Positions 1 to 64,000 of a stretch of DNA of 64,000 nucleotides are shown here, in pieces. Origin of the DNA: Candidatus Phycosocius bacilliformis (GTDB lineage: Bacteria > Pseudomonadota > Alphaproteobacteria > Caulobacterales > Aquidulcibacteraceae). The stretch is taken from the NCBI RefSeq assembly GCF_003112735.1, contig NZ_BFBR01000001.1, positions 62,001 through 126,000 of the forward strand. Reading direction: 5' to 3'. The position numbers were made by a program, and so were the translations under genes. A model generated the notes under the pieces. The model was not told where the DNA came from, did no database searches, and was given only the letters and a program-made list of their open reading frames with translations. Every line of letters starts with the position of its first letter. Position 1 is the first letter of the stretch.

Positions 1-67
1 GGGTCTTGCGACCCTCAAGAATGGCCCGGACCATGGGGCCGCTGAATAGGATTGGGTGCTCTGCCAT
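1..67 (-). CDS. Phage protein with PMVRAIL-GRKT N-terminus, partial
   Basis: Only the first 22 codons are in the window; the gene continues off the left edge. The start ATG (67-65) overlaps the TAA stop of the HD-domain gene as TAATG, so it is the next gene of the leftward operon. The visible N-terminus contains ILFSGPMVRAILEGRKT. This matches a widespread phage family whose members begin with 'LFS-PMV-AIL-G-KTQTRR'. The family is of unknown function; it may be related to ASCH/PUA-like folds, but that cannot be judged from 22 residues. Confidence 0.6.
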   Translation of the reverse strand, partial: MAEHPILFSGPMVRAILEGRKT

Positions 68-591
68 TAGAAAATCCCCAGCTCGTTTGCCCGTGCAATG
101 AAGAGTTCGTAGGCGGCTTGGGGCTCAAGGCATTCAAGTGTTGCGTCTTCAAGGGGTTTGAGTGTCCACCTCCATGGATCTCTGTTGTTCATAATCTGCC
201 GCTGCTCGGTTGCCAGCATAATCATGTCGGCAGCCTTAACTGCGGATGGCATCGGGCCAATCAAGCCAAAAAACTCAAGGATAGGACCTTCGATTGCCTT
301 CTCTATCTTTCTGTAGTCTGGCAACATTTCCTTCAAAGGTTTTGGGATGTCGCAGATAAAGGCCTCCGGCGCGTCATGCATTAGGCCCCAAAGTGCTAAT
401 TCCTCTGGGACAATTCTGGAGACCCAAACGCTATGCTCTGCAACGGAATAGAAACGGTTACACTGGCCACCAAATCTGCAAGTGTTCGCAAGGCCTCGCG
501 CAACAGCATTTAGTGTGAGATTCTCTGATGGGCGCAGAAAGCTAAAGTATGTGCCGTCGGCGGTCAGAATTGTTGGTCCGCTAATCTCCAT
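67..591 (-). CDS. HD-domain phosphohydrolase (YfbR-like)
   Basis: A 174-residue protein. It has the metal-binding HD pattern: an early His in 'YSVAEHS', the HD pair in 'LMHDAPEAF', and a later Asp in 'KAADMIM'. This architecture is that of phage and bacterial YfbR-like 5'-nucleotidases and related HD hydrolases that act on (d)NMPs. A role in shaping the nucleotide pool during infection is an inference. The start at 591 was chosen because the upstream small gene stops there with a TGATG overlap; a longer reading to 867 would run through that gene. Base composition is more AT-rich than the flanking phage genes, suggesting separate acquisition. Confidence 0.8.
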   Translation of the reverse strand: MEISGPTILTADGTYFSFLRPSENLTLNAVARGLANTCRFGGQCNRFYSVAEHSVWVSRIVPEELALWGLMHDAPEAFICDIPKPLKEMLPDYRKIEKAIEGPILEFFGLIGPMPSAVKAADMIMLATEQRQIMNNRDPWRWTLKPLEDATLECLEPQAAYELFIARANELGIF

Positions 592-770
592 CACCGGCCC
601 CCAATCATGATGCTGATGGCATCGGCAAAGATCAGGCCAAAGCCAAGGCTGGCCAGAACGCCGCACACGGCCACGGCAAGGCCGGGGTTGAAGCGGGTCG
701 TGCGGCGCAGCGGCGCAGTCGCGTGGCGCGCGCGCTGGCTGTCGAGGGTGATCAAGTGGCAGTCTTGCAC
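591..770 (-). CDS. Small single-TM phage protein
   Basis: A 59-residue open frame starting with GTG at 770, preceded by GGAG seven bases upstream. Its TGA overlaps the ATG of the HD gene. The N-terminal half is basic and rich in Arg and Thr. The C-terminal half contains one hydrophobic segment (roughly residues 34-55, with LAVAVCGVLASLGFGLIFA) followed by a short polar tail. That predicts a single membrane helix with the N-terminus in the cytoplasm. No family is recognised. The clean ribosome-binding site and coupling on both sides support a real gene. Confidence 0.6.
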   Translation of the reverse strand: MQDCHLITLDSQRARHATAPLRRTTRFNPGLAVAVCGVLASLGFGLIFADAISIMIGGR

Positions 771-781
771 GGGGGATCTCC

Positions 782-814
782 AAAAAGTCAGCCCGGCCCC
801 TGTCGGAGCCGGGC
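782..814 (-). terminator. Rho-independent terminator in the early operon
   Basis: On the minus strand, GCCCGGCTCC and GGGGCCGGGC form a nearly perfect stem with a GACA loop, followed by TGACTTTTTG. It lies directly downstream of the gapR-like gene and upstream of the small membrane gene. It could therefore attenuate or separate the distal part of the leftward operon, and would be a natural target of phage antitermination. Confidence 0.75.
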
Positions 815-832
815 CAGTTGGGAGGAAAAAGG

Positions 833-1147
833 TCAGGAAAGCCCGATGGCCTCAACATAGAGGTCAAGCATCATCTGGGCCTCGTCGCGCGCGTTGGCGT
901 CTTGCTTGCGAAGCTTGATCACGGCGCGCAGGGCTTTGGTGTCAAAGCCAAGGGATTTGGCTTCGCCATAAACCTCCTTGATCTGCTCGGCGATGTCGCG
1001 ACGTTCAGTCTCAAGGTTCTCAACGCGAGCAACAAACTGGCGCAGCTTTTCCTTGCTGGCCGAACTTAGGCTTTGGGGCGCGGTCTTGTTTGACTTCACG
1101 TCCAGACGAATCTCAATTTCTTCGGCAATGCGGGAGGCCACATTCAT
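833..1147 (-). CDS. GapR-family (DUF2312) nucleoid-associated protein
   Basis: A 104-residue protein almost entirely made of the DUF2312 domain. Its core reads 'QFVARVENLETERRDIAEQIKEV', then 'YGEAKSLGFDTKALRAVIKLRKQD' and an acidic C-terminal helix. Cellular GapR of Caulobacter encircles overtwisted AT-rich DNA, stimulates gyrase and topoisomerase IV, and is needed for replication elongation. The phage copy retains the helical core and its basic residues. ATG at 1147 was preferred over GTG at 1153 because GGAG sits seven bases before 1147 but only one before 1153. The preceding gene ends at 1150. It may manage supercoiling of phage DNA or replace host GapR. Confidence 0.88.
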   Translation of the reverse strand: MNVASRIAEEIEIRLDVKSNKTAPQSLSSASKEKLRQFVARVENLETERRDIAEQIKEVYGEAKSLGFDTKALRAVIKLRKQDANARDEAQMMLDLYVEAIGLS

Positions 1148-1149
1148 CG

Positions 1150-1449
1150 TCACTCTCCTTTCAAATCTGCGTCGAGCCGCATCACATCGGCGGCAAGCGC
1201 GAAGGTGATGGTCTCGATCTCGAGCGACAGCTCGTTGGCGCGGGTGACCAGATCGCGGATGTCGTCGGCCAAGGCGTGGGCGCAGCTGACAGAAATCAGG
1301 CGTGAAAGCTGGCGATGCAGATTGCGCGCGGAATGGCCGGGCTTTTCCAGCAGGGCCAGCAAAGCCTCATTGTGGTGCAGCCGCTGCTGGCGCTTCTGCC
1401 TGTCGGTCAGGCGCGCCGTGCCGGGGAAGAGATAGACCTCGGCGCTCAT
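1150..1449 (-). CDS. Phage hypothetical protein, helical
   Basis: A 99-residue protein not recognised from any named family. It has an N-terminal segment MSAEVYLFPG, then a basic, Gln- and His-rich stretch (RQKRQQRLHHNEALLALLEK), then amphipathic helices ending in an acidic tail. The start at 1449 overlaps the stop of the exonuclease gene as TGATG, indicating translational coupling. Its 3' end contributes the ribosome-binding site of the gapR-like gene. A DNA- or protein-binding accessory role is possible, but nothing in the sequence fixes it. Confidence 0.65.
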   Translation of the reverse strand: MSAEVYLFPGTARLTDRQKRQQRLHHNEALLALLEKPGHSARNLHRQLSRLISVSCAHALADDIRDLVTRANELSLEIETITFALAADVMRLDADLKGE

Positions 1450-2186
1450 CAGCGGATCGCCTTCTCGTCCAGGACGGTGAGTGGCTCTGTCGGCATGCTC
1501 ACCGCCGGTGCCCAAGACGGCCCAAAGGTTGGGGTTTTAAAGGGACCAAGAGTCTCAACCGGAAGCTCACCGGGGAACCGTTCCTCCTCGGTGCAGTCGG
1601 CAATGACCACATCCATCTCGGCCTTGGCTTTCTTCCAGCCCTCGATGATGCGGGTTGCCTCGCTCAAGGCCTTGATCTGCTTGATGCAATCCTCAAGGCC
1701 GGTATGGGATTTCGCCGCGTCGCGTTCGACCTTCACGCCTGCGAGCTCAAGTCGGTCGCGTGTGCATCTTGCCTTCAAATAGCCCCACGGCACCAAATCT
1801 TTCAGCCCAACCTCAATGCCAAAGCGAATGATCAACTCACGCAGAATGGGCTCATCAAACGTCGCCCCATGGCACCAAAGCCGCATGTCTGGGTGGCTCC
1901 AGTCAAAAGCGCGGATCAGGGCCATGATCACCTCGCCCACGGGTTTGGGGTCGCGCGTCATCGCCTCTTGAATGTTGGCCGGCAAAGCCTGCAGCCAAAC
2001 AAGTGTCTTGGGGTCGCTGACCAGCCCAAAGCGGCTGCGCTGCTCCTCAACATCGAGGTTCATTTCAAACGTGCGGTCGACCTCGCCCGTAAACGGATTA
2101 AAGCTCGCGGCACCGATCTGACGGATAACGCAGCCTGCGCGGGTGCCTTCGGTCTCGAGGTCAATCATGATGTGATGGCAGCTCAT
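1449..2186 (-). CDS. DEDDh 3'-5' exonuclease
   Basis: A 245-residue protein with the DnaQ-fold exonuclease motifs: D9 and E11 in 'MIDLETEG', D111 in 'HGATFDEPIL', and H161 to D166 in 'SHTGLEDCIKQ'. This is the DEDDh set. The size and the WCHGATFDEPIL motif resemble the Rv2179c-like and exodeoxyribonuclease VIII-like phage exonucleases used in recombination or DNA processing. No separate annealing protein is visible in the operon. The ATG overlaps the end of the upstream gene by four bases. Confidence 0.82.
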   Translation of the reverse strand: MSCHHIMIDLETEGTRAGCVIRQIGAASFNPFTGEVDRTFEMNLDVEEQRSRFGLVSDPKTLVWLQALPANIQEAMTRDPKPVGEVIMALIRAFDWSHPDMRLWCHGATFDEPILRELIIRFGIEVGLKDLVPWGYLKARCTRDRLELAGVKVERDAAKSHTGLEDCIKQIKALSEATRIIEGWKKAKAEMDVVIADCTEEERFPGELPVETLGPFKTPTFGPSWAPAVSMPTEPLTVLDEKAIR

Positions 2187-2458
2187 GGTTGCACCTCTTG
2201 GGAAGAGGCTCTTGCCATTGCAGCTTGCAGGGCTGATGCAAGTGTTTGCACTTGCGCTTGATCAAGCACCATCATGGTTTCGATGATGTCCCAATTCAGA
2301 TTTCTAACCCGCCAAAGCTTGACCTTGCCCTTGTGGGGTCCATAAAGAATTGGGCTCGCACCAAAAGTTGTGTGTGCAAGATCTGTGTTTGTTACATGAT
2401 CGTCAGCAACGTCATGAAACGGAAAGGAAATTGTCTCAATGGTTGGTGCTTCAGACAT
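2183..2458 (-). CDS. Phage hypothetical protein (91 aa)
   Basis: A 91-residue protein without a recognised domain. The start at 2458 has GAGG nine bases upstream. The C-terminus is an Ala-rich helix (QTLASALQAAMARA). It lies in the leftward early operon with a four-base overlap into the exonuclease gene. The start codon is separated by one base from an ATG on the opposite strand that may open a divergent gene. Confidence 0.6.
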   Translation of the reverse strand: MSEAPTIETISFPFHDVADDHVTNTDLAHTTFGASPILYGPHKGKVKLWRVRNLNWDIIETMMVLDQAQVQTLASALQAAMARASSQEVQP

Positions 2459-2459
2459 A

Positions 2460-2735
2460 ATGAACGTCCTCATCAAAATGGCGGAATGGCAAAAAATCGT
2501 TGCTTTGGCCGAGCGGGTTCCGGAGTTGGAAAAAAGAATTGCGGCGCTTGAGGCGGGCCGAAATCCTCCAAAATCCAAATTCAGCTGTGCGGTTTGTGGT
2601 GCCGCAGCGCAGGTCGTCTCTGAAAAACCGCACCCAACATTTCATCCATTTGGCGACAAACAGCTTACGGTTAAATGCAACAACCCAAACTGTGGCGTTG
2701 AATCGACGCGCCGATTTAATCCAAGTGAAGGCTAA
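2460..2735 (+). CDS. Small coiled-coil/zinc-ribbon protein (tentative)
   Basis: A 91-residue frame on the plus strand inside the otherwise leftward early operon. It begins with a short coiled coil (LAERVPELEKRIAALEAG) and continues with two CxxC-type pairs, 'CAVCGAAAQV' and 'CNNPNCG', about 34 residues apart, which could form a zinc ribbon. No opposite-strand frame explains this interval. Against it, the Shine-Dalgarno signal is weak and the start is only one base from the divergent start at 2458. No family is recognised. Confidence 0.45.
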   Translation: MNVLIKMAEWQKIVALAERVPELEKRIAALEAGRNPPKSKFSCAVCGAAAQVVSEKPHPTFHPFGDKQLTVKCNNPNCGVESTRRFNPSEG

Positions 2736-2740
2736 ACCGC

Positions 2741-3187
2741 TCATCGCACAGGCCTCCGGGCTTCGAGCACCGCAAGTGGCAAGCGGATCACCAAGGTGGG
2801 CTGGCCTTTCCATGAGATAAGGCCGCTGTTGGCGGCGACTGGCTTGTCAGTCGCAACCATCTTGTGCCAAGCAAGCAGTGAGATTTGGCGGCGCGGGGCC
2901 TTGCCGATCTTGCCAACCCGCCCAACGGGGAAAGCCTCAGAGGCCTCGCCTGTGTGCTTCTGAAGCATCAAGGCATTCTCGGAGGTGTTCTCAGAGACGC
3001 TGATGCTCGCAGGCTCTCCCAAGCCGGAGAACACCTGATCAGAGATTGAGATGGTCAAAACCAAGCCGCTGGTGCGCCGCTTCACCGACACGGTGACAGG
3101 TGTGTCAGCCTTCGCCTTTGGCGGGGATGGCTGCACAACGCGCCAGCCTTCGGCGGCAGGCAAGCGATCAAAGCTGGCGACGCTCAT
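2741..3187 (-). CDS. Phage hypothetical protein (148 aa)
   Basis: A 148-residue protein of unknown function, second gene of the leftward operon. It looks like an all-beta N-terminal half (alternating VTVSVKRRTSGLVLTISIS) followed by a basic helical part, with a C-terminal strand LVIRLPLAVLEARRPVR. The start at 3187 overlaps the stop of the upstream membrane gene as ATGA; a longer in-frame reading would enter that gene. DNA or RNA binding is conceivable given the basic character, but is not shown. Confidence 0.6.
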   Translation of the reverse strand: MSVASFDRLPAAEGWRVVQPSPPKAKADTPVTVSVKRRTSGLVLTISISDQVFSGLGEPASISVSENTSENALMLQKHTGEASEAFPVGRVGKIGKAPRRQISLLAWHKMVATDKPVAANSGLISWKGQPTLVIRLPLAVLEARRPVR

Positions 3188-3372
3188 CGGGCCAGCCCCA
3201 TGAACAAGGCCAAGGCAAGCCCCAGCCCGCAAATGATGCCGCTGGCCGTCAGGCCGACCAAAAACACCGCCCCAACACGGGCGATCAAGCTGTCGCTCTC
3301 GTAACCATCAAGCGAGTGCGGACGCAGCCACGCTTTGGGGGTGCGATCCTCTGGATAAATGAATTGGGACAT
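3184..3372 (-). CDS. Small single-TM phage protein, first gene of the leftward operon
   Basis: A 62-residue protein whose start at 3372 is preceded by a strong AGGAGG seven bases upstream. The C-terminal half is a Gly- and Ala-rich hydrophobic helix (VGAVFLVGLTASGIICGLGLA) followed by ALFMGLAR. This predicts a one-pass membrane protein with a cytoplasmic N-terminus. It lies immediately downstream of two repressor operators, so it should be the first product made on induction. Superinfection exclusion or membrane modulation is a guess from position only. Confidence 0.6.
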   Translation of the reverse strand: MSQFIYPEDRTPKAWLRPHSLDGYESDSLIARVGAVFLVGLTASGIICGLGLALALFMGLAR

Positions 3373-3398
3373 GGTGCCTCCTGGGTGAGGAGGCATTT

Positions 3399-3448
3399 GT
3401 TGCAGATTGCAAACAGAGCGTCAAGCCAAAATGTTGCGATTTGCAAAC
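3399..3448. promoter_or_regulatory. Two repressor-type operators before the leftward early operon
   Basis: GTTGCAGATTGCAAAC (3399-3414) and GTTGCGATTTGCAAAC (3433-3448) differ at only a few positions and are 34 bases apart. The same 16-mer recurs around the repressor start about 1.1 kb away. The motif is an imperfect palindrome (GTTGC/GCAAAC). They sit where a PL-like promoter of the leftward operon is expected. Binding by the XRE repressor is inferred. Confidence 0.7.
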
Positions 3449-3545
3449 AGTGATTTTGCAAGTTCACTGCCTGTCAACCAAACCTTGACTGAAATCGGGT
3501 GTCTAACTTAAGGTATGCTGTTGATTGAATAGAAGGAGTTGCAGA

Positions 3546-4112
3546 ATGAACTCATCGATTGCGGCAACTGCCCTAACCCTTCTTCTTCACGCATCCAGCC
3601 CTTGGGTTATCGGTCAGGAACGTGAGGTAGATCAGGGCATCTATATGACCTTTCAGTCTGAGCAAGACGGGTGGCGCATATGGCGCATTGACACAAAAGC
3701 AGGGGTTGAGTGCAAAGCAGCTAAGTCAGCTATTGGGCGACCACATGCGACTCCACTAGGTTACAAAGACGTTTTAGACGGTCCTGCTCCAAGAACAGAG
3801 ATTTCGGCATACATGACCTTTGCGATACCTTATGGGCCTCCCGCCGAGTTGCGGCTTGCTCAGGATTGGTTTGGCACTTACCGATCAGGAGAAACGCAGT
3901 TTAGAGGCGTTGGGGAGCGCTTTTTTAGAAGCATGGACGAGCTGCAAACTAACCGCAAAGGCCTTAAGATCATTGAAGTGAACAACGTCAGTTGGGAGTA
4001 TCCGGCCCTTCACCTTGGAATGTCGGAGATTAATGCCCAGTTTGATTTGACCGGCATTGATTGGGCCGAAGCACAAGTGTTAGCATGTTACAAGAAGAAC
4101 GGTTCCCGCTGA
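3546..4112 (+). CDS. Exported protein of the immunity region, probable moron
   Basis: A 188-residue protein with an N-terminal signal peptide (hydrophobic core ATALTLLLHASS, likely cleavage after about residue 24). GGAG lies nine bases before the ATG at 3546. The mature part is hydrophilic with many aromatic residues and two Cys. No family is recognised. It lies between the leftward early operon and the repressor, convergent with the repressor, and is more AT-rich than neighbours. These are features of lysogenic-conversion genes expressed from the silent prophage. A periplasmic role, for example in blocking superinfection, is an inference. Confidence 0.7.
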   Translation: MNSSIAATALTLLLHASSPWVIGQEREVDQGIYMTFQSEQDGWRIWRIDTKAGVECKAAKSAIGRPHATPLGYKDVLDGPAPRTEISAYMTFAIPYGPPAELRLAQDWFGTYRSGETQFRGVGERFFRSMDELQTNRKGLKIIEVNNVSWEYPALHLGMSEINAQFDLTGIDWAEAQVLACYKKNGSR

Positions 4113-4176
4113 GGTTTGCGCGACAAACAGCGTTGTCGATGTTCTCATTTGGCCGATTTGATTGGCAATCTTGTGT

Positions 4177-4491
4177 CTAGCTTGCCACCTTAGCGTCTTG
4201 AAACTGCTCCAAAACACGCATGGCTTGAGGTTTTGATACCTCTGGGATCGTGGCCCAGACTTCCATAACATAGCTGTCAAGCGTTTCCGGGTCATGTTCT
4301 AAAAGCAAACCAGGTCGAGTTTTAAGTACTGGCGCAATTCGCCATAGCCATTTGGGCGACAGCGCGCGCTTGCCCGATTCGAGCAAGCTAATCACAGCTG
4401 GCGTGGTCTCAACCGCAGCAGCAAGCTCCTCCTGCGTCATCTTGCGATACTCGCGCCAAGCTTTCAGGTGATTCCGAGGTTCTTCTGCCAT
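4177..4491 (-). CDS. XRE-family HTH repressor
   Basis: A 104-residue protein with a helix-turn-helix at about residues 10-60, including 'MTQEELAAAVETTPAVISLLESGKR'. The remainder is helical and could dimerise. There is no LexA/CI-type peptidase domain, so induction is unlikely to go by RecA-stimulated self-cleavage of this protein. It is transcribed away from the Cro-like gene with operator copies between them, the usual genetic-switch arrangement. One operator (4492-4507) abuts its own start codon, predicting autoregulation. The longer in-frame start at 4587 was rejected because it would run through the operators. Confidence 0.85.
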   Translation of the reverse strand: MAEEPRNHLKAWREYRKMTQEELAAAVETTPAVISLLESGKRALSPKWLWRIAPVLKTRPGLLLEHDPETLDSYVMEVWATIPEVSKPQAMRVLEQFQDAKVAS

Positions 4492-4577
4492 GTTTGCAAA
4501 ATGCGCGTGGTTCACTTCATGGTGAAGACGCAATTTGCAAACATGGGGGGTTGCAAAAATTGTTGCAATCTGCAAAC
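4492..4577. promoter_or_regulatory. Operator cluster between repressor and Cro-like gene
   Basis: Three copies of the GTTGCRATTTGCAAAC-type element are visible: 4492-4507 (inverted, CGCGCATTTTGCAAAC on the minus strand), 4527-4542 (GACGCAATTTGCAAAC) and 4562-4577 (GTTGCAATCTGCAAAC). A weaker, inverted fourth match lies near 4549-4562. The first touches the repressor start codon and the last lies just upstream of the Cro-like start. The interval also holds a TTCAC/GTGAA inverted repeat (about 4511-4526). This is the probable PR/PRM control region. Confidence 0.72.
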
Positions 4578-4585
4578 TTTGGGGC

Positions 4586-4843
4586 ATGGCAAACTATGAT
4601 CCTAATGAGTTTTATGGAAAGCTGCTTGGCATAGGAGTTTCACGTCCTTACGCTTCGCAGCTGGCGCAGGGCGCGCGAACGCCCTCCATGTCCTTTGCGA
4701 TGTCGATCTGTGAGCGTTTAGGCATTAGTTTGGACGTTTGGCGGGAGATCAGTGAGTGGCGGGCTGCGACCCAATCTCTAGCTCCTGCTGTTCCTGTCGA
4801 ACATGAGAAAGTCACCACTGATTTCCCGGAGGCCCTGCCATGA
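4586..4843 (+). CDS. Cro-like HTH protein
   Basis: An 85-residue protein with an HTH of the XRE type ('IGVSRPYASQLAQGARTPSMSFAMSICERLGI', about residues 13-45) and a short acidic tail. It opens the rightward early operon, divergent from the repressor, which is the canonical position of Cro. The start at 4586 was chosen because the longer reading from 4535 passes through two operators. Its stop overlaps the ATG of the next gene by four bases. Confidence 0.75.
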   Translation: MANYDPNEFYGKLLGIGVSRPYASQLAQGARTPSMSFAMSICERLGISLDVWREISEWRAATQSLAPAVPVEHEKVTTDFPEALP

Positions 4844-5274
4844 GTGCGGCCTCGCCTCGCCAGCATGCGTCTTGGGCGCGGCTTTTGATCAAGGCCTGTG
4901 GTGGTCTGGATGAAGCTTCGCGCGCGTGCCGCCTGTCGGTTTCGCAGCTGAGCCGATGCCAAGACGGCAATGACCCCAATGTCCTGCCGGTCGATGTGAT
5001 TGCCGATCTTGAGCTCTATTGTGGGCAGGCGATTTATTCACGCGCCTTGGTCTCGCTGCTTGAGGGGGCGACCAGTCAGTCGGTGCCAGCTGATCTGGTG
5101 TCGGAGGCCTGTGACGTGGGCGAAGCGGGGGCAGAGCTGCAGGCCTGTATGCGCCGGGCCGTGACGGACGGCAAGCTTACTGAAGCTGAAATGCGGGCAA
5201 TTGCCCAAAAGGCCGACCGGGTGCGCAAGGAATTGGCCGATCTGGATCGGGTCTTGGCTGGGGGGCAGGTCTGA
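4840..5274 (+). CDS. Phage regulatory protein (CII-like position)
   Basis: A 144-residue protein coupled by an ATGA overlap to the Cro-like gene. The N-terminal third contains an HTH-like segment (GGLDEASRACRLSVSQLSRCQD). The C-terminal third is a long charged helix ('KLTEAEMRAIAQKADRVRKE'), probably a coiled coil for oligomerisation. Similar proteins occur after Cro in alphaproteobacterial phages and are often labelled CII-like regulators. Its target is unknown. Confidence 0.6.
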   Translation: MSAASPRQHASWARLLIKACGGLDEASRACRLSVSQLSRCQDGNDPNVLPVDVIADLELYCGQAIYSRALVSLLEGATSQSVPADLVSEACDVGEAGAELQACMRRAVTDGKLTEAEMRAIAQKADRVRKELADLDRVLAGGQV

Positions 5275-5276
5275 TC

Positions 5277-6131
5277 ATGCTCGACAGCCTGTTTGACAAT
5301 CTGCCGGTTCAATTGGCCCCTGTCGACCGACTGGGGCCAATAAAAGGGCGTGTTCAGCCCAACGGGATTGTCCAAGGTGCTGCCGCTGTGATGGCGGGGC
5401 GAATTGAGCCGGTCGATAGCTTGGACTTTTTCCCAACCCCGCCATGGGTGATCCGTTGCCTGCTGGGCGAGGTGTTGCCCGAGATCACGGGCTATGTGGG
5501 GCAGCTGCGCGGCAAGAGTGTGGTGTCGAGCGTGTGGGAGCCTGCGTGTGGGGCGGGCCATATGGCCGGGCCGATGGCGGACTTTTTCGACGTGGTGCAT
5601 GCCAGCGACGTGGCTGATTATGGCTTTCCCAATCTGGGCCAGCCGTGCCCGCGGCGGGGCAGCTTTGTGGCCGAACGCGGGCTTGACCCCCTGCCCGAGC
5701 CTGATGGCGGGGTTGATTGGGTGATCACCAATCCCCCGTTCAATCTGTCGCTGGCCTTTGCCCGGCGCGCTTTGGCGGTGGCCCGCATTGGCGTGGTGTT
5801 GCTGGTGCGCCTTGGTTGGCTTGAAGGGATTGAACGCTGGCGGTTTCGCCAAGAGTTTCCGCTTTTTTGTGCCGTCAGCTTTGCCCAGCGCGTGGCCATG
5901 TTCAAGGGCCGCTGGGATCCAGATGGCAGCTCAGCCACAGCCTATGCCGCCATGATTTGGCTGCGCGACAACAACGGCAATTGGACGTCGGGCTGTGGCG
6001 CATGCGGTGAGCCGTGCCTTGAGCGCACCTATTGCGTCGCGCCACAGGCGGATGCGCGCTGGTGGCAACCTCAAGATTTGGACAGATGGGGCGGGGCTTG
6101 GCCGCGCCTGGATGGAGTGGCTTATGGCTGA
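5277..6131 (+). CDS. DNA adenine N6-methyltransferase
   Basis: A 284-residue protein with the S-adenosylmethionine motif EPACGAGHM at residues 88-96 and the catalytic NPPF at 152-155, in the order of class I N6-adenine methyltransferases. The N-terminal 'DFFPTPPWV' motif is typical of small phage MTases of this sort. A Cys cluster near residues 237-249 may bind zinc. No cognate restriction gene is present, so it is an orphan. Recognition site is unknown; it does not look like full-length CcrM. Roles could be protection from restriction or making a methylation signal read by the GcrA homologue encoded in the same operon. Confidence 0.85.
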   Translation: MLDSLFDNLPVQLAPVDRLGPIKGRVQPNGIVQGAAAVMAGRIEPVDSLDFFPTPPWVIRCLLGEVLPEITGYVGQLRGKSVVSSVWEPACGAGHMAGPMADFFDVVHASDVADYGFPNLGQPCPRRGSFVAERGLDPLPEPDGGVDWVITNPPFNLSLAFARRALAVARIGVVLLVRLGWLEGIERWRFRQEFPLFCAVSFAQRVAMFKGRWDPDGSSATAYAAMIWLRDNNGNWTSGCGACGEPCLERTYCVAPQADARWWQPQDLDRWGGAWPRLDGVAYG

Positions 6132-6606
6132 CACATCACCCCTGATTTTCAATGGCCCAGCCCATCAGGCCGCTTTGGCAGAGGCCCGGCAACTGGCGCA
6201 TGACTTTGGTGCCGACTTGGACCGGGTGCGGCTGATCGTCGGGCAGCGGGTGGCATTTTGGCAGGCCCGGGCCAAGGCCAATCCCAAGTGCGGGGCCGAT
6301 CTTATGGCGCTGCTGGCTTGCCGGGCGGTGTTGGACTTGATTGCCCAGGTCAGCCCCGTGGAGGGCGATGAAGTGGCGTGGCTGTCGTGCACAGAGCGGC
6401 GCGGATTGGCCGCGATCGATAAGGAAAGTGCCATCAGCCTGACTGCGCCAAGTCGCAGCCCGCTTGCGGCAGATCACCCCTATCTGTTCTCGGCCTGTCG
6501 GATTCTGCGGATCAATGGGCTGTTTCGCATGGGCGAGGCCGGAAAGGCCGCCAAGCGGCGCGCAACCGCCCGCAAATCATCATCACAGGCAAGGAGGGCA
6601 GCATGA
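6124..6606 (+). CDS. Phage hypothetical protein (160 aa)
   Basis: A 160-residue, mostly helical protein whose ATG at 6124 lies inside the last codons of the methyltransferase gene (8-base overlap). The C-terminus is strongly basic and Ser/Ala-rich (KAAKRRATARKSSSQARRAA), reminiscent of a nucleic-acid-binding tail. It contains a few Cys but no clear zinc motif. Not recognised. Confidence 0.6.
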   Translation: MADTSPLIFNGPAHQAALAEARQLAHDFGADLDRVRLIVGQRVAFWQARAKANPKCGADLMALLACRAVLDLIAQVSPVEGDEVAWLSCTERRGLAAIDKESAISLTAPSRSPLAADHPYLFSACRILRINGLFRMGEAGKAAKRRATARKSSSQARRAA

Positions 6607-7079
6607 AAAGCATGCCAAGGGGCGATAAGCCCGTGAAGCGCGCGCGGGCGGGCGAGGGATATGCCATCGTCAAGGATCGGGTGCATAGGGTGAAGGATAA
6701 GGCGGTTGCCGCTTACGTGGCCACACATGTGCTTGGCCGTGAAATCCTTGATCAGGGCAATGTGGGCGATGCGGCACCCGCATTTGTGGTTACGGCCTGC
6801 GGGGACAAGTTCTGCCGCGCCCATGAACGGGAAAAGCCAGCGGGATGGCGCTGCAGCGTGGAGGGCGCTGGTTTCTCATGCCTGTGTGGCCACGCAAAAG
6901 GCGATACGATCACCATGGTCCAAGCCGCTTTGGGTGTCGGCTTTTTTGAGGCGCTGCAAGAGTTGGACCGGGCCTTGCCGGGGCGCGCGGTGCGCACCGA
7001 TCGCACGGCATCGGGGGATTTGTTTGGTGCGACAGCACCGTCAGAAATGGCCATGCGTGGCAAGGCGGGCCGATCATGA
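6603..7079 (+). CDS. Stand-alone CHC2-type zinc-finger protein (primase-like N-domain)
   Basis: A 158-residue protein. Residues 66-125 resemble the zinc-binding domain of bacterial primase DnaG: C71-x2-H74, an aromatic-rich middle, a Cys cluster at C93/C95/H97, then 'KGDTITMVQAALGVGFFEALQELDRAL', which matches the GD-I--V....F-EAL signature. The last ligand pair is C-x-C-G-H rather than C-x2-C, so metal coordination may differ. No Toprim catalytic domain follows, so it is not a primase by itself. It may load or regulate a primase, or recognise template. It sits directly before the DnaA domain IV-like gene (four-base overlap). Confidence 0.68.
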   Translation: MKSMPRGDKPVKRARAGEGYAIVKDRVHRVKDKAVAAYVATHVLGREILDQGNVGDAAPAFVVTACGDKFCRAHEREKPAGWRCSVEGAGFSCLCGHAKGDTITMVQAALGVGFFEALQELDRALPGRAVRTDRTASGDLFGATAPSEMAMRGKAGRS

Positions 7080-7486
7080 TCGTGCGGGCTTTGGATGAGC
7101 ATGATCTGGTCGACCAAGTGCGGCTTGATCCACGCCAAGGCGAAGGGCCCAGCGTGGTGCGGATTTCTTTTGCCACTGTGCGCCGGGTCGTTGGGCAGGA
7201 GTTTGGGTTGCCGGAGGCGTGCTTCACGTTGCGCAGTCGGAGACCGTTTTATGCGTGGCGAAGGTTTGCCGTCGTGTTTTGGGCGCGCTTCTTCTGCAAA
7301 GAACCCTGCTCGCCCCTGCCCATGTCCTATCCCAACATCGCCCAACGATTGGGTCTGCGCGATCATACCACGGCCATGCATGGCTGGCGACGGGCCAAAA
7401 AATTGTGGGCAGAAGGCGGGGAGTTTGGGGCAGCGATGGATCGATGCTGGCTGGCGTTTCAGGAGCTGAGCGATGGCAGGCGCTGA
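7076..7486 (+). CDS. DnaA domain IV-like DNA-binding protein
   Basis: A 136-residue protein. Residues about 37-112 match the C-terminal DNA-binding domain of the initiator DnaA, including the signature R95-D-H-T-T-x-x-H102 ('LRDHTTAMHGWRRAKKL') and the preceding FGL...RSRR...A segment. The AAA+ ATPase is absent. It could bind DnaA boxes and compete with, or recruit, host DnaA. The gene is embedded in the phage replication operon with short overlaps to both neighbours. Confidence 0.8.
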   Translation: MIVRALDEHDLVDQVRLDPRQGEGPSVVRISFATVRRVVGQEFGLPEACFTLRSRRPFYAWRRFAVVFWARFFCKEPCSPLPMSYPNIAQRLGLRDHTTAMHGWRRAKKLWAEGGEFGAAMDRCWLAFQELSDGRR

Positions 7487-7586
7487 CATGTTTACCGTGA
7501 TTGATTGGAAGGGCGGGGGCTTAAGCGTGCGGATTGGCAAGACCTGGCACGTGCAGCTCTCCGATGATGGGAGGGCCGCCCTGTGA
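7473..7586 (+). CDS. 37-residue protein in the early operon
   Basis: A short frame with AGGAG eight bases before its ATG, overlapping the end of the preceding gene (14 bases) and the GTG start of the gcrA-like gene (four bases). It encodes MAGADMFTVIDWKGGG followed by a beta-like stretch and a charged end. No family. The tight packing and good ribosome-binding site support translation, and it may serve to couple translation of the next gene. Confidence 0.5.
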   Translation: MAGADMFTVIDWKGGGLSVRIGKTWHVQLSDDGRAAL

Positions 7587-8230
7587 CCGAAAAGTGGACT
7601 GATGAGGCGACTGAGCTGGCTGTCATGATGCGCAAGCGGGGTGACACAGCTGCTGCCATTGCCCATGCGCTGGCGCGCCAATTGGGCTTTGTGGTCAGCC
7701 GCAACGCGGTGATCGGCAAGATGAAGCGGATGGAGGAGGCGGGCAAGATACCAAAGTTTGAGCGGCCGACAACGCCGCGTCTGGTGAATGCTGTCAAACC
7801 AGCCCCGCGGCCCAAGCCGACACGGAAATGGCGGGACCTGCTGGCGGCAAAGCGCGCGGCGGCGGATCCAGATGCGGCAGCATTGGCTGCAGAGCAAATC
7901 GAGGTTCAGCCCGCGCCAAAGCCTCTGGCTGACATCTACACCCGGGTGGAATTGGCCGGCCGGAGTTCGGTCACCTTAACCGACCTTCGCCAGCATCATT
8001 GCCGCTTTCCCCAAGAGGACGCCCAAGGCCGCACAGTGTTTTGCGGCAAGCCAAGGGTGGCGGGCTCGTCATGGTGCGCAGAGCATCAGGCGCGCTGTGT
8101 GGTGGTGATTGAGCCCAAGGCCAAAAAGGGCCCAACCCGGCGCGGGCGTGGCCCGGCCCGGCATGAGCGGGCTGTGCCTTTGCGGACCGTGTTTGATCGC
8201 ACGACAGCAGGATTGGATATGCTGCGATGA
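7583..8230 (+). CDS. GcrA cell-cycle regulator homologue
   Basis: A 215-residue protein with GcrA architecture. The N-terminal HTH (residues 5-50) begins WTDEATELAV and contains 'SRNAVIGKMKR'. A variable Ala/Pro-rich linker follows. The C-terminal zinc-like module has C140 in 'HHCRFP', C154 in 'FCGKP' and C165/H168 in 'WCAEH'. In Caulobacter, GcrA binds sigma70 and promoters carrying methylated GANTC sites made by CcrM. The phage form keeps both ends, so it could recruit host RNA polymerase. The GTG start overlaps the preceding small gene. The methyltransferase three genes upstream makes a methylation link attractive but unproven. Confidence 0.88.
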   Translation: MTEKWTDEATELAVMMRKRGDTAAAIAHALARQLGFVVSRNAVIGKMKRMEEAGKIPKFERPTTPRLVNAVKPAPRPKPTRKWRDLLAAKRAAADPDAAALAAEQIEVQPAPKPLADIYTRVELAGRSSVTLTDLRQHHCRFPQEDAQGRTVFCGKPRVAGSSWCAEHQARCVVVIEPKAKKGPTRRGRGPARHERAVPLRTVFDRTTAGLDMLR

Positions 8231-9066
8231 GCGGGTTGGTTCAGGGTTTGGTATGGCGAGCACGGCTGGATCGGGTCGCAGATGGTGCGCAAGCACCCGG
8301 CCCTTGGGTGAAGCCGATCCTGTGTCGTCTGGCCGATGAGGCGGATGATGAGGGTTTTGACGTGTGGCCATCGGTTGGCACGGTTGCGGGCGATGTGGGT
8401 GTCAGCGAGGCCACGGTGCAGCGGGCTTTGCGCTGGCTTAAGGCGGTCGATCTCTTGCGGGTCGATGGATCGGCCACTGGCGGGCGCGGTCGGACAACCC
8501 GCTATTGGATCAATGTGACGCTCCTCCAAGAGATACAGCGGGGTCGATCTGGGCGCAAAGATGTGCCGCCGCCTGCATCGGATCGTGGCGAAAAAGGGTG
8601 TCACACAGACACCCTTTTGGGAAAATCCGAGGGTCAAAAGGGTGTCACAGAGAGCCTAAAGGGTGTCAGAAAAGGCCTAAAGGGTGTCACAGGTGACACC
8701 CTACCCTATACCCATATACCCGTAAACGCGCGCGAGGCGCGCCGGGCGAGCGCGCGACCTGAAGGCCGCTCGCCCGGCTCTGGTGAGGTTAGGCCGCACT
8801 CTGGCGGGCAGGACTTGGTGGCAGAGCTCGACGTGCCAGTGGACAAACAGGCGTTTGAGGCGTGGGGCGCGCTGGTCGCGGCTATCGTGGTCAAGCGCAT
8901 GCAGCAAGACGCACGGGCTTGGCTGTCACGGCGGGCCGGTGTGGTCGTCAAAACCGCGGGGCAAATTCAGGCAGCCAGCGCATTCAAGGCCGAACGCCTT
9001 CGCCAAACGATGGGCAGTCTTCTCGATGAGGTGGGATGGCAGGTCACGGTGCGGGGAAGTGGGTGA
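8227..9066 (+). CDS. O-like phage replication initiator (winged-helix)
   Basis: A 279-residue protein. Residues about 25-95 form a winged-helix region ('EGFDVWPSVGTVAGDVGVSEATVQRALRWL', then a Gly-rich wing GGRGRTTRYWIN), like replication proteins of the lambda O/DnaD-like type. The middle is low-complexity and encoded by repeated AAAGGGTGTCA units, giving KGV repeats, and the C-terminus is helical. In lambdoid phages the origin lies inside the O gene; the repeats here fit the same plan. Helicase and helicase-loader genes are absent, so host factors would be used. Confidence 0.7.
   Translation: MSGLVQGLVWRARLDRVADGAQAPGPWVKPILCRLADEADDEGFDVWPSVGTVAGDVGVSEATVQRALRWLKAVDLLRVDGSATGGRGRTTRYWINVTLLQEIQRGRSGRKDVPPPASDRGEKGCHTDTLLGKSEGQKGVTESLKGVRKGLKGVTGDTLPYTHIPVNAREARRASARPEGRSPGSGEVRPHSGGQDLVAELDVPVDKQAFEAWGALVAAIVVKRMQQDARAWLSRRAGVVVKTAGQIQAASAFKAERLRQTMGSLLDEVGWQVTVRGSG
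8592..8702. repeat. Iteron-like repeats, probable replication origin
   Basis: Six copies of GGGTGTCA or its complement lie within 111 bases. Direct copies with AAAG or TAAAG leaders start at about 8592, 8636, 8657 and 8678; inverted copies occur at 8608-8618 and 8693-8702. The first pair forms an 11-bp perfect inverted repeat (AAAAGGGTGTC/GACACCCTTTT) with a 5-base loop. The last pair forms a 10-bp palindrome with a 2-base loop. They lie inside the replication-initiator gene and are followed by a more AT-rich stretch (CCTATACCCATATACC). Origin function is inferred. Confidence 0.65.
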
Positions 9067-9118
9067 GTTATGTTGTTGGATTGCAACTGGTTTTCTGAGT
9101 TTGGATAGGGGTTTGTCT

Positions 9119-9688
9119 ATGCTGCGCGCGCTTCGATTTGGGTCTCATTGGCACGTCTTGGTCACAAGTGTTGGTCGGGAAATCGAGGCTGAACGCAAGC
9201 TCTTGGGCTTCGATGGCGTCGAGCCTTACTGTCCCAAGCACACGGTTTGGCAAAGGGTTCATGCGAAGGAGGCTCGGCGGATTGGTTGTTCTCGCAAGAT
9301 GGTTCAGCATGCTCTGCTGCCGGGCTACATTTTCGTGCGTACCGATCTCGGCTTGGTTTCGGTGCGGGACCTCGTGACCCATGCCGATGCCCGGCATGTT
9401 CTGATCGTTGATGGCCGGGCATGTATCGTGCGGCCTCAGTTGATCCAATCGCTGCAAGCAGCTGAACGATCTGGATTGTGGGATCAGGCTGAGGGTGAGA
9501 TCAACAAATTGCAGTTGCGTCTTGGCCAGTCATATCTCATTCAATCTGGGCCAATGCGCGGATTTATTGGGGTTTTGCGTTCAATCGACTTCAACAGCTT
9601 GAAGCCAACCATGACAGTCGAGGTCGAGCTTTTGAAAAGAAATGTTGAAGTCGTGCTTGACCAAAAAACCGAACTCATGAATTCGTAA
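9119..9688 (+). CDS. NusG/RfaH-like transcription antitermination factor
   Basis: A 189-residue protein. The N-terminal NGN domain (about residues 8-75) shows 'HWHVLVTSVGREIEAERKL', a 'YCPKH' segment and the signature LLPGYIFVRTDL. The C-terminal KOW-like region contains 'SGPMRGFIGVLRSIDFNS'. It is a specialised paralogue rather than the housekeeping NusG, because it stands alone in the phage without secE or rplK. Its place between the replication genes and the terminase suggests it lets polymerase read through into the late operon. The ATG at 9119 follows AGGGG by eight bases; upstream in-frame sequence belongs to another gene. Confidence 0.83.
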   Translation: MLRALRFGSHWHVLVTSVGREIEAERKLLGFDGVEPYCPKHTVWQRVHAKEARRIGCSRKMVQHALLPGYIFVRTDLGLVSVRDLVTHADARHVLIVDGRACIVRPQLIQSLQAAERSGLWDQAEGEINKLQLRLGQSYLIQSGPMRGFIGVLRSIDFNSLKPTMTVEVELLKRNVEVVLDQKTELMNS

Positions 9689-9764
9689 GCGCAGGACGAC
9701 TGGCGACCTGTTGCCCAATGTGTGCACGGCCAATCCTGGGGAAGGTTTCAACCGCTCCCCGCGT

Positions 9765-9786
9765 AAAGCGAAGCTTTGCCCTTTTC
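9765..9786 (+). terminator. Weak terminator-like hairpin after the NusG-like gene
   Basis: AAAGC-GAA-GCTTT followed by GCCCTTTTC. It is preceded at about 9738-9760 by a second potential stem (GGGGA/TCCCC). Together these could form an early/late boundary terminator that the NusG-like protein overcomes. The stem is short, so this is tentative. Confidence 0.35.
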
Positions 9787-9888
9787 AACGCTCAAACGAA
9801 AACAAGCATAAACGGGTCCTTTTCTTGGCTGACACTAAGCGGCAGCTCGAAAGTCCCGCATGATGATTAGTGAGGGTCTTTTCAAAAA

Positions 9889-9912
9889 TGGTTGACTGGT
9901 TGACTGGTTGAT
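9889..9912 (+). repeat. 8-bp tandem repeat abutting the terminase start
   Basis: TGGTTGAC, TGGTTGAC and TGGTTGAT are consecutive and end exactly at the ATG of the small terminase gene. They replace a normal Shine-Dalgarno sequence. An ATG at 9888 opens a seven-codon frame (MVDWLTG) that stops one base before the terminase start, with GAGGG upstream, so reinitiation is possible. Confidence 0.55.
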
Positions 9913-10491
9913 ATGAACCAAGTCGAGTTTGCCTCGCTCTGCGGGGTAACAAAGCAGATGGTGAGCAAATGGAAGCGGGATGGCAGGCTGGTGTTTCAGG
10001 CTGGTGTTCTCGACCCACGTGAGAGCCTCGCAAATCTTGCGGGGGTCTGGCAGGATGAACCTGCCCGCCGTCAAGCTTTGGCCTCGCTTGTGGGCACTGA
10101 CTTTGTGCCAGCCCCGGCCAATGACCAAGAAACCAACCTTACCTTTCGCCAGCAGGCCGATGCTCTGCGCCTTGAGCGCGAACGCTTGGCTTTGGCACGA
10201 GAGTCCGGCGAAGTTGTATCGGTGAAAGAGGTGCAGAAACGCGCCATGGAAGCCGTCACACGCTTGCAATTGGGTCTCGATAGTCGCCAGCACAGCCTTA
10301 TCGACAAGATTTTCGAGATCACCGGCGCAGATCCGCGCCTGCGAAGCCAGCTGCAGCGCACCGTGCGCAACTGGAAGGCCGAAGCGATGGCAAAGTTTGC
10401 GGGCGACATGGCTCGCTGCGCCCAGATCCCGGATGGCGAGCCCCTGCCATCGCTTGACGATCTTGACGCTGAGGACGTTGCGGTCGGCTGA
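9913..10491 (+). CDS. Terminase small subunit (Nu1-like)
   Basis: A 192-residue protein with an N-terminal HTH ('FASLCGVTKQMVSKWKRDGR', residues 6-25), as in phage DNA-recognition subunits. A central charged helix (ALRLERERLALARESGEVVS) and helical C-terminal region would oligomerise and contact the large subunit. It lies three bases before the large terminase gene. The protein should bind the packaging initiation site. There is no strong ribosome-binding site before the ATG. Confidence 0.8.
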   Translation: MNQVEFASLCGVTKQMVSKWKRDGRLVFQAGVLDPRESLANLAGVWQDEPARRQALASLVGTDFVPAPANDQETNLTFRQQADALRLERERLALARESGEVVSVKEVQKRAMEAVTRLQLGLDSRQHSLIDKIFEITGADPRLRSQLQRTVRNWKAEAMAKFAGDMARCAQIPDGEPLPSLDDLDAEDVAVG

Positions 10492-10494
10492 TCG

Positions 10495-12591
10495 ATGGCA
10501 TCCGCGCTTTTGTCCGTCGCTGGCACCGCCAGCGCAGCCCAAGTCGTGTTTGGCGCGCTGGCCCAGGTGGCTGCACCCGCCCCGTTTCGACGGATTGCCG
10601 ACTGCGTAGCCCAAGCCCGACATGTGGGTGCGGCGTCGGGCTCCAGTCGACCTGGCCTTTGGGATAACGCCGTCTATCCCGAGGCGGTTGAGATTATGGA
10701 CTGCCTGGACGAAACCCACCCTGCCACCAATGTGGTCGTGTGCGGTGCCGCCCAGCTGTTCAAGACAGAAGTGGGCCTCAACTTCATGGCCCACACGATC
10801 TTAGACGATCCGTGTGGGTTCATTTTCGCCACTTCCACGATTGGGGATTTGCGCGAATTCACCGGCACCAAGTTTCAGGGAATGATCGATGATTCCCCGG
10901 AGTTGAAGCGGCGGGTCTTTGGCATTGTTGAAAAGAGCGCGCAGGGCTCAAACGCCACATCAAAGCGGTTCAAGGGCGGCTCAATCGCCATGGTCACCGC
11001 TTCCAGCTCTCGCGGGCTGCAGGCCAAGTCGAACCGCAAGGGCTGGGGAGATGAGGTCGCAGAGTGGCCGCTTGATGTTGGTGGTCGCGGATCCCCGGTT
11101 GAGCAGATGCGCACCCGCGCAGACGCGCAATACAACGCCAAATTCTTGTGGACCTCGACGCCAAAAGACCTGCCCGATTGCAAAATCACCCAGATGCTTG
11201 AGGCAGGTGATTATCGGGTGCGGTTCCATCAGTGCCCCCAGTGCACCGATTGGACTGATTGGCGGTTTGAAGACCTGACAGAGATTGATGGCAACCCGCA
11301 TCTGGTGTGCCGAAGCTGCGGCTATCCGATCCCGGAAGGGCAGAAGAACAAAATCCGCGCCAATGGCAAGTGGATCAAGACCTACAAAGTGCTGGATGAT
11401 GAAGGGCAAGAGGATCCAAGAAACCCAAGCCCGCCTGAAATCATCCCTGACGCGGAAATCGATCGCTGGCACCAGCGCACATCTGCCGGCAGGGACCCAA
11501 GTTTTACATTCAACCAGCTGATCTCGGCCTTCAAACCGTGGTCAAAGCTGATGGCGGAAGGTCGCGATGCCGAAAAAGGCGACACCGCCAAGAAAAAAGT
11601 GTTCAGCCAGCAAAAGCTGGGCCGTGCTTGGAACCCAGACACGGAATCGGCTGACGCGGATCTGCTTCATGCCTGCGTCGGCAAGTTTACGCCTCCGCGC
11701 GGTCGCATTCCGCGCTGGGCCTGCCGCTTGACTTTGGCGGTCGACGTTCAGGGAAACCGGCTGGAATGGGCGGCGTGGGCTTGGGGACCCAATGATACCG
11801 GGGCTCGCATTGATTGGGGCGAGATCGAGGGCGATCCAACCCGCCGCGCGGTCTGGTCAAAGCTCGATGCCGACGTGATTCCGCGCAAGTGGCCGTCAGA
11901 TCATCTGATCGACCTGGCTGCGGATGGCGTTGCCATCGATTCAGGCGGGCAAGAGGGGGTCACCCCGCAAGTTTATGGCTTTGTGGGGCGGCGGCCGGGT
12001 CTTTACGCCATTAAGGGGGACACAGGGGTTCAGCCGCAGGCGTCTTATCTGTGGCGCGCGCCCAAAGTGGCGCGGGCCAAGCTGGCTGGTCGCACGGTTT
12101 CGACCAACCTCTACTTTCTCGCCAATGGCGAAACCAAGAGTTTGATTGCATCAGGCCTTCGCCTGTCCATTCAAGCCGCTGAAGAACAAGAGTTTCAGGC
12201 AGGCGGTCTTTATCTGACCGCCGAAACATCGCTGGAGCATGTCAAGCAGCTCACCGCCGAGGTCTATACACCCTCGGCGCGTCCAGGGGGGCGCGGCACG
12301 TGGGAGCGCAAGGCGGGCCAAGCCAATGAGCAATTGGACTTGGCCCGCATGGCCATGGCCCTGAACTGGCACCAGACTCGGGTCTGGGATGCTGAGCGGT
12401 GGCAACGTGAATTCATTGCGCGCGCACGTCCGGTCGAGGCCGCTGAAGCGCCGCCCATGCTCGAACTGATGATGGCTCAAGGCGAGGCACCCCCTGCCCC
12501 GGTTGTCATTCCCCTTAATCCCGGCGCGGCTCCGGCCAAGCCGCCCCGTCGCAAGCTGACCAAGATCGGAGGTTTCTTTGACCGAAGCTGA
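10495..12591 (+). CDS. Terminase large subunit, gpA family
   Basis: A 698-residue protein matching lambda gpA-type terminases. An N-terminal ATPase region includes 'VVVCGAAQLFKTEVGLNF' (a Walker A-like segment without the classic GKT), then 'GWGDEVAEWP' (Walker B-like) and 'KFLWTSTPK' (motif III-like). A Cys-rich insertion carries C-x2-C pairs ('CPQC', 'CRSCG'). The C-terminal nuclease part includes 'LAVDVQGNRLEW' and 'IDSGG'. It cuts concatemers and drives DNA into proheads. The tail is Pro-rich. Confidence 0.93.
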   Translation: MASALLSVAGTASAAQVVFGALAQVAAPAPFRRIADCVAQARHVGAASGSSRPGLWDNAVYPEAVEIMDCLDETHPATNVVVCGAAQLFKTEVGLNFMAHTILDDPCGFIFATSTIGDLREFTGTKFQGMIDDSPELKRRVFGIVEKSAQGSNATSKRFKGGSIAMVTASSSRGLQAKSNRKGWGDEVAEWPLDVGGRGSPVEQMRTRADAQYNAKFLWTSTPKDLPDCKITQMLEAGDYRVRFHQCPQCTDWTDWRFEDLTEIDGNPHLVCRSCGYPIPEGQKNKIRANGKWIKTYKVLDDEGQEDPRNPSPPEIIPDAEIDRWHQRTSAGRDPSFTFNQLISAFKPWSKLMAEGRDAEKGDTAKKKVFSQQKLGRAWNPDTESADADLLHACVGKFTPPRGRIPRWACRLTLAVDVQGNRLEWAAWAWGPNDTGARIDWGEIEGDPTRRAVWSKLDADVIPRKWPSDHLIDLAADGVAIDSGGQEGVTPQVYGFVGRRPGLYAIKGDTGVQPQASYLWRAPKVARAKLAGRTVSTNLYFLANGETKSLIASGLRLSIQAAEEQEFQAGGLYLTAETSLEHVKQLTAEVYTPSARPGGRGTWERKAGQANEQLDLARMAMALNWHQTRVWDAERWQREFIARARPVEAAEAPPMLELMMAQGEAPPAPVVIPLNPGAAPAKPPRRKLTKIGGFFDRS

Positions 12592-12790
12592 ATTGAATGC
12601 CGGGATTGATGCGCTCACCGCTGCCATTGCCTCCGGTGAGCTCAAAGTTTCCTACGCGGGCCGCACCGTGGAGTATCGCTCGATCGATGAGCTGATCCGC
12701 GCGCGCGACGTGCTGCGCGGTGATCTGGGGCGCTTGTCCAGCAATGGGGTGCAGCGGTCGCGCATCATCAAAACCACGGTGTTGATGTAA
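12578..12790 (+). CDS. gpW-like head-tail joining protein
   Basis: A 70-residue protein overlapping the terminase gene by 14 bases. The pattern MTEAELNAGIDALTAAIASG, then a VSYAGRTVEYRS hairpin and an 'IDELIRARDVLRGDL' helix, is the small alpha/beta fold of lambda gpW. gpW completes the portal vertex after packaging. Position between terminase and portal is the same as in lambda. Confidence 0.85.
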   Translation: MTEAELNAGIDALTAAIASGELKVSYAGRTVEYRSIDELIRARDVLRGDLGRLSSNGVQRSRIIKTTVLM

Positions 12791-14358
12791 TGGCGGCCCA
12801 AGTCGGTTGGTTCACGCGCGCGCTTGCGCATATCTCACCTGAGGCTGCTTCAAGACGTCTGCAAGCTCATGCGCGCTTCAATCAGATGGCGCGGTCTTAT
12901 GCGGCGGCAAAGCCCAAGGCTGGGATCAATGGCCAGCGCGCCAACTCGGCCAGTGCCAACAAAGAAATTCATGCCGATCTGGCAAAAGTGCGCAACGAAG
13001 CCCGCCGTCTTGTCCGCGACAACCCGTGGGCAGCATCAGCAGTCGAAAAATCGGCCGCGCATCTGGTTGGTACGGGCATTATGGCCCGCGCCCGAGCCCC
13101 GCTTGTCGTGGATGGCCGTGTGCTCGATGCGTCGGAGCGCGAGCGAATCCAAACGATTTGCAATGATGCTTTCGCGCGCTTTGCCGACACCTGCGATCCC
13201 ATCACCGGGGGTGATTGGTATGGGTTGCAAAACTTGGCAGCGCGCGCCTTCCGTGAGTCTGGCGAAGCCTTACTCAAGTGGGGTCCACGCGGCAATGTGC
13301 CGTTTGGCACGGTTGAGGTTCTTGAAGGCGATTATCTCGATAATGCGGTCTCGAGCATGTTGAGCTCAAAGCCCACGCAAGTCGAGGAAGGCAATCTTGC
13401 CGTGTCGGGTGTTGAGTTTTCCCCTGGAGTGGGCCGGGTCGCCTATCATTTGTTTGATCATCATCCCGGCGATCTGGTTGTCGGCCTTCGGCAAAGCACC
13501 CGCATTTCAGCCAGCCAGATCAACCACATTTATCAACCCCTGCGTCCAGGTCAGGTCCGGGGCATGTCGGCTTTTGCACCCGTGGCCATGAAACTGGGTC
13601 TTCTGGGTGACCTCTCAGAATCCGGGGCTCAAGCTGCCTTGATGCAGTCCTTGGTCGGCATGGTCGTCAAAGTGGATGGCAATGACGATCCTTCCGCCCG
13701 CCCATTGGGGCCTGAAGAGGGTGATGGCCAAGACCGCAATGTCAGCCTGTCGCCCGGCTTTGTGTGGACCGGAAACCCCGGTGAAAGCATAGAGCCGTTC
13801 ACGCCCGGTGGCCTCGGGGTGCAGCTCATCCAGCAAATGGAGTTTGAGTTGACTGCCGTTGCGGCTGGGTTTGGCGTCCCGCGCCACGTGCTTACGGGGG
13901 ATGTGTCAAAGGCAAACTACTCCAGTTTGCGGGCCTCCAAGCTGGATTATGACGCCTTGCTGGGCGTCTGGCAGTGGCTTGTGTTGATTCCCCGGATGAT
14001 CCGCCCCGCTTGGCAAAAGCAGATGCAAATTGCTTCTTTGCAGCTGCGCGGCTCGGATGCGCGCTTGGCTGCAATCGTGGCTGATTGTGCGGCGGTCTAC
14101 AATCCGCCCCGGTCGCCAAATGTCGACCCGCTTAAGGATGTCGCCGCTGAAGTTTCAGAAATCCGCGCTGGTCTGACGTCATACTCTGACGCTTTGGGCA
14201 GCCGGGGCACGACGTTGGAAGACCAGGTCGACGAGATCAAGCGGGCTCAACAAGCCCTCGATCAGGCCGGTATCGTTCTCGACACAGATCCACGCCGCAC
14301 GGCTGGATCGGGTGGCTTGCAGCCATCGGAAATCCTTCAGATCCCACAAGGGGGCTAA
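12790..14358 (+). CDS. Portal protein, lambda (gpB) family
   Basis: A 522-residue protein with the lambda-portal pattern: an N-terminal helical part, 'ARRLVRDNPWAASAVEK', 'FRESGEALLKW', 'QINHIYQPLRPGQVRGMSAFAPV', and the conserved 'NYSSLRASKLDYD' segment near residue 377. It forms the dodecameric DNA gate of the capsid. Its start overlaps the gpW-like stop by one base. The C-terminus is a basic and Gln-rich tail. Confidence 0.92.
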   Translation: MAAQVGWFTRALAHISPEAASRRLQAHARFNQMARSYAAAKPKAGINGQRANSASANKEIHADLAKVRNEARRLVRDNPWAASAVEKSAAHLVGTGIMARARAPLVVDGRVLDASERERIQTICNDAFARFADTCDPITGGDWYGLQNLAARAFRESGEALLKWGPRGNVPFGTVEVLEGDYLDNAVSSMLSSKPTQVEEGNLAVSGVEFSPGVGRVAYHLFDHHPGDLVVGLRQSTRISASQINHIYQPLRPGQVRGMSAFAPVAMKLGLLGDLSESGAQAALMQSLVGMVVKVDGNDDPSARPLGPEEGDGQDRNVSLSPGFVWTGNPGESIEPFTPGGLGVQLIQQMEFELTAVAAGFGVPRHVLTGDVSKANYSSLRASKLDYDALLGVWQWLVLIPRMIRPAWQKQMQIASLQLRGSDARLAAIVADCAAVYNPPRSPNVDPLKDVAAEVSEIRAGLTSYSDALGSRGTTLEDQVDEIKRAQQALDQAGIVLDTDPRRTAGSGGLQPSEILQIPQGG

Positions 14359-14359
14359 T

Positions 14360-14932
14360 GTGCACAACATGACCTTTTCGCCTGCTGCCGATTGGCAGCG
14401 GAACGCCCAGCCGCGTCCATTCGCTCTTGGTGCGCGGGTTCGCTACCTCGATGACATGGTGGCTCCAGCTGCCGAAGGTGTCTTGATGACGTTTGAGGCG
14501 GCAGCCGCCTCGCCTTTCCCTGTGCTGCGGCACACGTGGGAGGGCTCGTACTGGGAAATCCTCGACATCAGCGCAGAAGCCATTGACCTGTCGCGGGTCA
14601 CCAATGGCGTTTGCCCGCTTCTGTCCAATCACAGCCGTTGGTCTGTTCTGGAATCCCATCTGGGTCTGGTCGACCAAGCCCGGATCGAGGGGGCTGAGCT
14701 GATTGTGTCCGGTCGCTTCGATACCGGGCCAATGGGGGCCGACATGGCCCGCCGCGTCAATGGTGAACGCACCTTGCGCGCGGTTTCAATCGGTTACGAG
14801 CCGCTTGAAGCCGTGGCTGAAGACCAGCTTGTCGACGGTTATCCCGTCGTCCGCATCACCCGCTGGGTTCTGCAAGAAGTCAGTTTCGTGCTGGTCCCCG
14901 CCGATCCAACCGCATTCTCGCGCTGCGAGTAA
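14360..14932 (+). CDS. Prohead maturation protease
   Basis: A 190-residue protein with HK97-type (S78) protease features: a His in 'VLESHLGLVDQARIEG' and the nucleophile Ser in 'LRAVSIGYEPLEAV', with downstream 'RITRWVLQEVSFVLVPADP'. It should cleave the N-terminal extension of the capsid protein encoded next. GTG at 14360 was chosen because GGGGG ends five bases before it; ATG at 14369 is possible and an ATG at 14359 is out of frame. Confidence 0.78.
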   Translation: MHNMTFSPAADWQRNAQPRPFALGARVRYLDDMVAPAAEGVLMTFEAAAASPFPVLRHTWEGSYWEILDISAEAIDLSRVTNGVCPLLSNHSRWSVLESHLGLVDQARIEGAELIVSGRFDTGPMGADMARRVNGERTLRAVSIGYEPLEAVAEDQLVDGYPVVRITRWVLQEVSFVLVPADPTAFSRCE

Positions 14933-14994
14933 CTCAAAGGGCTCGCCAGCCCTCGCAATCCCGCAAACCTTGGCGAAACGGAGGTCAATCGACC

Positions 14995-16638
14995 ATGAAA
15001 AGAACGTCTATCTTGTCGTCCGGTGCTGTGGCGCTGGCGGCTGTCCCCTTGCTGCGTCAGGCCAATCAGGCTGATGCCGCATCTGCGCCCGCGCCTGCGA
15101 CCAATCTGGCCCACATGCCATTGGCGGTTCGTCAAGCACTGGCCAGTCAGAACCGTGAGGCGGGGTCACCTGCCCCAACCCCAGCACAATCTGTGCAGCC
15201 TGCCCCTCTGCAAACCCGCAACGACCCTGCTGGTGCAGGCGGCGATGCAGGTGGTTCGGCTGATCCAGCACCTGCTACCGGCACCCCAACCACGGTTCAG
15301 GGTGCCTCGGGTTCGGTGGAAGCTGGTGCCGACGGCGGCTTGAATGTCAATCTGGTGCTGGAGCTGCGCAGCTTGGCTGAGCGGCTGGGCGTTGCGCCAG
15401 AGGCTGAGCGTGTCATGCGCCAAGCCAATGTCACCGCTGATCAGGTTCGCGCCTCGATCCTCAATGCAGTTGCGTCAGTCCAGCGCCAAGCCCCTGCGGG
15501 CACTTCGGCCCGCGTGATCACGGATGAGCGCGACACCTTCCGCTCGCGGGCAATCGACGGTCTGATCCTGCGCGCCACGCCAAATCTGGCCAACAATCGC
15601 ACTGAGCAACAGCTGGCGGCCGCCCGAGAGTTCCGCGGCATGTCGTTCGAACGACTGGCTGAAGAGTGCCTGAAGCAAGCAGGTCGTCAGACCCGAGGCA
15701 TGGTCCGCGCAGAGCTAATCCGTTCGGCCTTGTCCACCAGCGACTTCCCCAATCTTCTGGGCGGTGCGCTAAGCCGGACCTTGCGTGAGCTCTATGAGTT
15801 TATGCCTGCTGTCTATCGCCAGGTTGCCCAGAAGCGCACCGTGGCAGATTTCCGCACTCAAACCGTGATCGGTCTGTCCGGACTCGGTGAAATGCGGGTG
15901 GTGCCACAAGGTGCCGAGCCGAAGCGCAAGGACATGGTCGAGCTGCCAGAAACCTATGCTGTTCAAAAGTATGAGGAAATCATTCCGATCACTTATGAGG
16001 CTTTGGTCAATGACGATCTGGGTGCGTTCCAGTCAGTGTCGCCTCTGGTGGCCTCGATGGCCTTGGCAACTGAACGTCGGGTGTTCTTCAGCCTGTTCAC
16101 CCCAACCGGTCCAACCATGGCCGATGGTGTAAGCCTGTTCAACGCCGCACACCGTAACCTCATCACCACAAGCCCAGGCGCGCCAACCGTGACCCGCCTT
16201 GGCGCGGTTCGTCAGGCGCTGCGCTTGCAGACCGATGCGGCGCAGAACGTATCGGGCGGCAATCGCCTCAATCTGCCGTTCGCCTTCGTGCTGGCACCAA
16301 CCACGCACGAAACCACTTTGGATCAGCTGTTTGCGGGGACCATTACCGGCCTGCAAGCCGATGGTGCTGCCATCGCGCGCAACGATCTGTTGCTGGGCAA
16401 CCTCAAGAGCGTCGTGCCAATCATCGATCCAATGCTGGACGACAACAGCGCTGTAAACTGGTTCGGTCTGGTTCCTGCTGAGTATGGTGCCTTCATCTAT
16501 TCCTATCTGGAAGGTGAAGACGGTCTAGTCACCGAAGAGCTGCCCCCAGGCCGCGTGTCGGGCATCGAGGTCAAGGCCCGCTTGGTCTTCGCAGCCGCCT
16601 GTACCGATTGGCGCGGGGCTGTCCAACAAACCGGCTAA
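14995..16638 (+). CDS. Major capsid protein, Mu gpT-like, with N-terminal scaffold region
   Basis: A 547-residue protein. Residues about 200-547 match the Mu gpT-type head subunit, for example 'FPNLLGGALSRTLRELYEFMP', 'YEEIIPITYEALVNDDLGAF', 'NAAHRN', 'VLAPTTHETTLDQLFAG' and an 'FGLVPAEYGAFIYSYLEGEDG' region. The first 180 or so residues are Ala/Pro/Gly-rich and then helical, as expected for a scaffolding domain removed by the protease. The first 30 residues look superficially like a signal peptide; this is probably coincidental for a capsid gene. Confidence 0.9.
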   Translation: MKRTSILSSGAVALAAVPLLRQANQADAASAPAPATNLAHMPLAVRQALASQNREAGSPAPTPAQSVQPAPLQTRNDPAGAGGDAGGSADPAPATGTPTTVQGASGSVEAGADGGLNVNLVLELRSLAERLGVAPEAERVMRQANVTADQVRASILNAVASVQRQAPAGTSARVITDERDTFRSRAIDGLILRATPNLANNRTEQQLAAAREFRGMSFERLAEECLKQAGRQTRGMVRAELIRSALSTSDFPNLLGGALSRTLRELYEFMPAVYRQVAQKRTVADFRTQTVIGLSGLGEMRVVPQGAEPKRKDMVELPETYAVQKYEEIIPITYEALVNDDLGAFQSVSPLVASMALATERRVFFSLFTPTGPTMADGVSLFNAAHRNLITTSPGAPTVTRLGAVRQALRLQTDAAQNVSGGNRLNLPFAFVLAPTTHETTLDQLFAGTITGLQADGAAIARNDLLLGNLKSVVPIIDPMLDDNSAVNWFGLVPAEYGAFIYSYLEGEDGLVTEELPPGRVSGIEVKARLVFAAACTDWRGAVQQTG

Positions 16639-16712
16639 TCCAGCCACTGATGGGGCTGCGGCGCAAGGGCGCAGCCCCTCTCCCTCTTTCTTCTTAAACA
16701 AGGAAAACATCC

Positions 16713-17060
16713 ATGAGAAACTATGTAGGGTCAGGCGACCGCGTCACCTTGACCGCGCCTGCAGGTGGCGTCCTGGTGGGCGTCGGCTATGTCATTGGCA
16801 CCATCTTTTGCGTTGCCGTCGATTCAGCGGCAGTCGGCCGTCAATTCAGCGGCATTCGAAACGGCATTGTGTCGCTGCCCAAGCCAACCGCGACAGCCAT
16901 CACCGAAGGTCAACGCCTGTGGTGGGACAACACCTTAAAGCGGGTTGAAACCAGCTCGCTTGCAGGGCGGTTCCTGATTGGTGCAGCTGGTGCGGCGGCG
17001 GCTGCCAACGCCACCACTGTCGAAGTCTGCCTCGACGGCATCAACGTCGTCGCAGTCTAA
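16713..17060 (+). CDS. DUF2190-type capsid decoration protein
   Basis: A 115-residue beta-rich protein beginning MRNYVGSGDRVTLTAPAGGV, with 'GVGYVIGTIFCVAVDSAA', 'GIVSLPKPTATAITEGQRLWWDN' and a C-terminal 'EVCLDGINVV'. This is the pattern of DUF2190 proteins, which follow capsid genes and are considered head decoration or cement proteins. AAGGAAAA precedes the ATG. Confidence 0.85.
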   Translation: MRNYVGSGDRVTLTAPAGGVLVGVGYVIGTIFCVAVDSAAVGRQFSGIRNGIVSLPKPTATAITEGQRLWWDNTLKRVETSSLAGRFLIGAAGAAAAANATTVEVCLDGINVVAV

Positions 17061-17079
17061 GCCTGAGGGTTCCGGCTCC

Positions 17080-17433
17080 ATGTCCCGCATGTCAAGTGCT
17101 GCTGCACGGATCTTAAAGGCCAGCATCGCCTTTGATTCGATCATGGCAACTTGGCTGCCGCAGGGCGTGGGGCCGGGCCAAGCCGTCCTGCTTCAAGTCG
17201 AAGCCGCGCCTCAAGAGGAGGCCAGCTTGATGAGTACGCCAATTCGCCATGATCGGCTGAATGCTGCGGTTCTGGCCGCCGATCTGGTTGGTGCGCTGGC
17301 TTTGCACGACCTGATCCAGATTGCCGCACCGGCTGCCTATGCTGGTTCGTGGCGGGTCGACACGGTGCCGCGCACCGTATCCGACGACGATCCTTATGGC
17401 TTGCTTGTCCGCTTTGAGGCCTGCCGCGCATGA
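17080..17433 (+). CDS. Head-tail connector protein (gpFII-like position)
   Basis: A 117-residue protein between the decoration and tail-completion genes. It has an N-terminal helix, a 'VLLQVEAAPQEEASLMSTPI' strand, a 'VLAADLVGALALHDLIQI' segment and 'YAGSWRVDTVPRTVSDDDPYGLLVRFE' at the C-terminus. The layout resembles small neck proteins such as lambda gpFII. The call rests on position and fold-like features, not on a strong motif. Confidence 0.6.
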   Translation: MSRMSSAAARILKASIAFDSIMATWLPQGVGPGQAVLLQVEAAPQEEASLMSTPIRHDRLNAAVLAADLVGALALHDLIQIAAPAAYAGSWRVDTVPRTVSDDDPYGLLVRFEACRA

Positions 17434-18101
17434 TCCGTGCCAAGCTTGATATGTCCGGATTTGAAGCGCGCCGCGATGCGCTGGCAAAAGCGCCGCTGAT
17501 TGCTTCTAAGCAAGCAATCAATGGTGGTGTGATTGCCCTCAAGGAACGCCTACGCGCCGATGTGGCCCGCGCATTTGGTAAAAGAATGGATTACACTTGG
17601 GCCAGCGAAGTTTATCCGGCTGGCAACCGACTGGCAAACAATCCAGCCGGGTTGGTTTTCTCCCGAGCACCCAAAATTGTTGAGTCCTTTGAGTATGGTG
17701 CCAACATTGAGGGTGGGAGAGCGGGTGCTTTGTACATTCCAATTCCAGGTACGCCAGCCGACAAGAAAAGAACAAAGGGAAAAAGTCTCGTTAGAGAGAT
17801 GGTGCAGCGGTATGGTGCTCCGCTTGAGTTGCCACAGAAAGATGGCACAGGTTGGCTTTTGCTTTTTCGAGCGCGTACAGCAGAAAGTGGTAAACTGATC
17901 TCGCCATTTGTTCGAACAGATCGAAACACTGGCCAGCGAGTAATGGCTAAATCGGGCGTTAAATGGCAGCCTTTCTTTGTCGTAGAGCCTAGAGTGACTT
18001 TGGCACCTCGATTGAACGCTCGTCAGATCATCTCAAATTTTGAACGCGAATGGCCGGAGATTTATGTCAAGATTCTCACGCGCGTCATGAGGGATGCCTG
18101 A
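17430..18101 (+). CDS. Tail completion/neck protein (DUF6441-like)
   Basis: A 223-residue protein overlapping the previous gene by four bases. It resembles alphaproteobacterial phage proteins of the DUF6441 type: 'ISKQAINGGVIALKERLRADV'-like start (here ASKQAINGG), a 'VFSRAPKIVESFEYGANI' segment, 'LYIPIPG' and 'FFVVEPRVTLAPRLN'. It occupies the slot of lambda gpZ. From about 17575 to the end, the DNA is clearly richer in A and T and uses different codons (AGA, AAA, GTA), so a recombination joint probably lies inside the gene. Confidence 0.62.
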   Translation: MIRAKLDMSGFEARRDALAKAPLIASKQAINGGVIALKERLRADVARAFGKRMDYTWASEVYPAGNRLANNPAGLVFSRAPKIVESFEYGANIEGGRAGALYIPIPGTPADKKRTKGKSLVREMVQRYGAPLELPQKDGTGWLLLFRARTAESGKLISPFVRTDRNTGQRVMAKSGVKWQPFFVVEPRVTLAPRLNARQIISNFEREWPEIYVKILTRVMRDA

Positions 18102-18104
18102 GTT

Positions 18105-18629
18105 ATGGCCCTGACGCCAAACGCCCTCGCGCACAAAGCCGTGTTTGATCTTCTGCTTGCTGCAGAGCTTCTGCCAAGCTCGGTTCTGCCTAAACCGTGC
18201 TTTGATGAAGACACCGCACGGCCAACTGATCTGGCCTTGTCCTTTCAGGGCTCGCGCACCGAAGCCTGGCTCAACCTGCGCCCGATGGATGGCCGGTTTC
18301 TTTTTTCAGAGCTCGGCGGGCCAATTGAGATCCGGCACATGGAAGCTGAGTGCATGATTGAGTGGGTCGTGATCGGGCGTGGCGCGGATCCCGGTCAATC
18401 GTCCAGTCCACGTCGTGACCGGTTTGAGGATGGCCTGCTTGAGATTGCTGCGGCTATCGGGCCGCCCCGTGCTTTGGCCATTCCGGGGGTAGGGACAACC
18501 TACATCCGCATGGCTGATCAACCGCTTGCTCTGGCAGCCGACAGGTCAATCCTAGCAAGCATTCCCAATGTCTCCGCCTGTTCGGTGGCGGTGACCATTC
18601 TCATGGCCGTGCCGAGCCCTATCGGCTGA
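18105..18629 (+). CDS. Minor tail protein, tail-terminator position
   Basis: A 174-residue protein following the tail-completion gene by three bases, before the tail tube: the slot of lambda gpU. It has an N-terminal helix (ALAHKAVFDLLLAAELLP), a beta-rich centre with 'ECMIEWVVIG' and a C-terminal strand 'SVAVTILMAVPSPIG'. Such alpha/beta ring proteins cap the tail tube. No diagnostic motif is seen, so the assignment is positional. Confidence 0.55.
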   Translation: MALTPNALAHKAVFDLLLAAELLPSSVLPKPCFDEDTARPTDLALSFQGSRTEAWLNLRPMDGRFLFSELGGPIEIRHMEAECMIEWVVIGRGADPGQSSSPRRDRFEDGLLEIAAAIGPPRALAIPGVGTTYIRMADQPLALAADRSILASIPNVSACSVAVTILMAVPSPIG

Positions 18630-18643
18630 TACTGGAGAGACCC

Positions 18644-19000
18644 ATGACCCGCAAAAGACAGAACGATCCCAGCAATGTCCCCGCTGATGCAGAAGCCATT
18701 GCTGCCATTGCCGCCTCTGTGGAAGAGGCCAAGCAGCTCTACGCGCTCGACGATCACCGCACAGTCTTGATCCCCATCACGACTGATCCTGACACCGGCG
18801 CCATCATTGAGCAAAAGATTGCCACTCTGCCTGCCGATAAGCTGCCAAAGGGCGCAGTGGAACTGGGTGTTCCAGCCCCGATTCAAGATGATGGGTCCAT
18901 GGTTCTCGTGTCCTCAACTGGCGGCATTGCCTATGTGCCCGCTGCCGATCTGGCCGATTACCCCGGCTTCGCGCGCGCCGTGGCCGAAATCCACTTCTAA
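18644..19000 (+). CDS. Phage structural-region hypothetical protein (118 aa)
   Basis: A 118-residue acidic protein upstream of the tail tube gene, with GGAGAG before its ATG. Its N-terminus is polar and Ala-rich. The C-terminal half is beta-like (HRTVLIPITTD, SMVLVSSTGGIAYVPAADL). Not recognised. It could be a minor virion component or assembly factor. Confidence 0.6.
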   Translation: MTRKRQNDPSNVPADAEAIAAIAASVEEAKQLYALDDHRTVLIPITTDPDTGAIIEQKIATLPADKLPKGAVELGVPAPIQDDGSMVLVSSTGGIAYVPAADLADYPGFARAVAEIHF

Positions 19001-19088
19001 GCCGCACCACATCGTCACTCTTCCTGCGGCGGTCCGGTTCTCCGGGCCGCCATTTCCATAACCCGCCCAGGTCCGAAAGGTCACTTTC

Positions 19089-20072
19089 ATGTCCCAAATT
19101 GCTGCTGCGCTTACACCTGCTTTGGCGCGCATCGTCACGATTCCAGAGGTGACCTATGGGGTCACGCCAACGACCGGCACTGGCTTTCAGCGCGCCGCTA
19201 TCCCGCCCTTCAGCTTCGGCCCAATTGATGGCATGACCGACGTCATGGAAGTGGGTGATGCGCGGGTCAACAGCCGCGATCCCACCTTCATCGGTCAGAC
19301 GCTTTTGGCCCCAGTCGGCACCTTGCCGATCCTGCTTGATCTGGAAAACATTGACTGGATGCTGCGTCTGATCCTCGGCAATCCAACTCAGGTTGCAGGC
19401 TCAGGTCCAACCGCTGGCTTGACGCAAAACTCTTATCAGAGCGGCGGGGCCGTGGGTTCGGACTCGCTGCAATACACCCTCAATGATGAGGTCCGTCGCT
19501 GCTCTGGTGTGGCATGTGACAGCTTCAGCCTGCCACTGGGCAAGGTCGATGGCATCCGGCGCTTGGACTGCTCGATGATTGCCCGCGAAGTCTTGCGCAA
19601 TCCCGGCGCCTGGACCCCTGCCAACAGCCCAACTGCGCGTCCCACGCCTTACTACGTGCCGGGCTGGGCCTCGACCATGACTGTCAATGGCACCCCTGTG
19701 CCGATTGAAGATGGCACGCTGAACTTTGCCAACAACTTTGTTCGCCGCCAAGAAACCAATGGCTCGCGCTTTACCTCCGACGCTGTCGGCGGCATCACGA
19801 CCTGCAGCGGTGAATTCCGTCTGGCGCTGCGCAATGCTGCCCAGCTCGCAGCTTTTGCCGGCAGCACCACGTCTGTGGCCTTGACGTTCCAATTCCGCCC
19901 ATCCTCGACTGATGAGCGGCGGTTGACCTTCACCCTGCCGCGCGCCTTTGTGATGGTGCCGGATCTGGAAGTCAGTGATGGTCCGGCGACAGTCACCTGC
20001 TCGTTTGACGCCAAGAGCCCGCTGACCGGCTCGGTCGGCATGCTGGCCGCCGAACTCTGGCACACGACCTAA
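19089..20072 (+). CDS. Major tail tube protein
   Basis: A 327-residue, beta-rich protein. Features typical of siphophage tail tube subunits include the early 'PEVTYGVTPTTGTGFQRA', 'LEVGDARVNSRDP'-like loops (here MEVGDARVNS), the central 'FSLPLGKVDGIRRLDCSMIA' and a C-terminal 'LTGSVGMLAAELWHT'. It should polymerise around the tape measure protein. The stop overlaps the next ATG by one base. Confidence 0.78.
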   Translation: MSQIAAALTPALARIVTIPEVTYGVTPTTGTGFQRAAIPPFSFGPIDGMTDVMEVGDARVNSRDPTFIGQTLLAPVGTLPILLDLENIDWMLRLILGNPTQVAGSGPTAGLTQNSYQSGGAVGSDSLQYTLNDEVRRCSGVACDSFSLPLGKVDGIRRLDCSMIAREVLRNPGAWTPANSPTARPTPYYVPGWASTMTVNGTPVPIEDGTLNFANNFVRRQETNGSRFTSDAVGGITTCSGEFRLALRNAAQLAAFAGSTTSVALTFQFRPSSTDERRLTFTLPRAFVMVPDLEVSDGPATVTCSFDAKSPLTGSVGMLAAELWHTT

Positions 20073-20611
20073 TGAAGTCGGTTCGCTCAATTGCCAGTGC
20101 TGCCCGTTTGCGCGCAGCGGCACTGGCGCACAGCACGACCCTCACCTTTGCTGAGGGTGGGTCGATCACGCTGCGCGGGGTTCACGTCGTGGATGAAGAG
20201 GCGGCGCGCGCGGCCCAGCACAGTGACATTGCCGACATGGACGTCGGTCAAGGTCTTTTGGCTGATTATGGTCTCATCGATCCTGTCACCTTTCCAGATG
20301 ACTTTCATGGCCTGATGGGGCTGTCCTCAATCCTCTATGCCGCACATCTGGCTGCCCGCTGTGCAACCGCGCTCTCGGGCTTTACCGACGACAAGGGTGC
20401 GCCACTCAAAGCCGACGCACGATCCCTTTTTGCCATCATGATGCAGGAACGCGACGCCGCCCGCCAGCTGACCGATTGGGCCATGTCGCCGCCTGCATTC
20501 TGGAGTGCTGAGGGAAACGCATTGGGGTCGCCCTCCAGCACTTCTGGGGGTGCGGCCCAAAGCCCGATCCCATCCGCGACGGACCTCGAACAGGTCTCGG
20601 CCAAAAGCTGA
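20072..20611 (+). CDS. Tail assembly chaperone (gpG-like)
   Basis: A 179-residue, Ala-rich helical protein between tail tube and tape measure, the position of tail assembly chaperones. The sequence contains 'GGSITLRGVHVVDEEAARAA' and a helical middle, and ends in a Ser/Gly-rich tail. Its TGA overlaps the ATG of the next gene (TGATG). No canonical slippery heptamer is seen at the junction, so the second product is probably made by reinitiation rather than by a programmed frameshift. Confidence 0.6.
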   Translation: MKSVRSIASAARLRAAALAHSTTLTFAEGGSITLRGVHVVDEEAARAAQHSDIADMDVGQGLLADYGLIDPVTFPDDFHGLMGLSSILYAAHLAARCATALSGFTDDKGAPLKADARSLFAIMMQERDAARQLTDWAMSPPAFWSAEGNALGSPSSTSGGAAQSPIPSATDLEQVSAKS

Positions 20612-20901
20612 TGTCGCTCTTGATGTCGCCGGGGCTTTGGCAAGTCGGGCTGAACGGACTCTCAGGGGTCAACTGGGGCGCCCTGATGCCAATGCTGGAC
20701 GGGGCCGATCACCTTGATCGCGCGCCGGGTTTGGTTCGGCATGCAGAGCTTCAAGTGCTTTCTGCCTACCGAAAGAAAGCCAGTGTTGAGCGCGAGTCCG
20801 CTGCCCAGATTGCGCAGATCCGCAAGGCCGATCCCAAAGCCGCAAACATTCAAAACTACGATCTGATTGATCCTGCCACTGAGGTCTTTCTGAATGGCTA
20901 A
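20611..20901 (+). CDS. Second tail-chaperone-position protein (DUF1799-like)
   Basis: A 96-residue protein coupled to the preceding gene through TGATG and overlapping the tape measure start by eight bases. It starts MSLLMSPGLWQVGLNGLSGV and is helical after that, with a charged segment near residues 50-75. Its place matches the gpT part of lambda gpGT or the DUF1799 proteins of other phages. Function is inferred from order. Confidence 0.55.
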   Translation: MSLLMSPGLWQVGLNGLSGVNWGALMPMLDGADHLDRAPGLVRHAELQVLSAYRKKASVERESAAQIAQIRKADPKAANIQNYDLIDPATEVFLNG

Positions 20902-23230
20902 GCCCGTCAACATCAAGCTGCGGATTGAGGCAGAAAATGCCGACGCCGTCAAAAAGGCCTTGGAGGGGCTTGGCGTCACGGGTCAGTCCGCCATGAAAAA
21001 GCTTGAGGCTGCGGCCAAAGCCGCACGGCCAGAAACCAAGGCGCTGGCTGCTGCTGCCGATGATCTCAAAGGCCGCATGGACGGGCTGGGGCAGGACATT
21101 CCGGGTGTGTCGGCTGCCTTGCGGGGTCTGGGTCCAGCTGGCGCTGTTGCCGCTGGGGCCTTTGCGCTGGTTGCCTCCGCTGTGGCCGCAGGCATGACCG
21201 CCGCGCGCGAATACATGACCTGGGCCGCCGATCTGACCGATGCAGCCGACGCAGTCCAGACCAATGTCGAGTCTTTGCAGGCGTGGCGATTTGCGATGGA
21301 AGAGGTCGGCGGCACGTCGCAAGACCTTGATGCCGGATTGGCAGGCCTTAACAGCACGATTGGGGCGCTCAAGACCGGGCTGGGTGACGTCAAGCAAGTC
21401 GCCGCGCTCAAGGAATTGGGTCTCGATCCTGAGGTCGTGCGCAGTTGGAACAATCTGGAAGATGCCCTGCCCGCCATTGTCAGGGGGTTTGAGGGTGTCA
21501 AGGACGAGGCCACCCGCGTCCGCATTGCTGAGCGTCTTGGGATTAAAGAGCTTCTGCCCTTGCTGCGACTGGGGTCTGATGGCTTGGGCGATTTGGAGCA
21601 GCGGGCCAGTGATCTGGGGGTGACGGTCGACAAAGAAACGGTTGCTGCACTTGATGCCGCCAATCGCCGTCTTGAGATTGTGACAGACCGCATTCGCGGG
21701 CAAGCTGCGCCTGCCGTTGTGATGCTGGCCGAAGCCATGGCAGACATCGGTGAGGCTGCAGCTAACGCAATTGCCCCAGTCCTGATGCTTTTAGAATGGG
21801 TAAGCAAAGCTCTGGACAAAACTTGGGCTTTGCGGATGGCCGTTTCCGGGCTTCCAGGCATTGGCATGATGGCCGGACAAATGGTCGCGGCAAGTCAAGG
21901 CGATGTTCGCCGCATGCCAAAAGGCGGCCGTGGCGGCGGCGGTGGCGATTCTCAGTTCATTGATGATGTGATTCAGGAAAACAGGCGGCGCAACACCGCG
22001 TCCTATCAAGGTCCAAGAATTGACATTGGTAGCGGGCGGTCTGGTGGCTCGGGCCGTAACCGGGGTAACTCATCGGCAGCACGAGAGGCTGCCCAAGCGG
22101 TTCGTGATGCGGCTGAAGCCGTGCGTCGTAGCGAGCTTAATCAGCGTGAAATGGACCGGGCGCAGCTCGACATTCTGCGCGCAACCGAAGCCTTGGCAAA
22201 ATCATCTGCCGAACGGCGCGCCATTTCAGAACAGCGCGTCACACTTGAGCGCGATCAGGCACTTGCTGCAATCAATGCGGACAAAGAACTGGATGAAACG
22301 ACCAAAGCGCAAAAGCGCGTGGCGGTCGAAACCGCCTATCAAGCCGATTTGGCCAAGATTGCATCAGAGGCGTGGGAAGAGCTTGGCCAACAATTGGAAG
22401 AGCAGAAGCGGCGGGATGAGACCTCTCGCCGCCTGATTGAAGACGCAGAGCTCTCTATGCTTGAGAGCGCCTCACAGAATGCCAAGACCCGCCAAGAAGC
22501 TTTGGCAATTGAGATAAAGATCCTCGATCTGGTCACTGCCCGGCAGCTCGCAGAGATTGAAGCTCTTGAGGCATCTGAAGAGGCCAAGGCATTGGCGCGC
22601 GCAGCTGTTGAGGCCGCCAAAGCTGCCCAACAGGAAGTCATCAAGCGGCAGAACCAAAGCCCGCTGGAGCGGTATGGGGATACGCTGAAGCGTGAGCGAG
22701 ACAACATCAATGATTCCTTGGAATCCATTGCCGTTGGCGGTCTGCAAAGTCTTGAAGACGGCCTGACCTCCATCATTGATGGCACCAAGTCTGTGAAGCA
22801 GGCCTTTTCGGACATGGCCCGCTCTATTCTTGCCGAGCTGACCCGCTTGGCCATCCGCCAATGGATCATCAAGCCGCTGCTCGACGCAATCAAGCGTGGT
22901 GGCAATGGCTCTGGCGACTGGTTTGGGGGCGGCCGCGCCCTGGGCGGGCCTGTCATGGCAGGGGCCAGCTACATTGTCGGCGAGCGGGGACCAGAGCGGT
23001 TTGTGCCCGCACTGCCGGGTTACATCCAGCCCAGCAATTCAGGGTCACTCAAGGTCAATATCTACAATGCGCCAACCCCTGCCAGCGTCCAGCCTCGGGC
23101 AGACGGTGGCGTCGACATCATTTTTCAGCGGCTCGATCAGCACGATCAGCGGCTCAATCAGCTGGATCAATCCATCGAAGGTCGCGCACTGGGTGCTTAC
23201 TCCGACGCCCGCCGACGTGGCTATTTTTAG
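20894..23230 (+). CDS. Tape measure protein
   Basis: A 778-residue protein with the usual features: an N-terminal charged helix, a hydrophobic membrane-active segment near residues 77-95 (AAGAFALVASAVAAG), long coiled-coil helices in residues 390-590, and the conserved C-terminal 'GRALGGPVMAGASYIVGERGPE' motif. Using the rule of about 0.15 nm per residue, the tail would be near 115 nm. The middle holds a Gly/Arg-rich linker (RGGGGGDS). Confidence 0.92.
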   Translation: MAKPVNIKLRIEAENADAVKKALEGLGVTGQSAMKKLEAAAKAARPETKALAAAADDLKGRMDGLGQDIPGVSAALRGLGPAGAVAAGAFALVASAVAAGMTAAREYMTWAADLTDAADAVQTNVESLQAWRFAMEEVGGTSQDLDAGLAGLNSTIGALKTGLGDVKQVAALKELGLDPEVVRSWNNLEDALPAIVRGFEGVKDEATRVRIAERLGIKELLPLLRLGSDGLGDLEQRASDLGVTVDKETVAALDAANRRLEIVTDRIRGQAAPAVVMLAEAMADIGEAAANAIAPVLMLLEWVSKALDKTWALRMAVSGLPGIGMMAGQMVAASQGDVRRMPKGGRGGGGGDSQFIDDVIQENRRRNTASYQGPRIDIGSGRSGGSGRNRGNSSAAREAAQAVRDAAEAVRRSELNQREMDRAQLDILRATEALAKSSAERRAISEQRVTLERDQALAAINADKELDETTKAQKRVAVETAYQADLAKIASEAWEELGQQLEEQKRRDETSRRLIEDAELSMLESASQNAKTRQEALAIEIKILDLVTARQLAEIEALEASEEAKALARAAVEAAKAAQQEVIKRQNQSPLERYGDTLKRERDNINDSLESIAVGGLQSLEDGLTSIIDGTKSVKQAFSDMARSILAELTRLAIRQWIIKPLLDAIKRGGNGSGDWFGGGRALGGPVMAGASYIVGERGPERFVPALPGYIQPSNSGSLKVNIYNAPTPASVQPRADGGVDIIFQRLDQHDQRLNQLDQSIEGRALGAYSDARRRGYF

Positions 23231-23239
23231 GGTCTGACG

Positions 23240-23887
23240 ATGACGGAAATCATCAACGTGCCATGGCAGGGGGTCTCGGGCGGGTCGTGCGAATTGCAGA
23301 CAGGCCATGCCGAAAACCCAGCCCGTAGCTTCGAGTATGATCAGACCCTCAATCTGTCGGGGCCGCGCTGGATACTGCGCGTTCGGTTGAGTGATCGCGA
23401 TGGTGAACAGGGCGGGCGCATCCGGGCCTTTCTGGCCCGGCTGGCTGCCTTGGGTGGTCGCTTCCGATGCTTTGATCCATTGCGGCGCAGGCCGCTGCAG
23501 TACGCGCTGACCGCCACACGCGGCTGGCTGGCCAATACCAGTGTTGAGGCCAGCATCGTCTCCATTGCCGCCAGCACCTATAACATCACAGTGAGTGGTC
23601 TGAGCATCGGTGCCATCTTCAAGCCGGGCGATGCTCTGTCGTATGCTTTCGGCGGCGAACAGCGACTTTATCGCATCGTCAATGACACGGATGTTGTGGC
23701 CAATGCCTCCGGCCAAGCCACATTCATGGTTGTTCCCAGACCGCGCGCGGCTTCCGTTGGCACTGCCGTCCGCTTCGACAATGCAACATCTGTCTTCAAG
23801 CTGATTGGTCAAGAGCCTGCGGGGGTTGATCTGGTCCCCGGCCCCCTGCCCGTGTCAATCGAGCTGACCGCGATTGAGGTCTTGTGA
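23240..23887 (+). CDS. Distal tail protein
   Basis: A 215-residue beta-rich protein after the tape measure. It starts MTEIINVPWQGVSGG and contains 'DQTLNLSGPRWILRVRLSD', 'RFRCFDPLRRRPL' and a later 'GAIFKPGDALSYAFGGEQRLYRIV' beta module. The slot is that of lambda gpM/L or Dit proteins that form the ring at the tail end. GTA gp12 (DUF2460 family) is a comparable alphaproteobacterial protein. Confidence 0.68.
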   Translation: MTEIINVPWQGVSGGSCELQTGHAENPARSFEYDQTLNLSGPRWILRVRLSDRDGEQGGRIRAFLARLAALGGRFRCFDPLRRRPLQYALTATRGWLANTSVEASIVSIAASTYNITVSGLSIGAIFKPGDALSYAFGGEQRLYRIVNDTDVVANASGQATFMVVPRPRAASVGTAVRFDNATSVFKLIGQEPAGVDLVPGPLPVSIELTAIEVL

Positions 23888-24570
23888 TGGCGCTGGCTCT
23901 CACCACACCGCAGCGCAATCTGCTCCGCAGCCGCAACATCGGCTTGCGGATGCTGGTGCAATTCACGTTTGGGGCCAACATCTATCGGTTCACCGATGAT
24001 GAGGACACGATTGTCTGGAACGGCTTTAACTGGTTGGGCGCGGGCCAGATCGCGACCATTTCAGCCCGCGCGCTGACGGCTGGTTCCAGTGCCGACGGGG
24101 TGACAATCACGGTCAATGGTGCGGGCCTTGCCACGCCTGACGATCCCTCTGCGGCCACTCTCTTGGCCACGATTTATGCCGAGGCCAAGCAATGGGATCG
24201 GGTGGACATGTTTCTGCTTTATTTTGATGCAGCCACAGGCGTTCCTGTGTTCCAAGCGCCGTTCCTGATTGGTCGCTTGGCCGGTGCGCCATTGCTGCGA
24301 CAGCCCGGCGCAGCTGCCCAGCTGCAGCTTGAGATTGAGGCTGATGACATCATTCTGGACCGCGCGCCTGGTCGAACCCGGTCGGACTCTGATCAGCGCC
24401 GCATGTGGCCGGTAGGCGGCGGCGGCTTTCATCTGGCGGGTGCGGCTTCAGCACAGGCGGGTTCGGTTTGGTGGGGACAGGATGCGCCCGCTGCAACTGT
24501 GCCGCGCGCCAACAATCTGATTGGCCGTGTGATCCAGCGCGCGATTGCTGCCGATGAGGCCCTGCGATGA
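23887..24570 (+). CDS. Minor tail (hub) protein, GTA gp13-like
   Basis: A 227-residue protein coupled through TGATG to the previous gene. It has 'LRMLVQFTFGANIYRFTDDEDTIVWNG', 'GVPVFQAPFLIGRL' and a C-terminal 'RRMWPVGGGGFHL' segment. The order distal tail protein, this protein, NlpC-like protein, tip protein is the same as gp12 to gp15 of gene transfer agents and many alphaproteobacterial siphophages. It probably forms part of the baseplate hub. Confidence 0.65.
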   Translation: MALALTTPQRNLLRSRNIGLRMLVQFTFGANIYRFTDDEDTIVWNGFNWLGAGQIATISARALTAGSSADGVTITVNGAGLATPDDPSAATLLATIYAEAKQWDRVDMFLLYFDAATGVPVFQAPFLIGRLAGAPLLRQPGAAAQLQLEIEADDIILDRAPGRTRSDSDQRRMWPVGGGGFHLAGAASAQAGSVWWGQDAPAATVPRANNLIGRVIQRAIAADEALR

Positions 24571-25019
24571 GCTTGCACCCCGATTATCTTGCAATCCTGC
24601 CCAAAGCGATTTGGCAATGGCAGGGCGTGCGGCACGTGTTTGGCGCCTCTGATTGCGTTTGCTTTGTGCGCGACGTGCTGCTTCGGATCGGCGCGCGTGA
24701 CCCCTTGCCCAAAGGGATAAACTGGTCGTCGCGGCGCGGTGCGTTGCGTGTTCTGCGCCGCATGGGCGGCATCACGGGGCAATTGGCTCGCATCTATCCT
24801 GAAACATCGCTGGTCCAGCTGCGCTCGGGCGATGTGCTGGCCCGTGAGCCGGACGCTGAGGGGGTGATGGGGGCTGTCTACATCATTCATGCCGCGCGCG
24901 CTTGGTCGGTTCTGGAAGGTGATGCCATCAGCCCCGGTGGGTTAATCTCTGAAGACGTGCAGCTTTTGGTGTCGCAGGCTGGCACATGGCGCGGCTTTGC
25001 CACGCAGGAGGCGGTGTGA
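24567..25019 (+). CDS. NlpC/P60-like tail protein (DUF6950 type)
   Basis: A 150-residue protein with 'VFGASDCVCFVRDVLLRIGARDPL' near its N-terminus. The D-C pair at residues 29-30 matches the catalytic Cys region of NlpC/P60-type cell-wall peptidases and the related DUF6950. A possible His partner lies in 'YIIHAARAWSVLE'. In gene transfer agents the matching protein helps tail penetration of the peptidoglycan. Activity of this copy is not certain. Confidence 0.7.
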   Translation: MSLHPDYLAILPKAIWQWQGVRHVFGASDCVCFVRDVLLRIGARDPLPKGINWSSRRGALRVLRRMGGITGQLARIYPETSLVQLRSGDVLAREPDAEGVMGAVYIIHAARAWSVLEGDAISPGGLISEDVQLLVSQAGTWRGFATQEAV

Positions 25020-28003
25020 TGGGGCCGGTCGCTGCTGCAGCTTCCTTTATCATCAAGGCAGCCGCTGCCAACACAATCAAAGGCTTTCTGATCCGAACCG
25101 TTTTAACGGTGGGGGCGCAGATGGCCTTTCAGGCTCTCTCGCCCAAACCAAAGATGGGGGCCGATAGCGCAGCATCGGGTGTTGAGCAGCAGCGGCAATT
25201 GGGGGAGGCAACACCCCGCGCCATTGCACTTGGGTGGACCATTGTCGCAGGGTCTGAATGCGCGCTCTGGGCTTCGGGTGATGGCGATGACAACCGTTTC
25301 AACACCCGTGTGATTGTTGTCAGCGATTGGCCGACGCAATTGCAGAAGGTCTGGGTCCGTGGCCGCGAACTGACCTTTGAGGGCGACATCAACACGGGCT
25401 GGTTTGCCTGCAATCAGTACAGATCCAAGCAAGGTGCGGCGCGGGTGTGGATGCGCTTTATCCGGGGGGACTGGAACCAAGCAGCTGACCCGCTCTTGAT
25501 CTCTTACGCCAATGCCAACGGCTCTTGGACAGCTGACGACAGGCTGCGCGGGGTCTCTGCTCTCTTGATCCGGCGCGAGTATGACGTCGATGCCTTCCAA
25601 TCTGGGGCACCAGACAATGATGATTTGCGCGTCGAGGTCCGCAACGCGCCGGTTTACGACTGGCGCGACGCAACCCAGTCCCTGACGGACGTGACAACCT
25701 GGAAGCCCAGTGAGAACCCCGTGGTTCTTCTGGAGAATGCGTTAAGCCTCCTGCGCGCCCCGGCTCAATTCAGTCCGGGCTCGACCGATCCAATCGTCGG
25801 CCCAGGTCTTGATTTCAGCCGCAGGCCTTTGGCCAAGCTGACGGCCATGGCCAACATCTGTGACGAGCTCGTCAGTGGCCAGCCACGTTATCGCGCTGGC
25901 GGTGTTGTCACCTCGACCATGAATGGCCGCGCCATTATTGAGCGATTTGCAGCTGCCTGTGCCGGGTCATGGGTCAGCTCGGGCGAGGGCGGCTATCTGC
26001 GCCCCGGCCACGTTCCGGCACCCGTCATGGACATCCCAGCCGGGGCGCTGCAAGCGTCTGCTTCTGATCGTTACGACCCGTGGGCAAGGCCTGATGCCGC
26101 CGTCAACACGGTGATTGCGTCCTATCCAGATCCCGCGCTTGGCTGGCAGATCACGCCATTGCCGGCAGCATCTGATCCGGCGTGGGTGAGTGCCCAAGGC
26201 GGTGTGCGATCTGATCCGCTTGATCTGTCGTTTGTGCCGTACCGGGATCAGGCTTGGCGCATTGCAACCCGGCGCGCGCGCGGCATGCAATTAATGGGCG
26301 CGCGCGATTTCACCGGGCCACATTGGCTGGTTGAGCTGGAGCCGGGCGACGTTGTTACCGCCCCGGACCCCGCCCTGCCGTATCTGTCGACCCGTTGGTG
26401 GATGGTGCAGCGCAGCGTCTTGATGGCCAAGCAAGACGGGCTGACAACGCAGATCAGCTTGGTCGAGATTGATTCCGCGATCGATGCCGCGCCGCCCGCA
26501 ATTGGTGCGGCCGCAGGCTTCACCCCGTCCTCGCTCTCGCGCGCGTTGGCTGTTCCAGCGGTGACCATTGGCCAGCGCGTCGTGTCGGGCGGGTCTGGTG
26601 GACAATACCCCGAATTGACTTTCTTGATTCCAGACACAGCTTCTCAGAGCTCAGGCGTGGTGCAGCTGCAGGGCCCGGCCAGTGCAAACGATAACGCCTT
26701 GTTGGCAGCCGCTCAGATCCGCAACATCAATCTGTCGCGTGGGCTCTTGGTTGGTGAGGCAGTGGTGCCGGGCTGGTATCGCTGGCGAGCGGCAGGTCGG
26801 GATGTGGATGGCTCGGTCGGGGCCTTCGATGCTTCTTGGCATGCTGCGGTTCAAGTCACAGCGCCATTGGTCGCCGGTCAGGCAGGTACGGGCATTGGTG
26901 GCGCGCCTATCTTGAACAGCCAAGTGACTGGCTTTGCCAATCAGGCGATCGACAGTGAATTCGTTTACTTTGATCGCACTTGGGGTGCACTTTTCGCAAG
27001 TGCAGGGACTTGGACGGTCAGCAAGTTTGTAGCGCTTGGGGCTACGCAGGTTTTGCGGCGCGCGGCTTCTGCGCCGCCCGCAGGCGCTCAATTCAATATT
27101 GGCCAAGCGTTGGCTGCCTCTCTGCCCGTGCAAGAAGGGCAGCGCCTTGAAGCATCGGGCATCGTATCGATCACCAATTGCACGCCTGCCTCAAGCCTAC
27201 AGGTATCTTGGTTTAACGCGGCTGGTTCGTTTGTTGGCGCAACGGTTGTCGCGAACTCCAATGCAGACAATGTGGTTGGCGGGTTCGTCACAGTTCCCTC
27301 GGGCATCGGGGCCGCCATTGCCTCGTTGACTGCGGTGTATTTCGTCAACACAGGTGGAATCTACACCGAAGGGCGATTTGCTCGCCCAGTCTTGCGCATC
27401 GCGTCGGCTGAGCAATCAATTCTGACCGCCTACACACCGGGGCCTGTTGAACGCAACGCGGACCAGACGGGCGGCAACACGGCGGCAGGTATCATTGGTC
27501 AAGGGGCGCTGGCAACCAAGAACACCATTGGCCTTGGTGATGTAACCAACGGCACCAACCCAAACAATTCAACACTGGCTGAAACCTCCACAGGCACCAT
27601 CACCTTGACGACCAGTTGGGGGACGATCAGCGACACAACTGTGGCAAGCTGGAAGGGCGGGCTGGCAGATGTGCGGTGGATGTTCACTGGCTTTATTTCT
27701 GCCAGTCAGACTTGGATTGCCTTGCCGTCGCCATTTCCGACACCTAAGCTGATTCTGGCCCGCCTTTTAATTGATAACGTGGCAACTGGCCCTGAGATTG
27801 TGGCCGGGGTTCTGGGCATCACGTTCAAAGGAAACACCGATTGGGCAGAGGAATTGTCCGCACCCATTCAGGCTGTGTTCCAAGAAGCTGTGGCAGCCGG
27901 ATCAAATCGAAACTTCAAAGTTCAATTGCGTGTCAGCCGAGACAGCTTGGGGCTTGGCCCGTCCCGCCCTGGCCGCATGACAGTACGGGAATGCTTGCTG
28001 TGA
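25019..28003 (+). CDS. Tail tip/host specificity protein (TipJ-like)
   Basis: A 994-residue protein. The N-terminal membrane-like helix (FIIKAAAANTIKGFLIRTVL) is followed by the beta-rich tip module with 'PRAIALGWTIVAGSECALWAS', 'VIVVSDWPTQLQKVWVRGREL' and 'ARVWMRFIRGDW'. The middle resembles lambda gpJ and GTA gp15. From about residue 630 the sequence is low in charge and beta-like, probably a receptor-binding fibre part. The ATG at 25019 overlaps the previous stop as TGATG. Confidence 0.83.
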   Translation: MGPVAAAASFIIKAAAANTIKGFLIRTVLTVGAQMAFQALSPKPKMGADSAASGVEQQRQLGEATPRAIALGWTIVAGSECALWASGDGDDNRFNTRVIVVSDWPTQLQKVWVRGRELTFEGDINTGWFACNQYRSKQGAARVWMRFIRGDWNQAADPLLISYANANGSWTADDRLRGVSALLIRREYDVDAFQSGAPDNDDLRVEVRNAPVYDWRDATQSLTDVTTWKPSENPVVLLENALSLLRAPAQFSPGSTDPIVGPGLDFSRRPLAKLTAMANICDELVSGQPRYRAGGVVTSTMNGRAIIERFAAACAGSWVSSGEGGYLRPGHVPAPVMDIPAGALQASASDRYDPWARPDAAVNTVIASYPDPALGWQITPLPAASDPAWVSAQGGVRSDPLDLSFVPYRDQAWRIATRRARGMQLMGARDFTGPHWLVELEPGDVVTAPDPALPYLSTRWWMVQRSVLMAKQDGLTTQISLVEIDSAIDAAPPAIGAAAGFTPSSLSRALAVPAVTIGQRVVSGGSGGQYPELTFLIPDTASQSSGVVQLQGPASANDNALLAAAQIRNINLSRGLLVGEAVVPGWYRWRAAGRDVDGSVGAFDASWHAAVQVTAPLVAGQAGTGIGGAPILNSQVTGFANQAIDSEFVYFDRTWGALFASAGTWTVSKFVALGATQVLRRAASAPPAGAQFNIGQALAASLPVQEGQRLEASGIVSITNCTPASSLQVSWFNAAGSFVGATVVANSNADNVVGGFVTVPSGIGAAIASLTAVYFVNTGGIYTEGRFARPVLRIASAEQSILTAYTPGPVERNADQTGGNTAAGIIGQGALATKNTIGLGDVTNGTNPNNSTLAETSTGTITLTTSWGTISDTTVASWKGGLADVRWMFTGFISASQTWIALPSPFPTPKLILARLLIDNVATGPEIVAGVLGITFKGNTDWAEELSAPIQAVFQEAVAAGSNRNFKVQLRVSRDSLGLGPSRPGRMTVRECLL

Positions 28004-28182
28004 AGATGTTACCTGTTTTGATTGTCGCGCTGATGCTGGTGGCTTGCAAGGATCAAGAGCCTTCGGGCGGTTCTGGTGGTGGATACTCAGCGCCACAACC
28101 CGGTGCCCCTGCGCCGCAACGTGTTTTTGATTGCGGCAATTTCTTCTCTCCAAACCCATGCAAAAAGGAATATGGCCGATGA
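28000..28182 (+). CDS. Small phage lipoprotein (possible outer spanin)
   Basis: A 60-residue frame starting with GTG at 28000 (overlapping the tip gene stop), or ATG at 28006. It has a lipoprotein signal peptide: hydrophobic LPVLIVALMLVAC, with LVAC as lipobox. The mature part is about 43 residues, rich in Gly and Pro (SGGSGGGYSAPQPGAPAPQ), and ends with two Cys and a basic tail. Short Pro-rich lipoproteins near lysis genes are typical of Rz1-type outer spanins. An exclusion or conversion lipoprotein is the alternative. Confidence 0.6.
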   Translation: MKMLPVLIVALMLVACKDQEPSGGSGGGYSAPQPGAPAPQRVFDCGNFFSPNPCKKEYGR

Positions 28183-28505
28183 ACCTTCCAGACCTGCGCT
28201 TGGCGATAGATACGCTTGCCATGGGGCCACGCGGCACTCAGGCTCTGCGAGAAGCAATCGCCCATCCATCAGTGGTCGTCGTGACTGTGGCTGCATTCCA
28301 GGATTTGCGCAGCCGTGTGGCTGATTTGGATGACAACGAAGTGGAAATCCTGCGCCACGCCTGTCGCCATATCAGGACAAACCATTGGCACGGTCTGACG
28401 GCGGACGCCATTGCGGTCGAGGCCAGCTTGCCTGCGCCTGTACCGCCAGCGGTCGATCCACCTGTGATCGACCTTCCCATCAACCTGTCAAACCAAGGCG
28501 ATTGA
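28179..28505 (+). CDS. Phage hypothetical protein (108 aa)
   Basis: A 108-residue protein starting four bases inside the lipoprotein gene. It has amphipathic helices (DLRLAIDTLAMGPRGTQALREAI, broken here for length) and an acidic centre 'DLDDNEVEILRHACRHI', and ends in a Pro-rich tail (PAPVPPAVDPPVIDLPI). No membrane segment is visible. Unknown role within the distal tail/lysis region. Confidence 0.55.
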   Translation: MNLPDLRLAIDTLAMGPRGTQALREAIAHPSVVVVTVAAFQDLRSRVADLDDNEVEILRHACRHIRTNHWHGLTADAIAVEASLPAPVPPAVDPPVIDLPINLSNQGD

Positions 28506-28507
28506 CA

Positions 28508-28891
28508 ATGGCCGAAACCGCGCCGCGCACCCGAGCCAAAGAGCCCAGCCACACCGATCTGTTGGTTCAAATCGGCCTTAGATTTGACCGCATCGAGGCT
28601 CGCCTTGATCACGGCGAAAAGCGCTTTGATCGTCTTGAAGACAAAATCGACAAGGCCGAGCAGACGCGCGCAGAAATGGTGCGAGAGCTGGCCACTCTCC
28701 AGGCCACGGCGGACGCGCATCAAGCCTCGGTCGACGCCAACAAAACCCCGCCTTGGTGGCTGTCTTGGAAGCCGGTGGCCATCATCGTGGTGTTGTCAGT
28801 CTTTGCGGGCGCGGGCCTAACGGCGCTCGCCATTGCTGGCTTGGACATTGTCCCCAAGCTGACCGCGATCAAGGCCGCGGTGCACCCTTAA
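28508..28891 (+). CDS. Coiled-coil protein with one TM helix (holin or inner-spanin candidate)
   Basis: A 127-residue protein. Residues about 15-75 form a heptad-like charged coiled coil ('FDRIEARLDHGEKRFDRLED'). A membrane helix follows at about 90-115 ('VAIIVVLSVFAGAGLTALAI') and then a short basic tail. The topology (long N-terminal coiled coil, C-terminal TM) is opposite to a classic N-anchored inner spanin. A role as a holin-like or membrane-anchored lysis accessory protein is equally possible. Confidence 0.55.
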   Translation: MAETAPRTRAKEPSHTDLLVQIGLRFDRIEARLDHGEKRFDRLEDKIDKAEQTRAEMVRELATLQATADAHQASVDANKTPPWWLSWKPVAIIVVLSVFAGAGLTALAIAGLDIVPKLTAIKAAVHP

Positions 28892-28922
28892 ACAAGCTCT
28901 TTTCGGTCTCTGACCGATTGAA

Positions 28923-28942
28923 CGCCGGGCAGCAGCCCGGCG
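28923..28942 (+). terminator. GC-rich hairpin between membrane and tail-associated genes
   Basis: CGCCGGGC-AGCA-GCCCGGCG is a perfect 8-bp stem with a 4-base loop. No T-run follows, so it may be a pause, processing or mRNA-stability hairpin rather than a full terminator. Confidence 0.4.
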
Positions 28943-28982
28943 CATGACCTTTCATGTCCATCTCACTGTAGGAGTATTCGAG

Positions 28983-30560
28983 ATGTCCCTTGTGTCACTT
29001 GGCATCGATGGCGCGCTGCACGAGCAGGAATCCCCTGGCATCATTTACCCCATTCAGTCGATCCATCCCCGATTCATGGATCTGTTGGGTCGGTTGAAGA
29101 CGACTCTGCATCAGAACATTTATGATGCCGACTTTGAGTATGGGCCCCAGCCACTGCGGTGGGAGTCACTCACACTCAACGGCGGTGCGCAGCTGCATTT
29201 GCCTCAAGAGGGCGGCGTGCGGCTGAGTGTTCCAACCACGGCCAACGCGGTCTCAATCCGTCAGTCGCGACCTTATCACCGCTATCAGCCCGGCAAAACG
29301 ATGCTGATGGCAAGCTTTGTTCTGATGGATCCAGCGGTGGTCGGCAATCGGCAGCGCTGCGGCTTTTTTGATGATACCAATGGCGTGTTCTTTGAACAGG
29401 GCGATCCCGACCTAACCCCGCGTCCAAACAACTTGGGCCCACGCAATCCCTCCGGCATGTCGGTCGTTCGGCGCACCGATAACGACGGCACAATTCAGGA
29501 GGAGCGAGTCCCTTTGCAAGACTGGAGCGGCAACAAGGACATCATTTACAAGCTGAATTGGGATCGGCCTCAAATGATCTGGATTGCCTACACCTATTAT
29601 GGCGGCGGATCGGTCCAGTATGGCTGCTACTTGGAAGGCCAGCCTCACATCCTTCATGAGATCCACTGGGGCAATAGAGCCAACGTGATTCGCCCCTGGG
29701 CTCGGACTGGCAATTTGCCTGTTCGCTATGAAACGCGGAACATTAACGCCACATCGGTCGGGTCGAGCATGGTGCATTATGGCGTTTCGGTCATTGTCGA
29801 TGGCGGCATCGATGAGCAGCGCGGCGGCACCTACTCTTATGGCATGGCCCTGCAAACACCGCGCCGGACCGTGAGTGCCAACACTATTCGTTTCCCGGTC
29901 CTTTCAATTCGCATGCGCACAATGGGGACGCTTGAGTACACCCAAGCCACTCAGCCATTGACGGCGGGGACAACTGGGTCAGCGACCGTAGGGGCGGCAT
30001 CCTGGGCAACCGACCAATGGCGCGGCCGTCATTTCAACTACTTTGTTGGTGGCGTCAGCTATATGGGGCGGATCACAGGAAACAATGCCACAACGCTAAC
30101 CTTGGTCGATCCGATCACAGGCGGGCCTTTAGCCGTCGCGCCCGTCGCAGGGCAGCCATTCACCATTGGCTTGATCAATCGTGGCCAGCTTTTGCCGCGG
30201 CGTTTGATGCTGGCATCAGATGGTTTGGCACAGCTTGAATTCATTCTGTCGACGCCATCCAGCCCTGTGCTTTTGACGGGGGCGAACTTCCAGCCGTTGG
30301 CCCAGCTTGGTTCTCCAAACTCATTTGCTGAGCGCGACGTCAGTGCCACCGCTTATGTGTCTGGGGGCGAGGTTGTGAAAGCTTCCCCTCTGCCATTTGG
30401 TGGCTCTGGCCTGCAAGAGCTGTCCTTGGCCGAGCTCTTTCCGCTCTACACCAACATTCGTGGCACAGTGACCGACACACTCACCTTGGCCGTAACAACC
30501 CAAGCAGGCCAGGCGGCAAACGTGGGTGCGACGTTCGATGCACAAGAGGCCATGTCCTAG
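28983..30560 (+). CDS. Large tail-associated structural protein
   Basis: A 525-residue protein with AGGAG nine bases before its ATG at 28983. It is rich in aromatic and beta-forming residues ('YYGGGSVQYGCYLEGQPHIL', 'TYSYGMALQTP'). A repeat-like middle (TQPLTAGTTGSATVGAAS) and a C-terminal 'GTVTDTLTLAVTTQAG' segment follow. The size, composition and location after the tip gene and before the endolysin suggest a fibre, receptor-binding or decoration protein. No family was recognised. Confidence 0.6.
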   Translation: MSLVSLGIDGALHEQESPGIIYPIQSIHPRFMDLLGRLKTTLHQNIYDADFEYGPQPLRWESLTLNGGAQLHLPQEGGVRLSVPTTANAVSIRQSRPYHRYQPGKTMLMASFVLMDPAVVGNRQRCGFFDDTNGVFFEQGDPDLTPRPNNLGPRNPSGMSVVRRTDNDGTIQEERVPLQDWSGNKDIIYKLNWDRPQMIWIAYTYYGGGSVQYGCYLEGQPHILHEIHWGNRANVIRPWARTGNLPVRYETRNINATSVGSSMVHYGVSVIVDGGIDEQRGGTYSYGMALQTPRRTVSANTIRFPVLSIRMRTMGTLEYTQATQPLTAGTTGSATVGAASWATDQWRGRHFNYFVGGVSYMGRITGNNATTLTLVDPITGGPLAVAPVAGQPFTIGLINRGQLLPRRLMLASDGLAQLEFILSTPSSPVLLTGANFQPLAQLGSPNSFAERDVSATAYVSGGEVVKASPLPFGGSGLQELSLAELFPLYTNIRGTVTDTLTLAVTTQAGQAANVGATFDAQEAMS

Positions 30561-30605
30561 TCCGCACTTCCAACCAGTGTAACCCCCTGAAAAGAGGCAT
30601 TTGCC

Positions 30606-31088
30606 ATGACCACAACAATCGACCGGACTCCGGTCAAACCCGCCCCTGCGCCTGGTATGTTGTCGAACAACTTCTCGCTGGCTGAGTTTGTCGAAAGCGA
30701 TACCGCGATGCGGCGAAGGATCGCCAACGTGCCCAACTCTGCCGTCATGGAGCGGCTGAAGAACACAGCGGCAAACATGGAAAAGGTGCGCGAGATCCTG
30801 GGCAATGTCCCAGTCCATGTCACAAGCGGCTATCGGTCGCCAGCCCTCAACAAGGCCGTCGGCGGCTCGCCAAATTCCGATCACATCGATGGCGACGCCT
30901 GCGACTTTCGAGCACCGGCCTTTGGGCCACCAATCCTCATTTGCCATGCCATCGTCAAAAGTGGCCTGCGCTTCGACCAGCTGATCGAGGAAGGCACGTG
31001 GGTGCATATCTCGTTTGGCCCGCGCATGCGTCAACAAGTTCTGACCATGCGCGGGGGAAAGTACTTCAACGGGCTGCGGCCCATCTAA
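30606..31088 (+). CDS. M15A peptidase endolysin
   Basis: A 160-residue protein with the Zn-peptidase M15A motifs: 'TSGYRSPALNKAVGG', H93 and D100 in 'SDHIDGDACDF', and H134 in 'WVHISF'. The N-terminal 'NNFSLAEFVES' motif is typical of phage M15 lysins. It should cleave peptide cross-links of murein as the endolysin. No signal peptide is seen, so a holin or equivalent is needed; small membrane genes flank it. Confidence 0.88.
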   Translation: MTTTIDRTPVKPAPAPGMLSNNFSLAEFVESDTAMRRRIANVPNSAVMERLKNTAANMEKVREILGNVPVHVTSGYRSPALNKAVGGSPNSDHIDGDACDFRAPAFGPPILICHAIVKSGLRFDQLIEEGTWVHISFGPRMRQQVLTMRGGKYFNGLRPI

Positions 31089-31101
31089 ACAGGAGACTGC
31101 G

Positions 31102-31278
31102 ATGCGTTACGTCCTCGATCGGCTCAAAGAGCCCTCCACCTATGCGGGCCTTGCAGCCCTTGCAGCTGCCTTCGGCGTTCATGTTGACGGCCAAGTGCTT
31201 CAAGCCAGCTTTGGCGTCGCCACTGCGGCGGCTGGGCTGGCCTCGGTTCTGATCAAGGAAAAAGGCGAAAGCTGGTAA
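31102..31278 (+). CDS. Small hydrophobic phage protein, holin candidate
   Basis: A 58-residue protein with AGGAG eight bases before the ATG, directly after the endolysin gene. It is mainly hydrophobic helix (STYAGLAALAAAFGVHVDGQ and SFGVATAAAGLASVLI) with a charged end (KEKGESW). Two weak membrane helices are possible. Location next to the endolysin and before the operon terminator makes a holin-like role likely but unproven. Confidence 0.6.
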   Translation: MRYVLDRLKEPSTYAGLAALAAAFGVHVDGQVLQASFGVATAAAGLASVLIKEKGESW

Positions 31279-31326
31279 GCTCCCGGCGCAGCGGGTTATC
31301 TGCGCACCCCTGAGCGAGCACAACTG

Positions 31327-31358
31327 CCCCACCGGCCTTGGCGCCGGTGGGGCTTTTT
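31327..31358 (+). terminator. Strong late-operon terminator
   Basis: CCCCACCGGC and GCCGGTGGGG form a perfect 10-bp stem with a 6-base loop, followed by CTTTTTC. It closes the rightward late operon. The opposing leftward gene ends at 31358, so the hairpin lies between convergent genes. Confidence 0.9.
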
Positions 31359-31609
31359 CATTCCTCGTAGTATGCTCTTGAAAATGGTGACCTATGGCCG
31401 AGGCGCCGATCCAGATAGTTAAGCGTTGATGTTGTTAAGCGCTCAAGTTGATCCACATCAGCTATCTTTACGCTACGACCATTGGGCGCAACGATTCTCA
31501 GGCAGGGCATGTTTGAAGCTGGATCGTGCCCAAAATTGCATTCGCAACCGACGCTCTGCGCCCACAAAGCATAAGCACCATAAGAAGCCGATCCGAATGG
31601 AAACGACAC
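31358..31609 (-). CDS. Small protein paired with HicB-like gene (HicA-like candidate)
   Basis: An 83-residue protein starting with GTG two bases after the stop of the HicB-like gene, suggesting coupling. The sequence 'GCECNFGHDPASNMPCLRIV' then 'APNGRSVKIADVDQLERLTT' has the order of strands and a His found in HicA double-stranded-RNA-binding-fold toxins, with FGHD in place of GSHH. The match is structural and weak. It could alternatively be an unrelated partner. It is the last gene of a leftward accessory segment in the prophage. Confidence 0.5.
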   Translation of the reverse strand: MSFPFGSASYGAYALWAQSVGCECNFGHDPASNMPCLRIVAPNGRSVKIADVDQLERLTTSTLNYLDRRLGHRSPFSRAYYEE

Positions 31610-31611
31610 GA

Positions 31612-31869
31612 TCAGGCAGCCATGCGCATCTCAGTGCAAGCGTCGCGAGACTCCAAGGCTACAGCATTTGTCCAGATTTCATGAAATCGCGCTGGGGCCG
31701 GGTCAATAGCTTCCAAGCCCTTCCCTTCAAGGATAAGAGTGGCTTCAAAGCGCTCTTGAAGCTTGGGGAGGCTATCGGCTTGCACACAGATGTCATGTTC
31801 AAGACATTGCGCCACAAACACTTCCTCCTCGCGGAAAACCACGACTCGCAAACTCTTGTGCCCAGACAT
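31612..31869 (-). CDS. HicB-like antitoxin-type protein
   Basis: An 85-residue protein starting at 31869, with GGAGG nine bases upstream. Residues 6-45 ('LRVVVFREEEVFVAQCLEHD' then 'ICVQADSLPKLQERFEATLI') follow the HicB partial RNase H-like fold, normally 'YVA-CPEL-G----GDT-EEA--N'. No C-terminal DNA-binding domain is present, so it would need another way to autoregulate. It is followed by the HicA-like gene. A degenerate or atypical HicBA module is the best reading. Confidence 0.55.
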   Translation of the reverse strand: MSGHKSLRVVVFREEEVFVAQCLEHDICVQADSLPKLQERFEATLILEGKGLEAIDPAPARFHEIWTNAVALESRDACTEMRMAA

Positions 31870-31967
31870 TGAACTGATCCCTCCATGATCGACTGTCGAT
31901 TTGGGATAAAGCCAGAAAGATGTCAATAAAGATTTACGCTTGATCCCTCAAGTGTCCAAAACACTTT

Positions 31968-32387
31968 TCACTCTCGCGCGCTAGTCGCCCACTCCGCCGC
32001 GGCGCTCGCCACCGTCGATCCGCGCGGTACTATCTTGACCGCGCCCAAAGGCAATTGAGCCACCGCAAGACCAATCGTCGCGCGTTCGTGATTGAGGTTC
32101 ACAAATCCGTTGGCCTTGGCCTCGTAATCGTCAGTCGACATGCCAATCTCGATCACATCAGGCGATCCGTGTAGGCTGCCCAGCTCCTCGTAGGCATCAA
32201 GCAAGGTGTCGGATTTTTCGAGCATTCGGCTGACAAGGTCGTGCATCGCCTCCAAGGCATCAGCTGGAGTCCGCGACTTTCCGCGCGACCAATCTCGCAC
32301 AGTCTCTTTTGTGACACCCAAAAAATTTCCGGCCTCAATGTAAGAGAGGCCGGAAGCTGCAAGAAGTGCGGAAAATGGGGTTGCCAT
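31968..32387 (-). CDS. HTH regulator, Aca2-like candidate
   Basis: A 139-residue protein with an N-terminal HTH ('GLSYIEAGNFLGVTKETVRD' then 'WSRGKSRTPADALEAMHDLV'). The 'V--W--G----P-D--E-M-DL--R' pattern is that of Aca2/DUF1870-type repressors, which sit behind anti-CRISPR genes and silence them. The remaining C-terminal half is alpha/beta and unrecognised. It is translationally coupled (TAATG) to the small acidic protein upstream, and a perfect palindrome lies before the operon. Assignment as Aca-like is by pattern only. Confidence 0.55.
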   Translation of the reverse strand: MATPFSALLAASGLSYIEAGNFLGVTKETVRDWSRGKSRTPADALEAMHDLVSRMLEKSDTLLDAYEELGSLHGSPDVIEIGMSTDDYEAKANGFVNLNHERATIGLAVAQLPLGAVKIVPRGSTVASAAAEWATSARE

Positions 32388-32665
32388 TAAGCTGCCTCAA
32401 TTGCGATCTGGGGAGAGTTATAGCCGTCTGGCTTGATCAACCAGTCGGCTGTGATGCTTTCAAAGACGGCGCGCTCTATGGCCCGAACCAGAGGGTGGCT
32501 GTCACCATTAAAATCTTCGCTATTCACCAGATCAAGATAACTGGCGACCTCGGTCTTTTCGGACTCGGTGTAGCTTTCGAACAGGTCGTACCCTGCTTGA
32601 GCATGCGCCGCATAATCGCGGTCGGAAACAAAGCGGCTCGAAATGGTGATATTGATGTTGGTCAT
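32387..32665 (-). CDS. Small acidic protein, anti-CRISPR candidate
   Basis: A 92-residue acidic protein starting at 32665, with GGAG about nine bases upstream. N-terminal beta-like 'INITISSRFVSDRDYAAHAQ' is followed by helices containing 'YTESEKTEVASYLDLVNSED'. No family is recognised. It is first in a two-gene operon with an HTH regulator. This is the architecture used to find anti-CRISPR proteins, but a toxin-antitoxin pair or other phage inhibitor would look the same. Confidence 0.5.
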   Translation of the reverse strand: MTNINITISSRFVSDRDYAAHAQAGYDLFESYTESEKTEVASYLDLVNSEDFNGDSHPLVRAIERAVFESITADWLIKPDGYNSPQIAIEAA

Positions 32666-32718
32666 AACTGGCTCTCCGTTATCAGTCGGGGCCATCCCCG
32701 CCTGTGATATGATACATA

Positions 32719-32735
32719 TTCCCACTTTATGGGAA
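32719..32735. promoter_or_regulatory. Palindromic operator before the acidic protein/HTH operon
   Basis: TTCCCA-CTTTA-TGGGAA is a perfect 6-bp inverted repeat with 5-base spacer, about 54 bases upstream of the first start codon. Nearby AT-rich sequence (TATGTATCATATC on the minus strand) could hold the -10 element. It is a good candidate binding site for the HTH protein of the operon. Confidence 0.6.
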
Positions 32736-32817
32736 ATGCAAGAGCAACGCTGCGTTTTTCCTGCGGTGCCATGAAAAAAGGCTACAGTTAAAACTTTGAA
32801 TCTATTTTGCTTAAGAT

Positions 32818-32857
32818 AGCTTGGGAAGCTGACGTTCTACCTCTGAACTACGCCCGC
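32818..32857 (-). tRNA. 5' half of tRNA-Gly(CCC), truncated at the prophage border
   Basis: Read on the minus strand, the acceptor strand GCGGGCG, TA, the D-arm GTTC...GAAC and the anticodon arm GTCAGC-TTCCCAA-GCT are clear, with anticodon CCC. Sequence then diverges (ATCTTAAGC) instead of completing the anticodon stem and T-arm. The chromosomal side therefore keeps about 40 bases and the prophage has displaced the rest. The 13-bp AGCTTCCCAAGCT (32818-32830) is the likely right attachment core. An intact or complementary half is expected at the left end, outside the window. Confidence 0.75.
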
Positions 32858-32913
32858 GCGCACTTTCTTCTTGACCATTTTACGCGCCGTGACAAGGCCC
32901 TGAACAGCCTTGT

Positions 32914-34035
32914 TCAGCGCAGGATTCCAGCATTGACCATGGCCTCGATCACCGCGCGTTGACGGGCCAGAACCTCAGCCCGCTCAATCATCTTGCCATC
33001 CGGGGTTTTGTTGGCCGGGGCCAATCGGGTGTCGGCATAGGTCTGTTTGAAGGCGGAGAGCGGCAGGCGAGACAGGGTGTTGGTCATGCCGGTCTTGCGA
33101 CGGGTTTCGCGCAGGGCAGATATGTCGAGCACGGCATTGGCATTAAAGGTTTCCCCGGTGCCGGCCTCAGCCATAGTGCGGCCATACCAATCAAGCACGA
33201 TTGACATGCCGTCAGTCGCATTGGCGGCGACGGGGGTTCCGTAAATGCCTGCTGAATTGGCACTGACGACATAGGCGATGTTTTCCACCGCACGGGCCAT
33301 TTTAGAAATGTGTTTGGGGGTCAGGGCTGGGCTTCCCACCTCGCTGGTGGGGTGCAAAAGGATTTCAGCGCCTTTGAACACAACCATGCGCGCGATTTCA
33401 GGATAGAGAATTTCCTCAGACGCAATGGTGCCCAGACTGCCGATCTCGGTATGGGCGACCGGAAAGACAGCATCGGCCCCATAGGCATCCAAATACTTGT
33501 CCCACACATCATAAGGGCTCGGCGTGTACAGCGAGATCATGCGACGATAGCGCAGCACCACGTCCCCATTTGGCCCGTAAACCACATTGGCTTGAAAATA
33601 GAGGTCGGGGAAATGGGGATCGTTCTCATAATGATTGGAACACAGGAAGACCCCATGCTTGGCGGCCATAGCTGCGATGGCATCCGCCTCATGCCCGCTC
33701 ATGTCGATGGCCGCCTTGGCTTGCCACTGCTCACGCGTTTCGCCCAAAGGAAAGCTTGTCAACCAATATTCGGGCAGCACAACCAGTTTGAGATCATAGC
33801 CATTAAAGCCTTTTAGAAAGCCCTTGGCAGCACCAATCTGGCTTGAGACTCGGCCCATGGTGGCAGCCATGCGGGCGCGGGCAGCTTCTTTTGTGGTATC
33901 CTGATTGACCGCATCGCAGCGGGTCTGCAGCGCCATAGCCGAATATCGGGAGGGCATGGTCTGGGCGTGGGCATCGGTCATGGCAAAGCTGGCTCCGGCG
34001 GCAATAGCGGACAAAAGAACATCGCGACGGTTCAT
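32914..34035 (-). CDS. Tat-exported carbon-nitrogen hydrolase (nitrilase) homologue
   Basis: A 373-residue protein with a twin-arginine signal peptide (NRRDVLLSAIAAG; cleavage near AHA-Q at residue 25). The nitrilase fold is recognisable: E89 in 'LVVLPEYWL', 'NVVYGPNGDVVLRYRR', and 'GTIASEEILYPEIARMVVFK' then 'GAEILLHPTSE'. In the usual Glu-Lys-Cys triad the Lys position is R165 and the Cys position is S206, so classical catalysis is doubtful. It may be a non-catalytic or altered-chemistry periplasmic member. Start at 34035 was chosen for the signal peptide. Confidence 0.8.
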   Translation of the reverse strand: MNRRDVLLSAIAAGASFAMTDAHAQTMPSRYSAMALQTRCDAVNQDTTKEAARARMAATMGRVSSQIGAAKGFLKGFNGYDLKLVVLPEYWLTSFPLGETREQWQAKAAIDMSGHEADAIAAMAAKHGVFLCSNHYENDPHFPDLYFQANVVYGPNGDVVLRYRRMISLYTPSPYDVWDKYLDAYGADAVFPVAHTEIGSLGTIASEEILYPEIARMVVFKGAEILLHPTSEVGSPALTPKHISKMARAVENIAYVVSANSAGIYGTPVAANATDGMSIVLDWYGRTMAEAGTGETFNANAVLDISALRETRRKTGMTNTLSRLPLSAFKQTYADTRLAPANKTPDGKMIERAEVLARQRAVIEAMVNAGILR

Positions 34036-34113
34036 GGCAAACGAGGTCCGAAAGCCGCGAGCCTGTCTGGCACCGGGCACGTTAGAACATCGCCATGTCT
34101 TGAGGATGTCATC

Positions 34114-34596
34114 ATGGCTTTCATTATCCAAGGGCTAGACCCGTCCTTGTTTGGGTCGCTTTTTGATCAAAAGCAAGCCGCTCCTTCGCCAAATCGGGGG
34201 ACGGTCTATCAGGTTGATGCGCAACCAGGTTTTCCATGCCGCATAAGCTTGGACGATGTACCCATCGGGGAAGAGGTGATGCTGGTTTCTTATCAACATC
34301 ATACAGCTGACACTGCCTATGCTCAGTCCGGGCCAATTTTCATCTCGGCAAAGCCGGCTTTGCCAGGTCGCTATGTTGACGTTATTCCCCCAGCGCTTGC
34401 GCGGCGGACATTGTCGCTGCGCGCCTATGATGCTGGCGGCATGATGGTGGATGCAGCACTTGTGGAGGGGCAGGCCGCCAAGCCTGCCATCTTGGCCATG
34501 TTCGAGAATCCGCTGGTTGCTCGAATTGACGCGCACAATGCGACGCGCGGCTGCTTTGCGGCCCATATCCGGCGCTACAGCGCCACCTCGTCGTAA
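34114..34596 (+). CDS. DUF1203 family protein
   Basis: A 160-residue protein with the DUF1203 pattern: 'FIIQGLDPSLFGSLF', 'VDAQPGFPCRISLDDVPIGE', 'GPIFISAKPA' and 'LSLRAYDAGGMMVDAALVEG'. GAGG lies nine bases before the ATG. The family has unknown function and is widespread in proteobacteria. It is divergent from the nitrilase homologue (78 bases between the two starts). Confidence 0.85.
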   Translation: MAFIIQGLDPSLFGSLFDQKQAAPSPNRGTVYQVDAQPGFPCRISLDDVPIGEEVMLVSYQHHTADTAYAQSGPIFISAKPALPGRYVDVIPPALARRTLSLRAYDAGGMMVDAALVEGQAAKPAILAMFENPLVARIDAHNATRGCFAAHIRRYSATSS

Positions 34597-34651
34597 AGAC
34601 GCATGCACGCGAGTGGGCGGGCACCGCAGTCATTGGCGTACCGTGGCGACA

Positions 34652-34683
34652 AAAAGGGGCGACCCGGGAGAGCCGCCCCTTTT
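34652..34683. terminator. Bidirectional terminator between DUF1203 and OMP genes
   Basis: AAAAGGGGCG pairs with CGCCCCTTTT across a 12-base loop, flanked by an A-run and T-run. It serves both the rightward DUF1203 gene and the leftward outer-membrane gene. Confidence 0.85.
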
Positions 34684-34708
34684 GCAATCACGCGACCGTC
34701 AAAGGTCC

Positions 34709-35473
34709 TCAAAAGCTGGTCAAGACACCAAGACGGACTTCGCCGCCCTTATACTCAGTCCGGGCGACATAATCGATGCCATTGAGCGCGGCGATCCCGC
34801 GAACAGTTGAATTGCCCGCTGCGGTCACCCTGCTCTTGCCAAGATCAGTATAGAGATATTCGCCGCGCAGGGTGATCCGCTCACCAAGCTTGAACTCAGC
34901 ACCCACACCTGCAGTCCAACCAGTCAATGTATCTTTCTTGGTCCCGGTCCACGCCACAGTCGGGGCTCCATTGGCAACCACCGACGCCTTGGTTTTCACC
35001 TCAGCAACAGCCAGACCGCCGGTGCCATAAATCAGGATTGTATCATTGACGACGGTACCCAATCTGCCCCGCAAAGAGCCGCGGACGCCATATTCCTTGC
35101 GTGCCGACGTGGTGATACCGGCAGGCGCCAGACCTGCAATGGGTGCACCAGAAAAAGACGCTTGCTTTTGGTCGCCGCCGCCGCTGACATCGCCTTCCAC
35201 ACCCCAGATTAATGCGCCGTCGGTGGTGAAGTTATAACCCGCCACCAGCCCGAATGTGGTTCCCTCCAGCTTTGGGCTTAGCTGAGTTGGTGCGATTGTG
35301 GGCGTTAGAGTCCGGAAGCCAGCGGTACCCACAGTCTGCACTTTGCGCTCGGGGTCGACTTGAGCACCCACAGTCACGCCGCCATACAGACCCGACCAGT
35401 CATCTGCCAGCGCCGAGCCTGCAGCCGCAGACAGGCTTATCGCCGCGACTGCGGCCATGAGAAATTTTTGCAT
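34709..35473 (-). CDS. Outer-membrane beta-barrel protein (OmpA-like barrel family)
   Basis: A 254-residue protein with a signal peptide (MQKFLMAAVAAISLSAAAGS, ending ALA) and mature DDWSGLYGGVTVGAQ, the classic start of small alphaproteobacterial eight-stranded porin-like proteins. Alternating aromatic strands and a terminal Phe (LGVLTSF) indicate outer-membrane insertion. No periplasmic OmpA domain follows. ATG at 35473 has GGAG eight bases upstream. The 254 bases before the next gene hold no clear gene. Confidence 0.88.
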   Translation of the reverse strand: MQKFLMAAVAAISLSAAAGSALADDWSGLYGGVTVGAQVDPERKVQTVGTAGFRTLTPTIAPTQLSPKLEGTTFGLVAGYNFTTDGALIWGVEGDVSGGGDQKQASFSGAPIAGLAPAGITTSARKEYGVRGSLRGRLGTVVNDTILIYGTGGLAVAEVKTKASVVANGAPTVAWTGTKKDTLTGWTAGVGAEFKLGERITLRGEYLYTDLGKSRVTAAGNSTVRGIAALNGIDYVARTEYKGGEVRLGVLTSF

Positions 35474-35727
35474 GAAGATGCTCCGCATATCTTAAGGTTG
35501 ATTGGTAAACACAATGACTTGGGCCACTCAGCCCATGATTGTTAGATTGTGCTGGCGTGGCCGCTTTCAAGCCCGAAAAAACTAATCCTCAGTTATAGAA
35601 TTGATTACACATAAAATTCTTGCGGCCAACTCACACATAGGCAGGCTCACGCGACCGAAAGGGCCTAAGGCAGAGCATATTTCAAAGGATTCTGCCTGCC
35701 CAAAATCAAAGCTGAATATTAAAAGCC

Positions 35728-36117
35728 TTAATCCAAGGTCGTGCGAAGATCAGCTTGCGCTGCATCCCACTTCTTGAGGAACGTCTTCTTGGCCTGTTCA
35801 CGCCAGACACGCTTTAGATTGGTAACAGCCCAGGCTGGATCGAGCTTGTCGGGCCGAACAAGGATCAACGGCCAGCTCTTATAATGGGGTGTGTAGAAGA
35901 AAGTATCTGGGTCGACCTCGATCAGAAACTCCCGCTCGTCAAAAGTGGTCTTGAAAACGGGGGCCTGTTCCTGCGGGCTCCACCAAACCCACATCTTGCC
36001 ATGAGCCTTTAGGTTGGGCTGGCCCCATGAGACAGCGTCCTCCACATTGGGAAGGTCCAGCGATAGGGCAAGTGCGCGCAGGCTTTCCCATGTGAAAGCC
36101 TCATGCGGCGGCGACAT
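35728..36117 (-). CDS. MmcQ/YjbR family protein
   Basis: A 129-residue protein with family features: 'LALSLDLPNVEDAVSWGQPN', 'KMWVWW', 'FLIEVDPDTFFYTPHYKSWP' and 'VTNLKRVWREQA'. The domain is a small DNA-binding-like fold found across bacteria, with unclear function. The start overlaps the end of the deacetylase gene by 17 bases, suggesting coexpression. Confidence 0.85.
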   Translation of the reverse strand: MSPPHEAFTWESLRALALSLDLPNVEDAVSWGQPNLKAHGKMWVWWSPQEQAPVFKTTFDEREFLIEVDPDTFFYTPHYKSWPLILVRPDKLDPAWAVTNLKRVWREQAKKTFLKKWDAAQADLRTTLD

Positions 36118-37015
36118 CGGCAATCTCTTGGGCTGTTGCGCTCCAGACCTGATTGTGGCCAGCAAGACTCGCTAAAATTCGGCGCACTGCCCACATGCGA
36201 AACGGTAGGCCACTCACATATGGCGTCAGGGTGAAAGACAGGACCTGACTGCCATAACGGGGTCCTTCCTCAACCAAGAGATCGCGCGCCGCGAGGATTT
36301 GGTCGGCCCATTCAGTTTCACTCTGACGTTGATCGATCAGAATCTTGCGATCGTCCAATTCATTGGCCACGGGCACACACGTCAAAGCCCCAGCCTTTGT
36401 CGTCATGGCCCATGGAACACTGTCGCTTTCCCAGTCCAAGCAAATGTCAAACCCGGCTGCGCGGATGAGATCTGGCGTTACCTGACTTTGTTGGCGGGCG
36501 GGCGATAACCAACTGCGCGGGGAAAGCCCTGCCTGGGCAAATGCAGCTCGGGTACGCGCAACATAATCCGCTTCTGTTGCCTGATCGAGGCCGCCCCAAT
36601 GGATCGAATCGGTATCCCAACCATGCGCGGCAATCTCGTGCCCATCTGCCAAAATGGCCTCAATCAGCGGTCGCTTCCGGTCCAGCAAGACGGCGTTGAC
36701 CGCAAAAACAGCCTTCAGCCCGGCATGCTTTAAAGCCTTCAACAGGCGGAACACCCCGACCCGATTGCCATAATCGCGGCTCGTGTAATGCCGCAGGTCC
36801 GGATAGGGCGTCACCATAGCACCTGGATGCTTGAACGGCTTTCCCGACGGGTTGAGCATAAAGAACTCAAGGGGGATGACGATCAGCGCCGCTACTGTCT
36901 TGCCCTGCGGCCACGAAATTGGCTGTCGCTGATCGGCCTGCCGCCAAACATAACGGTCAATGTCCTGGCCGTAGCCGCGCTTGGGATAGGTCAGATAGTC
37001 ATCCGGCAAACTCAT
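36101..37015 (-). CDS. Polysaccharide deacetylase family protein (PuuE-like)
   Basis: A 304-residue protein with the NodB-like barrel. It has 'HYTSRDYGNRVGVFRLLKAL', 'LKAVFAVNAVLLDRKRPLIE', 'DGHEIAAHGWDTDS' (with the His-x3-His metal pair) and 'RSWLSPARQQSQ'. Similar proteins act as cofactor-independent allantoinase-type or amide-hydrolysing deacetylases in the cytoplasm. The first Asp of the classical motif is not obvious, as in the PuuE group. Substrate unknown. Confidence 0.82.
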   Translation of the reverse strand: MSLPDDYLTYPKRGYGQDIDRYVWRQADQRQPISWPQGKTVAALIVIPLEFFMLNPSGKPFKHPGAMVTPYPDLRHYTSRDYGNRVGVFRLLKALKHAGLKAVFAVNAVLLDRKRPLIEAILADGHEIAAHGWDTDSIHWGGLDQATEADYVARTRAAFAQAGLSPRSWLSPARQQSQVTPDLIRAAGFDICLDWESDSVPWAMTTKAGALTCVPVANELDDRKILIDQRQSETEWADQILAARDLLVEEGPRYGSQVLSFTLTPYVSGLPFRMWAVRRILASLAGHNQVWSATAQEIADVAAA

Positions 37016-37085
37016 GCATCCAGTCTAACCCCGGACAGCGTGCAGTTTCAAGTTAAGGATTTGTGGTCGCAGCGCCTTATCAAAA

Positions 37086-38024
37086 TCACCGCGGCCGTTC
37101 GTTCAAAGTCTGGGTGAGGTCGATCAGGCTGCCCAATTGATCGATGGTGGCAGCAAAGCGCGCGTCATCGCCAGAGGCTTCGATGCCACCGCTCTCGAAC
37201 ATGTCACTGGTTTCAATGACCACAATCACCCGGCCCTGTGTGAAAGCCATGCGCAGGTTCCGTCCGAAAAAGGCGGCTTGCATGGCCATTAGACGCTCGC
37301 AGAAAGCTGGATGGAGCAAATAGCGCGCCTCAACCTGATCTGTGGAAACAATCTCAAACTCACGTTCAAAATCAGGGTGGACCATGCGGACAGGCTCGAG
37401 CTTGAGGCCGGTCATCCGCGTCGCGAAGTTAAAGATCCCGTTGAAAATGCCTTGATCGGGCCGAACCAATGTGGTGGACGAGAAGGGGCGCGCAAAATCA
37501 TAACCCATGACCACGCCGCGAAAGACCGTCACCAGTCTGCGATGCTTACCTTGCTGCTGATACTCCTGCAGATGAGCTTCGTGCAGTACGCCTTGGACGT
37601 TGCCGAAACGGCCGGACCAGAAGTCGGCAAAATCGGCTTCATCAGGATTGGCCGGCAACAAGCCCAATCGGGTAGCTTCGTGGAAGTCCTCACTCGGCGG
37701 TCCCTTAGGGCTAAAGCTGAGGCCCAGCGCGGCACCCAATTCTTCATTGGCCCGAACCTTGATCTTGTCGACCATTTTCTGGATCGGCTGGTGGGCCCAC
37801 ATCCAGGCGAAGGCTGCCACGCACGCACCGGCAAAAAAGCCAAACTCGCGATTTTCGGGCAGGAAGATCATCACCCCAATTGCCACTGCAGCGGCCACGC
37901 CCATGCCGACGGACAGGCGCGTTAGATTTTCCCGCTGAGCATTTGCGCGCGCATCGGCCTGCTCTTCCAACCAGGCGCGCAAGCCCCCTGCCATGATTTG
38001 ATCAAACAATTCCTGATGCTTCAC
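37086..38024 (-). CDS. DUF3137 membrane protein
   Basis: A 312-residue protein with two membrane helices near residues 40-80 ('VGMGVAAAVAIGVMIFLP', 'FGFFAGACVAAFAWMWA') and the DUF3137 core ('VFRGVVMGYDFARPFSSTT', 'FEIVSTDQVEARYLLHPAF'). GTG at 38024 was chosen over 38030 because AGGA is then about seven bases away. DUF3137 genes are often found beside lemA, as here (divergent). Role unknown, thought to concern the envelope. Confidence 0.82.
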   Translation of the reverse strand: MKHQELFDQIMAGGLRAWLEEQADARANAQRENLTRLSVGMGVAAAVAIGVMIFLPENREFGFFAGACVAAFAWMWAHQPIQKMVDKIKVRANEELGAALGLSFSPKGPPSEDFHEATRLGLLPANPDEADFADFWSGRFGNVQGVLHEAHLQEYQQQGKHRRLVTVFRGVVMGYDFARPFSSTTLVRPDQGIFNGIFNFATRMTGLKLEPVRMVHPDFEREFEIVSTDQVEARYLLHPAFCERLMAMQAAFFGRNLRMAFTQGRVIVVIETSDMFESGGIEASGDDARFAATIDQLGSLIDLTQTLNERPR

Positions 38025-38179
38025 ACACACATCCTTTATGTTCCCGCATGCGCCACGATGCGCTCTATTTAACGATTTAGTCGGTTAACTCTGCCATAAC
38101 GGCATGGAAATGAGGTGCTAAGACCCTGTCCGTGATGGGTGAAGTCTCTGTTGCACGTGTTCTGAGAGGAATGTCGAAA

Positions 38180-38743
38180 ATGGAAATGGTGCTGTGGGTC
38201 GGTATTCCGGTCGTCCTGATTTTCTTGATTGCTGGTCTCTACAATGGTTTGGTTGCATCTCGGCAGCGTTGCCTTCAAGGATGGGCAGACATTGATGCCG
38301 CCCTGCGCCAGCGTCATGATTTGGTTCCCAATCTGGTGGAGACAGTCAAAAGCTATGCTGCCCACGAGTCTGGCACCCTCAGCGCGGTCATCGCCGCCCG
38401 TGCGGGAGCCTTGGACGCAAGCGCCCCTGATCAGCTCGAAAAGGCTGAAAAGGTTCTGGCTGGCGCTCTGGGTAATCTGATGGCTGTGGCGGAGAATTAT
38501 CCCGATCTTAAAGCCAGCGCCAATTTCCAGACCTTGCAGGCTGAATTGGCTGACATTGAGGATAAACTTGCCGCATCACGTCGCGCCTATAATGCCGCGG
38601 TATCCCAATATAACACCGCGATCCAGTCTTTCCCAAGCAATGTTGTCGCTGGTGTATTCAACTTTAGCGAGCAGACCTATTTTGAACTCGATCGCCTCGA
38701 ACGCGCCAGCGTGAGTGCGGTTCCCAAAGTCAATTTCAGTTGA
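38180..38743 (+). CDS. LemA family protein
   Basis: A 187-residue protein: one N-terminal membrane helix (MVLWVGIPVVLIFLIAGLYN), then the LemA helical bundle with 'RQRCLQGWADIDAALRQRHD', 'LVPNLVETVKSYAAHES' and 'RRAYNAAVSQYNTAIQSFPS'. The C-terminus is exposed outside the cytoplasm. ATG at 38180 was preferred over 38171 because AGAGG would otherwise touch the start. Divergent from DUF3137. Confidence 0.92.
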   Translation: MEMVLWVGIPVVLIFLIAGLYNGLVASRQRCLQGWADIDAALRQRHDLVPNLVETVKSYAAHESGTLSAVIAARAGALDASAPDQLEKAEKVLAGALGNLMAVAENYPDLKASANFQTLQAELADIEDKLAASRRAYNAAVSQYNTAIQSFPSNVVAGVFNFSEQTYFELDRLERASVSAVPKVNFS

Positions 38744-38858
38744 TCCCCGCCTATAAAGAACAGGTAAATAACCAGCCCGTAATCTGATCAGATTTGGAAG
38801 AATGAACCTTAAACTTTGTTTGCTACGGGTCATTCTTTCTTTCAACGGAGAAGATTCC

Positions 38859-39272
38859 ATGTGGCCTCGTAATCAATCAGTTGGCGCCGGCGGTGGGCGT
38901 AGCACGGCACCGGGCGGCGGACTGTATACAGGCCCCGGCGGCGGACGATCCAAAGAGCCGGGGGGCGGTCTGTATGATGGTCCGGGCGGCGGGCTCTATC
39001 GAGGACCCGGCGGCGGCCTGTCGAATGGAAAGGGTGGCGGCTTAAGCACTGCACCGGGTGGTGGTCTTTATACCGGCCCTGGTGGCGGCCTCTATGAAGG
39101 TCCCGGCGGCGGGCTGTATCGCGGCATTGGCGGGGGCGCTTACGCTGGCCCTGAAGCGCCGATTTACATGAGCAATATCCCCCCATGGGATGTGTTCTTG
39201 CAGATCCTGTGCGAGGATTATCCCCAGTATGCGCATTTGGCCTATCGCATCGAAAACGCGATAAGGCTGTAG
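38859..39272 (+). CDS. Gly-rich octapeptide-repeat protein
   Basis: A 137-residue protein starting at 38859, with GGAG nine bases upstream. Residues about 8-98 are eleven near-repeats of an eight-residue unit of the form PGGGLY-x-G, with LY alternating with LS or RS and a variable seventh position. A globular C-terminus follows ('APIYMSNIPPWDVFLQILCE' and more). No signal peptide or membrane helix is seen. Similar proteins ending with YMSNIPPW occur in alphaproteobacteria, but no function is known to me. Confidence 0.75.
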   Translation: MWPRNQSVGAGGGRSTAPGGGLYTGPGGGRSKEPGGGLYDGPGGGLYRGPGGGLSNGKGGGLSTAPGGGLYTGPGGGLYEGPGGGLYRGIGGGAYAGPEAPIYMSNIPPWDVFLQILCEDYPQYAHLAYRIENAIRL

Positions 39273-39294
39273 ACCTTCCTGCATGCACCCAAAG

Positions 39295-39330
39295 AAAAAG
39301 GGCATTACCGACCGCGGTGATGCCCTTTTT
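39295..39330. terminator. Bidirectional terminator
   Basis: AAAAAGGGCAT and ATGCCCTTTTT form an 11-bp stem with a GC-rich 14-base loop. It lies between the rightward repeat protein and the leftward OmpW gene, serving both. Confidence 0.88.
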
Positions 39331-39354
39331 CCGTTTTGGGAAGACTTGGGACAG

Positions 39355-39999
39355 TTAGAATTTGTAGCCAATCCCCACCGACGCCACCCAGGGGTCTAGC
39401 GTGACTTTGGACTTCAACGCCCCAAAATTAATATTGGCATCGGTCTCAAAGGCGATATGCTTGAGGTCGACATTCACCGACCAAGGCCCCGTGGTGGCAA
39501 CATCAGCCCCCAGTTGCACGGCATAGCCAAAATCATCCTTCAGATCGACATTAAAGCCGTTCTTGCCATCTTCGGAGGCAAACCAGATATAGGTCAGACC
39601 AGCACCGATATAGGGCGAGATGCGCGCGTCAGAATTGAAATGATATTTGGCTGTCAAAGTGGGTGGTACGTGCCATAGCTCTGCCACCTCGACATTCGTC
39701 GACCCGCCCACAGCCTTGACCTTGTGATTGCCTGATCCGGCGATCAACTCGAAGGAGACTTTGGGGTTGAGATAATATTCCAGCCCAATGGTTGGAACAA
39801 AGGAATCATTGACCTTCACATTCAGGCCCGTCGCAGCCCCAGCGGCAGTCAGGATCGAGCCGCTTTCGTCTGGGACAATCCCGGTCAGGCGGACATCCAG
39901 CTTAATGGTTCCAGCGTCAGGCTTCTTGAAGTCCTGCGCAGTGGCGGTGGTGCCTACCAGCGCGGCTGCGGCGATCGCCGTGATCAAAAGTTTCTTCAT
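39355..39999 (-). CDS. OmpW family outer-membrane protein
   Basis: A 214-residue protein with a signal peptide (MKKLLITAIAAAALVGTTATAQ) and an eight-strand barrel. OmpW motifs include 'FVPTIGLEYYLNPKVSFELI', 'WHVPPTLTAKYHFNSDARIS', 'PYIGAGLTYIWF' and the C-terminal 'DPWVASVGIGYKF'. It is expected to conduct small hydrophobic molecules across the outer membrane. The ATG at 39999 fits the signal peptide. Confidence 0.92.
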   Translation of the reverse strand: MKKLLITAIAAAALVGTTATAQDFKKPDAGTIKLDVRLTGIVPDESGSILTAAGAATGLNVKVNDSFVPTIGLEYYLNPKVSFELIAGSGNHKVKAVGGSTNVEVAELWHVPPTLTAKYHFNSDARISPYIGAGLTYIWFASEDGKNGFNVDLKDDFGYAVQLGADVATTGPWSVNVDLKHIAFETDANINFGALKSKVTLDPWVASVGIGYKF

Positions 40000-40152
40000 A
40001 TGCGTCCCCTCATGGTGGTCAGTCTCAAACAATTTCTGAGAACGCTGATCCTTTTGGGGCGGCGGCGGGTGTGTTTCCAGTTGACGATTTGCCGCGCGAC
40101 GGGGTGACGCATGCGTCATTTTTATTATGCTCTCAGGAGTGAAGGCATATGC

Positions 40153-40614
40153 TTACGGACGCGGACGGACCAGAAGCGCTAATGCATCGGCCAGTTGGTC
40201 AGCCTCACCCTGATTGAGGTGAACAGTGATATGTGTGTGGATTGCGTTGGCATAAACGGGCCACATGGTCTGACGCAGGAGGCGACCCGCATCAGTCAAA
40301 CGGATCATTTGTCCGCGCCCATCGCCTGGGCAGCGACAGCGGGCGACGTGACCAGCAGCCTCAAGCCGATCGAGCAGACGGGAAAGATTATATTGCGCCA
40401 ACAGCATGGCGCGTTCGAGTTCAAACGGGCGTAACCCCTCCTCGCCAGCTTGTTCCAATTCCCACAGGGCGTCATACCAGATCAGCGGCGGCAATCCGGC
40501 GGCTTTCAGATCGGCTTCGACAGCTGCCATGGTTTGTTGGCCGGCTTGCACAAGGCGCTTCCACACCCGAACCCCGGCATTGGCGTCAGCTTGTGCAGCT
40601 TGTTTGATCGTCAT
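40153..40614 (-). CDS. MarR-family regulator
   Basis: A 153-residue protein with a winged helix: 'WYDALWELEQAGEEGLRPFE', 'YNLSRLLDRLEAAGHVARCR' and the wing 'CPGDGRGQMIRLTDAGR'. It is divergent from a glutathione transferase gene, and the 95-base gap holds two identical palindromes. MarR proteins normally repress such divergent genes until a ligand binds. Two Cys residues (CRC) near the wing could make it redox-sensitive, which is speculation. Confidence 0.88.
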   Translation of the reverse strand: MTIKQAAQADANAGVRVWKRLVQAGQQTMAAVEADLKAAGLPPLIWYDALWELEQAGEEGLRPFELERAMLLAQYNLSRLLDRLEAAGHVARCRCPGDGRGQMIRLTDAGRLLRQTMWPVYANAIHTHITVHLNQGEADQLADALALLVRPRP

Positions 40615-40630
40615 GCCTTAACTTGTGCAC

Positions 40631-40697
40631 GATTAATGCAATTGCATCAAGATTGACAGTCAAAGCTGGCGCAGTTAGATTAATGCAATTGCATCTA
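40631..40697. promoter_or_regulatory. Two identical palindromic operators for the MarR/GST pair
   Basis: GATTAATGCAATTGCATC occurs at 40631-40648 and again at 40678-40695. Each contains the perfect 12-bp palindrome ATGCAATTGCAT (40636-40647 and 40683-40694), with centres 47 bp apart. They fit MarR dimer sites; one lies next to the marR start and the other next to the GST start. Confidence 0.8.
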
Positions 40698-40709
40698 TCG
40701 GAGACAGCT

Positions 40710-41378
40710 ATGTCAACACCTCCCCTCAAATTAATCAGCCACCCATTGTGCCCTTATGTTCAAAGGGCTGTTATTGCGCTTATCGAAAAAAATGTGCCGT
40801 TTGAGCGAATTGACATCGACCTTGCCCAAAAGCCTGACTGGTTTTTGGCCATCTCGCCGCTCGGAAAGACGCCGGTTCTGCTCGTGGGGGACCGGGCTGT
40901 CTTTGAAAGTGCTGTCATTCTTGAATATTTGGAAGAGACACAGCCCAACCCACTCCACCCGGTTGACGCCCTCACGCGGGCTGAACATCGCGCGTGGATC
41001 GAGTTCGGATCAGCTATATTGGCAGATATTGCCGGCCTGTATAATGCCGCAGATGAGGCAGGCTTGGCGGCCAAGCTTGACAGCCTGACCGCTAAATTTT
41101 CCCAGCTCGAGAAAGTTCTTGCCGAAGGACCTTTTTTCGCAGGCACGCAATTCAGCTTGGTTGATGCGGTCTTTGGCCCGATCTTTCGCTATTTTGATAC
41201 ATTTGATGAGCTAACTGGCATTGGGGTCTTTGATCAGACACCCAAGGTTCGAGCTTGGCGCGAAGCCTTAAGGCACCGTTCCTCCATCAAACAAGCGGTC
41301 AGCTCAGACTATGGCACCCGCTTGCGTGCGTTTCTGGCGGCCCGGCCATCGGCCTTGGCCGCCCGCCTCCGCGCCTAG
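40710..41378 (+). CDS. Glutathione S-transferase family protein
   Basis: A 222-residue protein with an N-terminal thioredoxin-like domain ('[20 protein letters not shown]') carrying a CPYV motif, the cis-Pro in 'GKTPVLLV' and '[11 protein letters not shown]'. A helical C-terminal domain follows. The CPYV cysteine suggests glutathionyl-reducing or beta/omega-like chemistry. It starts at 40710 with GGAG upstream. Regulation by the divergent MarR protein is likely. Confidence 0.88.
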
Positions 41379-42157
41379 ATAGCGCGCTCAACCATCATGG
41401 TCTTGATCTCGCCAATGGCTTTGGCGGGATTGAGGCCCTTGGGGCAGACTTGGGCGCAATTCATGATGGTATGGCACCGATAGAGCCGGAAGGGGTCTTC
41501 CAGATTATCCAAACGCTTGCCCTTTTCCTCATCCCGGCTGTCGATCAGCCAGCGATAGGCTTGCAAGAGAACAGCCGGGCCTAAATAGCGGTCGCCATTC
41601 CACCAGTAAGATGGGCAAGACGTTGAGCAACAGGCGCAGAGAATGCACTCATAAAGTCCATCCATCTTGGCACGATCTTCTGGGCTCTGCTTCCACTCCT
41701 TTTCAGGGGCAGGCGTCGTGGTCTGCATGAAGGGCTCAATCGAGGCATATTGGGCATAGAAACTGGTAAGGTCGGGCACCAAGTCCTTGATCACAGGCAT
41801 ATGCGGCAGCGGGCTAACAGCAATTGTGTCGCCAGGGATTTCATCATGGCCCCTGGTACAGGCCAATGTGTTGCGCCCGCCGATATTCATCGCACACGAC
41901 CCGCACACGCCTTCACGGCACGAGCGGCGGAACGTCAAGGTCGCATCCATCGTGCTCTTGATGTGGATCAGCGCGTCAAGCACCATTGGCCCGCATTGGT
42001 CGACCGCCACATCATAGGTATCCCAGCGCGGGTTCTGCCCGGTTTCAGGATCGTAGCGATAGATTTTGAAGGTCCGGACTTTTTTCGCATCCTTCGGGGC
42101 AGGATAATGCTTGCCCTTGGTCACACGGGAGTTGGCTGGAAGCGTCAATTGGACCAT
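41375..42157 (-). CDS. sdhB: Succinate dehydrogenase iron-sulfur subunit
   Basis: A 260-residue protein with the three cluster motifs of SdhB: '[15 protein letters not shown]' for [2Fe-2S], '[16 protein letters not shown]' for [4Fe-4S], and '[17 protein letters not shown]' for [3Fe-4S]/[4Fe-4S]. It carries electrons from SdhA-FAD to quinone in the inner membrane. Length is normal. No sdhA, sdhC or sdhD lies beside it: odc is upstream and the convergent GST gene overlaps its end by four bases. Confidence 0.95.
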
Positions 42158-42259
42158 GCGACGGGTTTCCTCATTCCGATAACAACGGCTTTGACATAGT
42201 CCAAGTCTATTGCTTCGGCAAAGGGTTAGCGCCCATGGCTTACAGTGGGCCTACCTACC

Positions 42260-42298
42260 CCAGCCCGGCACGGCCAACCCACCGATTCAACGGGCTGG
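42260..42298 (-). terminator. Possible terminator hairpin after odc
   Basis: CCAGCCCG and CGGGCTGG form an 8-bp stem around a 23-base loop between the odc stop and the sdhB start. There is no T-run, so it is uncertain. Confidence 0.3.
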
Positions 42299-42309
42299 CC
42301 GAGGGTGCA

Positions 42310-43506
42310 TCAGGCCTGAGCCAAGCAGGCGGGACCGGCGTCCTGATCAAGGTTCTTTGGGAACATGGAGGCATGGGGTGCATCCTCGGCCACCACGTCG
42401 ATCCGCTCACCATAACCGTTGAACTGGGTTGCCATTGCCACGCCATAGGCCCCCAGCATGCCAATCTCGATCCAGTCGCCTTCGTCGATGTCAGACGGCA
42501 GCACAAACGGGCCCTTAGCGGCGTCCAGCGAGTCGCACGTCGGACCATAGAAGCGGAAATCAGCCAATTTGGCCGATCCTGTGCGGTCAGGACGGATCAA
42601 GGCCACCGGATATTGCCAATGAACATGGGTGGCGTCGAACAAATTCCCATAGGCCCCGTCATTGATGTAAAGGGCATCGCCCTTCCGCAAATCGACTTTG
42701 ACCACGATGGAGGTCGCCTCAGCCACCAGAGCTCGGCCAGGTTCTGCCCACAGACGGCAATTCATCGTCACCGGCATGGCATCGAACACGCGGTGGATTT
42801 CATCGAGGAAATGCTGCATTGGCGGAGGAGTCATCCCCGGATAGATCGAGGGGAAGCCGCCGCCAACATCGACGACATCCACTGTCACACCGGCCTGCAC
42901 GATCAGGCGGGAGGCTTGCTGAAGGGCGGCCCGCCACGCATTTGGGTTCATGCATTGGCTGCCCACATGGAAGCTGACACCCAAATCTTCTTGTGTGGCC
43001 GCACGGGCACGGCGCAGCAGGGTGACAGCCTCATCGCCCGCAACACCGAACTTGGCTTCCAGTTTGAGATTCGCATCGGCATTGGACACACCCAGCCGCA
43101 CGATTAATGTGAGGTCATCTGCACCTTGGGTCTCATCGAGAATCTTTTGCAATTCTTCAAGACTATCGAGCGCAAAGGTCCGACAGCCATAATCGAAATA
43201 GGCCTGCCGGATGGCCGCACGGCTCTTGACCGGATGCATGAACGCCAAAGTCGCTGTTGGAAAAAGGCCGCGCACCAAAGCACATTCTGCCACCGAGGCC
43301 ACGTCGAAATGGCGCACACCTTCTTGCCACAAGGCTTCAAGCACCCAGCGGGACGGATTGGCCTTCACGGCATAGAGAATATCGCCCTCGAATTCATCGA
43401 GGAACCAGCGCGCAGCCGCACGCACACGATGAGGACGGTTGACAGCCAGTGGCACGTCCGGACGCAGCTTCACGACAGCGTCGTGCGCAGAGTTGAAGTG
43501 ATCCAT
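42310..43506 (-). CDS. Ornithine decarboxylase (fold III, PLP)
   Basis: A 398-residue protein with the alanine-racemase-fold decarboxylase motifs: PLP lysine in 'LYAVKANPSRWVL', 'SFHVGSQC', 'VDVGGGFPSIYPG', 'EPGRALVAEA' and the active-site 'GPTCDSLD'. It makes putrescine from ornithine; lysine may also be used, as in lysine/ornithine decarboxylases. A 350-base leader with repeated boxes precedes it. Confidence 0.9.
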   Translation of the reverse strand: MDHFNSAHDAVVKLRPDVPLAVNRPHRVRAAARWFLDEFEGDILYAVKANPSRWVLEALWQEGVRHFDVASVAECALVRGLFPTATLAFMHPVKSRAAIRQAYFDYGCRTFALDSLEELQKILDETQGADDLTLIVRLGVSNADANLKLEAKFGVAGDEAVTLLRRARAATQEDLGVSFHVGSQCMNPNAWRAALQQASRLIVQAGVTVDVVDVGGGFPSIYPGMTPPPMQHFLDEIHRVFDAMPVTMNCRLWAEPGRALVAEATSIVVKVDLRKGDALYINDGAYGNLFDATHVHWQYPVALIRPDRTGSAKLADFRFYGPTCDSLDAAKGPFVLPSDIDEGDWIEIGMLGAYGVAMATQFNGYGERIDVVAEDAPHASMFPKNLDQDAGPACLAQA

Positions 43507-43760
43507 GCGGACCCCCCTATGATCAATACCCAGGCCGGCGTTAGTCGGACATGCTAGGCCATGATCGGAAGCCCGATCACAACCCGGATGTAAGTCAGGT
43601 CCGCCCTTGGAAGCTTACGCCGGAAGCGGGGATGGAAGCCGCTGCCGTGTGGCCTGGGCCCGAGGGGGCGTTAGTGGACTGGATGCTGTTTCCAGGTCCG
43701 CCGGAAGCAGCGCGTATAAGGCTATTTTTCCGCCACGCAATAGGTTTTTTCACCCCATGA
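43507..43760 (-). promoter_or_regulatory. Structured leader of ornithine decarboxylase (speF-type RNA candidate)
   Basis: No gene occupies 43507-43856. Read toward odc, the leader holds two copies of GGCGGACCTG (43693-43702 and 43596-43605) and two copies of GTCC(G)ACTAACGCC (43667-43679 and 43537-43550). A perfect hairpin TGATCGG-GCTT-CCGATCA lies at 43562-43579. In alphaproteobacteria a conserved cis-regulatory speF motif precedes ornithine decarboxylase genes; this is the right position and length. The identity of the motif was not tested. Confidence 0.5.
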
Positions 43761-43856
43761 CAGAACGGGGCTTTGACCGGACCCAGTGCAAGAAGGTCGA
43801 GCCAAGGTGCGCGGGGACTTCACAGACTGAAAATGCCCATCAAATCGGGGGCAATT

Positions 43857-44360
43857 CTAGATTTTTGTCATTTTATCTTTGCGCCGTTCGGCCCCGCCAT
43901 AATTGGGATCCGGGCGACGGCGACGGTCAGGACCAAAGTAATTCTTGCTCTTCACAAAGCTTCTGGGCTTGTTCACGATCAAGGTCAGCCGTTCCATTAG
44001 GCTTTTGGCCGTCACCGGCTTGACCAGAAACTCATTCACCCCAGCATCGCGGGCGGCGTTCACGCGCGACCGCTCGGAATGGCCTGTGATCATGATGATA
44101 GGCAGGAAGGGGTTCGGGCTGTCTTCGCTGGTGCGCACCATTTTGGTGAACTCCACCCCGTCGATCAACGGCATTGCCAAATCAACCAGCAACAAATCAA
44201 TGCTTGTTGAGCGCAGATACTCGAAGGCTTCAACCGGTTCAGAGGCTTCCTTAATATCGGTGACGCCCGCAGCCCGCAGCAATTCCTTTAGAATCCCCCG
44301 CATGTGCTGGTTGTCGTCGACGATCAGGATCGTAATCGGGATTGACGTCGAGGCGGCCAA
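43857..44360 (-). CDS. CheY-like receiver protein with FGPDRRR tail
   Basis: A protein of about 167 residues. It is a receiver domain: acidic pair in 'ILIVDDNQHM', phospho-acceptor Asp in 'DLLLVDLAMPLIDG', Thr in 'IIMITGHS' and Lys in 'FLVKPVT'. It ends with 'NYFGPDRRRRPDPNYGGAER', a basic tail typical of alphaproteobacterial single-domain receivers. No output domain. The start is uncertain: TTG at 44360 has GGAG ten bases upstream, and no good ATG exists before the receiver. Confidence 0.85.
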   Translation of the reverse strand: MAASTSIPITILIVDDNQHMRGILKELLRAAGVTDIKEASEPVEAFEYLRSTSIDLLLVDLAMPLIDGVEFTKMVRTSEDSPNPFLPIIMITGHSERSRVNAARDAGVNEFLVKPVTAKSLMERLTLIVNKPRSFVKSKNYFGPDRRRRPDPNYGGAERRKDKMTKI

Positions 44361-44692
44361 AACACGGGTTCTCCAAACTCGCGCCACTGATAACTCAAGA
44401 AACTTGAAGCGCAAGGGTAGCGCATCAGAACTACTCAACAGTAAATGACAGTCAAGTAGATACAGACAATCCTATGATTGAAAAAAGACGTGGACCGGGC
44501 ACACATATTCGCCAGATATAAAGACGATCGAAAACTTTCTCACGACCTGTGTCCAGCGGAGAATCAGAAAGTGTGTCACGCATCCAGGCAAAGGTTGCGC
44601 CATCCAGCGCCTTGAACCCTGGCACCAACCAGCCTTATGACATCTGCACCCAACCAAACACGGTTGAAACAAGGTCAGGATGGGTCAACGAT
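44361..44692. other. Divergent intergenic region without recognised genes
   Basis: A 332-base stretch between the leftward receiver gene and the rightward HAD gene. In-frame extensions of both genes enter it, but without supporting motifs or ribosome-binding sites. It presumably contains both promoters. I see no strong repeat, hairpin with T-run or RNA gene. Confidence 0.5.
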
Positions 44693-45370
44693 ATGACGGG
44701 CAAGCAAGCGCAGACGTGGCAGGCCGTAATTTGGGACTTTGGCGGGGTGCTGACATCGTCGCCCTTTGAAGCTTTCGCACGCTTCGAACGCGACAGCGAT
44801 CTACCGGTCGACTTCATTCGCCGTGTGAATAGCGTTCAGCCCGACACCAATGCTTGGGCCAAATTTGAACGTGCCGAGATTGACGCGTCCCAATTCGACA
44901 AATTGTTTCGGGCTGAGAGTGCCGCCCTTGGCCATGAGGTCTCCGGCAAAGCGGTGCTGTCATTGCTATCGGGAGATTTGCGCCCCAGAGCCATTGCGGC
45001 GCTAAAGTCATTGAAGGGCCAGTATAAACTTGGTTGCATTACCAACAATGTGCCAACAGGCCATGGGGCCGGCATGGCAGGTAGCGTTGAGAAAGCGGAG
45101 GCTGTAAGCCAAGTTCTGCGGGTATTTGATCATGTGATCGAAAGCTCAAAGCTTGGCATTCGCAAGCCAGACCCGCGCATCTACGCCCTCATGTGCGAGA
45201 CGTTAGCGGTTGATCCTGCTGCCTGCATCTATCTGGATGATCTGGGAATCAACCTCAAGCCGGCCAAAGCGATGGGTATGGCCACGATAAAGGTTATTTC
45301 AGAGGGACAATTGCTGCAGGATCTGGGGGCGTTACTTGGACAGGAATTGCTCGGCCGCAATGCGAATTAA
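44693..45370 (+). CDS. HAD-family hydrolase
   Basis: A 225-residue protein with HAD motifs: nucleophile region 'AVIWDFGGVLTSSP' (the DFGGV form), 'LGCITNNVPTG', Lys in 'ESSKLGIRKPDPRIY' and 'CIYLDDLGINLKPAKAMGM'. This pattern is typical of the epoxide-hydrolase N-terminal-like/haloacid dehalogenase branch. Substrate unknown. The start at 44693 immediately precedes the domain. Confidence 0.85.
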   Translation: MTGKQAQTWQAVIWDFGGVLTSSPFEAFARFERDSDLPVDFIRRVNSVQPDTNAWAKFERAEIDASQFDKLFRAESAALGHEVSGKAVLSLLSGDLRPRAIAALKSLKGQYKLGCITNNVPTGHGAGMAGSVEKAEAVSQVLRVFDHVIESSKLGIRKPDPRIYALMCETLAVDPAACIYLDDLGINLKPAKAMGMATIKVISEGQLLQDLGALLGQELLGRNAN

Positions 45371-45444
45371 GTCCCAGGCAGACCTTTAGGATATCCGACC
45401 CTGCACGGTTGATACCTGAGGCATGACGGCCGCAAGCCCGACTT

Positions 45445-46401
45445 TCAAGCCGAACACGATCCACCACCCAATACGCAGAATTTTGCACAATGGGGATGGT
45501 TGAGGCGAACCTGTTGGCGACTACCGGCCAAGGTTTGGCCCATTTCAAAATCGGGTTCATAGGGCAAGAGGGTGCACGGCAAGACAACCGGCGCGTCCGC
45601 GCCTTTGCGTTTGACCACCATACGAGAGCTGGCACACATCAAGCCAGTGGGGTCCACACCCAAAATGCCCCAGCAGGCGGGTGTGATTTCGGGCACATCA
45701 ACCCGAGCGTCCATTTCTGGAAACAAGACCAATGAAAGCGGGGCGTTGGGCTCAATCGGCCAATTATGCTGCGCAATCAGCCCTGCAAACCCCGCGCGGC
45801 TCTCAGCGTCGGTTTCTCCCCACAAGGTTCGGCCGGCAATCGCGAGCTTCGCGCCTTGCCGCGCGAGCCAGTCCATACCGCGACAGGTCTCGGCAAAGGA
45901 CCCTGGTCCGCGTTCTTCATCATGGCGCGCCTCTTGCCAATGGTCGATGCTGACCCGAAACGTGAGGCGGTTGCCATAAAGCCCAATCAGTCGCTTTAAG
46001 TCTGCTTGCAGACGTGGCCGCATCATCGGCCGCATTGCATTTGTCAGAACCAGCACCTCGTGACCGTCGGCCAAAGCCATCTCGATCAAGGCAGTAATGT
46101 CTGGATTCATGAAAGGCTCACCCCCGGTAAAGCCGATCTCGATCGGGTCCGGCTGCAGGTGCTTCAAGTCGGTCAGAAAGGGGGCCACGTCTGCTGGTGT
46201 CAGATAGACAAGCCGATCATTGGTTGGCGAACTTTCAATATAACAATTGACGCAGGTGATATTGCACAATGTCCCGGTATTGAACCACAAGGTTTTGAAC
46301 CGATCGAAGTCCACAAAAGCTCGGTCCTCGCCCTTCGCCGTCCGCACAGGATCTTTAAACTTTAAGGGTGAAAGCGGCGGAGCTGTCAGGGTATCAGTCA
46401 T
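45445..46401 (-). CDS. Orphan radical SAM enzyme
   Basis: A 318-residue protein with the radical SAM cluster motif C-x3-C-x2-C ('LCNITCVNCYIESSP') and the SAM-contact 'IEIGFTGGEPFMN'. The C-terminus is Cys-rich ('CAKFCVLGGGSC'), and further Cys occur at 'CWGILG', 'MCASS' and 'LPCTLL', suggesting an auxiliary iron-sulfur cluster. No precursor peptide or pathway gene lies nearby, so the substrate is unknown. It is divergent from the AraC-amylase operon. Confidence 0.88.
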   Translation of the reverse strand: MTDTLTAPPLSPLKFKDPVRTAKGEDRAFVDFDRFKTLWFNTGTLCNITCVNCYIESSPTNDRLVYLTPADVAPFLTDLKHLQPDPIEIGFTGGEPFMNPDITALIEMALADGHEVLVLTNAMRPMMRPRLQADLKRLIGLYGNRLTFRVSIDHWQEARHDEERGPGSFAETCRGMDWLARQGAKLAIAGRTLWGETDAESRAGFAGLIAQHNWPIEPNAPLSLVLFPEMDARVDVPEITPACWGILGVDPTGLMCASSRMVVKRKGADAPVVLPCTLLPYEPDFEMGQTLAGSRQQVRLNHPHCAKFCVLGGGSCSA

Positions 46402-46617
46402 CACAAGTCCAGCATGGGATATTGAGGAACAGCCTATGCCACATATGGGCAGGACCGTCCAATCTGCATTGAGATGAAGGCCTTAGACGGGTTACGAGGG
46501 AACAATGACGTCCGTTACACTGGCTGCGCGATTATGGGCGCAGCCGCTTCAAGGCTTCACAACCTCGTCACGGCTGCCTGCCTTGCCCATGTGTTCATTT
46601 CACGCCATGGTGGAGAC

Positions 46618-47502
46618 ATGCCTTTGCATCACCTCTGCGAACCCGTTGAACTGGCCCCCGGCATCAGCGTGTGGGCAGAACGGGTTGTGCATGGGCCCAA
46701 GTCCACACGTCTCGACCGTTTTCCTCATTATCATGGGGTCGGTGAACTGGTGGTGTTCGATGAGGCCGCAGGATCATTCTGGCTCGACGGGGAAGAGGCC
46801 AGATTGGACCCACCCTGCTTGGTCTATGTCCCACCGATGTGCCACCATGATTATAATTTGGAACCGGGTCAAAAATCATGGACCCTGATCCAAATCGACC
46901 CGGCCATCATCGCTGATCTGGCCCACACCCTGCCCGAAATCGACCTGACGCACCCATTCGTTGGCGCACCAGACCGCATGCAGATGGAGCATATACGCAG
47001 TTTATGCAGTTTGTTGCTGCAGATTAGCCAAGCCACACCTCAGGCCAGTATTGTCATCAAAACGATTGAGCTGATCTTATGGCTGGCGGCTGCAACGCGG
47101 TCGACCTCCCCAACCTCTAAGGCCGGTCCAAAGCGCATCGCTTTGCCAGTTGATCGATTTCGCCCGGCTTTGGAAGCACTGCAGGCCGATCCGGCGCACG
47201 ATTGGTCTCTGGAGGATTTGGCCTCGCGCTGCCACATGTCAGCACCCTATTTTTCGCGCCGTTTCAGCGAGATCATGGGCATGAATCTGACTGCCTACAT
47301 CCGGGTTTATCGGCTACAATTGGCGGCGCGACGGCTGGTCCAGGGCCGAGAAGCCATCGGCCTGATTGCCCATGATGCAGGCTTTTCAAGCCCCGCCCAT
47401 TTTGCTTTTCAATTCAAGCAGCGTTTCGGTCTGACCCCGCGTGCTTATCGTCAAGCCGGTCAAACGCGAAGCCCGAACCCAGCCTTAAGGACACGTGCAT
47501 GA
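46618..47502 (+). CDS. AraC-family regulator of the amylase operon
   Basis: A protein of about 294 residues. An N-terminal cupin region ('RFPHYHGVGELVVFDEAAGS', 'VYVPPMCHHDY') is followed by two HTH motifs ('SLEDLASRCHMSAPYFSRRF' and 'IGLIAHDAGFSSPAHFAFQF'), ending in the usual 'FGLTPRAYR'. Start at 46618 was chosen because the cupin begins right after it; an upstream ATG at 46474 would add 48 residues. It overlaps the amylase start by four bases, so it is likely a local activator. Confidence 0.85.
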   Translation: MPLHHLCEPVELAPGISVWAERVVHGPKSTRLDRFPHYHGVGELVVFDEAAGSFWLDGEEARLDPPCLVYVPPMCHHDYNLEPGQKSWTLIQIDPAIIADLAHTLPEIDLTHPFVGAPDRMQMEHIRSLCSLLLQISQATPQASIVIKTIELILWLAAATRSTSPTSKAGPKRIALPVDRFRPALEALQADPAHDWSLEDLASRCHMSAPYFSRRFSEIMGMNLTAYIRVYRLQLAARRLVQGREAIGLIAHDAGFSSPAHFAFQFKQRFGLTPRAYRQAGQTRSPNPALRTRA

Positions 47503-50174
47503 AAGCAGCTTCATGGATGGCAAGCATCAGCCTGCAGGCTTTGTTTCTCACCGGATTGGTGCTCGCCCCAACCTACAGCTGGGCGGAAGCCAAAGACCAG
47601 ATTGCCCAAACCGGCGACCGTCAGGCCGTGGGCCCGTTGCACGTCCCCTCACCAGACTGGCGTGACCAGATCATTTATTTTGTCATGACTGACCGGTTCG
47701 ACGACGGCGACACGTCCAATAATGATCAGGGCTTTGGCGAATATGACCCGACCCAGCGTGGACGGTTTTCAGGTGGCGACCTTAAAGGCGTGCAAAAGCG
47801 GCTTGATTACATCCAAGGCCTCGGGGCCACTGCCGTATGGGTGACCCCGCCGGTTGAGAACCAATGGCTTGACCCAGCAACCGGCTATGGTGGCTATCAT
47901 GGCTATTGGGCCAGCAATCTAAAGAAGGTTGACCGGCATTTGGGCGACCTCAAGGATTATCAAAGCCTGTCACGCGCCCTACATGGCCGCGGCATGTATC
48001 TGGTGCAGGATATCGTGCTCAATCACATGGGCAATTTCTTCAATTACAGCACCGACTTTGACCCCGCAGACCCGGTGAAAAGCTATCGTCCTTTCACCAA
48101 TTCAGTGCCAATGCAGGCACCGACCCAATATCCGTTCTCGCTGAATGATCCCCGCCGGGCCGAGGATCGTGCCGCAGGTATTTATCATTGGACGCCTGAC
48201 ATCCAGGATCTGTCGGTCCGCCAGCAAGAACTGAATTATCAACTCAGCGGCTTGGATGATCTGAACACCGAGAATGCGCGTGTGCGACGGGCTTTGCGCG
48301 AGTCCTATGCCCATTGGATCAAGGCCGCCGGTGTGGACGCTTTCCGGGTAGACACGATTTTCTATGTGCCGCCGGAGCTGATGACAGACTTCCTCTATAG
48401 CAAGGACAAACAGGCTCCGGGCATTACCCATGTTGCCGCCCGCACCGGGCGGGACAATTTCCATGTCTTCGGCGAAGGCTTTGGCATGGACAAACGCTTT
48501 GATGACCGGGTGGCGCGCCGGATCAATGAATATCTTCAAGGTCCCAATGGGGAGGTGCGCACCCCCGGCATGATCAATTTCCCGCTTTATGGCACAGCGC
48601 TCGACGTCTTTGCCCGAGGTCGCCCGCCCGCAGAGCTGGCTTGGCGGATCGACACGATGATGGCGCTGCACCCCCGCCCCCATCTCATGCCGACCTTCCT
48701 CGATAATCATGACGTGGACCGCTTCTTGAGCGGGGGAACCGAAACCGGCCTGCGACAGGGCTTACTCATGTTGATGACCCTGCCCGGCATTCCCGTGATT
48801 TATTATGGCACCGAACAAGGCTTTACTGCCCAACGTGCGGCCATGTTCGCACAGGGCTGGGGCTCTGGCGGCCGCGATCATTTCGACACCAACAGCCCGC
48901 TTTATCGCTATATCGCCGGACTGACCCATTTGCGGCGTAGCAACACAGTCCTGTCACGCGGGACACCCAAAATTCTGGCCGGGGAGGCAGCCGGGGCCGG
49001 TACTTTGGCCTATATGATGCAAGATGGGCTGGAGCGTTTCCTGATTGCCATCAATACAGCCGATCATGAGGTCTTGGCCGATAATCTCGACATTGGGGCA
49101 GCGCCCGGCACTGTGCTGCAAGGCCTGTGGGCGATGACCGGTCAAGCCCCGCTTCTGGTGGTCGGTGAAAATCAGCGTTTGACGACCCGCCTGCCCGCGC
49201 ACAGCGGCTTTGTCTGGCGTGTAACCAAAGCCCCGCCCCTTCCGGTTAAGCCCGGGGCCATCGCCGTGACGCTTGCCCCATTATCGCGTGAGCCCATTAC
49301 CACCCCAAGCCTGATTGTCCGGGGGCAGGCAGCTCCGTCTGCCCGGCTAAAAATCGTGCTGGACGGCAATCTGGCCGCAGCGGTCGCGGTCACGGCCGAT
49401 GCGGAAGGCCGCTGGGATGCAGCACTCTCAACCGCGGCGATGACCGACGAGACCATCACCCACCGCCTGACGGCCTATGACGAAGCGCGCGGTCAGGCCT
49501 CGCCTGCCGAGACCTTCAAAGTTCGACCAAACTGGCGCTTGGCCACGCAAGTCAGCGATCCAGCCGGTGATGACACCGGCCCACCAGGGGCGGCCTATCA
49601 CTATCCGACCGACCCGAGTTTTGCCGCCCCCACCATGGATTTGCGCGGGCTTCGGGCCCTGACGGCAGGAGGGGCCTTGAAGCTTGAGATCGACATGGGC
49701 GCGATCAGTCAGGTGTGGAGTCCACAAAATGGGTTCGACCACCTCGCGCTGACCGGCTATATCCAAGTGCCGGACCAGACAAAGGCCGGGGCGCGTGTCA
49801 TGCCGTTACAACGCGGCGTGCTGCCCGATGACATGAGCTGGCATTATCGCTTCCGCATTCATGGTTGGAGCAATGCGCTCTTCAGTCATGATGGCGCAAG
49901 CCCGACCAATGAGGGGGCCAAATCAGGCCCCGCGCCATCAATCCAAGTCGATAAGGAGGCCAAGCGCATCACATTGACCTTCCCAGCGGCGGCTTTTGGC
50001 AATCTTGATACGCTCGATGGTGCCAAGCTCTATCTGACGACGTGGGACTATGATGCAGCCTATCGCAGCTTGGAACCCGCGGCAGGCGCCTATATTTTTG
50101 GCGGGGCCACGTCGGCCAGCGACCCCAAAATCATGGATGCAATCGGCCCAATTGTGATTGGGGGCTCAAAATAG
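47499..50174 (+). CDS. Exported GH13 alpha-amylase family protein
   Basis: An 891-residue protein with a signal peptide (hydrophobic [17 protein letters not shown] end). GH13 regions are clear: 'DIVLNHMGN' (I), nucleophile D285 in '[11 protein letters not shown]' (II), E326 in 'HVFGEGFG' (III) and D405 in '[10 protein letters not shown]' (IV). A beta-domain, an Ig-like insert near 600-680 and a glucodextranase-like C-terminal domain (from about 690) follow. It should degrade alpha-glucans in the periplasm or outside the cell. Its 3' end overlaps fhs by nine bases, convergent. Confidence 0.93.
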
Positions 50175-51830
50175 GCCTTTGATCTGTCCGTCGGCAGTGA
50201 CCCCAATGGCCTCGGCAGCAGGAATGCGGGGCAGACCCGGCATGGTCATGATGTCACCGCACAGGGCCACCACAAAGCCTGCCCCCGCACATAGTCTGAC
50301 ATCGCGCACCTGCACCACATGGCCTTGGGCAGCACCCAGGCGGGCTGGATCGGTGGAAAAGCTATATTGGGTCTTGGCCATGCAGACGGGTAGGTCGCCA
50401 AAGCCTGCCCCTTGCCAGCGGGCCAGCTTGGTCAAGGCGATTTTGTCGAACGCCACCTCACCGGCCCGGTAGATGGTGCGTGCCACAGTCTCAATCTTGT
50501 CTTTGAGGGGCAGTCCGTCGGCATAAAGCGGCGTGAATGGCCCGCCAGACTGGCCCACCAGTGCCACCACAGCCTCTGCCAATTCTTGGGTGCCTGCCCC
50601 GCCGTCTGCCCAGTGGCGACAGAGAATGGCGCGGGTGCCATGGGCCGCGACAAAGGCGTCAACTTCGGCAATTTCCTCAGCGCGGTCTTGGCTGAAATGA
50701 TTGATGGCAACCACCACCGGCACCCCAAAGCCAGCCAAATTCTCCAGATGTTGGCCCAGATTGGTGCAGCCGCGCCGGAGGGCGTCAAGATCGGCCTTCG
50801 CCAAATCGGCCTTTGCCAGACCGCCATTCATCTTGAGCGAACGAATGGTTGCCACCAGCACAACGGCTTTTGGCGACAGGCCGGCTTTACGGCACTTGAT
50901 GTTGAAGAATTTCTCCGCACCCAGGTCGGCCCCGAAGCCTGCCTCGGTAACCACATAATCGGCGTGCGCCAAGGCCGTTTGGGTGGCGATCACGCTGTTG
51001 CAGCCATGGGCAATATTGGCAAAGGGCCCGCCATGAATCAAAGCGGGCGTACCTTCCAGAGTCTGGACCAGATTGGGTTCAAACGCCTCCTTCAAAAGCG
51101 CCGTCATCGCGCCATCGGCCTGCAGGTCAGCACAGGTCACCGGGCTGTGGTCCTTGCGGTACGCCACGATGATGGCCCCAAGCCTTGTTTGCAGATCAGC
51201 CAGATCACGCGCCAGACAAAAAATGGCCATGACCTCGGAGGCGACCGTGATATCAAAACCTGATTCCAGCGCCTGTCCATGGCCACCAAGCCCCGTCACA
51301 ATCTGGCGCAAGGCGCGGTCATTCATGTCCATCACCCGGCGCCACACCACTTTGCGCGGATCAATGCCAAGACTGTTGCCCCAGTAGAGATGGTTGTCCA
51401 CCATTGCCGCTAACAGATTATGCGCCGCCGTGATGGCGTGGAAGTCACCGGTGAAATGTAGATTGATGTCATCCATCGGAATGACTTGGGCATGCCCACC
51501 CCCTGTGGCCCCGCCCTTCTGCCCAAAGCAAGGGCCGAGGGAGGGCTCTCGCAAGCAAATGGCCGTTTTCTTGCCCAAGCGCGCCAGTCCGTCACCCAAG
51601 CCGATGGTTGTGGTGGTCTTGCCTTCCCCAGCGGGTGTGGGGCTCATGGCGGTGACCAGAATCAGAGCCCCTGTGTGGCCTGTGCTGACCTGATGCAGGC
51701 GGGCGGTGTCAATCTTGGCCTTTGCCCGCCCATAGGCCATGACAGCACCAGCCGGAATTCCGATGCGGGCGGCAACGTCTGACAGGGGTTGAGGCCGGGC
51801 CGCCTGGGCAATGGCAAGATCATCCAACAT
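50166..51830 (-). CDS. fhs: Formate-tetrahydrofolate ligase
   Basis: A 554-residue protein matching Fhs along its length: ATP-binding '[20 protein letters not shown]', '[20 protein letters not shown]', '[15 protein letters not shown]' and '[20 protein letters not shown]'. It makes 10-formyl-THF from formate, THF and ATP in the cytosol. The ATG at 51830 has GGGGGAG eight bases upstream; an in-frame start six codons earlier lacks support. Confidence 0.97.
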
Positions 51831-51931
51831 CAAAACTCCCCCACGCAAGCCTCGTGGCAGGCTCGCTACGGGGTTTTAAGCTGTGTTGTAAAGCCAGATT
51901 GGGACAAGCTGGCTGCGCCATGGTCAAGCGA

Positions 51932-52396
51932 CTATAGGATTTCGAAAATCTGATAGACCACACCACCGGGCGCTTGCTCGCCCACACCGACGCCAATCAT
52001 GTCGTTCAGCCAGTCATAGGCAGCAGCCCCGGTTTCAAACCGTGTGATGGTGCGCAGATTAAAGGCCTCCGGGGCAATGACCTCACCGCGCTTAAAGCGT
52101 GTCATGTCGGCCGGATTTGTGCGCAAGGCCCCTTGATAGGTCAGATAGATCAGCGCGTGATCGTGGGTCTTGAGTGTCACGCGCACATCCACCAGCATGC
52201 GATCCTCGCCGCGATAAAGCGCCCAGTCTGCCCCGCCAGGAAGGACGTGACCTGTCAGACGCGGCCCTTCAAACTGACCACCTGTGATCGGTGCAACCAA
52301 GCGGGTGCCCGCCGATGTGGTGCCGATCCGAGCCATCTGGGCAAAATCGACTTCAAGACGCAAACGTGTCAAAAACTGGCTGTTGAGATGTGTCAT
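51932..52396 (-). CDS. DUF3237 family protein
   Basis: A 154-residue beta-barrel-like protein with the DUF3237 pattern: 'GTRLVAPITGGQFEGPRLTG', 'LPGGADWALYR', 'LVDVRVTLKTHDHALIYLTY' and 'YDWLNDMIGVGVGEQ'. The function of the family is unknown. The start at 52396 matches family length; earlier in-frame residues have no conserved features. Confidence 0.85.
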   Translation of the reverse strand: MTHLNSQFLTRLRLEVDFAQMARIGTTSAGTRLVAPITGGQFEGPRLTGHVLPGGADWALYRGEDRMLVDVRVTLKTHDHALIYLTYQGALRTNPADMTRFKRGEVIAPEAFNLRTITRFETGAAAYDWLNDMIGVGVGEQAPGGVVYQIFEIL

Positions 52397-52458
52397 ACAA
52401 TGCCCCAAGGCGTGCGCCAAAGCCACGACGTCGCGGCTTTGGCTGAAATGGGGCGTGA

Positions 52459-52854
52459 TCAGCCCAGAAGCAAGCTGACCACAATCATGCCGAGGCCGAT
52501 GGTTGACCCGATCCAAACCAGTGAGCGGATGTTCTTCACACCATAGGCATAAAGCGGCACATAAATGACCCGGCCGATGAGATAAATCTGGGCTCCCAGA
52601 ATTGTGATGGTGTTTTCTTTTCCTGCTGCCACAGCAATCAGAACCGCGGCGATAAACAATGGCAGGGTCTCGTAGAGATTATCCTGCGCCCGGCGCAGCC
52701 GTTCGGCCATAGGTGACAGTGGCGGCATCGCCTCATCGCGCGCACCCATATTCCACTTCAAGCCATATTGGCCAGTGCGGGCAATATCAAACAGCAAGAT
52801 CTGAACAAAGGCCAGAACAAGTGTCCATGCTAGAATGGTCAAAAGCGGTGTCAT
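52459..52854 (-). CDS. MAPEG family membrane protein
   Basis: A 131-residue protein with four membrane helices ('LLTILAWTLVLAFVQILLF', 'LPLFIAAVLIAVAAG', 'IYLIGRVIYVPLYAYG' and 'VWIGSTIGLGMIVVSLLL') and the conserved polar 'RAQDNLYETLPLF' motif. MAPEG enzymes conjugate glutathione or process hydrophobic substrates in the membrane. The bacterial group is poorly characterised. Confidence 0.9.
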   Translation of the reverse strand: MTPLLTILAWTLVLAFVQILLFDIARTGQYGLKWNMGARDEAMPPLSPMAERLRRAQDNLYETLPLFIAAVLIAVAAGKENTITILGAQIYLIGRVIYVPLYAYGVKNIRSLVWIGSTIGLGMIVVSLLLG

Positions 52855-53059
52855 TTTTGGTTTTTCCTCCCCTGTCGCCCGAAGAATCCCAGGCGGCGCG
52901 ACGGATTGGACGGCAAGGCTGCATCGGGGTCAAGTCAGTGCACGCACCGCGCGATCATCCCCAGCCTGTCCACATGACCCGTCACTTCACGACGAAATCG
53001 GACGTTTTAGCCTGCGAGGCGATCTTGATTTCGAACAAAACAGGAACATACTAGAGAAC

Positions 53060-53278
53060 ATGGTTGCCCGTTCCTATCATGGCCTGACGGCCCCCGACGA
53101 AGAATTTGAACGTCTGCGCGCGTATCGAGATCATTTGCTGCGTATGGCGCAAGCCTATCGACCCGGTGGGGCTGAGTATATGGCGTTGTCGCGCGCCGTG
53201 ATGGCGCTGGATGAGGCCGCGGGTGTGGTGATGAACCGGCCCGGCTTTTATCAAAGCCCTTTGCACCGAACCGTTTAA
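53060..53278 (+). CDS. Small hypothetical protein (72 aa)
   Basis: A 72-residue soluble protein, mostly helical ('DEEFERLRAYRDHLLRMAQA', 'YMALSRAVMALDEAAGVVM'), with a polar C-terminus. A weak AGAG lies before the ATG at 53060. In-frame upstream sequence from 52835 is low quality and opposes the MAPEG gene. Not recognised. It sits 123 bases before katG. Confidence 0.55.
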   Translation: MVARSYHGLTAPDEEFERLRAYRDHLLRMAQAYRPGGAEYMALSRAVMALDEAAGVVMNRPGFYQSPLHRTV

Positions 53279-53298
53279 CCCCGGCAACAAGCGATGAC

Positions 53299-53335
53299 AT
53301 AGATAAATCTTATTGAAATGTGTTTTATAATTGAT
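53299..53335 (+). promoter_or_regulatory. OxyR-like element before katG
   Basis: ATAG-N7-TTAT-N7-TGTT-N7-TGAT follows the spacing of the OxyR pattern (four tetranucleotides every 11 bases). Only the first two match the consensus well. It lies 67 bases before the katG start. No oxyR gene is in the window, so this is suggestive only. Confidence 0.35.
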
Positions 53336-53389
53336 TGGACCAATGTTACACCCCATCCTAAGCTCCTCTCCAGTGTTCACAGCCAGTGA

Positions 53390-55606
<2,217 letters not shown>

Positions 55607-55627
55607 TCAAATCCCATCTTGACCCTG

Positions 55628-55662
55628 CGGCCCGCCCTGCCTTTGGCTGTGGCGGGCCGTTT
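55628..55662 (+). terminator. Terminator after katG
   Basis: CGGCCCGCC and GGCGGGCCG form a perfect 9-bp stem with a 14-base loop, followed by TTTG. It starts 22 bases after the katG stop. Confidence 0.7.
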
Positions 55663-55751
55663 GCCATGCAAGTAGGCCCGCATAGCTGCTTGTGTGCGTC
55701 ACAGATTTGGTTGATCGTAGCCCCAAGCAATAAAAACTGGGAGCGACGCGT

Positions 55752-57242
55752 ATGGACCATTCAACCCCGATCGTCATCATTGGTGCAGGTCTTGGAGGGC
55801 TGGCCGCCGCCATACAATTAAAACAGGCCGGCTATCATAACCTGCGCATCCTCGAAAAGGATGGCAAAGTGGGGGGAACCTGGGCGCAAAATACCTATCC
55901 CGGTTGTTCGTGCGACGTGCCGGTTGTGCTTTATCAATATAGTTTTGCCCCGGCGATCCATTGGACCAATACCTATCCAAGCTCTGCAGAACTACAGGCC
56001 TATTGCGAACAATTGGTGGCCCAATTCGACTTGGGACCACTTCTGTCGCTGGCAACCGAGGCCATATCCGCCATCTGGCAGGCTGACTCACACGCATGGA
56101 CCATCACGACCAAACAGGGTGAGACCTTACAGGCCGGGGCTATTATTTCCGCATTGGGCCAGCTCAATCGCCCCGCCATCCCGGCATTGCCCGGCCAGGA
56201 CATCTTCGCCGGGGCCAGCATGCATTCAGCGGCCTGGGACCACACCGTCGATCTTGCCGGCAAGAAAGTCGGCGTGATTGGTTCAGCCGCCAGTGCGGTC
56301 CAGCTCATTCCTGAAGTTGCTCAGGTGGCAGGCAAGCTTGTAGTGTTTCAGCGATCAGCCAATTACATCGGCCCACGCGGCGACCGTGAAATCCCGGCCA
56401 GCGAAGTCGCTTTATTGATGAGCAATCCCGCTGCAGCCATGGATATTGGCGCACGCAACCGCGCTTTGGTCTTTGATACCGCCGACACTTTCTTCTGGCA
56501 GGCCTTTAGTTGGACACCCGAAGGCCGGGCAGCCTATGGCGAGGTTGCGCGCCGCCATCTGGAAAGCCAAATCGCCGACCCAGACTTGCGCGCGAAATTG
56601 ACACCGGATTATCCAGTCGGCTGCAAGCGCTTTTTGTTCACCGACACGTATTATCCCGCGCTGACCTTGCCCCATGTCACGCTTGAAACAGCCCGCATCG
56701 AACAGCTGACCGCCAACGGCATCACAGTGACCGGAGGGGTCCACCATGATCTTGATGTCATCATTTATGCCACAGGGTTTGAAACCACGGGCTGGCACTG
56801 GAGCCTTGATGTTGTCGGCGATCATGGCCAACGTCTGGCCGATCAATGGGCCGATGGGCCCGAGGCCTATCTGGGAATCACCACAGCCCATTTTCCAAAC
56901 TTCTTCATGCTCTATGGGCCTCATACCAATCTGGGCCACAATTCCATTACCTATATGATGGAGCGTCAGATCGACTATATCAAAGCCGTGCTCGACGGGA
57001 TGGCCGCGCGGCAGGTCGATGTGGCCACCGTGACAGAAGATGCCCAAGCCCGCTTCCTGCTCGGCCTACAAGATCGGCTGTCCGCGACCGTCTGGGCAGA
57101 TCCGGCGTGTAATTCCTGGTATAAGAATGATCAGGGTAAAATCACCCAGAATTGGGGTGGTAATTGTCGCGACTATGCCGATGCCGTCAGAGATGTTGTG
57201 TGGTCCGATTACACACTCGAACAAGGCAATAAATCGGCATGA
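55752..57242 (+). CDS. Flavin monooxygenase, Baeyer-Villiger type
   Basis: A 496-residue protein with an FAD-binding 'IVIIGAGLGGLAAAIQL', the motif F-x-G-x3-H-x3-W-D ('FAGASMHSAAWD', near residue 155), a second dinucleotide site 'KKVGVIGSAASAVQLIPEV' and 'DVIIYATGFETT'. This combination marks class B flavoprotein monooxygenases that use NADPH and oxygen to oxidise ketones or heteroatoms. Substrate unknown. It stands alone between two terminators. Confidence 0.88.
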   Translation: MDHSTPIVIIGAGLGGLAAAIQLKQAGYHNLRILEKDGKVGGTWAQNTYPGCSCDVPVVLYQYSFAPAIHWTNTYPSSAELQAYCEQLVAQFDLGPLLSLATEAISAIWQADSHAWTITTKQGETLQAGAIISALGQLNRPAIPALPGQDIFAGASMHSAAWDHTVDLAGKKVGVIGSAASAVQLIPEVAQVAGKLVVFQRSANYIGPRGDREIPASEVALLMSNPAAAMDIGARNRALVFDTADTFFWQAFSWTPEGRAAYGEVARRHLESQIADPDLRAKLTPDYPVGCKRFLFTDTYYPALTLPHVTLETARIEQLTANGITVTGGVHHDLDVIIYATGFETTGWHWSLDVVGDHGQRLADQWADGPEAYLGITTAHFPNFFMLYGPHTNLGHNSITYMMERQIDYIKAVLDGMAARQVDVATVTEDAQARFLLGLQDRLSATVWADPACNSWYKNDQGKITQNWGGNCRDYADAVRDVVWSDYTLEQGNKSA

Positions 57243-57268
57243 TTGCTGCAACAATGAGTCCAAACCAC

Positions 57269-57399
57269 TTGACAGAAAGGTGACAGATTGTCACACAAAA
57301 GGGGCTTGGACTTCGGTCCGGCGGCGTTTCGGGGAGGAGACGCCCTTTCTGGCTCTCGCAAGAGGGTGGCCGCGCCTAGCCATGGCGCGGCCTTTTTTT
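57269..57399 (+). ncRNA. Candidate small RNA with four stem-loops
   Basis: A perfect -35 TTGACA (57269-57274) is followed by a GTGACA-GAT-TGTCAC palindrome (57280-57294). Then come four consecutive hairpins: GGAC-TTCG-GTCC (57308-57319), GGCGTTTC/GAGACGCC around a GGGGAG loop (57323-57344), CTCT-CGCA-AGAG (57353-57364), and GGCCGCGCC/GGCGCGGCC followed by seven T (57368-57399). A transcript starting near 57301 would be about 99 bases. No protein frame fits. The purine-rich loop could pair with CU-rich mRNA. The rest of the gap to 57615 shows no clear gene. Family unknown. Confidence 0.55.
57368..57399 (+). terminator. Strong rho-independent terminator
   Basis: A perfect 9-bp GC stem (GGCCGCGCC/GGCGCGGCC) with a 7-base loop and TTTTTTT. 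It lies about 125 bases after the monooxygenase stop, so it could also end that mRNA, but it fits best as the end of the small RNA candidate. Confidence 0.92.
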
Positions 57400-57615
57400 A
57401 TCCTCATGTCAGCTTAGAAACGCTCCGGCGGCCAGCACCTACGTCCGATTTTGACGGCGGAACCCGATAGTCTGAGGGGTGACAGGGCTGGGGCCAGCTT
57501 GCTTGAGGCTCCTGCAGAGTCAGAACACACTGATCCTGATGGCTGGGTCGATCCAACAATCATCCAGACCGCGCAGGCTTTCTCACCACGATCATAGTGC
57601 AAGGATATTGATTCC

Positions 57616-59163
57616 ATGACCCCCGCCTCTGGCCCTGCCTCTGCGTCGCCTGACACTTGGATCCTGCTGGCACTGCTGGGTCTTTATGCATTGATCGCGG
57701 TGGTCAGCGTCTATTTTGCCCTGACCCGATCCAACCGGCCGATGAACCAGCTGGCGCGGCGGATCGAAGACATGAATGTGCGCTTTGGCGATTACCGTCA
57801 GGACTTGCAATCGGGCTTAAACAGCCTGCGCGAAGAAGCCGGACGGCAAAGTGCGCAAGCGCGGGAGGAAATGGCCAGTCGGATGGCTGGCATCTCTCAA
57901 GACCTCCAGCGCATGATTGATCTGATGGCCGCTGCCCAGCGTGAGCGGCTGGATGGCTTCAGTACCAGTCTGGCGGAATATCGCGCGGCCTCTGGGGAAG
58001 AAAGTCGTGCTCTGCGCGAAGAGGTCAATAAGGCTATTGCCACATTATCGACGACACTGGTCGAGGGCATGACCGCCCAAGGCCGGTCACAGGCGGAGGG
58101 TCTTGCCAAGGCCCAGACCCAAATCAAGGAAATGATGGAGGCCAATGACCGCACGGCATTGGCGCTGCGCCAGACCGTGGAAGGCCGCCTCGATGTCTTG
58201 CGGCAGGAAAACGAAGCCAAGCTCGAGCAGATGCGGGTTACGGTGGATGAGAAGCTGCAAGGCACGTTGGAACAGCGGCTGGGGGCGTCCTTCACCCAAG
58301 TGAATGAGCAATTGGAGCGGGTTTTCAAATCGGTGGGCGAAATGCAGACCATTGCCACCGGTGTGGGCGATCTCAAACGTGTCCTGACCAATGTGAAGGC
58401 GCGTGGCACGTGGGGTGAAGCCACTTTGGGCATGTTGTTGGAACAGGCCATGAGCCAGGAACAATATGCCGAAAATGTTGAGGTGAAGCCCGGTAGCAAC
58501 CAGCGGGTGGAGTTTGCCATTCGCCTGCCCAATGACGGGGCCACACCGGTTTGGCTGCCGATCGACGCCAAGCTGCCAGTGGAAGATTACGAGCGTTTGG
58601 TCGATGCGTCGGAACGGGCCGATACTACCGGGGTCGAGGCGGCTCAAAAGGGGCTGGAAAAAGCCATTCGTATCGCAGCCAAAGACATTTCCGACAAATA
58701 TATTGCCCCACCGCATACGACAGATTTTGCGATTATGTTCTTGCCGACAGAGGGCCTGTTTGCCGAGGTCGTCCGCCGCCCCGGATTGGTCGACAGCCTG
58801 CAGCGGGAGTTCAAAGTGCTGGTCTCTGGCCCCACCACACTGATGGCAACCTTGACCAGTCTGCGTATGGGTTTCCGCACCTTGGCCATTCAGCAGCGCT
58901 CAAGCGAAGTCTGGCAGGTGCTGAGCAAGGTCAAACAGGAATTTGAGAAGTTTGGCGGTGTGTTGAAAAAAGTCGAAGATAAGCTGGATCAGGCCAAGTC
59001 TGTAGTCCAGCAGGCCCGCACGCGCGAGAATGTACTGGGCCGACAGCTCCGCGCTGTTGAGACATTACCCGGCAGCGCCCCGGTTGCCGGCCTGACATTG
59101 GGCGGCCCGCAAGACCTGCTCGATGATTTGCTGGATGAGGGGGAGGCTGACGATCCGGCCTAA
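57616..59163 (+). CDS. rmuC: DNA recombination protein RmuC
   Basis: A 515-residue protein with an N-terminal membrane helix (WILLALLGLYALIAVVSVYF), a long coiled coil (residues 40-240) and the RmuC nuclease-like domain: 'KRVLTNVKARGTWGEATLGM', 'LPIDAKLPVEDYERLVDA' and 'FAIMFLPTEGLFAEV'. RmuC limits inversions at short repeats and affects DNA damage outcomes. It stands alone and ends before a bidirectional terminator. Confidence 0.95.
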   Translation: MTPASGPASASPDTWILLALLGLYALIAVVSVYFALTRSNRPMNQLARRIEDMNVRFGDYRQDLQSGLNSLREEAGRQSAQAREEMASRMAGISQDLQRMIDLMAAAQRERLDGFSTSLAEYRAASGEESRALREEVNKAIATLSTTLVEGMTAQGRSQAEGLAKAQTQIKEMMEANDRTALALRQTVEGRLDVLRQENEAKLEQMRVTVDEKLQGTLEQRLGASFTQVNEQLERVFKSVGEMQTIATGVGDLKRVLTNVKARGTWGEATLGMLLEQAMSQEQYAENVEVKPGSNQRVEFAIRLPNDGATPVWLPIDAKLPVEDYERLVDASERADTTGVEAAQKGLEKAIRIAAKDISDKYIAPPHTTDFAIMFLPTEGLFAEVVRRPGLVDSLQREFKVLVSGPTTLMATLTSLRMGFRTLAIQQRSSEVWQVLSKVKQEFEKFGGVLKKVEDKLDQAKSVVQQARTRENVLGRQLRAVETLPGSAPVAGLTLGGPQDLLDDLLDEGEADDPA

Positions 59164-59212
59164 GCGGTTTGCGTCCTAGGCCGGCAAGCCAGCCAGCGGA
59201 AGGCAAAAAAGA

Positions 59213-59243
59213 AAAAGCCCGCCGACAGGATCGGCGGGCTTTT
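59213..59243. terminator. Bidirectional terminator between rmuC and the BI-1 gene
   Basis: AAAAGCCCGCCGA and TCGGCGGGCTTTT form a 13-bp perfect stem with a 5-base loop, A-run on one side and T-run on the other. Serves the convergent rmuC and BI-1 genes. Confidence 0.93.
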
Positions 59244-59264
59244 GAGTAGAATGGAGGTTTGAGA

Positions 59265-60014
59265 CTATTCGCGGTCGCCCAAGAAGCTGAGCAGGAACTG
59301 GAACAGGTTGATGAAGTTCAAATAGAGGCTGAGGGCACCCAGGCTGGTGGCCACCGACATCGCGGTGTCATTGCCCTTCAGATAATAATATTCAAACTTC
59401 AGACGCTGGGTGTCAAAGGCGATCAAACCAGAGAAGATCAACACACCCAGGCCAGAGATGACAAAGTGCATCATCGGGCTTTGCAGGAAGATGTTGACGA
59501 TACCGGCCAAGATCAGGCCGAACATGCCCATGATCAGGAACGAGCCAAAGCCGGTCAGGTCACGCTTGGTGGTATAGCCCCAGAGCGACAAAGCACCAAA
59601 AGCCGATGCGGTCACGAAGAAGGTCGACGCCAGCGATTGGCCTGTGTAGACCAAAGCCAAGACGCCCAAGCCTGCACCAATCAGCGTCACCACCGTCCAA
59701 TAGAGCAGGTTTGCGCCTGTCTTGGAGGGGTTGCGCATGGCAAACATCGACAACAGCAAAATGACCATCGGCGAAAACGCCACAACCATGCCAAGTCCGG
59801 TGTAGCCGACACGGCCTTCGTTCATTACAAACAGCAGGTCGCGAACGGGGCCAACTGACGAGGTGATATAGGCCAGCACGCCCGAGACAACCAAGCCGAG
59901 GCCCATCTTGTTGTAGACGCCCAACATGAAGCTCCGCAGGCCCGCGTCGACGGACATGTCCATCGTTGTCCCTGCTGGGATCGCTTGAGCTTGAAACTTG
60001 AATTGGTCGTTCAT
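59265..60014 (-). CDS. Bax inhibitor-1/YccA family membrane protein
   Basis: A 249-residue protein with about seven membrane helices and BI-1 motifs: 'FMLGVYNKMGLGLVVSGVLA', 'SLASTFFVTASAFGALSLWG', 'LIAFDTQRLK' near the C-terminus and 'ALSLYLNFINLFQFLLSFLG'. Bacterial members are inner-membrane proteins, some linked to calcium leak or FtsH-related quality control. The ATG is preceded by AAAGGAAAG. Confidence 0.93.
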   Translation of the reverse strand: MNDQFKFQAQAIPAGTTMDMSVDAGLRSFMLGVYNKMGLGLVVSGVLAYITSSVGPVRDLLFVMNEGRVGYTGLGMVVAFSPMVILLLSMFAMRNPSKTGANLLYWTVVTLIGAGLGVLALVYTGQSLASTFFVTASAFGALSLWGYTTKRDLTGFGSFLIMGMFGLILAGIVNIFLQSPMMHFVISGLGVLIFSGLIAFDTQRLKFEYYYLKGNDTAMSVATSLGALSLYLNFINLFQFLLSFLGDRE

Positions 60015-60204
60015 TGTCTTTCCTTTGCATCATGCCGACAGACTTCTGCGGCAATACTATCGCTAATATCAGGCTGGGAGACCGCGAACGCAAGACAACT
60101 CTACTACACGATTTTGTGTGAAGTCTTAGTCTGAACGATTGGCGGACCATGAGGTTGGGTGGTGTGAACTGGCAGAACAGGGGCCGCTGTGCTATCGCTC
60201 CGCC

Positions 60205-60846
60205 ATGCTGGAACTTCACACATTTTCCCATTCCTCCGCCTCGTATCGGGTGCGGATCGCGCTTGCCCTCAAAGGTGTCACGAGCCAGAACCATGCGGTC
60301 TCGCTGATTGCCAATGATCATTTGGGGGCGGCCTATCAGGCCATCAATCCCGAAGGCCGGGTACCTGCAGTGGTGACCGATCAGGGCATCCTAACCCAGT
60401 CACTGGCCATTATCGACTGGCTTGAAGACACCCACCCACAGCCCAGTCTCTATCCGGCCGACCCTTGGCAAAAAGCCCTGTGCCGCGCCTTTGCCCATGC
60501 GGTTGCAAGCGATATTTTCCCGGTGCAGAATCTGGGCGTGCGACGCAAACTCATGGCAGATTTCGGGGCTGATGAGGCTGCCACCACGCGCTGGTGCGCA
60601 GAATGGATCGCCAAGGGCTTTGGTGCGCTTGAGACCGAAACAGCCCGTCGGGGCTGGCAAGCCGGTGCGGGCTATCTTTTTGCCGATGTGCCGACCTTGG
60701 CCGATATCTGCCTTGTGCCCCAAATGAACAATGCGCGGCGTTATGGCGTCGACCTTGCGCCCTTCCCGCTGCTGGTCGCCGCAGATGCCCAAGCGCGCGC
60801 CCACCCAGCTTTCCTCAGCACCGCCCCTGAGACCCAGGCTGGCTAG
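60205..60846 (+). CDS. maiA: Maleylacetoacetate isomerase (zeta-class GST)
   Basis: A 213-residue protein beginning 'LHTFSHSSASYRVRIALALK', where SSxSxRVRIAL is the zeta-class signature. It also has 'INPEGRVPAVV' with the cis-Pro, 'LTQSLAIIDWLED' and a helical C-terminal half with 'DVPTLADICLVPQMNNARRY'. It isomerises maleylacetoacetate to fumarylacetoacetate with glutathione, in tyrosine and phenylalanine breakdown. Neighbouring HPPD supports this. Start at 60205 fits the domain. Confidence 0.9.
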   Translation: MLELHTFSHSSASYRVRIALALKGVTSQNHAVSLIANDHLGAAYQAINPEGRVPAVVTDQGILTQSLAIIDWLEDTHPQPSLYPADPWQKALCRAFAHAVASDIFPVQNLGVRRKLMADFGADEAATTRWCAEWIAKGFGALETETARRGWQAGAGYLFADVPTLADICLVPQMNNARRYGVDLAPFPLLVAADAQARAHPAFLSTAPETQAG

Positions 60847-60914
60847 GGACATATATGACCGGAGCGGCTGGAACTTGACCCTATGGTCTTCAGGAAACAG
60901 GCTGTCTGACGACG

Positions 60915-61358
60915 ATGAAACCACTCAACCTTGATACCTATCTGCCCTATCGGCTGAGTGTGGCCTCCAACAAGGTGAGTGCGCTTATCGCGCGGGCCTA
61001 TGAGGCACGATTTGGCTTGACCATTCCGCAATGGCGGGTGCTGGCTGTGCTGTCAGAAGGCCAGGCCCTGTCACAGCAGGGTCTGGTGGCCCGCACAGCG
61101 ATGGACAAGGTCACTGTCAGCCGCGCTGTTCAAGCCTTGGTGGTGCGCGGGCTTCTGGTTTCAAGACCAAGCCTCAAAGATCGCCGCGCGGTCGAATTGA
61201 CCCTGTCGGATGCCGGGATCAGCATTGTCGATGACGTCGCCCCCGTCGCCCTTGCGTTTGAAAAAGCCCTGATCGAAGCCATTGGGGGCCCAAGCGCTGA
61301 GAAATTGGACGGCATGCTGCGCAAGCTTGAGGATCAGGCCGAAAAACTCGCCAAATAG
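60915..61358 (+). CDS. MarR-family regulator of tyrosine catabolism
   Basis: A 147-residue protein with a winged helix ('LTIPQWRVLAVLSEGQALSQ', 'MDKVTVSRAVQALVVRGLLV' and wing 'SLKDRRAVELTLSDAG'). It sits between maiA and the HPPD gene on the same strand, the place of HmgR-type regulators that control homogentisate genes. A near-palindromic site overlaps the HPPD promoter just downstream. Ligand is unknown; homogentisate or an aromatic precursor is a guess. Confidence 0.88.
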   Translation: MKPLNLDTYLPYRLSVASNKVSALIARAYEARFGLTIPQWRVLAVLSEGQALSQQGLVARTAMDKVTVSRAVQALVVRGLLVSRPSLKDRRAVELTLSDAGISIVDDVAPVALAFEKALIEAIGGPSAEKLDGMLRKLEDQAEKLAK

Positions 61359-61371
61359 ACCGATCGGGCCC

Positions 61372-61400
61372 TTGGCAATTAGTAACAAATGAAACTATAA
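61372..61400 (+). promoter_or_regulatory. Promoter of the HPPD gene with overlapping inverted repeat
   Basis: TTGGCA (61372-61377), 17 bases, then CTATAA (61395-61400) fits the alphaproteobacterial housekeeping pattern. The spacer contains AGTAAC-AAAT-GAAACT (61381-61396), an imperfect inverted repeat suited for a MarR-type dimer. Confidence 0.6.
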
Positions 61401-61427
61401 TCATCGTCTTTCCGATTGGAGACGATG

Positions 61428-62504
61428 ATGGCAGACTTGTTTGACAATCCCCTCGGTACCGATGGTTTCGAGTTTGTGGAGTTCACAAGCCCCGACCCGG
61501 ATGCGTTGGCGACCTACTTCACAAAGCTGGGCTTTACCGCTGTGTCTAAGCACCGCTCTAAAAATGTGGTGCGCTTCAAACAAGGTGACATCAATTTCAT
61601 TCTGAATATGGAGCCTATTGGCCAAGCAGCCGAATTCCGTGAACAGCGCGGCCCGTCGGCCAATGCGATGGCATTTCGGGTTAAGGACGCTGCCAAAGCA
61701 TTCAAAGAGGCGATTGCGCGCGGGGCAGAGGCGGTCGACAGCCCGATCGGGCCGATGGAATTGGATATTCCTGCCATCAAGGGAATTGGCGGGGCTTTCA
61801 TCTATCTGGTTGACCGCTATGGCGCGCAAAACATTTATGATGTCGACTTCCGACCCATCCCCGGCGCGGCTGAAAAAGAGGCGCAAAACAGCGCGGGCCT
61901 GACCTATCTCGACCATCTCACCCACAATGTCTTCCGCGGCAAGATGGATGTTTGGGCCGATTATTACGAGCGCATCTTCAATTTCCGCGAGATCCGCTAT
62001 TTCGACATTGAGGGCAAGGTTTCTGGCCTCTTCTCCAAAGCAATGACCAGTCCCTGTGGCAAAATCCGAATCCCCTTGAACGAGAGCAAGGGGGAAGATG
62101 GCAAGACCGACCAGATTGAAGAGTTTTTGCAACGCTATAAGGGCGAAGGGATCCAGCATATTGCGCTGGGGTCTGACGACTTGATCGCCACGGTTGATAT
62201 GTTGCGCAACCGGGGTGTTGAGCTGCAAGACACAATCGACACCTATTACGACCTGATCGACACCCGCTTGCCCGGCCATGGCCATGATGTGGAAACATTG
62301 CGGGCGCGTCGAATCCTAATCGACGGCGCGCCCAGCGACGGTCAGGGCCTCTTGCTGCAGATTTTCGGCAAGGATGCCGTTGGACCTATCTTTTTCGAGT
62401 TTATCCAGCGAAAAGGAAATGAAGGCTTTGGCGAGGGCAATTTCAAAGCCTTGTTTGAGAGTATCGAGTTGGACCAGATCCGGCGCGGCGTGCTGCAGGG
62501 CTAA
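61428..62504 (+). CDS. hppD: 4-hydroxyphenylpyruvate dioxygenase
   Basis: A 358-residue protein of two VOC modules. Iron ligands are expected at the His in 'YLDHLTHNVF', the His in 'IQHIALGS' and the Glu in 'FFEFIQRKG', all present. The conserved 'LLLQIFGK' C-terminal region is intact. It converts 4-hydroxyphenylpyruvate to homogentisate. ATG at 61428 was chosen over 61425 because GGAG then lies six bases upstream. Confidence 0.95.
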   Translation: MADLFDNPLGTDGFEFVEFTSPDPDALATYFTKLGFTAVSKHRSKNVVRFKQGDINFILNMEPIGQAAEFREQRGPSANAMAFRVKDAAKAFKEAIARGAEAVDSPIGPMELDIPAIKGIGGAFIYLVDRYGAQNIYDVDFRPIPGAAEKEAQNSAGLTYLDHLTHNVFRGKMDVWADYYERIFNFREIRYFDIEGKVSGLFSKAMTSPCGKIRIPLNESKGEDGKTDQIEEFLQRYKGEGIQHIALGSDDLIATVDMLRNRGVELQDTIDTYYDLIDTRLPGHGHDVETLRARRILIDGAPSDGQGLLLQIFGKDAVGPIFFEFIQRKGNEGFGEGNFKALFESIELDQIRRGVLQG

Positions 62505-62526
62505 ACGCAGATAAAGGATATCAGGC

Positions 62527-63642
62527 ATGAAACAGGTAGGGGCAATTGTAAGTATCAGCCTTGTGGGCCTTGTGCTCGGTGCCTGTACCATGACCACCCA
62601 ATTCGGCGACGGACCAGCCAAGACTCATGCTTTCTTGACCGCGCCTCCCGCCCCAATTCCAGCTTGGTCAATCGCCATTCATGGTGGGGCGGGCGTTATT
62701 GAGCGCAAAGACCTCACGCCCGAACAAGATCAGGCCTATCGCGCAGCTTTGGCAGAAGCCATTCAAATGGGTGGCGATGTTTTGGCCAAAGGCGGGAACG
62801 CCTTGGACGCGGTGGAAGTCACAGCCCGCTATTTGGAAGACAATCCCTTGTTCAACGCCGGACGTGGGGCGGCGATTGATGCCGCGGGCCAAGCCACGCT
62901 GGACGCAGCCGTCATGGTCGGGCCAGGCCTCAAAGCCGGAGCCGTTGCGGGCATGACGACAACCCGCCATCCGATCAGCGCGGCCAGGGCCGTGATGGAA
63001 AAGACGCCACACGTGTTTCTTATTGGAGCTGGTGCCGATCAATTCGCTGCTGAACAAGGCTTGGAGCAAGTCCCCAACAGCTTCTTTTTGACGGCCCGAC
63101 GCTGGCAAATCTTGGAAGAGGTGCTGCGCGAACAAAACCTGCCCATCCCACCGAAGCCGCCGGGCCTGACCAATGATGGGCCCGTGCGGTCAGGCCCCAA
63201 TGCTGCCACCTCTGGCGAGGCGCGTTTTGGGACCATCGGTATCGTTGTGCGCGACAGCCGTGGCGTGCTGGCGGCAGGCACATCCACCGGCGGGCTTACA
63301 GGCAAGAAATGGGGTCGTGTTGGTGATGTCCCTGTCATTGGTGCCGGCACCTATGCCACGCCAAGCTGTGCCGTCTCTGGCACAGGAACGGGTGAATATT
63401 TCATTCGGCTCGGCGTTGCGCGCGCGATTTGCGACAAGGCAAGCCAGCCCGGCATGGACCTGCAGGCGGCGGCTGATGCCGTCATGCACAAAGACTTGAC
63501 CGCTTTGGGCGGTGATGGCGGCGTTATCGTCATCAATGATCAGGGCCAGACCGTGTTTAGCATGAACACGCCGGGCATGTATCGCGCCCGCATGAGTGCC
63601 AATGCGCCCGTTCAGGTCGCCATTTACGCGGATGAGAAATGA
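62527..63642 (+). CDS. Isoaspartyl peptidase/L-asparaginase family lipoprotein
   Basis: A 371-residue Ntn-hydrolase of the T2 family. The N-terminal lipoprotein signal has LGAC at residues 17-20. Then come 'SIAIHGGAGVIERK', 'NPLFNAGRGA', and the autocatalytic nucleophile T236 in 'RFGTIGIVVRD', with 'STGGLTGKKWGRVGDVP' after it. It self-cleaves before the Thr and hydrolyses isoaspartyl dipeptides or asparagine. The lipid anchor places it in the envelope. It is 22 bases after HPPD and may be cotranscribed. Confidence 0.92.
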   Translation: MKQVGAIVSISLVGLVLGACTMTTQFGDGPAKTHAFLTAPPAPIPAWSIAIHGGAGVIERKDLTPEQDQAYRAALAEAIQMGGDVLAKGGNALDAVEVTARYLEDNPLFNAGRGAAIDAAGQATLDAAVMVGPGLKAGAVAGMTTTRHPISAARAVMEKTPHVFLIGAGADQFAAEQGLEQVPNSFFLTARRWQILEEVLREQNLPIPPKPPGLTNDGPVRSGPNAATSGEARFGTIGIVVRDSRGVLAAGTSTGGLTGKKWGRVGDVPVIGAGTYATPSCAVSGTGTGEYFIRLGVARAICDKASQPGMDLQAAADAVMHKDLTALGGDGGVIVINDQGQTVFSMNTPGMYRARMSANAPVQVAIYADEK

Positions 63643-63658
63643 GTTTGGGAGCAGGTCG

Positions 63659-64000
63659 ATGAGTCACCTCAAAGGCATCCATCACGTCGCTTATCGTTGC
63701 AAGGATGCCAAGGAAACGGTGGAATTCTACGCGCAGGTTCTGGGCATGGACTTCCAGATCGCTTTTGCCGAAGACCATGTACCGTCAACCGGGGCCTATG
63801 ACCCTTATATGCATGTCTTCCTCGATGCCGGGGGCGGCAATGTGCTCGCCTTTTTTGAGCTGCCCCAGCAGCCCCAAATGGGACGCGACCCCCACACGCC
63901 CGAATGGGTCCAACACATCGCCTTCAAAGTCGACAGCGAGCAAGCCCTGCTTGAAGGTAAAGCCCGTGCGGAAGCCTTTGGCTGCGAGGTGATTGGACCG
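63659..64000 (+). CDS. VOC-superfamily protein, partial
   Basis: The visible 114 residues run to the window edge. GGAG lies eight bases before the ATG. The sequence shows a glyoxalase/bleomycin-resistance fold: 'GIHHVAYRCKDAKETVEFYA' with an N-terminal metal His, 'YMHVFLDAGGGNVLAFFELP' with a potential Glu ligand, and 'VQHIAFKVD' starting the second strand set. It is a likely dioxygenase or isomerase-type enzyme, 17 bases after the isoaspartyl peptidase gene. Specific function cannot be told. Confidence 0.8.
   Translation, partial: MSHLKGIHHVAYRCKDAKETVEFYAQVLGMDFQIAFAEDHVPSTGAYDPYMHVFLDAGGGNVLAFFELPQQPQMGRDPHTPEWVQHIAFKVDSEQALLEGKARAEAFGCEVIGP

Follow-up and report, generated by a model that had tools for sequence, protein, structure and literature searches.

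The segment at positions 833-8230 of the window (the whole 64,000-nt stretch of Candidatus Phycosocius bacilliformis DNA analyzed here) is part of a temperate phage with an ordinary lambda-like plan, dormant in an alphaproteobacterium. This phage encodes four homologs or mimics of alphaproteobacterial chromosome and cell-cycle factors: GapR, a DNA methyltransferase (MTase), a protein consisting of DnaA domain IV (hereafter DnaA-C) and GcrA. The four genes look like a well-stocked assortment of known parts, freely mixed among related viruses, and not like one inherited machine. The reading we favor, with a probability of about 0.55, is that they are independent add-ons, each of a known kind, and that they act on the host.

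The prophage and its four genes

The prophage is marked by a repressor/Cro/CII-like switch, an O-like replication protein, a NusG-like antiterminator and terminases, all detected with Pfam and PHROG (Table 1); an integrase gene and a tRNA-Gly lie to the left of the prophage genes, beyond the window edge. An IMG/VR provirus of 36,943 bp encodes an MTase, a DnaA-C and a GcrA that are each 100% identical to the window copies and, if mapped, would span about -4555 to 32387. No terminase-based relatives of the prophage were found in genome_contigs. The four genes named in the preliminary description were recovered by Pfam, PHROG, phmmer and Foldseek comparisons. Their placement in early operons next to the switch also holds, except that there are two divergent operons, not one: the MTase, DnaA-C, GcrA and O-like replication genes form a single tightly packed rightward operon, where DnaA-C, a bridging ORF, GcrA and the O-like gene overlap in a chain, and the GapR gene belongs to the leftward operon. 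The repeats within the O-like gene are the probable phage origin.

Table 1. Annotated features of the prophage region (window positions)
Feature	Position	Strand	Evidence
HD-type deoxyribonucleoside 5'-monophosphatase, leftward operon	67..729	-	phrog_318, E 9e-66
GapR homolog (PF10073), leftward early operon, directly upstream of the HD phosphatase	833..1147	-	Pfam, phmmer, tree
Exonuclease, leftward operon	1449..2186	-	phrog_255, E 5e-31
CI-type repressor, internal ATG taken as start	4177..4491	-	HTH_3, E 5e-9
Divergent switch region, repeated TTTGCAAA-like words (by eye), GANTC absent	4492..4585	.	
Cro-like HTH protein, start read from sequence	4586..4843	+	HTH_3, E 3.5e-5
CII-like activator	4840..5274	+	phrog_101, E 2e-13
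DNA methyltransferase, phrog_799, relative of GANTC-specific PhiLM21_p027	5277..6131	+	PHROG, alignment
Possible primase-type zinc-ribbon protein (weak)	6603..7079	+	phrog_360, E 0.001; PF01807, E 0.015, under cut-off
DnaA domain-IV-only protein, RDHTT signature retained	7076..7486	+	Pfam, alignment, phmmer, Foldseek
37-codon ORF between DnaA-C and GcrA, overlapping both	7473..7586	+	sequence reading
GcrA homolog, DNA-binding and sigma-interacting domains	7583..8230	+	Pfam, phmmer, Foldseek
Replication initiation (O-like) protein	8227..9066	+	phrog_391, E 1e-11
Four ~21-nt repeats, AAAGGGTGTCACA core, within O-like gene (probable origin)	8585..8691	+	
NusG-like transcription antiterminator, ORF bounds, true start inside	8783..9688	+	phrog_6386, E 5e-13
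Terminase small and large subunits	9913..12591	+	phrog_57, phrog_15

The GapR homolog, whose ORF reaches 1153, matches the DUF2312 DNA-binding domain with 99.3 bits against a cut-off of 22.6 (E 9e-29) and a Caulobacter GapR structure with a phmmer E of 9e-20. It is ~80% identical over 80 columns to the cellular GapR of the host genus, with which it nests (10-row set, SH-aLRT 95) in a tree of 45 of the 72 GapR-set loci, 14 MTase-set loci and 40 cellular sequences. Judging from these comparisons, this gene was probably acquired recently from the host genus; such an origin probably applies to GapR only, the MTase, DnaA-C and GcrA being divergent.

GcrA matches PF07750 (68.2 bits, cut-off 26.9; E 1e-18) and full-length 7ye1 (phmmer E 7e-8, supported by the alignment). 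The first four Foldseek matches are Caulobacter GcrA chains that cover the DNA-binding and sigma70-interacting domains, albeit with weak E-values of 0.02-0.1 (5yiu, DNA-binding domain, TM by target 0.76, E 0.10; 5yix, sigma70-interacting domain, 0.76, E 0.05), and the protein is predicted to keep both domains. In a phylogeny that took in 75 of 87 full-length viral GcrA loci together with 31 cellular and 5 genome-derived ones, it remained unplaced on a long end branch (1.91), and this deep divergence may have altered its binding. A canonical phage GcrA query retrieved 22 INPHARED records, 18 of them from Caulobacter phages; neither the window GcrA nor DnaA-C had a tblastn match there at E<=1e-3.

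DnaA-C, 136 aa long, has PF08299 as its sole Pfam match, scoring 28.3 bits, below the Pfam cut-off of 31.5, and has no PHROG match at E<=0.1. It matches the DnaA chain 8btg (phmmer E 8e-5), and the top Foldseek matches to its AlphaFold model (mean pLDDT 84) are complexes of the DnaA DNA-binding domain with box DNA, 3pvp and 1j1v (TM by target 0.89 and 0.87). The alignment reveals RDHTT, which we take to be the DNA-contact signature of domain IV. The protein lacks the AAA+ ATPase domain, ruling it out as an initiator. No exact TTATNCACA DnaA box was found in the prophage, and therefore DnaA-C has no obvious phage target.

The MTase matches phrog_799 ("DNA methyltransferase", E 1.6e-42) and contains ITNPPF, presumably the methyltransferase motif. 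It is not a CcrM homolog: the PF01555 (N6_N4_Mtase) domain is absent, and no Pfam family matches at E<=1. Both the sequence match and the NPP(F/Y/W) motif place it in the phrog_799/PhiLM21_p027-type family; it is 42% identical to PhiLM21_p027 over 198 aa, with NPPF aligned. According to the available part of the source, PhiLM21_p027 methylates GANTC, the site of the host CcrM (PMC5537653). GANTC is also the predicted target of the window enzyme, 42% identity not fixing a target site. Thus, what had been described as an orphan adenine methyltransferase suits the cell-cycle idea better than originally stated, because its family was demonstrated to copy the GANTC specificity of CcrM.

The host genome encodes its own GcrA, GapR, DnaA and a single PF01555 (CcrM-type) methyltransferase. 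Another element of this genome, C10, encodes a GcrA (PF07750, 50 bits) and a phrog_799 MTase ~8 kb apart; among its ORFs of at least 120 aa, we saw by eye no clear phage structural gene, and it was left out of the counts below.

Co-occurrence in related phages

Relatives were collected in four overlapping samples, three viral and one of named genomes (for example, L076, L211 and L376 are the same locus). The viral samples comprised the best 80 of 133, the best 80 of at least 544 and the best 80 of 177 loci; the loci with relatives in named genomes are, as we take it from their titles, alphaproteobacterial in 74 of 75 cases, the remaining one being a Phycisphaerales MAG. Removal of near-identical anchors (>=90%) and of loci under 8 kb reduced the samples from 80 to 71, 80 to 68, 80 to 64 and 75 to 64, and the window phage was then also removed from the counts (71 to 70). 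HMMs built from the sampled loci themselves were applied with strict cut-offs; one HTH-only match (L082) was included among the GcrA genes, and proteins were labeled CtrA-like on the basis of Pfam Trans_reg_C plus a motif. A Pfam check was confined to ten comparison proteins, of which nine passed the cut-offs and the tenth, an MTase without a Pfam family, matches phrog_799; the remaining matches are assigned by the HMMs. A module built of more distant homologs could be missed in samples drawn by homology. In a class-wide genome sample, the MTase had a match at E<=1e-3 in 27 of 387 genomes, including that of the window, too few to assess co-occurrence.

The four genes did not occur together in any of the 70, 68, 64 and 64 other loci (0.34, 0.39, 0.11 and 0.09 expected under independence). 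Loci with two or more further genes did not exceed the shuffles, so that partial sets are no commoner than chance, and the same gene kinds occur in 5-26% of the other sampled loci. These counts reject a four-gene inherited module. The combined module of the preliminary description is thus unsupported: no co-occurrence beyond chance was detected, the outcome which that description had itself named as speaking against it.

Among the gene pairs, GcrA occurs with this MTase in 13 distinct phages of the viral samples, window phage included, and in 5 of them (L014, L026, L067, L253 and L259) the two genes are adjacent, within 150 nt. The pair is not special: before same-contig loci were removed by name, the count was 7/17, and the frequencies for other pairs are similar (MTase-DnaA-C 6/21, GcrA-CtrA-like 4/11, before removing duplicates between samples). 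DnaA-C and CtrA-like genes co-occur in 7 loci of the MTase-centered viral set against 2.4 expected (p 0.001) and in 4 against 1.7 (by hand from counts) in the named set, which overlaps it, and in the other two viral sets in 1 against 1.1 and 2 against 1.5; we do not claim an excess, given the incomplete removal of related phages. Two further pairs, MTase with CtrA-like in the GcrA set (3 against 0.7, p 0.014) and MTase with DnaA-C in the GapR set (4 against 1.5, p 0.04), would fail correction for the 26 tests at the 8-kb limit. A same-family prophage holds a partial set of GcrA, DnaA-C and a weak GapR.

GANTC sites, competing explanations and possible roles

GANTC is avoided to the same extent with and without the MTase (median observed/expected ratio 0.26 in 71 MTase loci versus 0.29 and 0.31 in loci without it), and hence its usage carries no trace of MTase activity. 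CANTG usage differed instead (p 2.5e-6 and 7e-4), an unexplained observation. The early right operon has 1 GANTC site versus 16.9 expected under a Markov model, or ~8 if the density of the prophage itself is used; this depletion, considered as a sign of regulation, is not general (near versus far of the MTase, p 0.67, 70 loci). Neither the switch region nor the terminase leader contains a GANTC site, so sequence support is lacking for direct control of these phage promoters by GcrA or methylation. Of the suggestion that the phage senses or rewires the host cycle, action on the host cycle stands, having been published for phage copies of single such genes, as far as the available parts of these sources go (PMC3556154, PMC5537653, PMC9437464); the module and a timer in the switch region do not.

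It is quite improbable that the four proteins form one circuit that ties the lysis-lysogeny choice or the timing of replication to the host cycle. Three of the four genes do share one compact operon with the O-like gene, overlapping genes connect DnaA-C to GcrA, and GcrA and the MTase are adjacent in several phages; moreover, GcrA reads CcrM-type methylation in the host, according to the part of PMC3667746 available, and the MTase family copies that site. Against such a circuit stand the co-occurrence counts, adjacency that is not peculiar to this pair, the lack of GANTC at the switch and terminase leader, and a GapR gene of another operon and another origin. The nesting of GapR with its cellular counterparts in the host genus could also point to chance capture, with the genes mostly neutral passengers briefly kept after recombination with host DNA. 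This we consider the least probable explanation, given that the same gene kinds recur in other loci and that the divergent GcrA, DnaA-C and MTase retain their domains and open frames, as under selection.

A stronger competitor, although still clearly less probable than action on the host, is defense evasion and housekeeping, whereby the sole task of the MTase is to shield phage DNA from restriction, that of GcrA and DnaA-C is to control genes or replication of the phage, and the likeness to the host cycle is incidental. Phage methyltransferases commonly protect DNA, and the strong GANTC avoidance in the sampled loci, with or without the MTase, is as would be seen for a restricted or regulatory site. 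In Brevundimonas subvibrioides, expression of a 26-gene prophage operon is GcrA-dependent, as reported in the part of PMC7987155 available; therefore, GcrA can drive prophage genes too, which argues against host-only action. However, the MTase family shares its specificity with the methylation that the host itself performs, and DNA grown in the host already bears this mark; the sigma70-binding domain of GcrA points to transcription by host RNA polymerase; and the prophage offers neither a DnaA box nor GANTC sites in the switch region and terminase leader.

For independent add-ons acting on the host, we propose the following roles tentatively, with less confidence than the reading itself. The rightward operon would be made together with the replication initiator on induction or infection, and the MTase would maintain methylation of host and phage GANTC sites at times other than the late window in which the host's CcrM normally acts. 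Phage GcrA, through its sigma70-binding domain, could recruit RNA polymerase to host S-phase genes whose promoters carry methylated GANTC. DnaA-C, without the ATPase and helicase-loading domains, might sit on DnaA boxes and damp host initiation, leaving the helicase and replisome for the phage origin in the O-like gene, and GapR, which closely resembles its host counterpart, would deal with overtwisted DNA during phage replication. These effects would add up without mutual need, and the genes would therefore be gained and lost by phages one by one.

A further, unlikely reading is that alphaproteobacterial temperate phages share a replaceable kit of pared-down versions of the complete host cell-cycle circuit, consisting of the DnaA and CtrA DNA-binding domains, GcrA, a CcrM-unrelated GANTC methyltransferase and, as the fifth part, GapR, from which subsets are drawn and which jointly makes the host permissive for replication. 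In this kit, the CtrA copy would have a DNA-binding domain with a coiled-coil-like stretch replacing the receiver. If so, the window phage would hold four of the five parts, and a single operon of the Afifella pfennigii prophage would encode the mimics of all four master regulators. Phage-encoded GcrA proteins and GANTC methyltransferases have already been published individually; several host cell-cycle parts in one temperate phage provide a compact, testable case in hosts where replication is tied to development. The DnaA and CtrA copies that consist of DNA-binding domains suggest a general trick, competing for a regulator's sites without its signal input.

Comparison with known phages

Sinorhizobium phage phiLM21 (KJ743987) has a repressor, Cro, a same-family MTase, a DnaA-C-only protein, a NusG-like antiterminator and a terminase in the same early order, but a DnaB helicase is annotated in its operon, and no GcrA or GapR match was found in the 18.5 kb examined. 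Rhizobium phage RHph_N28_2 (MN988516), a phage isolate, shares three of the four gene kinds, with a GapR domain beside the switch and the MTase and DnaA-C ahead of the NusG-like gene; unlike in the window phage, the GapR domain is within a 305-aa protein of the rightward operon, and there is no GcrA match. Caulobacter phage phiCbK (JX100813) encodes a GcrA (gp222), which has been suggested to raise host replication functions (PMC3556154, available part), and a distant phrog_799-type "DNA methylase" (gp127, E 2e-25), but these genes are ~58 kb apart in a 216 kb genome, and the 200 of 215.7 kb examined contained neither a GapR nor a DnaA-C match. In Synechococcus phage Ssp-JY42 (PP438432), a host label that is doubtful, annotated GcrA and DnaA C-terminal proteins are encoded in one same-strand gene cluster; the CtrA-like HMM match reaches only E 9e-7, and no phrog_799 MTase or GapR match was found in the 49.9 kb examined. 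Some related phages carry DnaA-C, GcrA, this MTase and a CtrA-like DNA-binding domain. An example is the prophage of Afifella pfennigii DSM 17143 (L376, identical to L076), which has no GapR match in 20.6 kb; it encodes DnaA-C, GcrA and the same-family MTase on one strand within 4.1 kb and, unlike the window phage, an additional orphan CtrA-like winged-helix domain (Trans_reg_C, E 7e-11).

Four cell-cycle gene homologues in a lambda-like prophage

The identification of four cell-cycle homologues in this prophage in the preliminary description was borne out, by family matches for GapR, GcrA and the methyltransferase (MTase), and by a structural match for the DnaA domain IV-only protein (DnaA-C). 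At 28.3 bits, DnaA-C falls short of the Pfam cut-off of 31.5, and a PHROG search with this protein gave no match; its predicted structure resembles the DNA-binding domain of DnaA bound to box DNA (3pvp and 1j1v; TM-scores by target 0.89 and 0.87), and RDHTT is retained. Caulobacter GcrA chains were the top four Foldseek matches of the GcrA model, spanning the DNA-binding and sigma-interacting domains (E-values 0.02-0.1).

The prophage layout is lambda-like, and the window starts inside the element. An IMG/VR provirus of 36,943 bp, the ends of which would map to about window positions -4555 and 32387, encodes MTase, DnaA-C and GcrA 100% identical to the window copies. The start of DnaA-C lies within the 3' end of the preceding gene, a 37-codon ORF bridges DnaA-C and GcrA, and GcrA overlaps the O-like gene; this gene order makes it very likely that MTase, DnaA-C and GcrA are expressed together with the phage replication functions. 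GapR belongs to an operon of the opposite orientation.

Features of the window prophage (W) and of compared loci (L-numbers; L076 and L376 are the same Afifella pfennigii DSM 17143 prophage, L124 and L125 are from the host genome)
Feature	Locus and position	Strand	Basis or remark
Tyrosine integrase adjoining tRNA-Gly	L124		prophage left end, outside the window
GapR	W 833-1147	-	clear family match
Divergent CI/Cro switch	W 4177-4843
Several TTTGCAAA-like words	W 4493-4577		divergent CI/Cro region; read by eye; probable operators
CII-like gene	W, after the CI/Cro switch		
MTase	W 5277-6131	+	clear family match
DnaA-C	W 7076-7486	+	predicted structure and RDHTT
37-codon ORF	W 7473-7586
GcrA	W 7583-8230	+	clear family match
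Four ~21-nt repeats	W 8585-8691		within the O-like gene; probable phage origin
O-like replication protein, NusG-like antiterminator	W		last genes of the rightward early operon; terminases follow
DnaA-C, GcrA, CtrA-like domain, GANTC-type MTase	L076/L376 6567-10684	same	within 4.1 kb
OmpR/CtrA-type winged-helix domains	L076 8603-8989; L259 6996-7373; L046 8332-8709; others
ORFs matching the GcrA C-terminal half only	L024 6818-7387; L039 9038-9421; L043 5955-6890; L029 6902-7126
Divergent GcrA	L125 (contig C10:80001-100000) 9941-10444
phrog_799 MTase	L125 1266-1877
phiCbK (JX100813) gp127	L442 540-1241		annotated 'putative DNA methylase'

Independent assortment and origins of the four genes

The four genes had been proposed to form one combined module that senses or rewires the host cell cycle. 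Their co-occurrence in four samples of related phages is no higher than chance, and the proposal is not borne out.

Co-occurrence around each anchor gene, after removal of near-identical anchors, loci shorter than 8 kb and the window phage; the samples overlap, and the statistics ignore kinship
Anchor and sample	n	MTase	GapR	GcrA	DnaA-C	All four	Expected
MTase, viral contigs (best 80 of 133 relatives)	70		14	8	15	0	0.34
GapR alignment, viral contigs (best 80 of at least 544)	68	8		18	13	0	0.39
GcrA alignment, viral contigs (best 80 of 177)	64	7	4		16	0	0.11
MTase, named genomes (75 loci)	64		14	3	9	0	0.09

Loci with at least two of the other three genes were likewise not in excess over shuffles (lowest P 0.09). 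Three of the kinds (GapR, MTase and DnaA-C) are present in a named isolate, Rhizobium phage RHph_N28_2, and a prophage from a different genus of the host's family encodes GcrA, DnaA-C and a weak GapR match. The four kinds of genes are common and assort independently in related phages; the window phage, the sole case of the complete combination in these samples, is unusual, yet in line with what separate gains of widespread parts would produce.

Separate acquisition is also suggested by the affinities of the individual genes. A tree of a subset of the collected GapR loci (100 rows: 59 viral, 40 cellular and the window copy) groups the phage GapR with nine other rows, all of them cellular, at an SH-aLRT support of 95. 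GapR proteins from the host genus are closest to it, and it is ~80% identical to the host's own copy over 80 columns, a small number; it is probably a recent copy. The phage GcrA forms a long branch without placement, and DnaA-C is 28% identical to the end of the host DnaA; the four genes were thus probably not acquired as a single block.

The methyltransferase and possible modes of action

Since a Pfam search found no PF01555 domain in the MTase, it does not count as a homologue of CcrM. With PhiLM21_p027 of Sinorhizobium phage phiLM21 it shares 42% identity over 198 aa, and this relationship makes it a putative GANTC enzyme. Of its relatives in named genomes, 74 of 75 loci carry titles that we take to be alphaproteobacterial. 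PhiLM21_p027 methylates GANTC, has zero sequence similarity to the host CcrM, and belongs to a type of genes that adjoin phage replication genes (PMC5537653). GANTC use in viral loci shows no trace of MTase activity (median observed/expected 0.26 where the MTase is present, n = 71, vs 0.29, n = 60, and 0.31, n = 55, where it is absent). CANTG is rarer in viral loci with phrog_799 MTases (L009-L088; median 0.67 vs 0.80 and 0.78 without).

Host GcrA binds promoters that carry methylated GANTC and brings RNA polymerase to them (PMC3667746); a phage GANTC enzyme together with phage GcrA would hold such host promoters on, an effect that the phiCbK authors proposed for GcrA alone (PMC3556154). DnaA-C has no ATPase domain and could sit on DnaA boxes; the prophage protein YfdR lowers host initiation through its binding to DnaA (PMC4776307). 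T4 DsbA has been reported to be related to GapR (PMC7824862), so a further role of phage GapR may lie in phage transcription. By analogy with a GcrA-dependent prophage operon in Brevundimonas subvibrioides (PMC7987155), the phage GcrA may likewise have targets among phage genes. In sequence scans, GANTC was absent from the switch region (4492-4585) and from the stretch between 6501 and 10201, so the terminase leader lacks it, and the prophage contained no exact match to the DnaA box TTATNCACA; these absences count against action on phage genes here. GANTC sites are present in the late region. In window 4470-10200, the 5.7 kb early operon contains one GANTC (6501) vs 16.9 by a Markov model, a scarcity that is not general among related phages.

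A CtrA-like domain and comparison with known phages

Some genes that flank viral GcrA genes encode an orphan winged-helix domain. The copy in the Afifella pfennigii prophage matches Pfam Trans_reg_C (E 7e-11), and we take it to be CtrA-like, a label that also leans on a sequence motif; on this assignment, the prophage would hold copies of four master-regulator functions together. In the phage OmpR/CtrA-type domains, located near MTase, DnaA-C or GcrA, an N-terminal coiled-coil-like stretch replaces the receiver. Four other phage loci contain ORFs that match the C-terminal, sigma-interacting half of the GcrA profile and nothing of its DNA-binding half; they might be decoys or act against GcrA. 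A second element in the host genome (L125) combines GcrA and MTase with PAPS-reductase-like, helicase-like and ParB-like genes; it is an island or a plasmid rather than a clear prophage.

Cell-cycle genes are already known singly in phages: GcrA in phiCbK (PMC3556154), Atu_ph08 (PMC6630229) and a coral-associated phage (PMC11309003), GANTC MTases (PMC5537653, PMC7139368), and a CcrM-like domain in an Erythrobacter phage (PMC5463345). GcrA, DnaA and UPF0335 are listed in a table of phiLM21-like prophages (PMC12429752), and phage interest in the host cycle has been discussed, with GcrA and CcrM analogues named (PMC9437464). In the parts of the open PMC literature covered, no description was found of GapR, MTase, DnaA-C and GcrA together, or of the set of CtrA DNA-binding domain, DnaA-C, GcrA and MTase. 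In Caulobacter phage phiCbK, gp127 matches the MTase profile (E 2e-25), and therefore phiCbK, like the window phage, has GcrA and an MTase of the phrog_799 type, in its case a distant member of the family.
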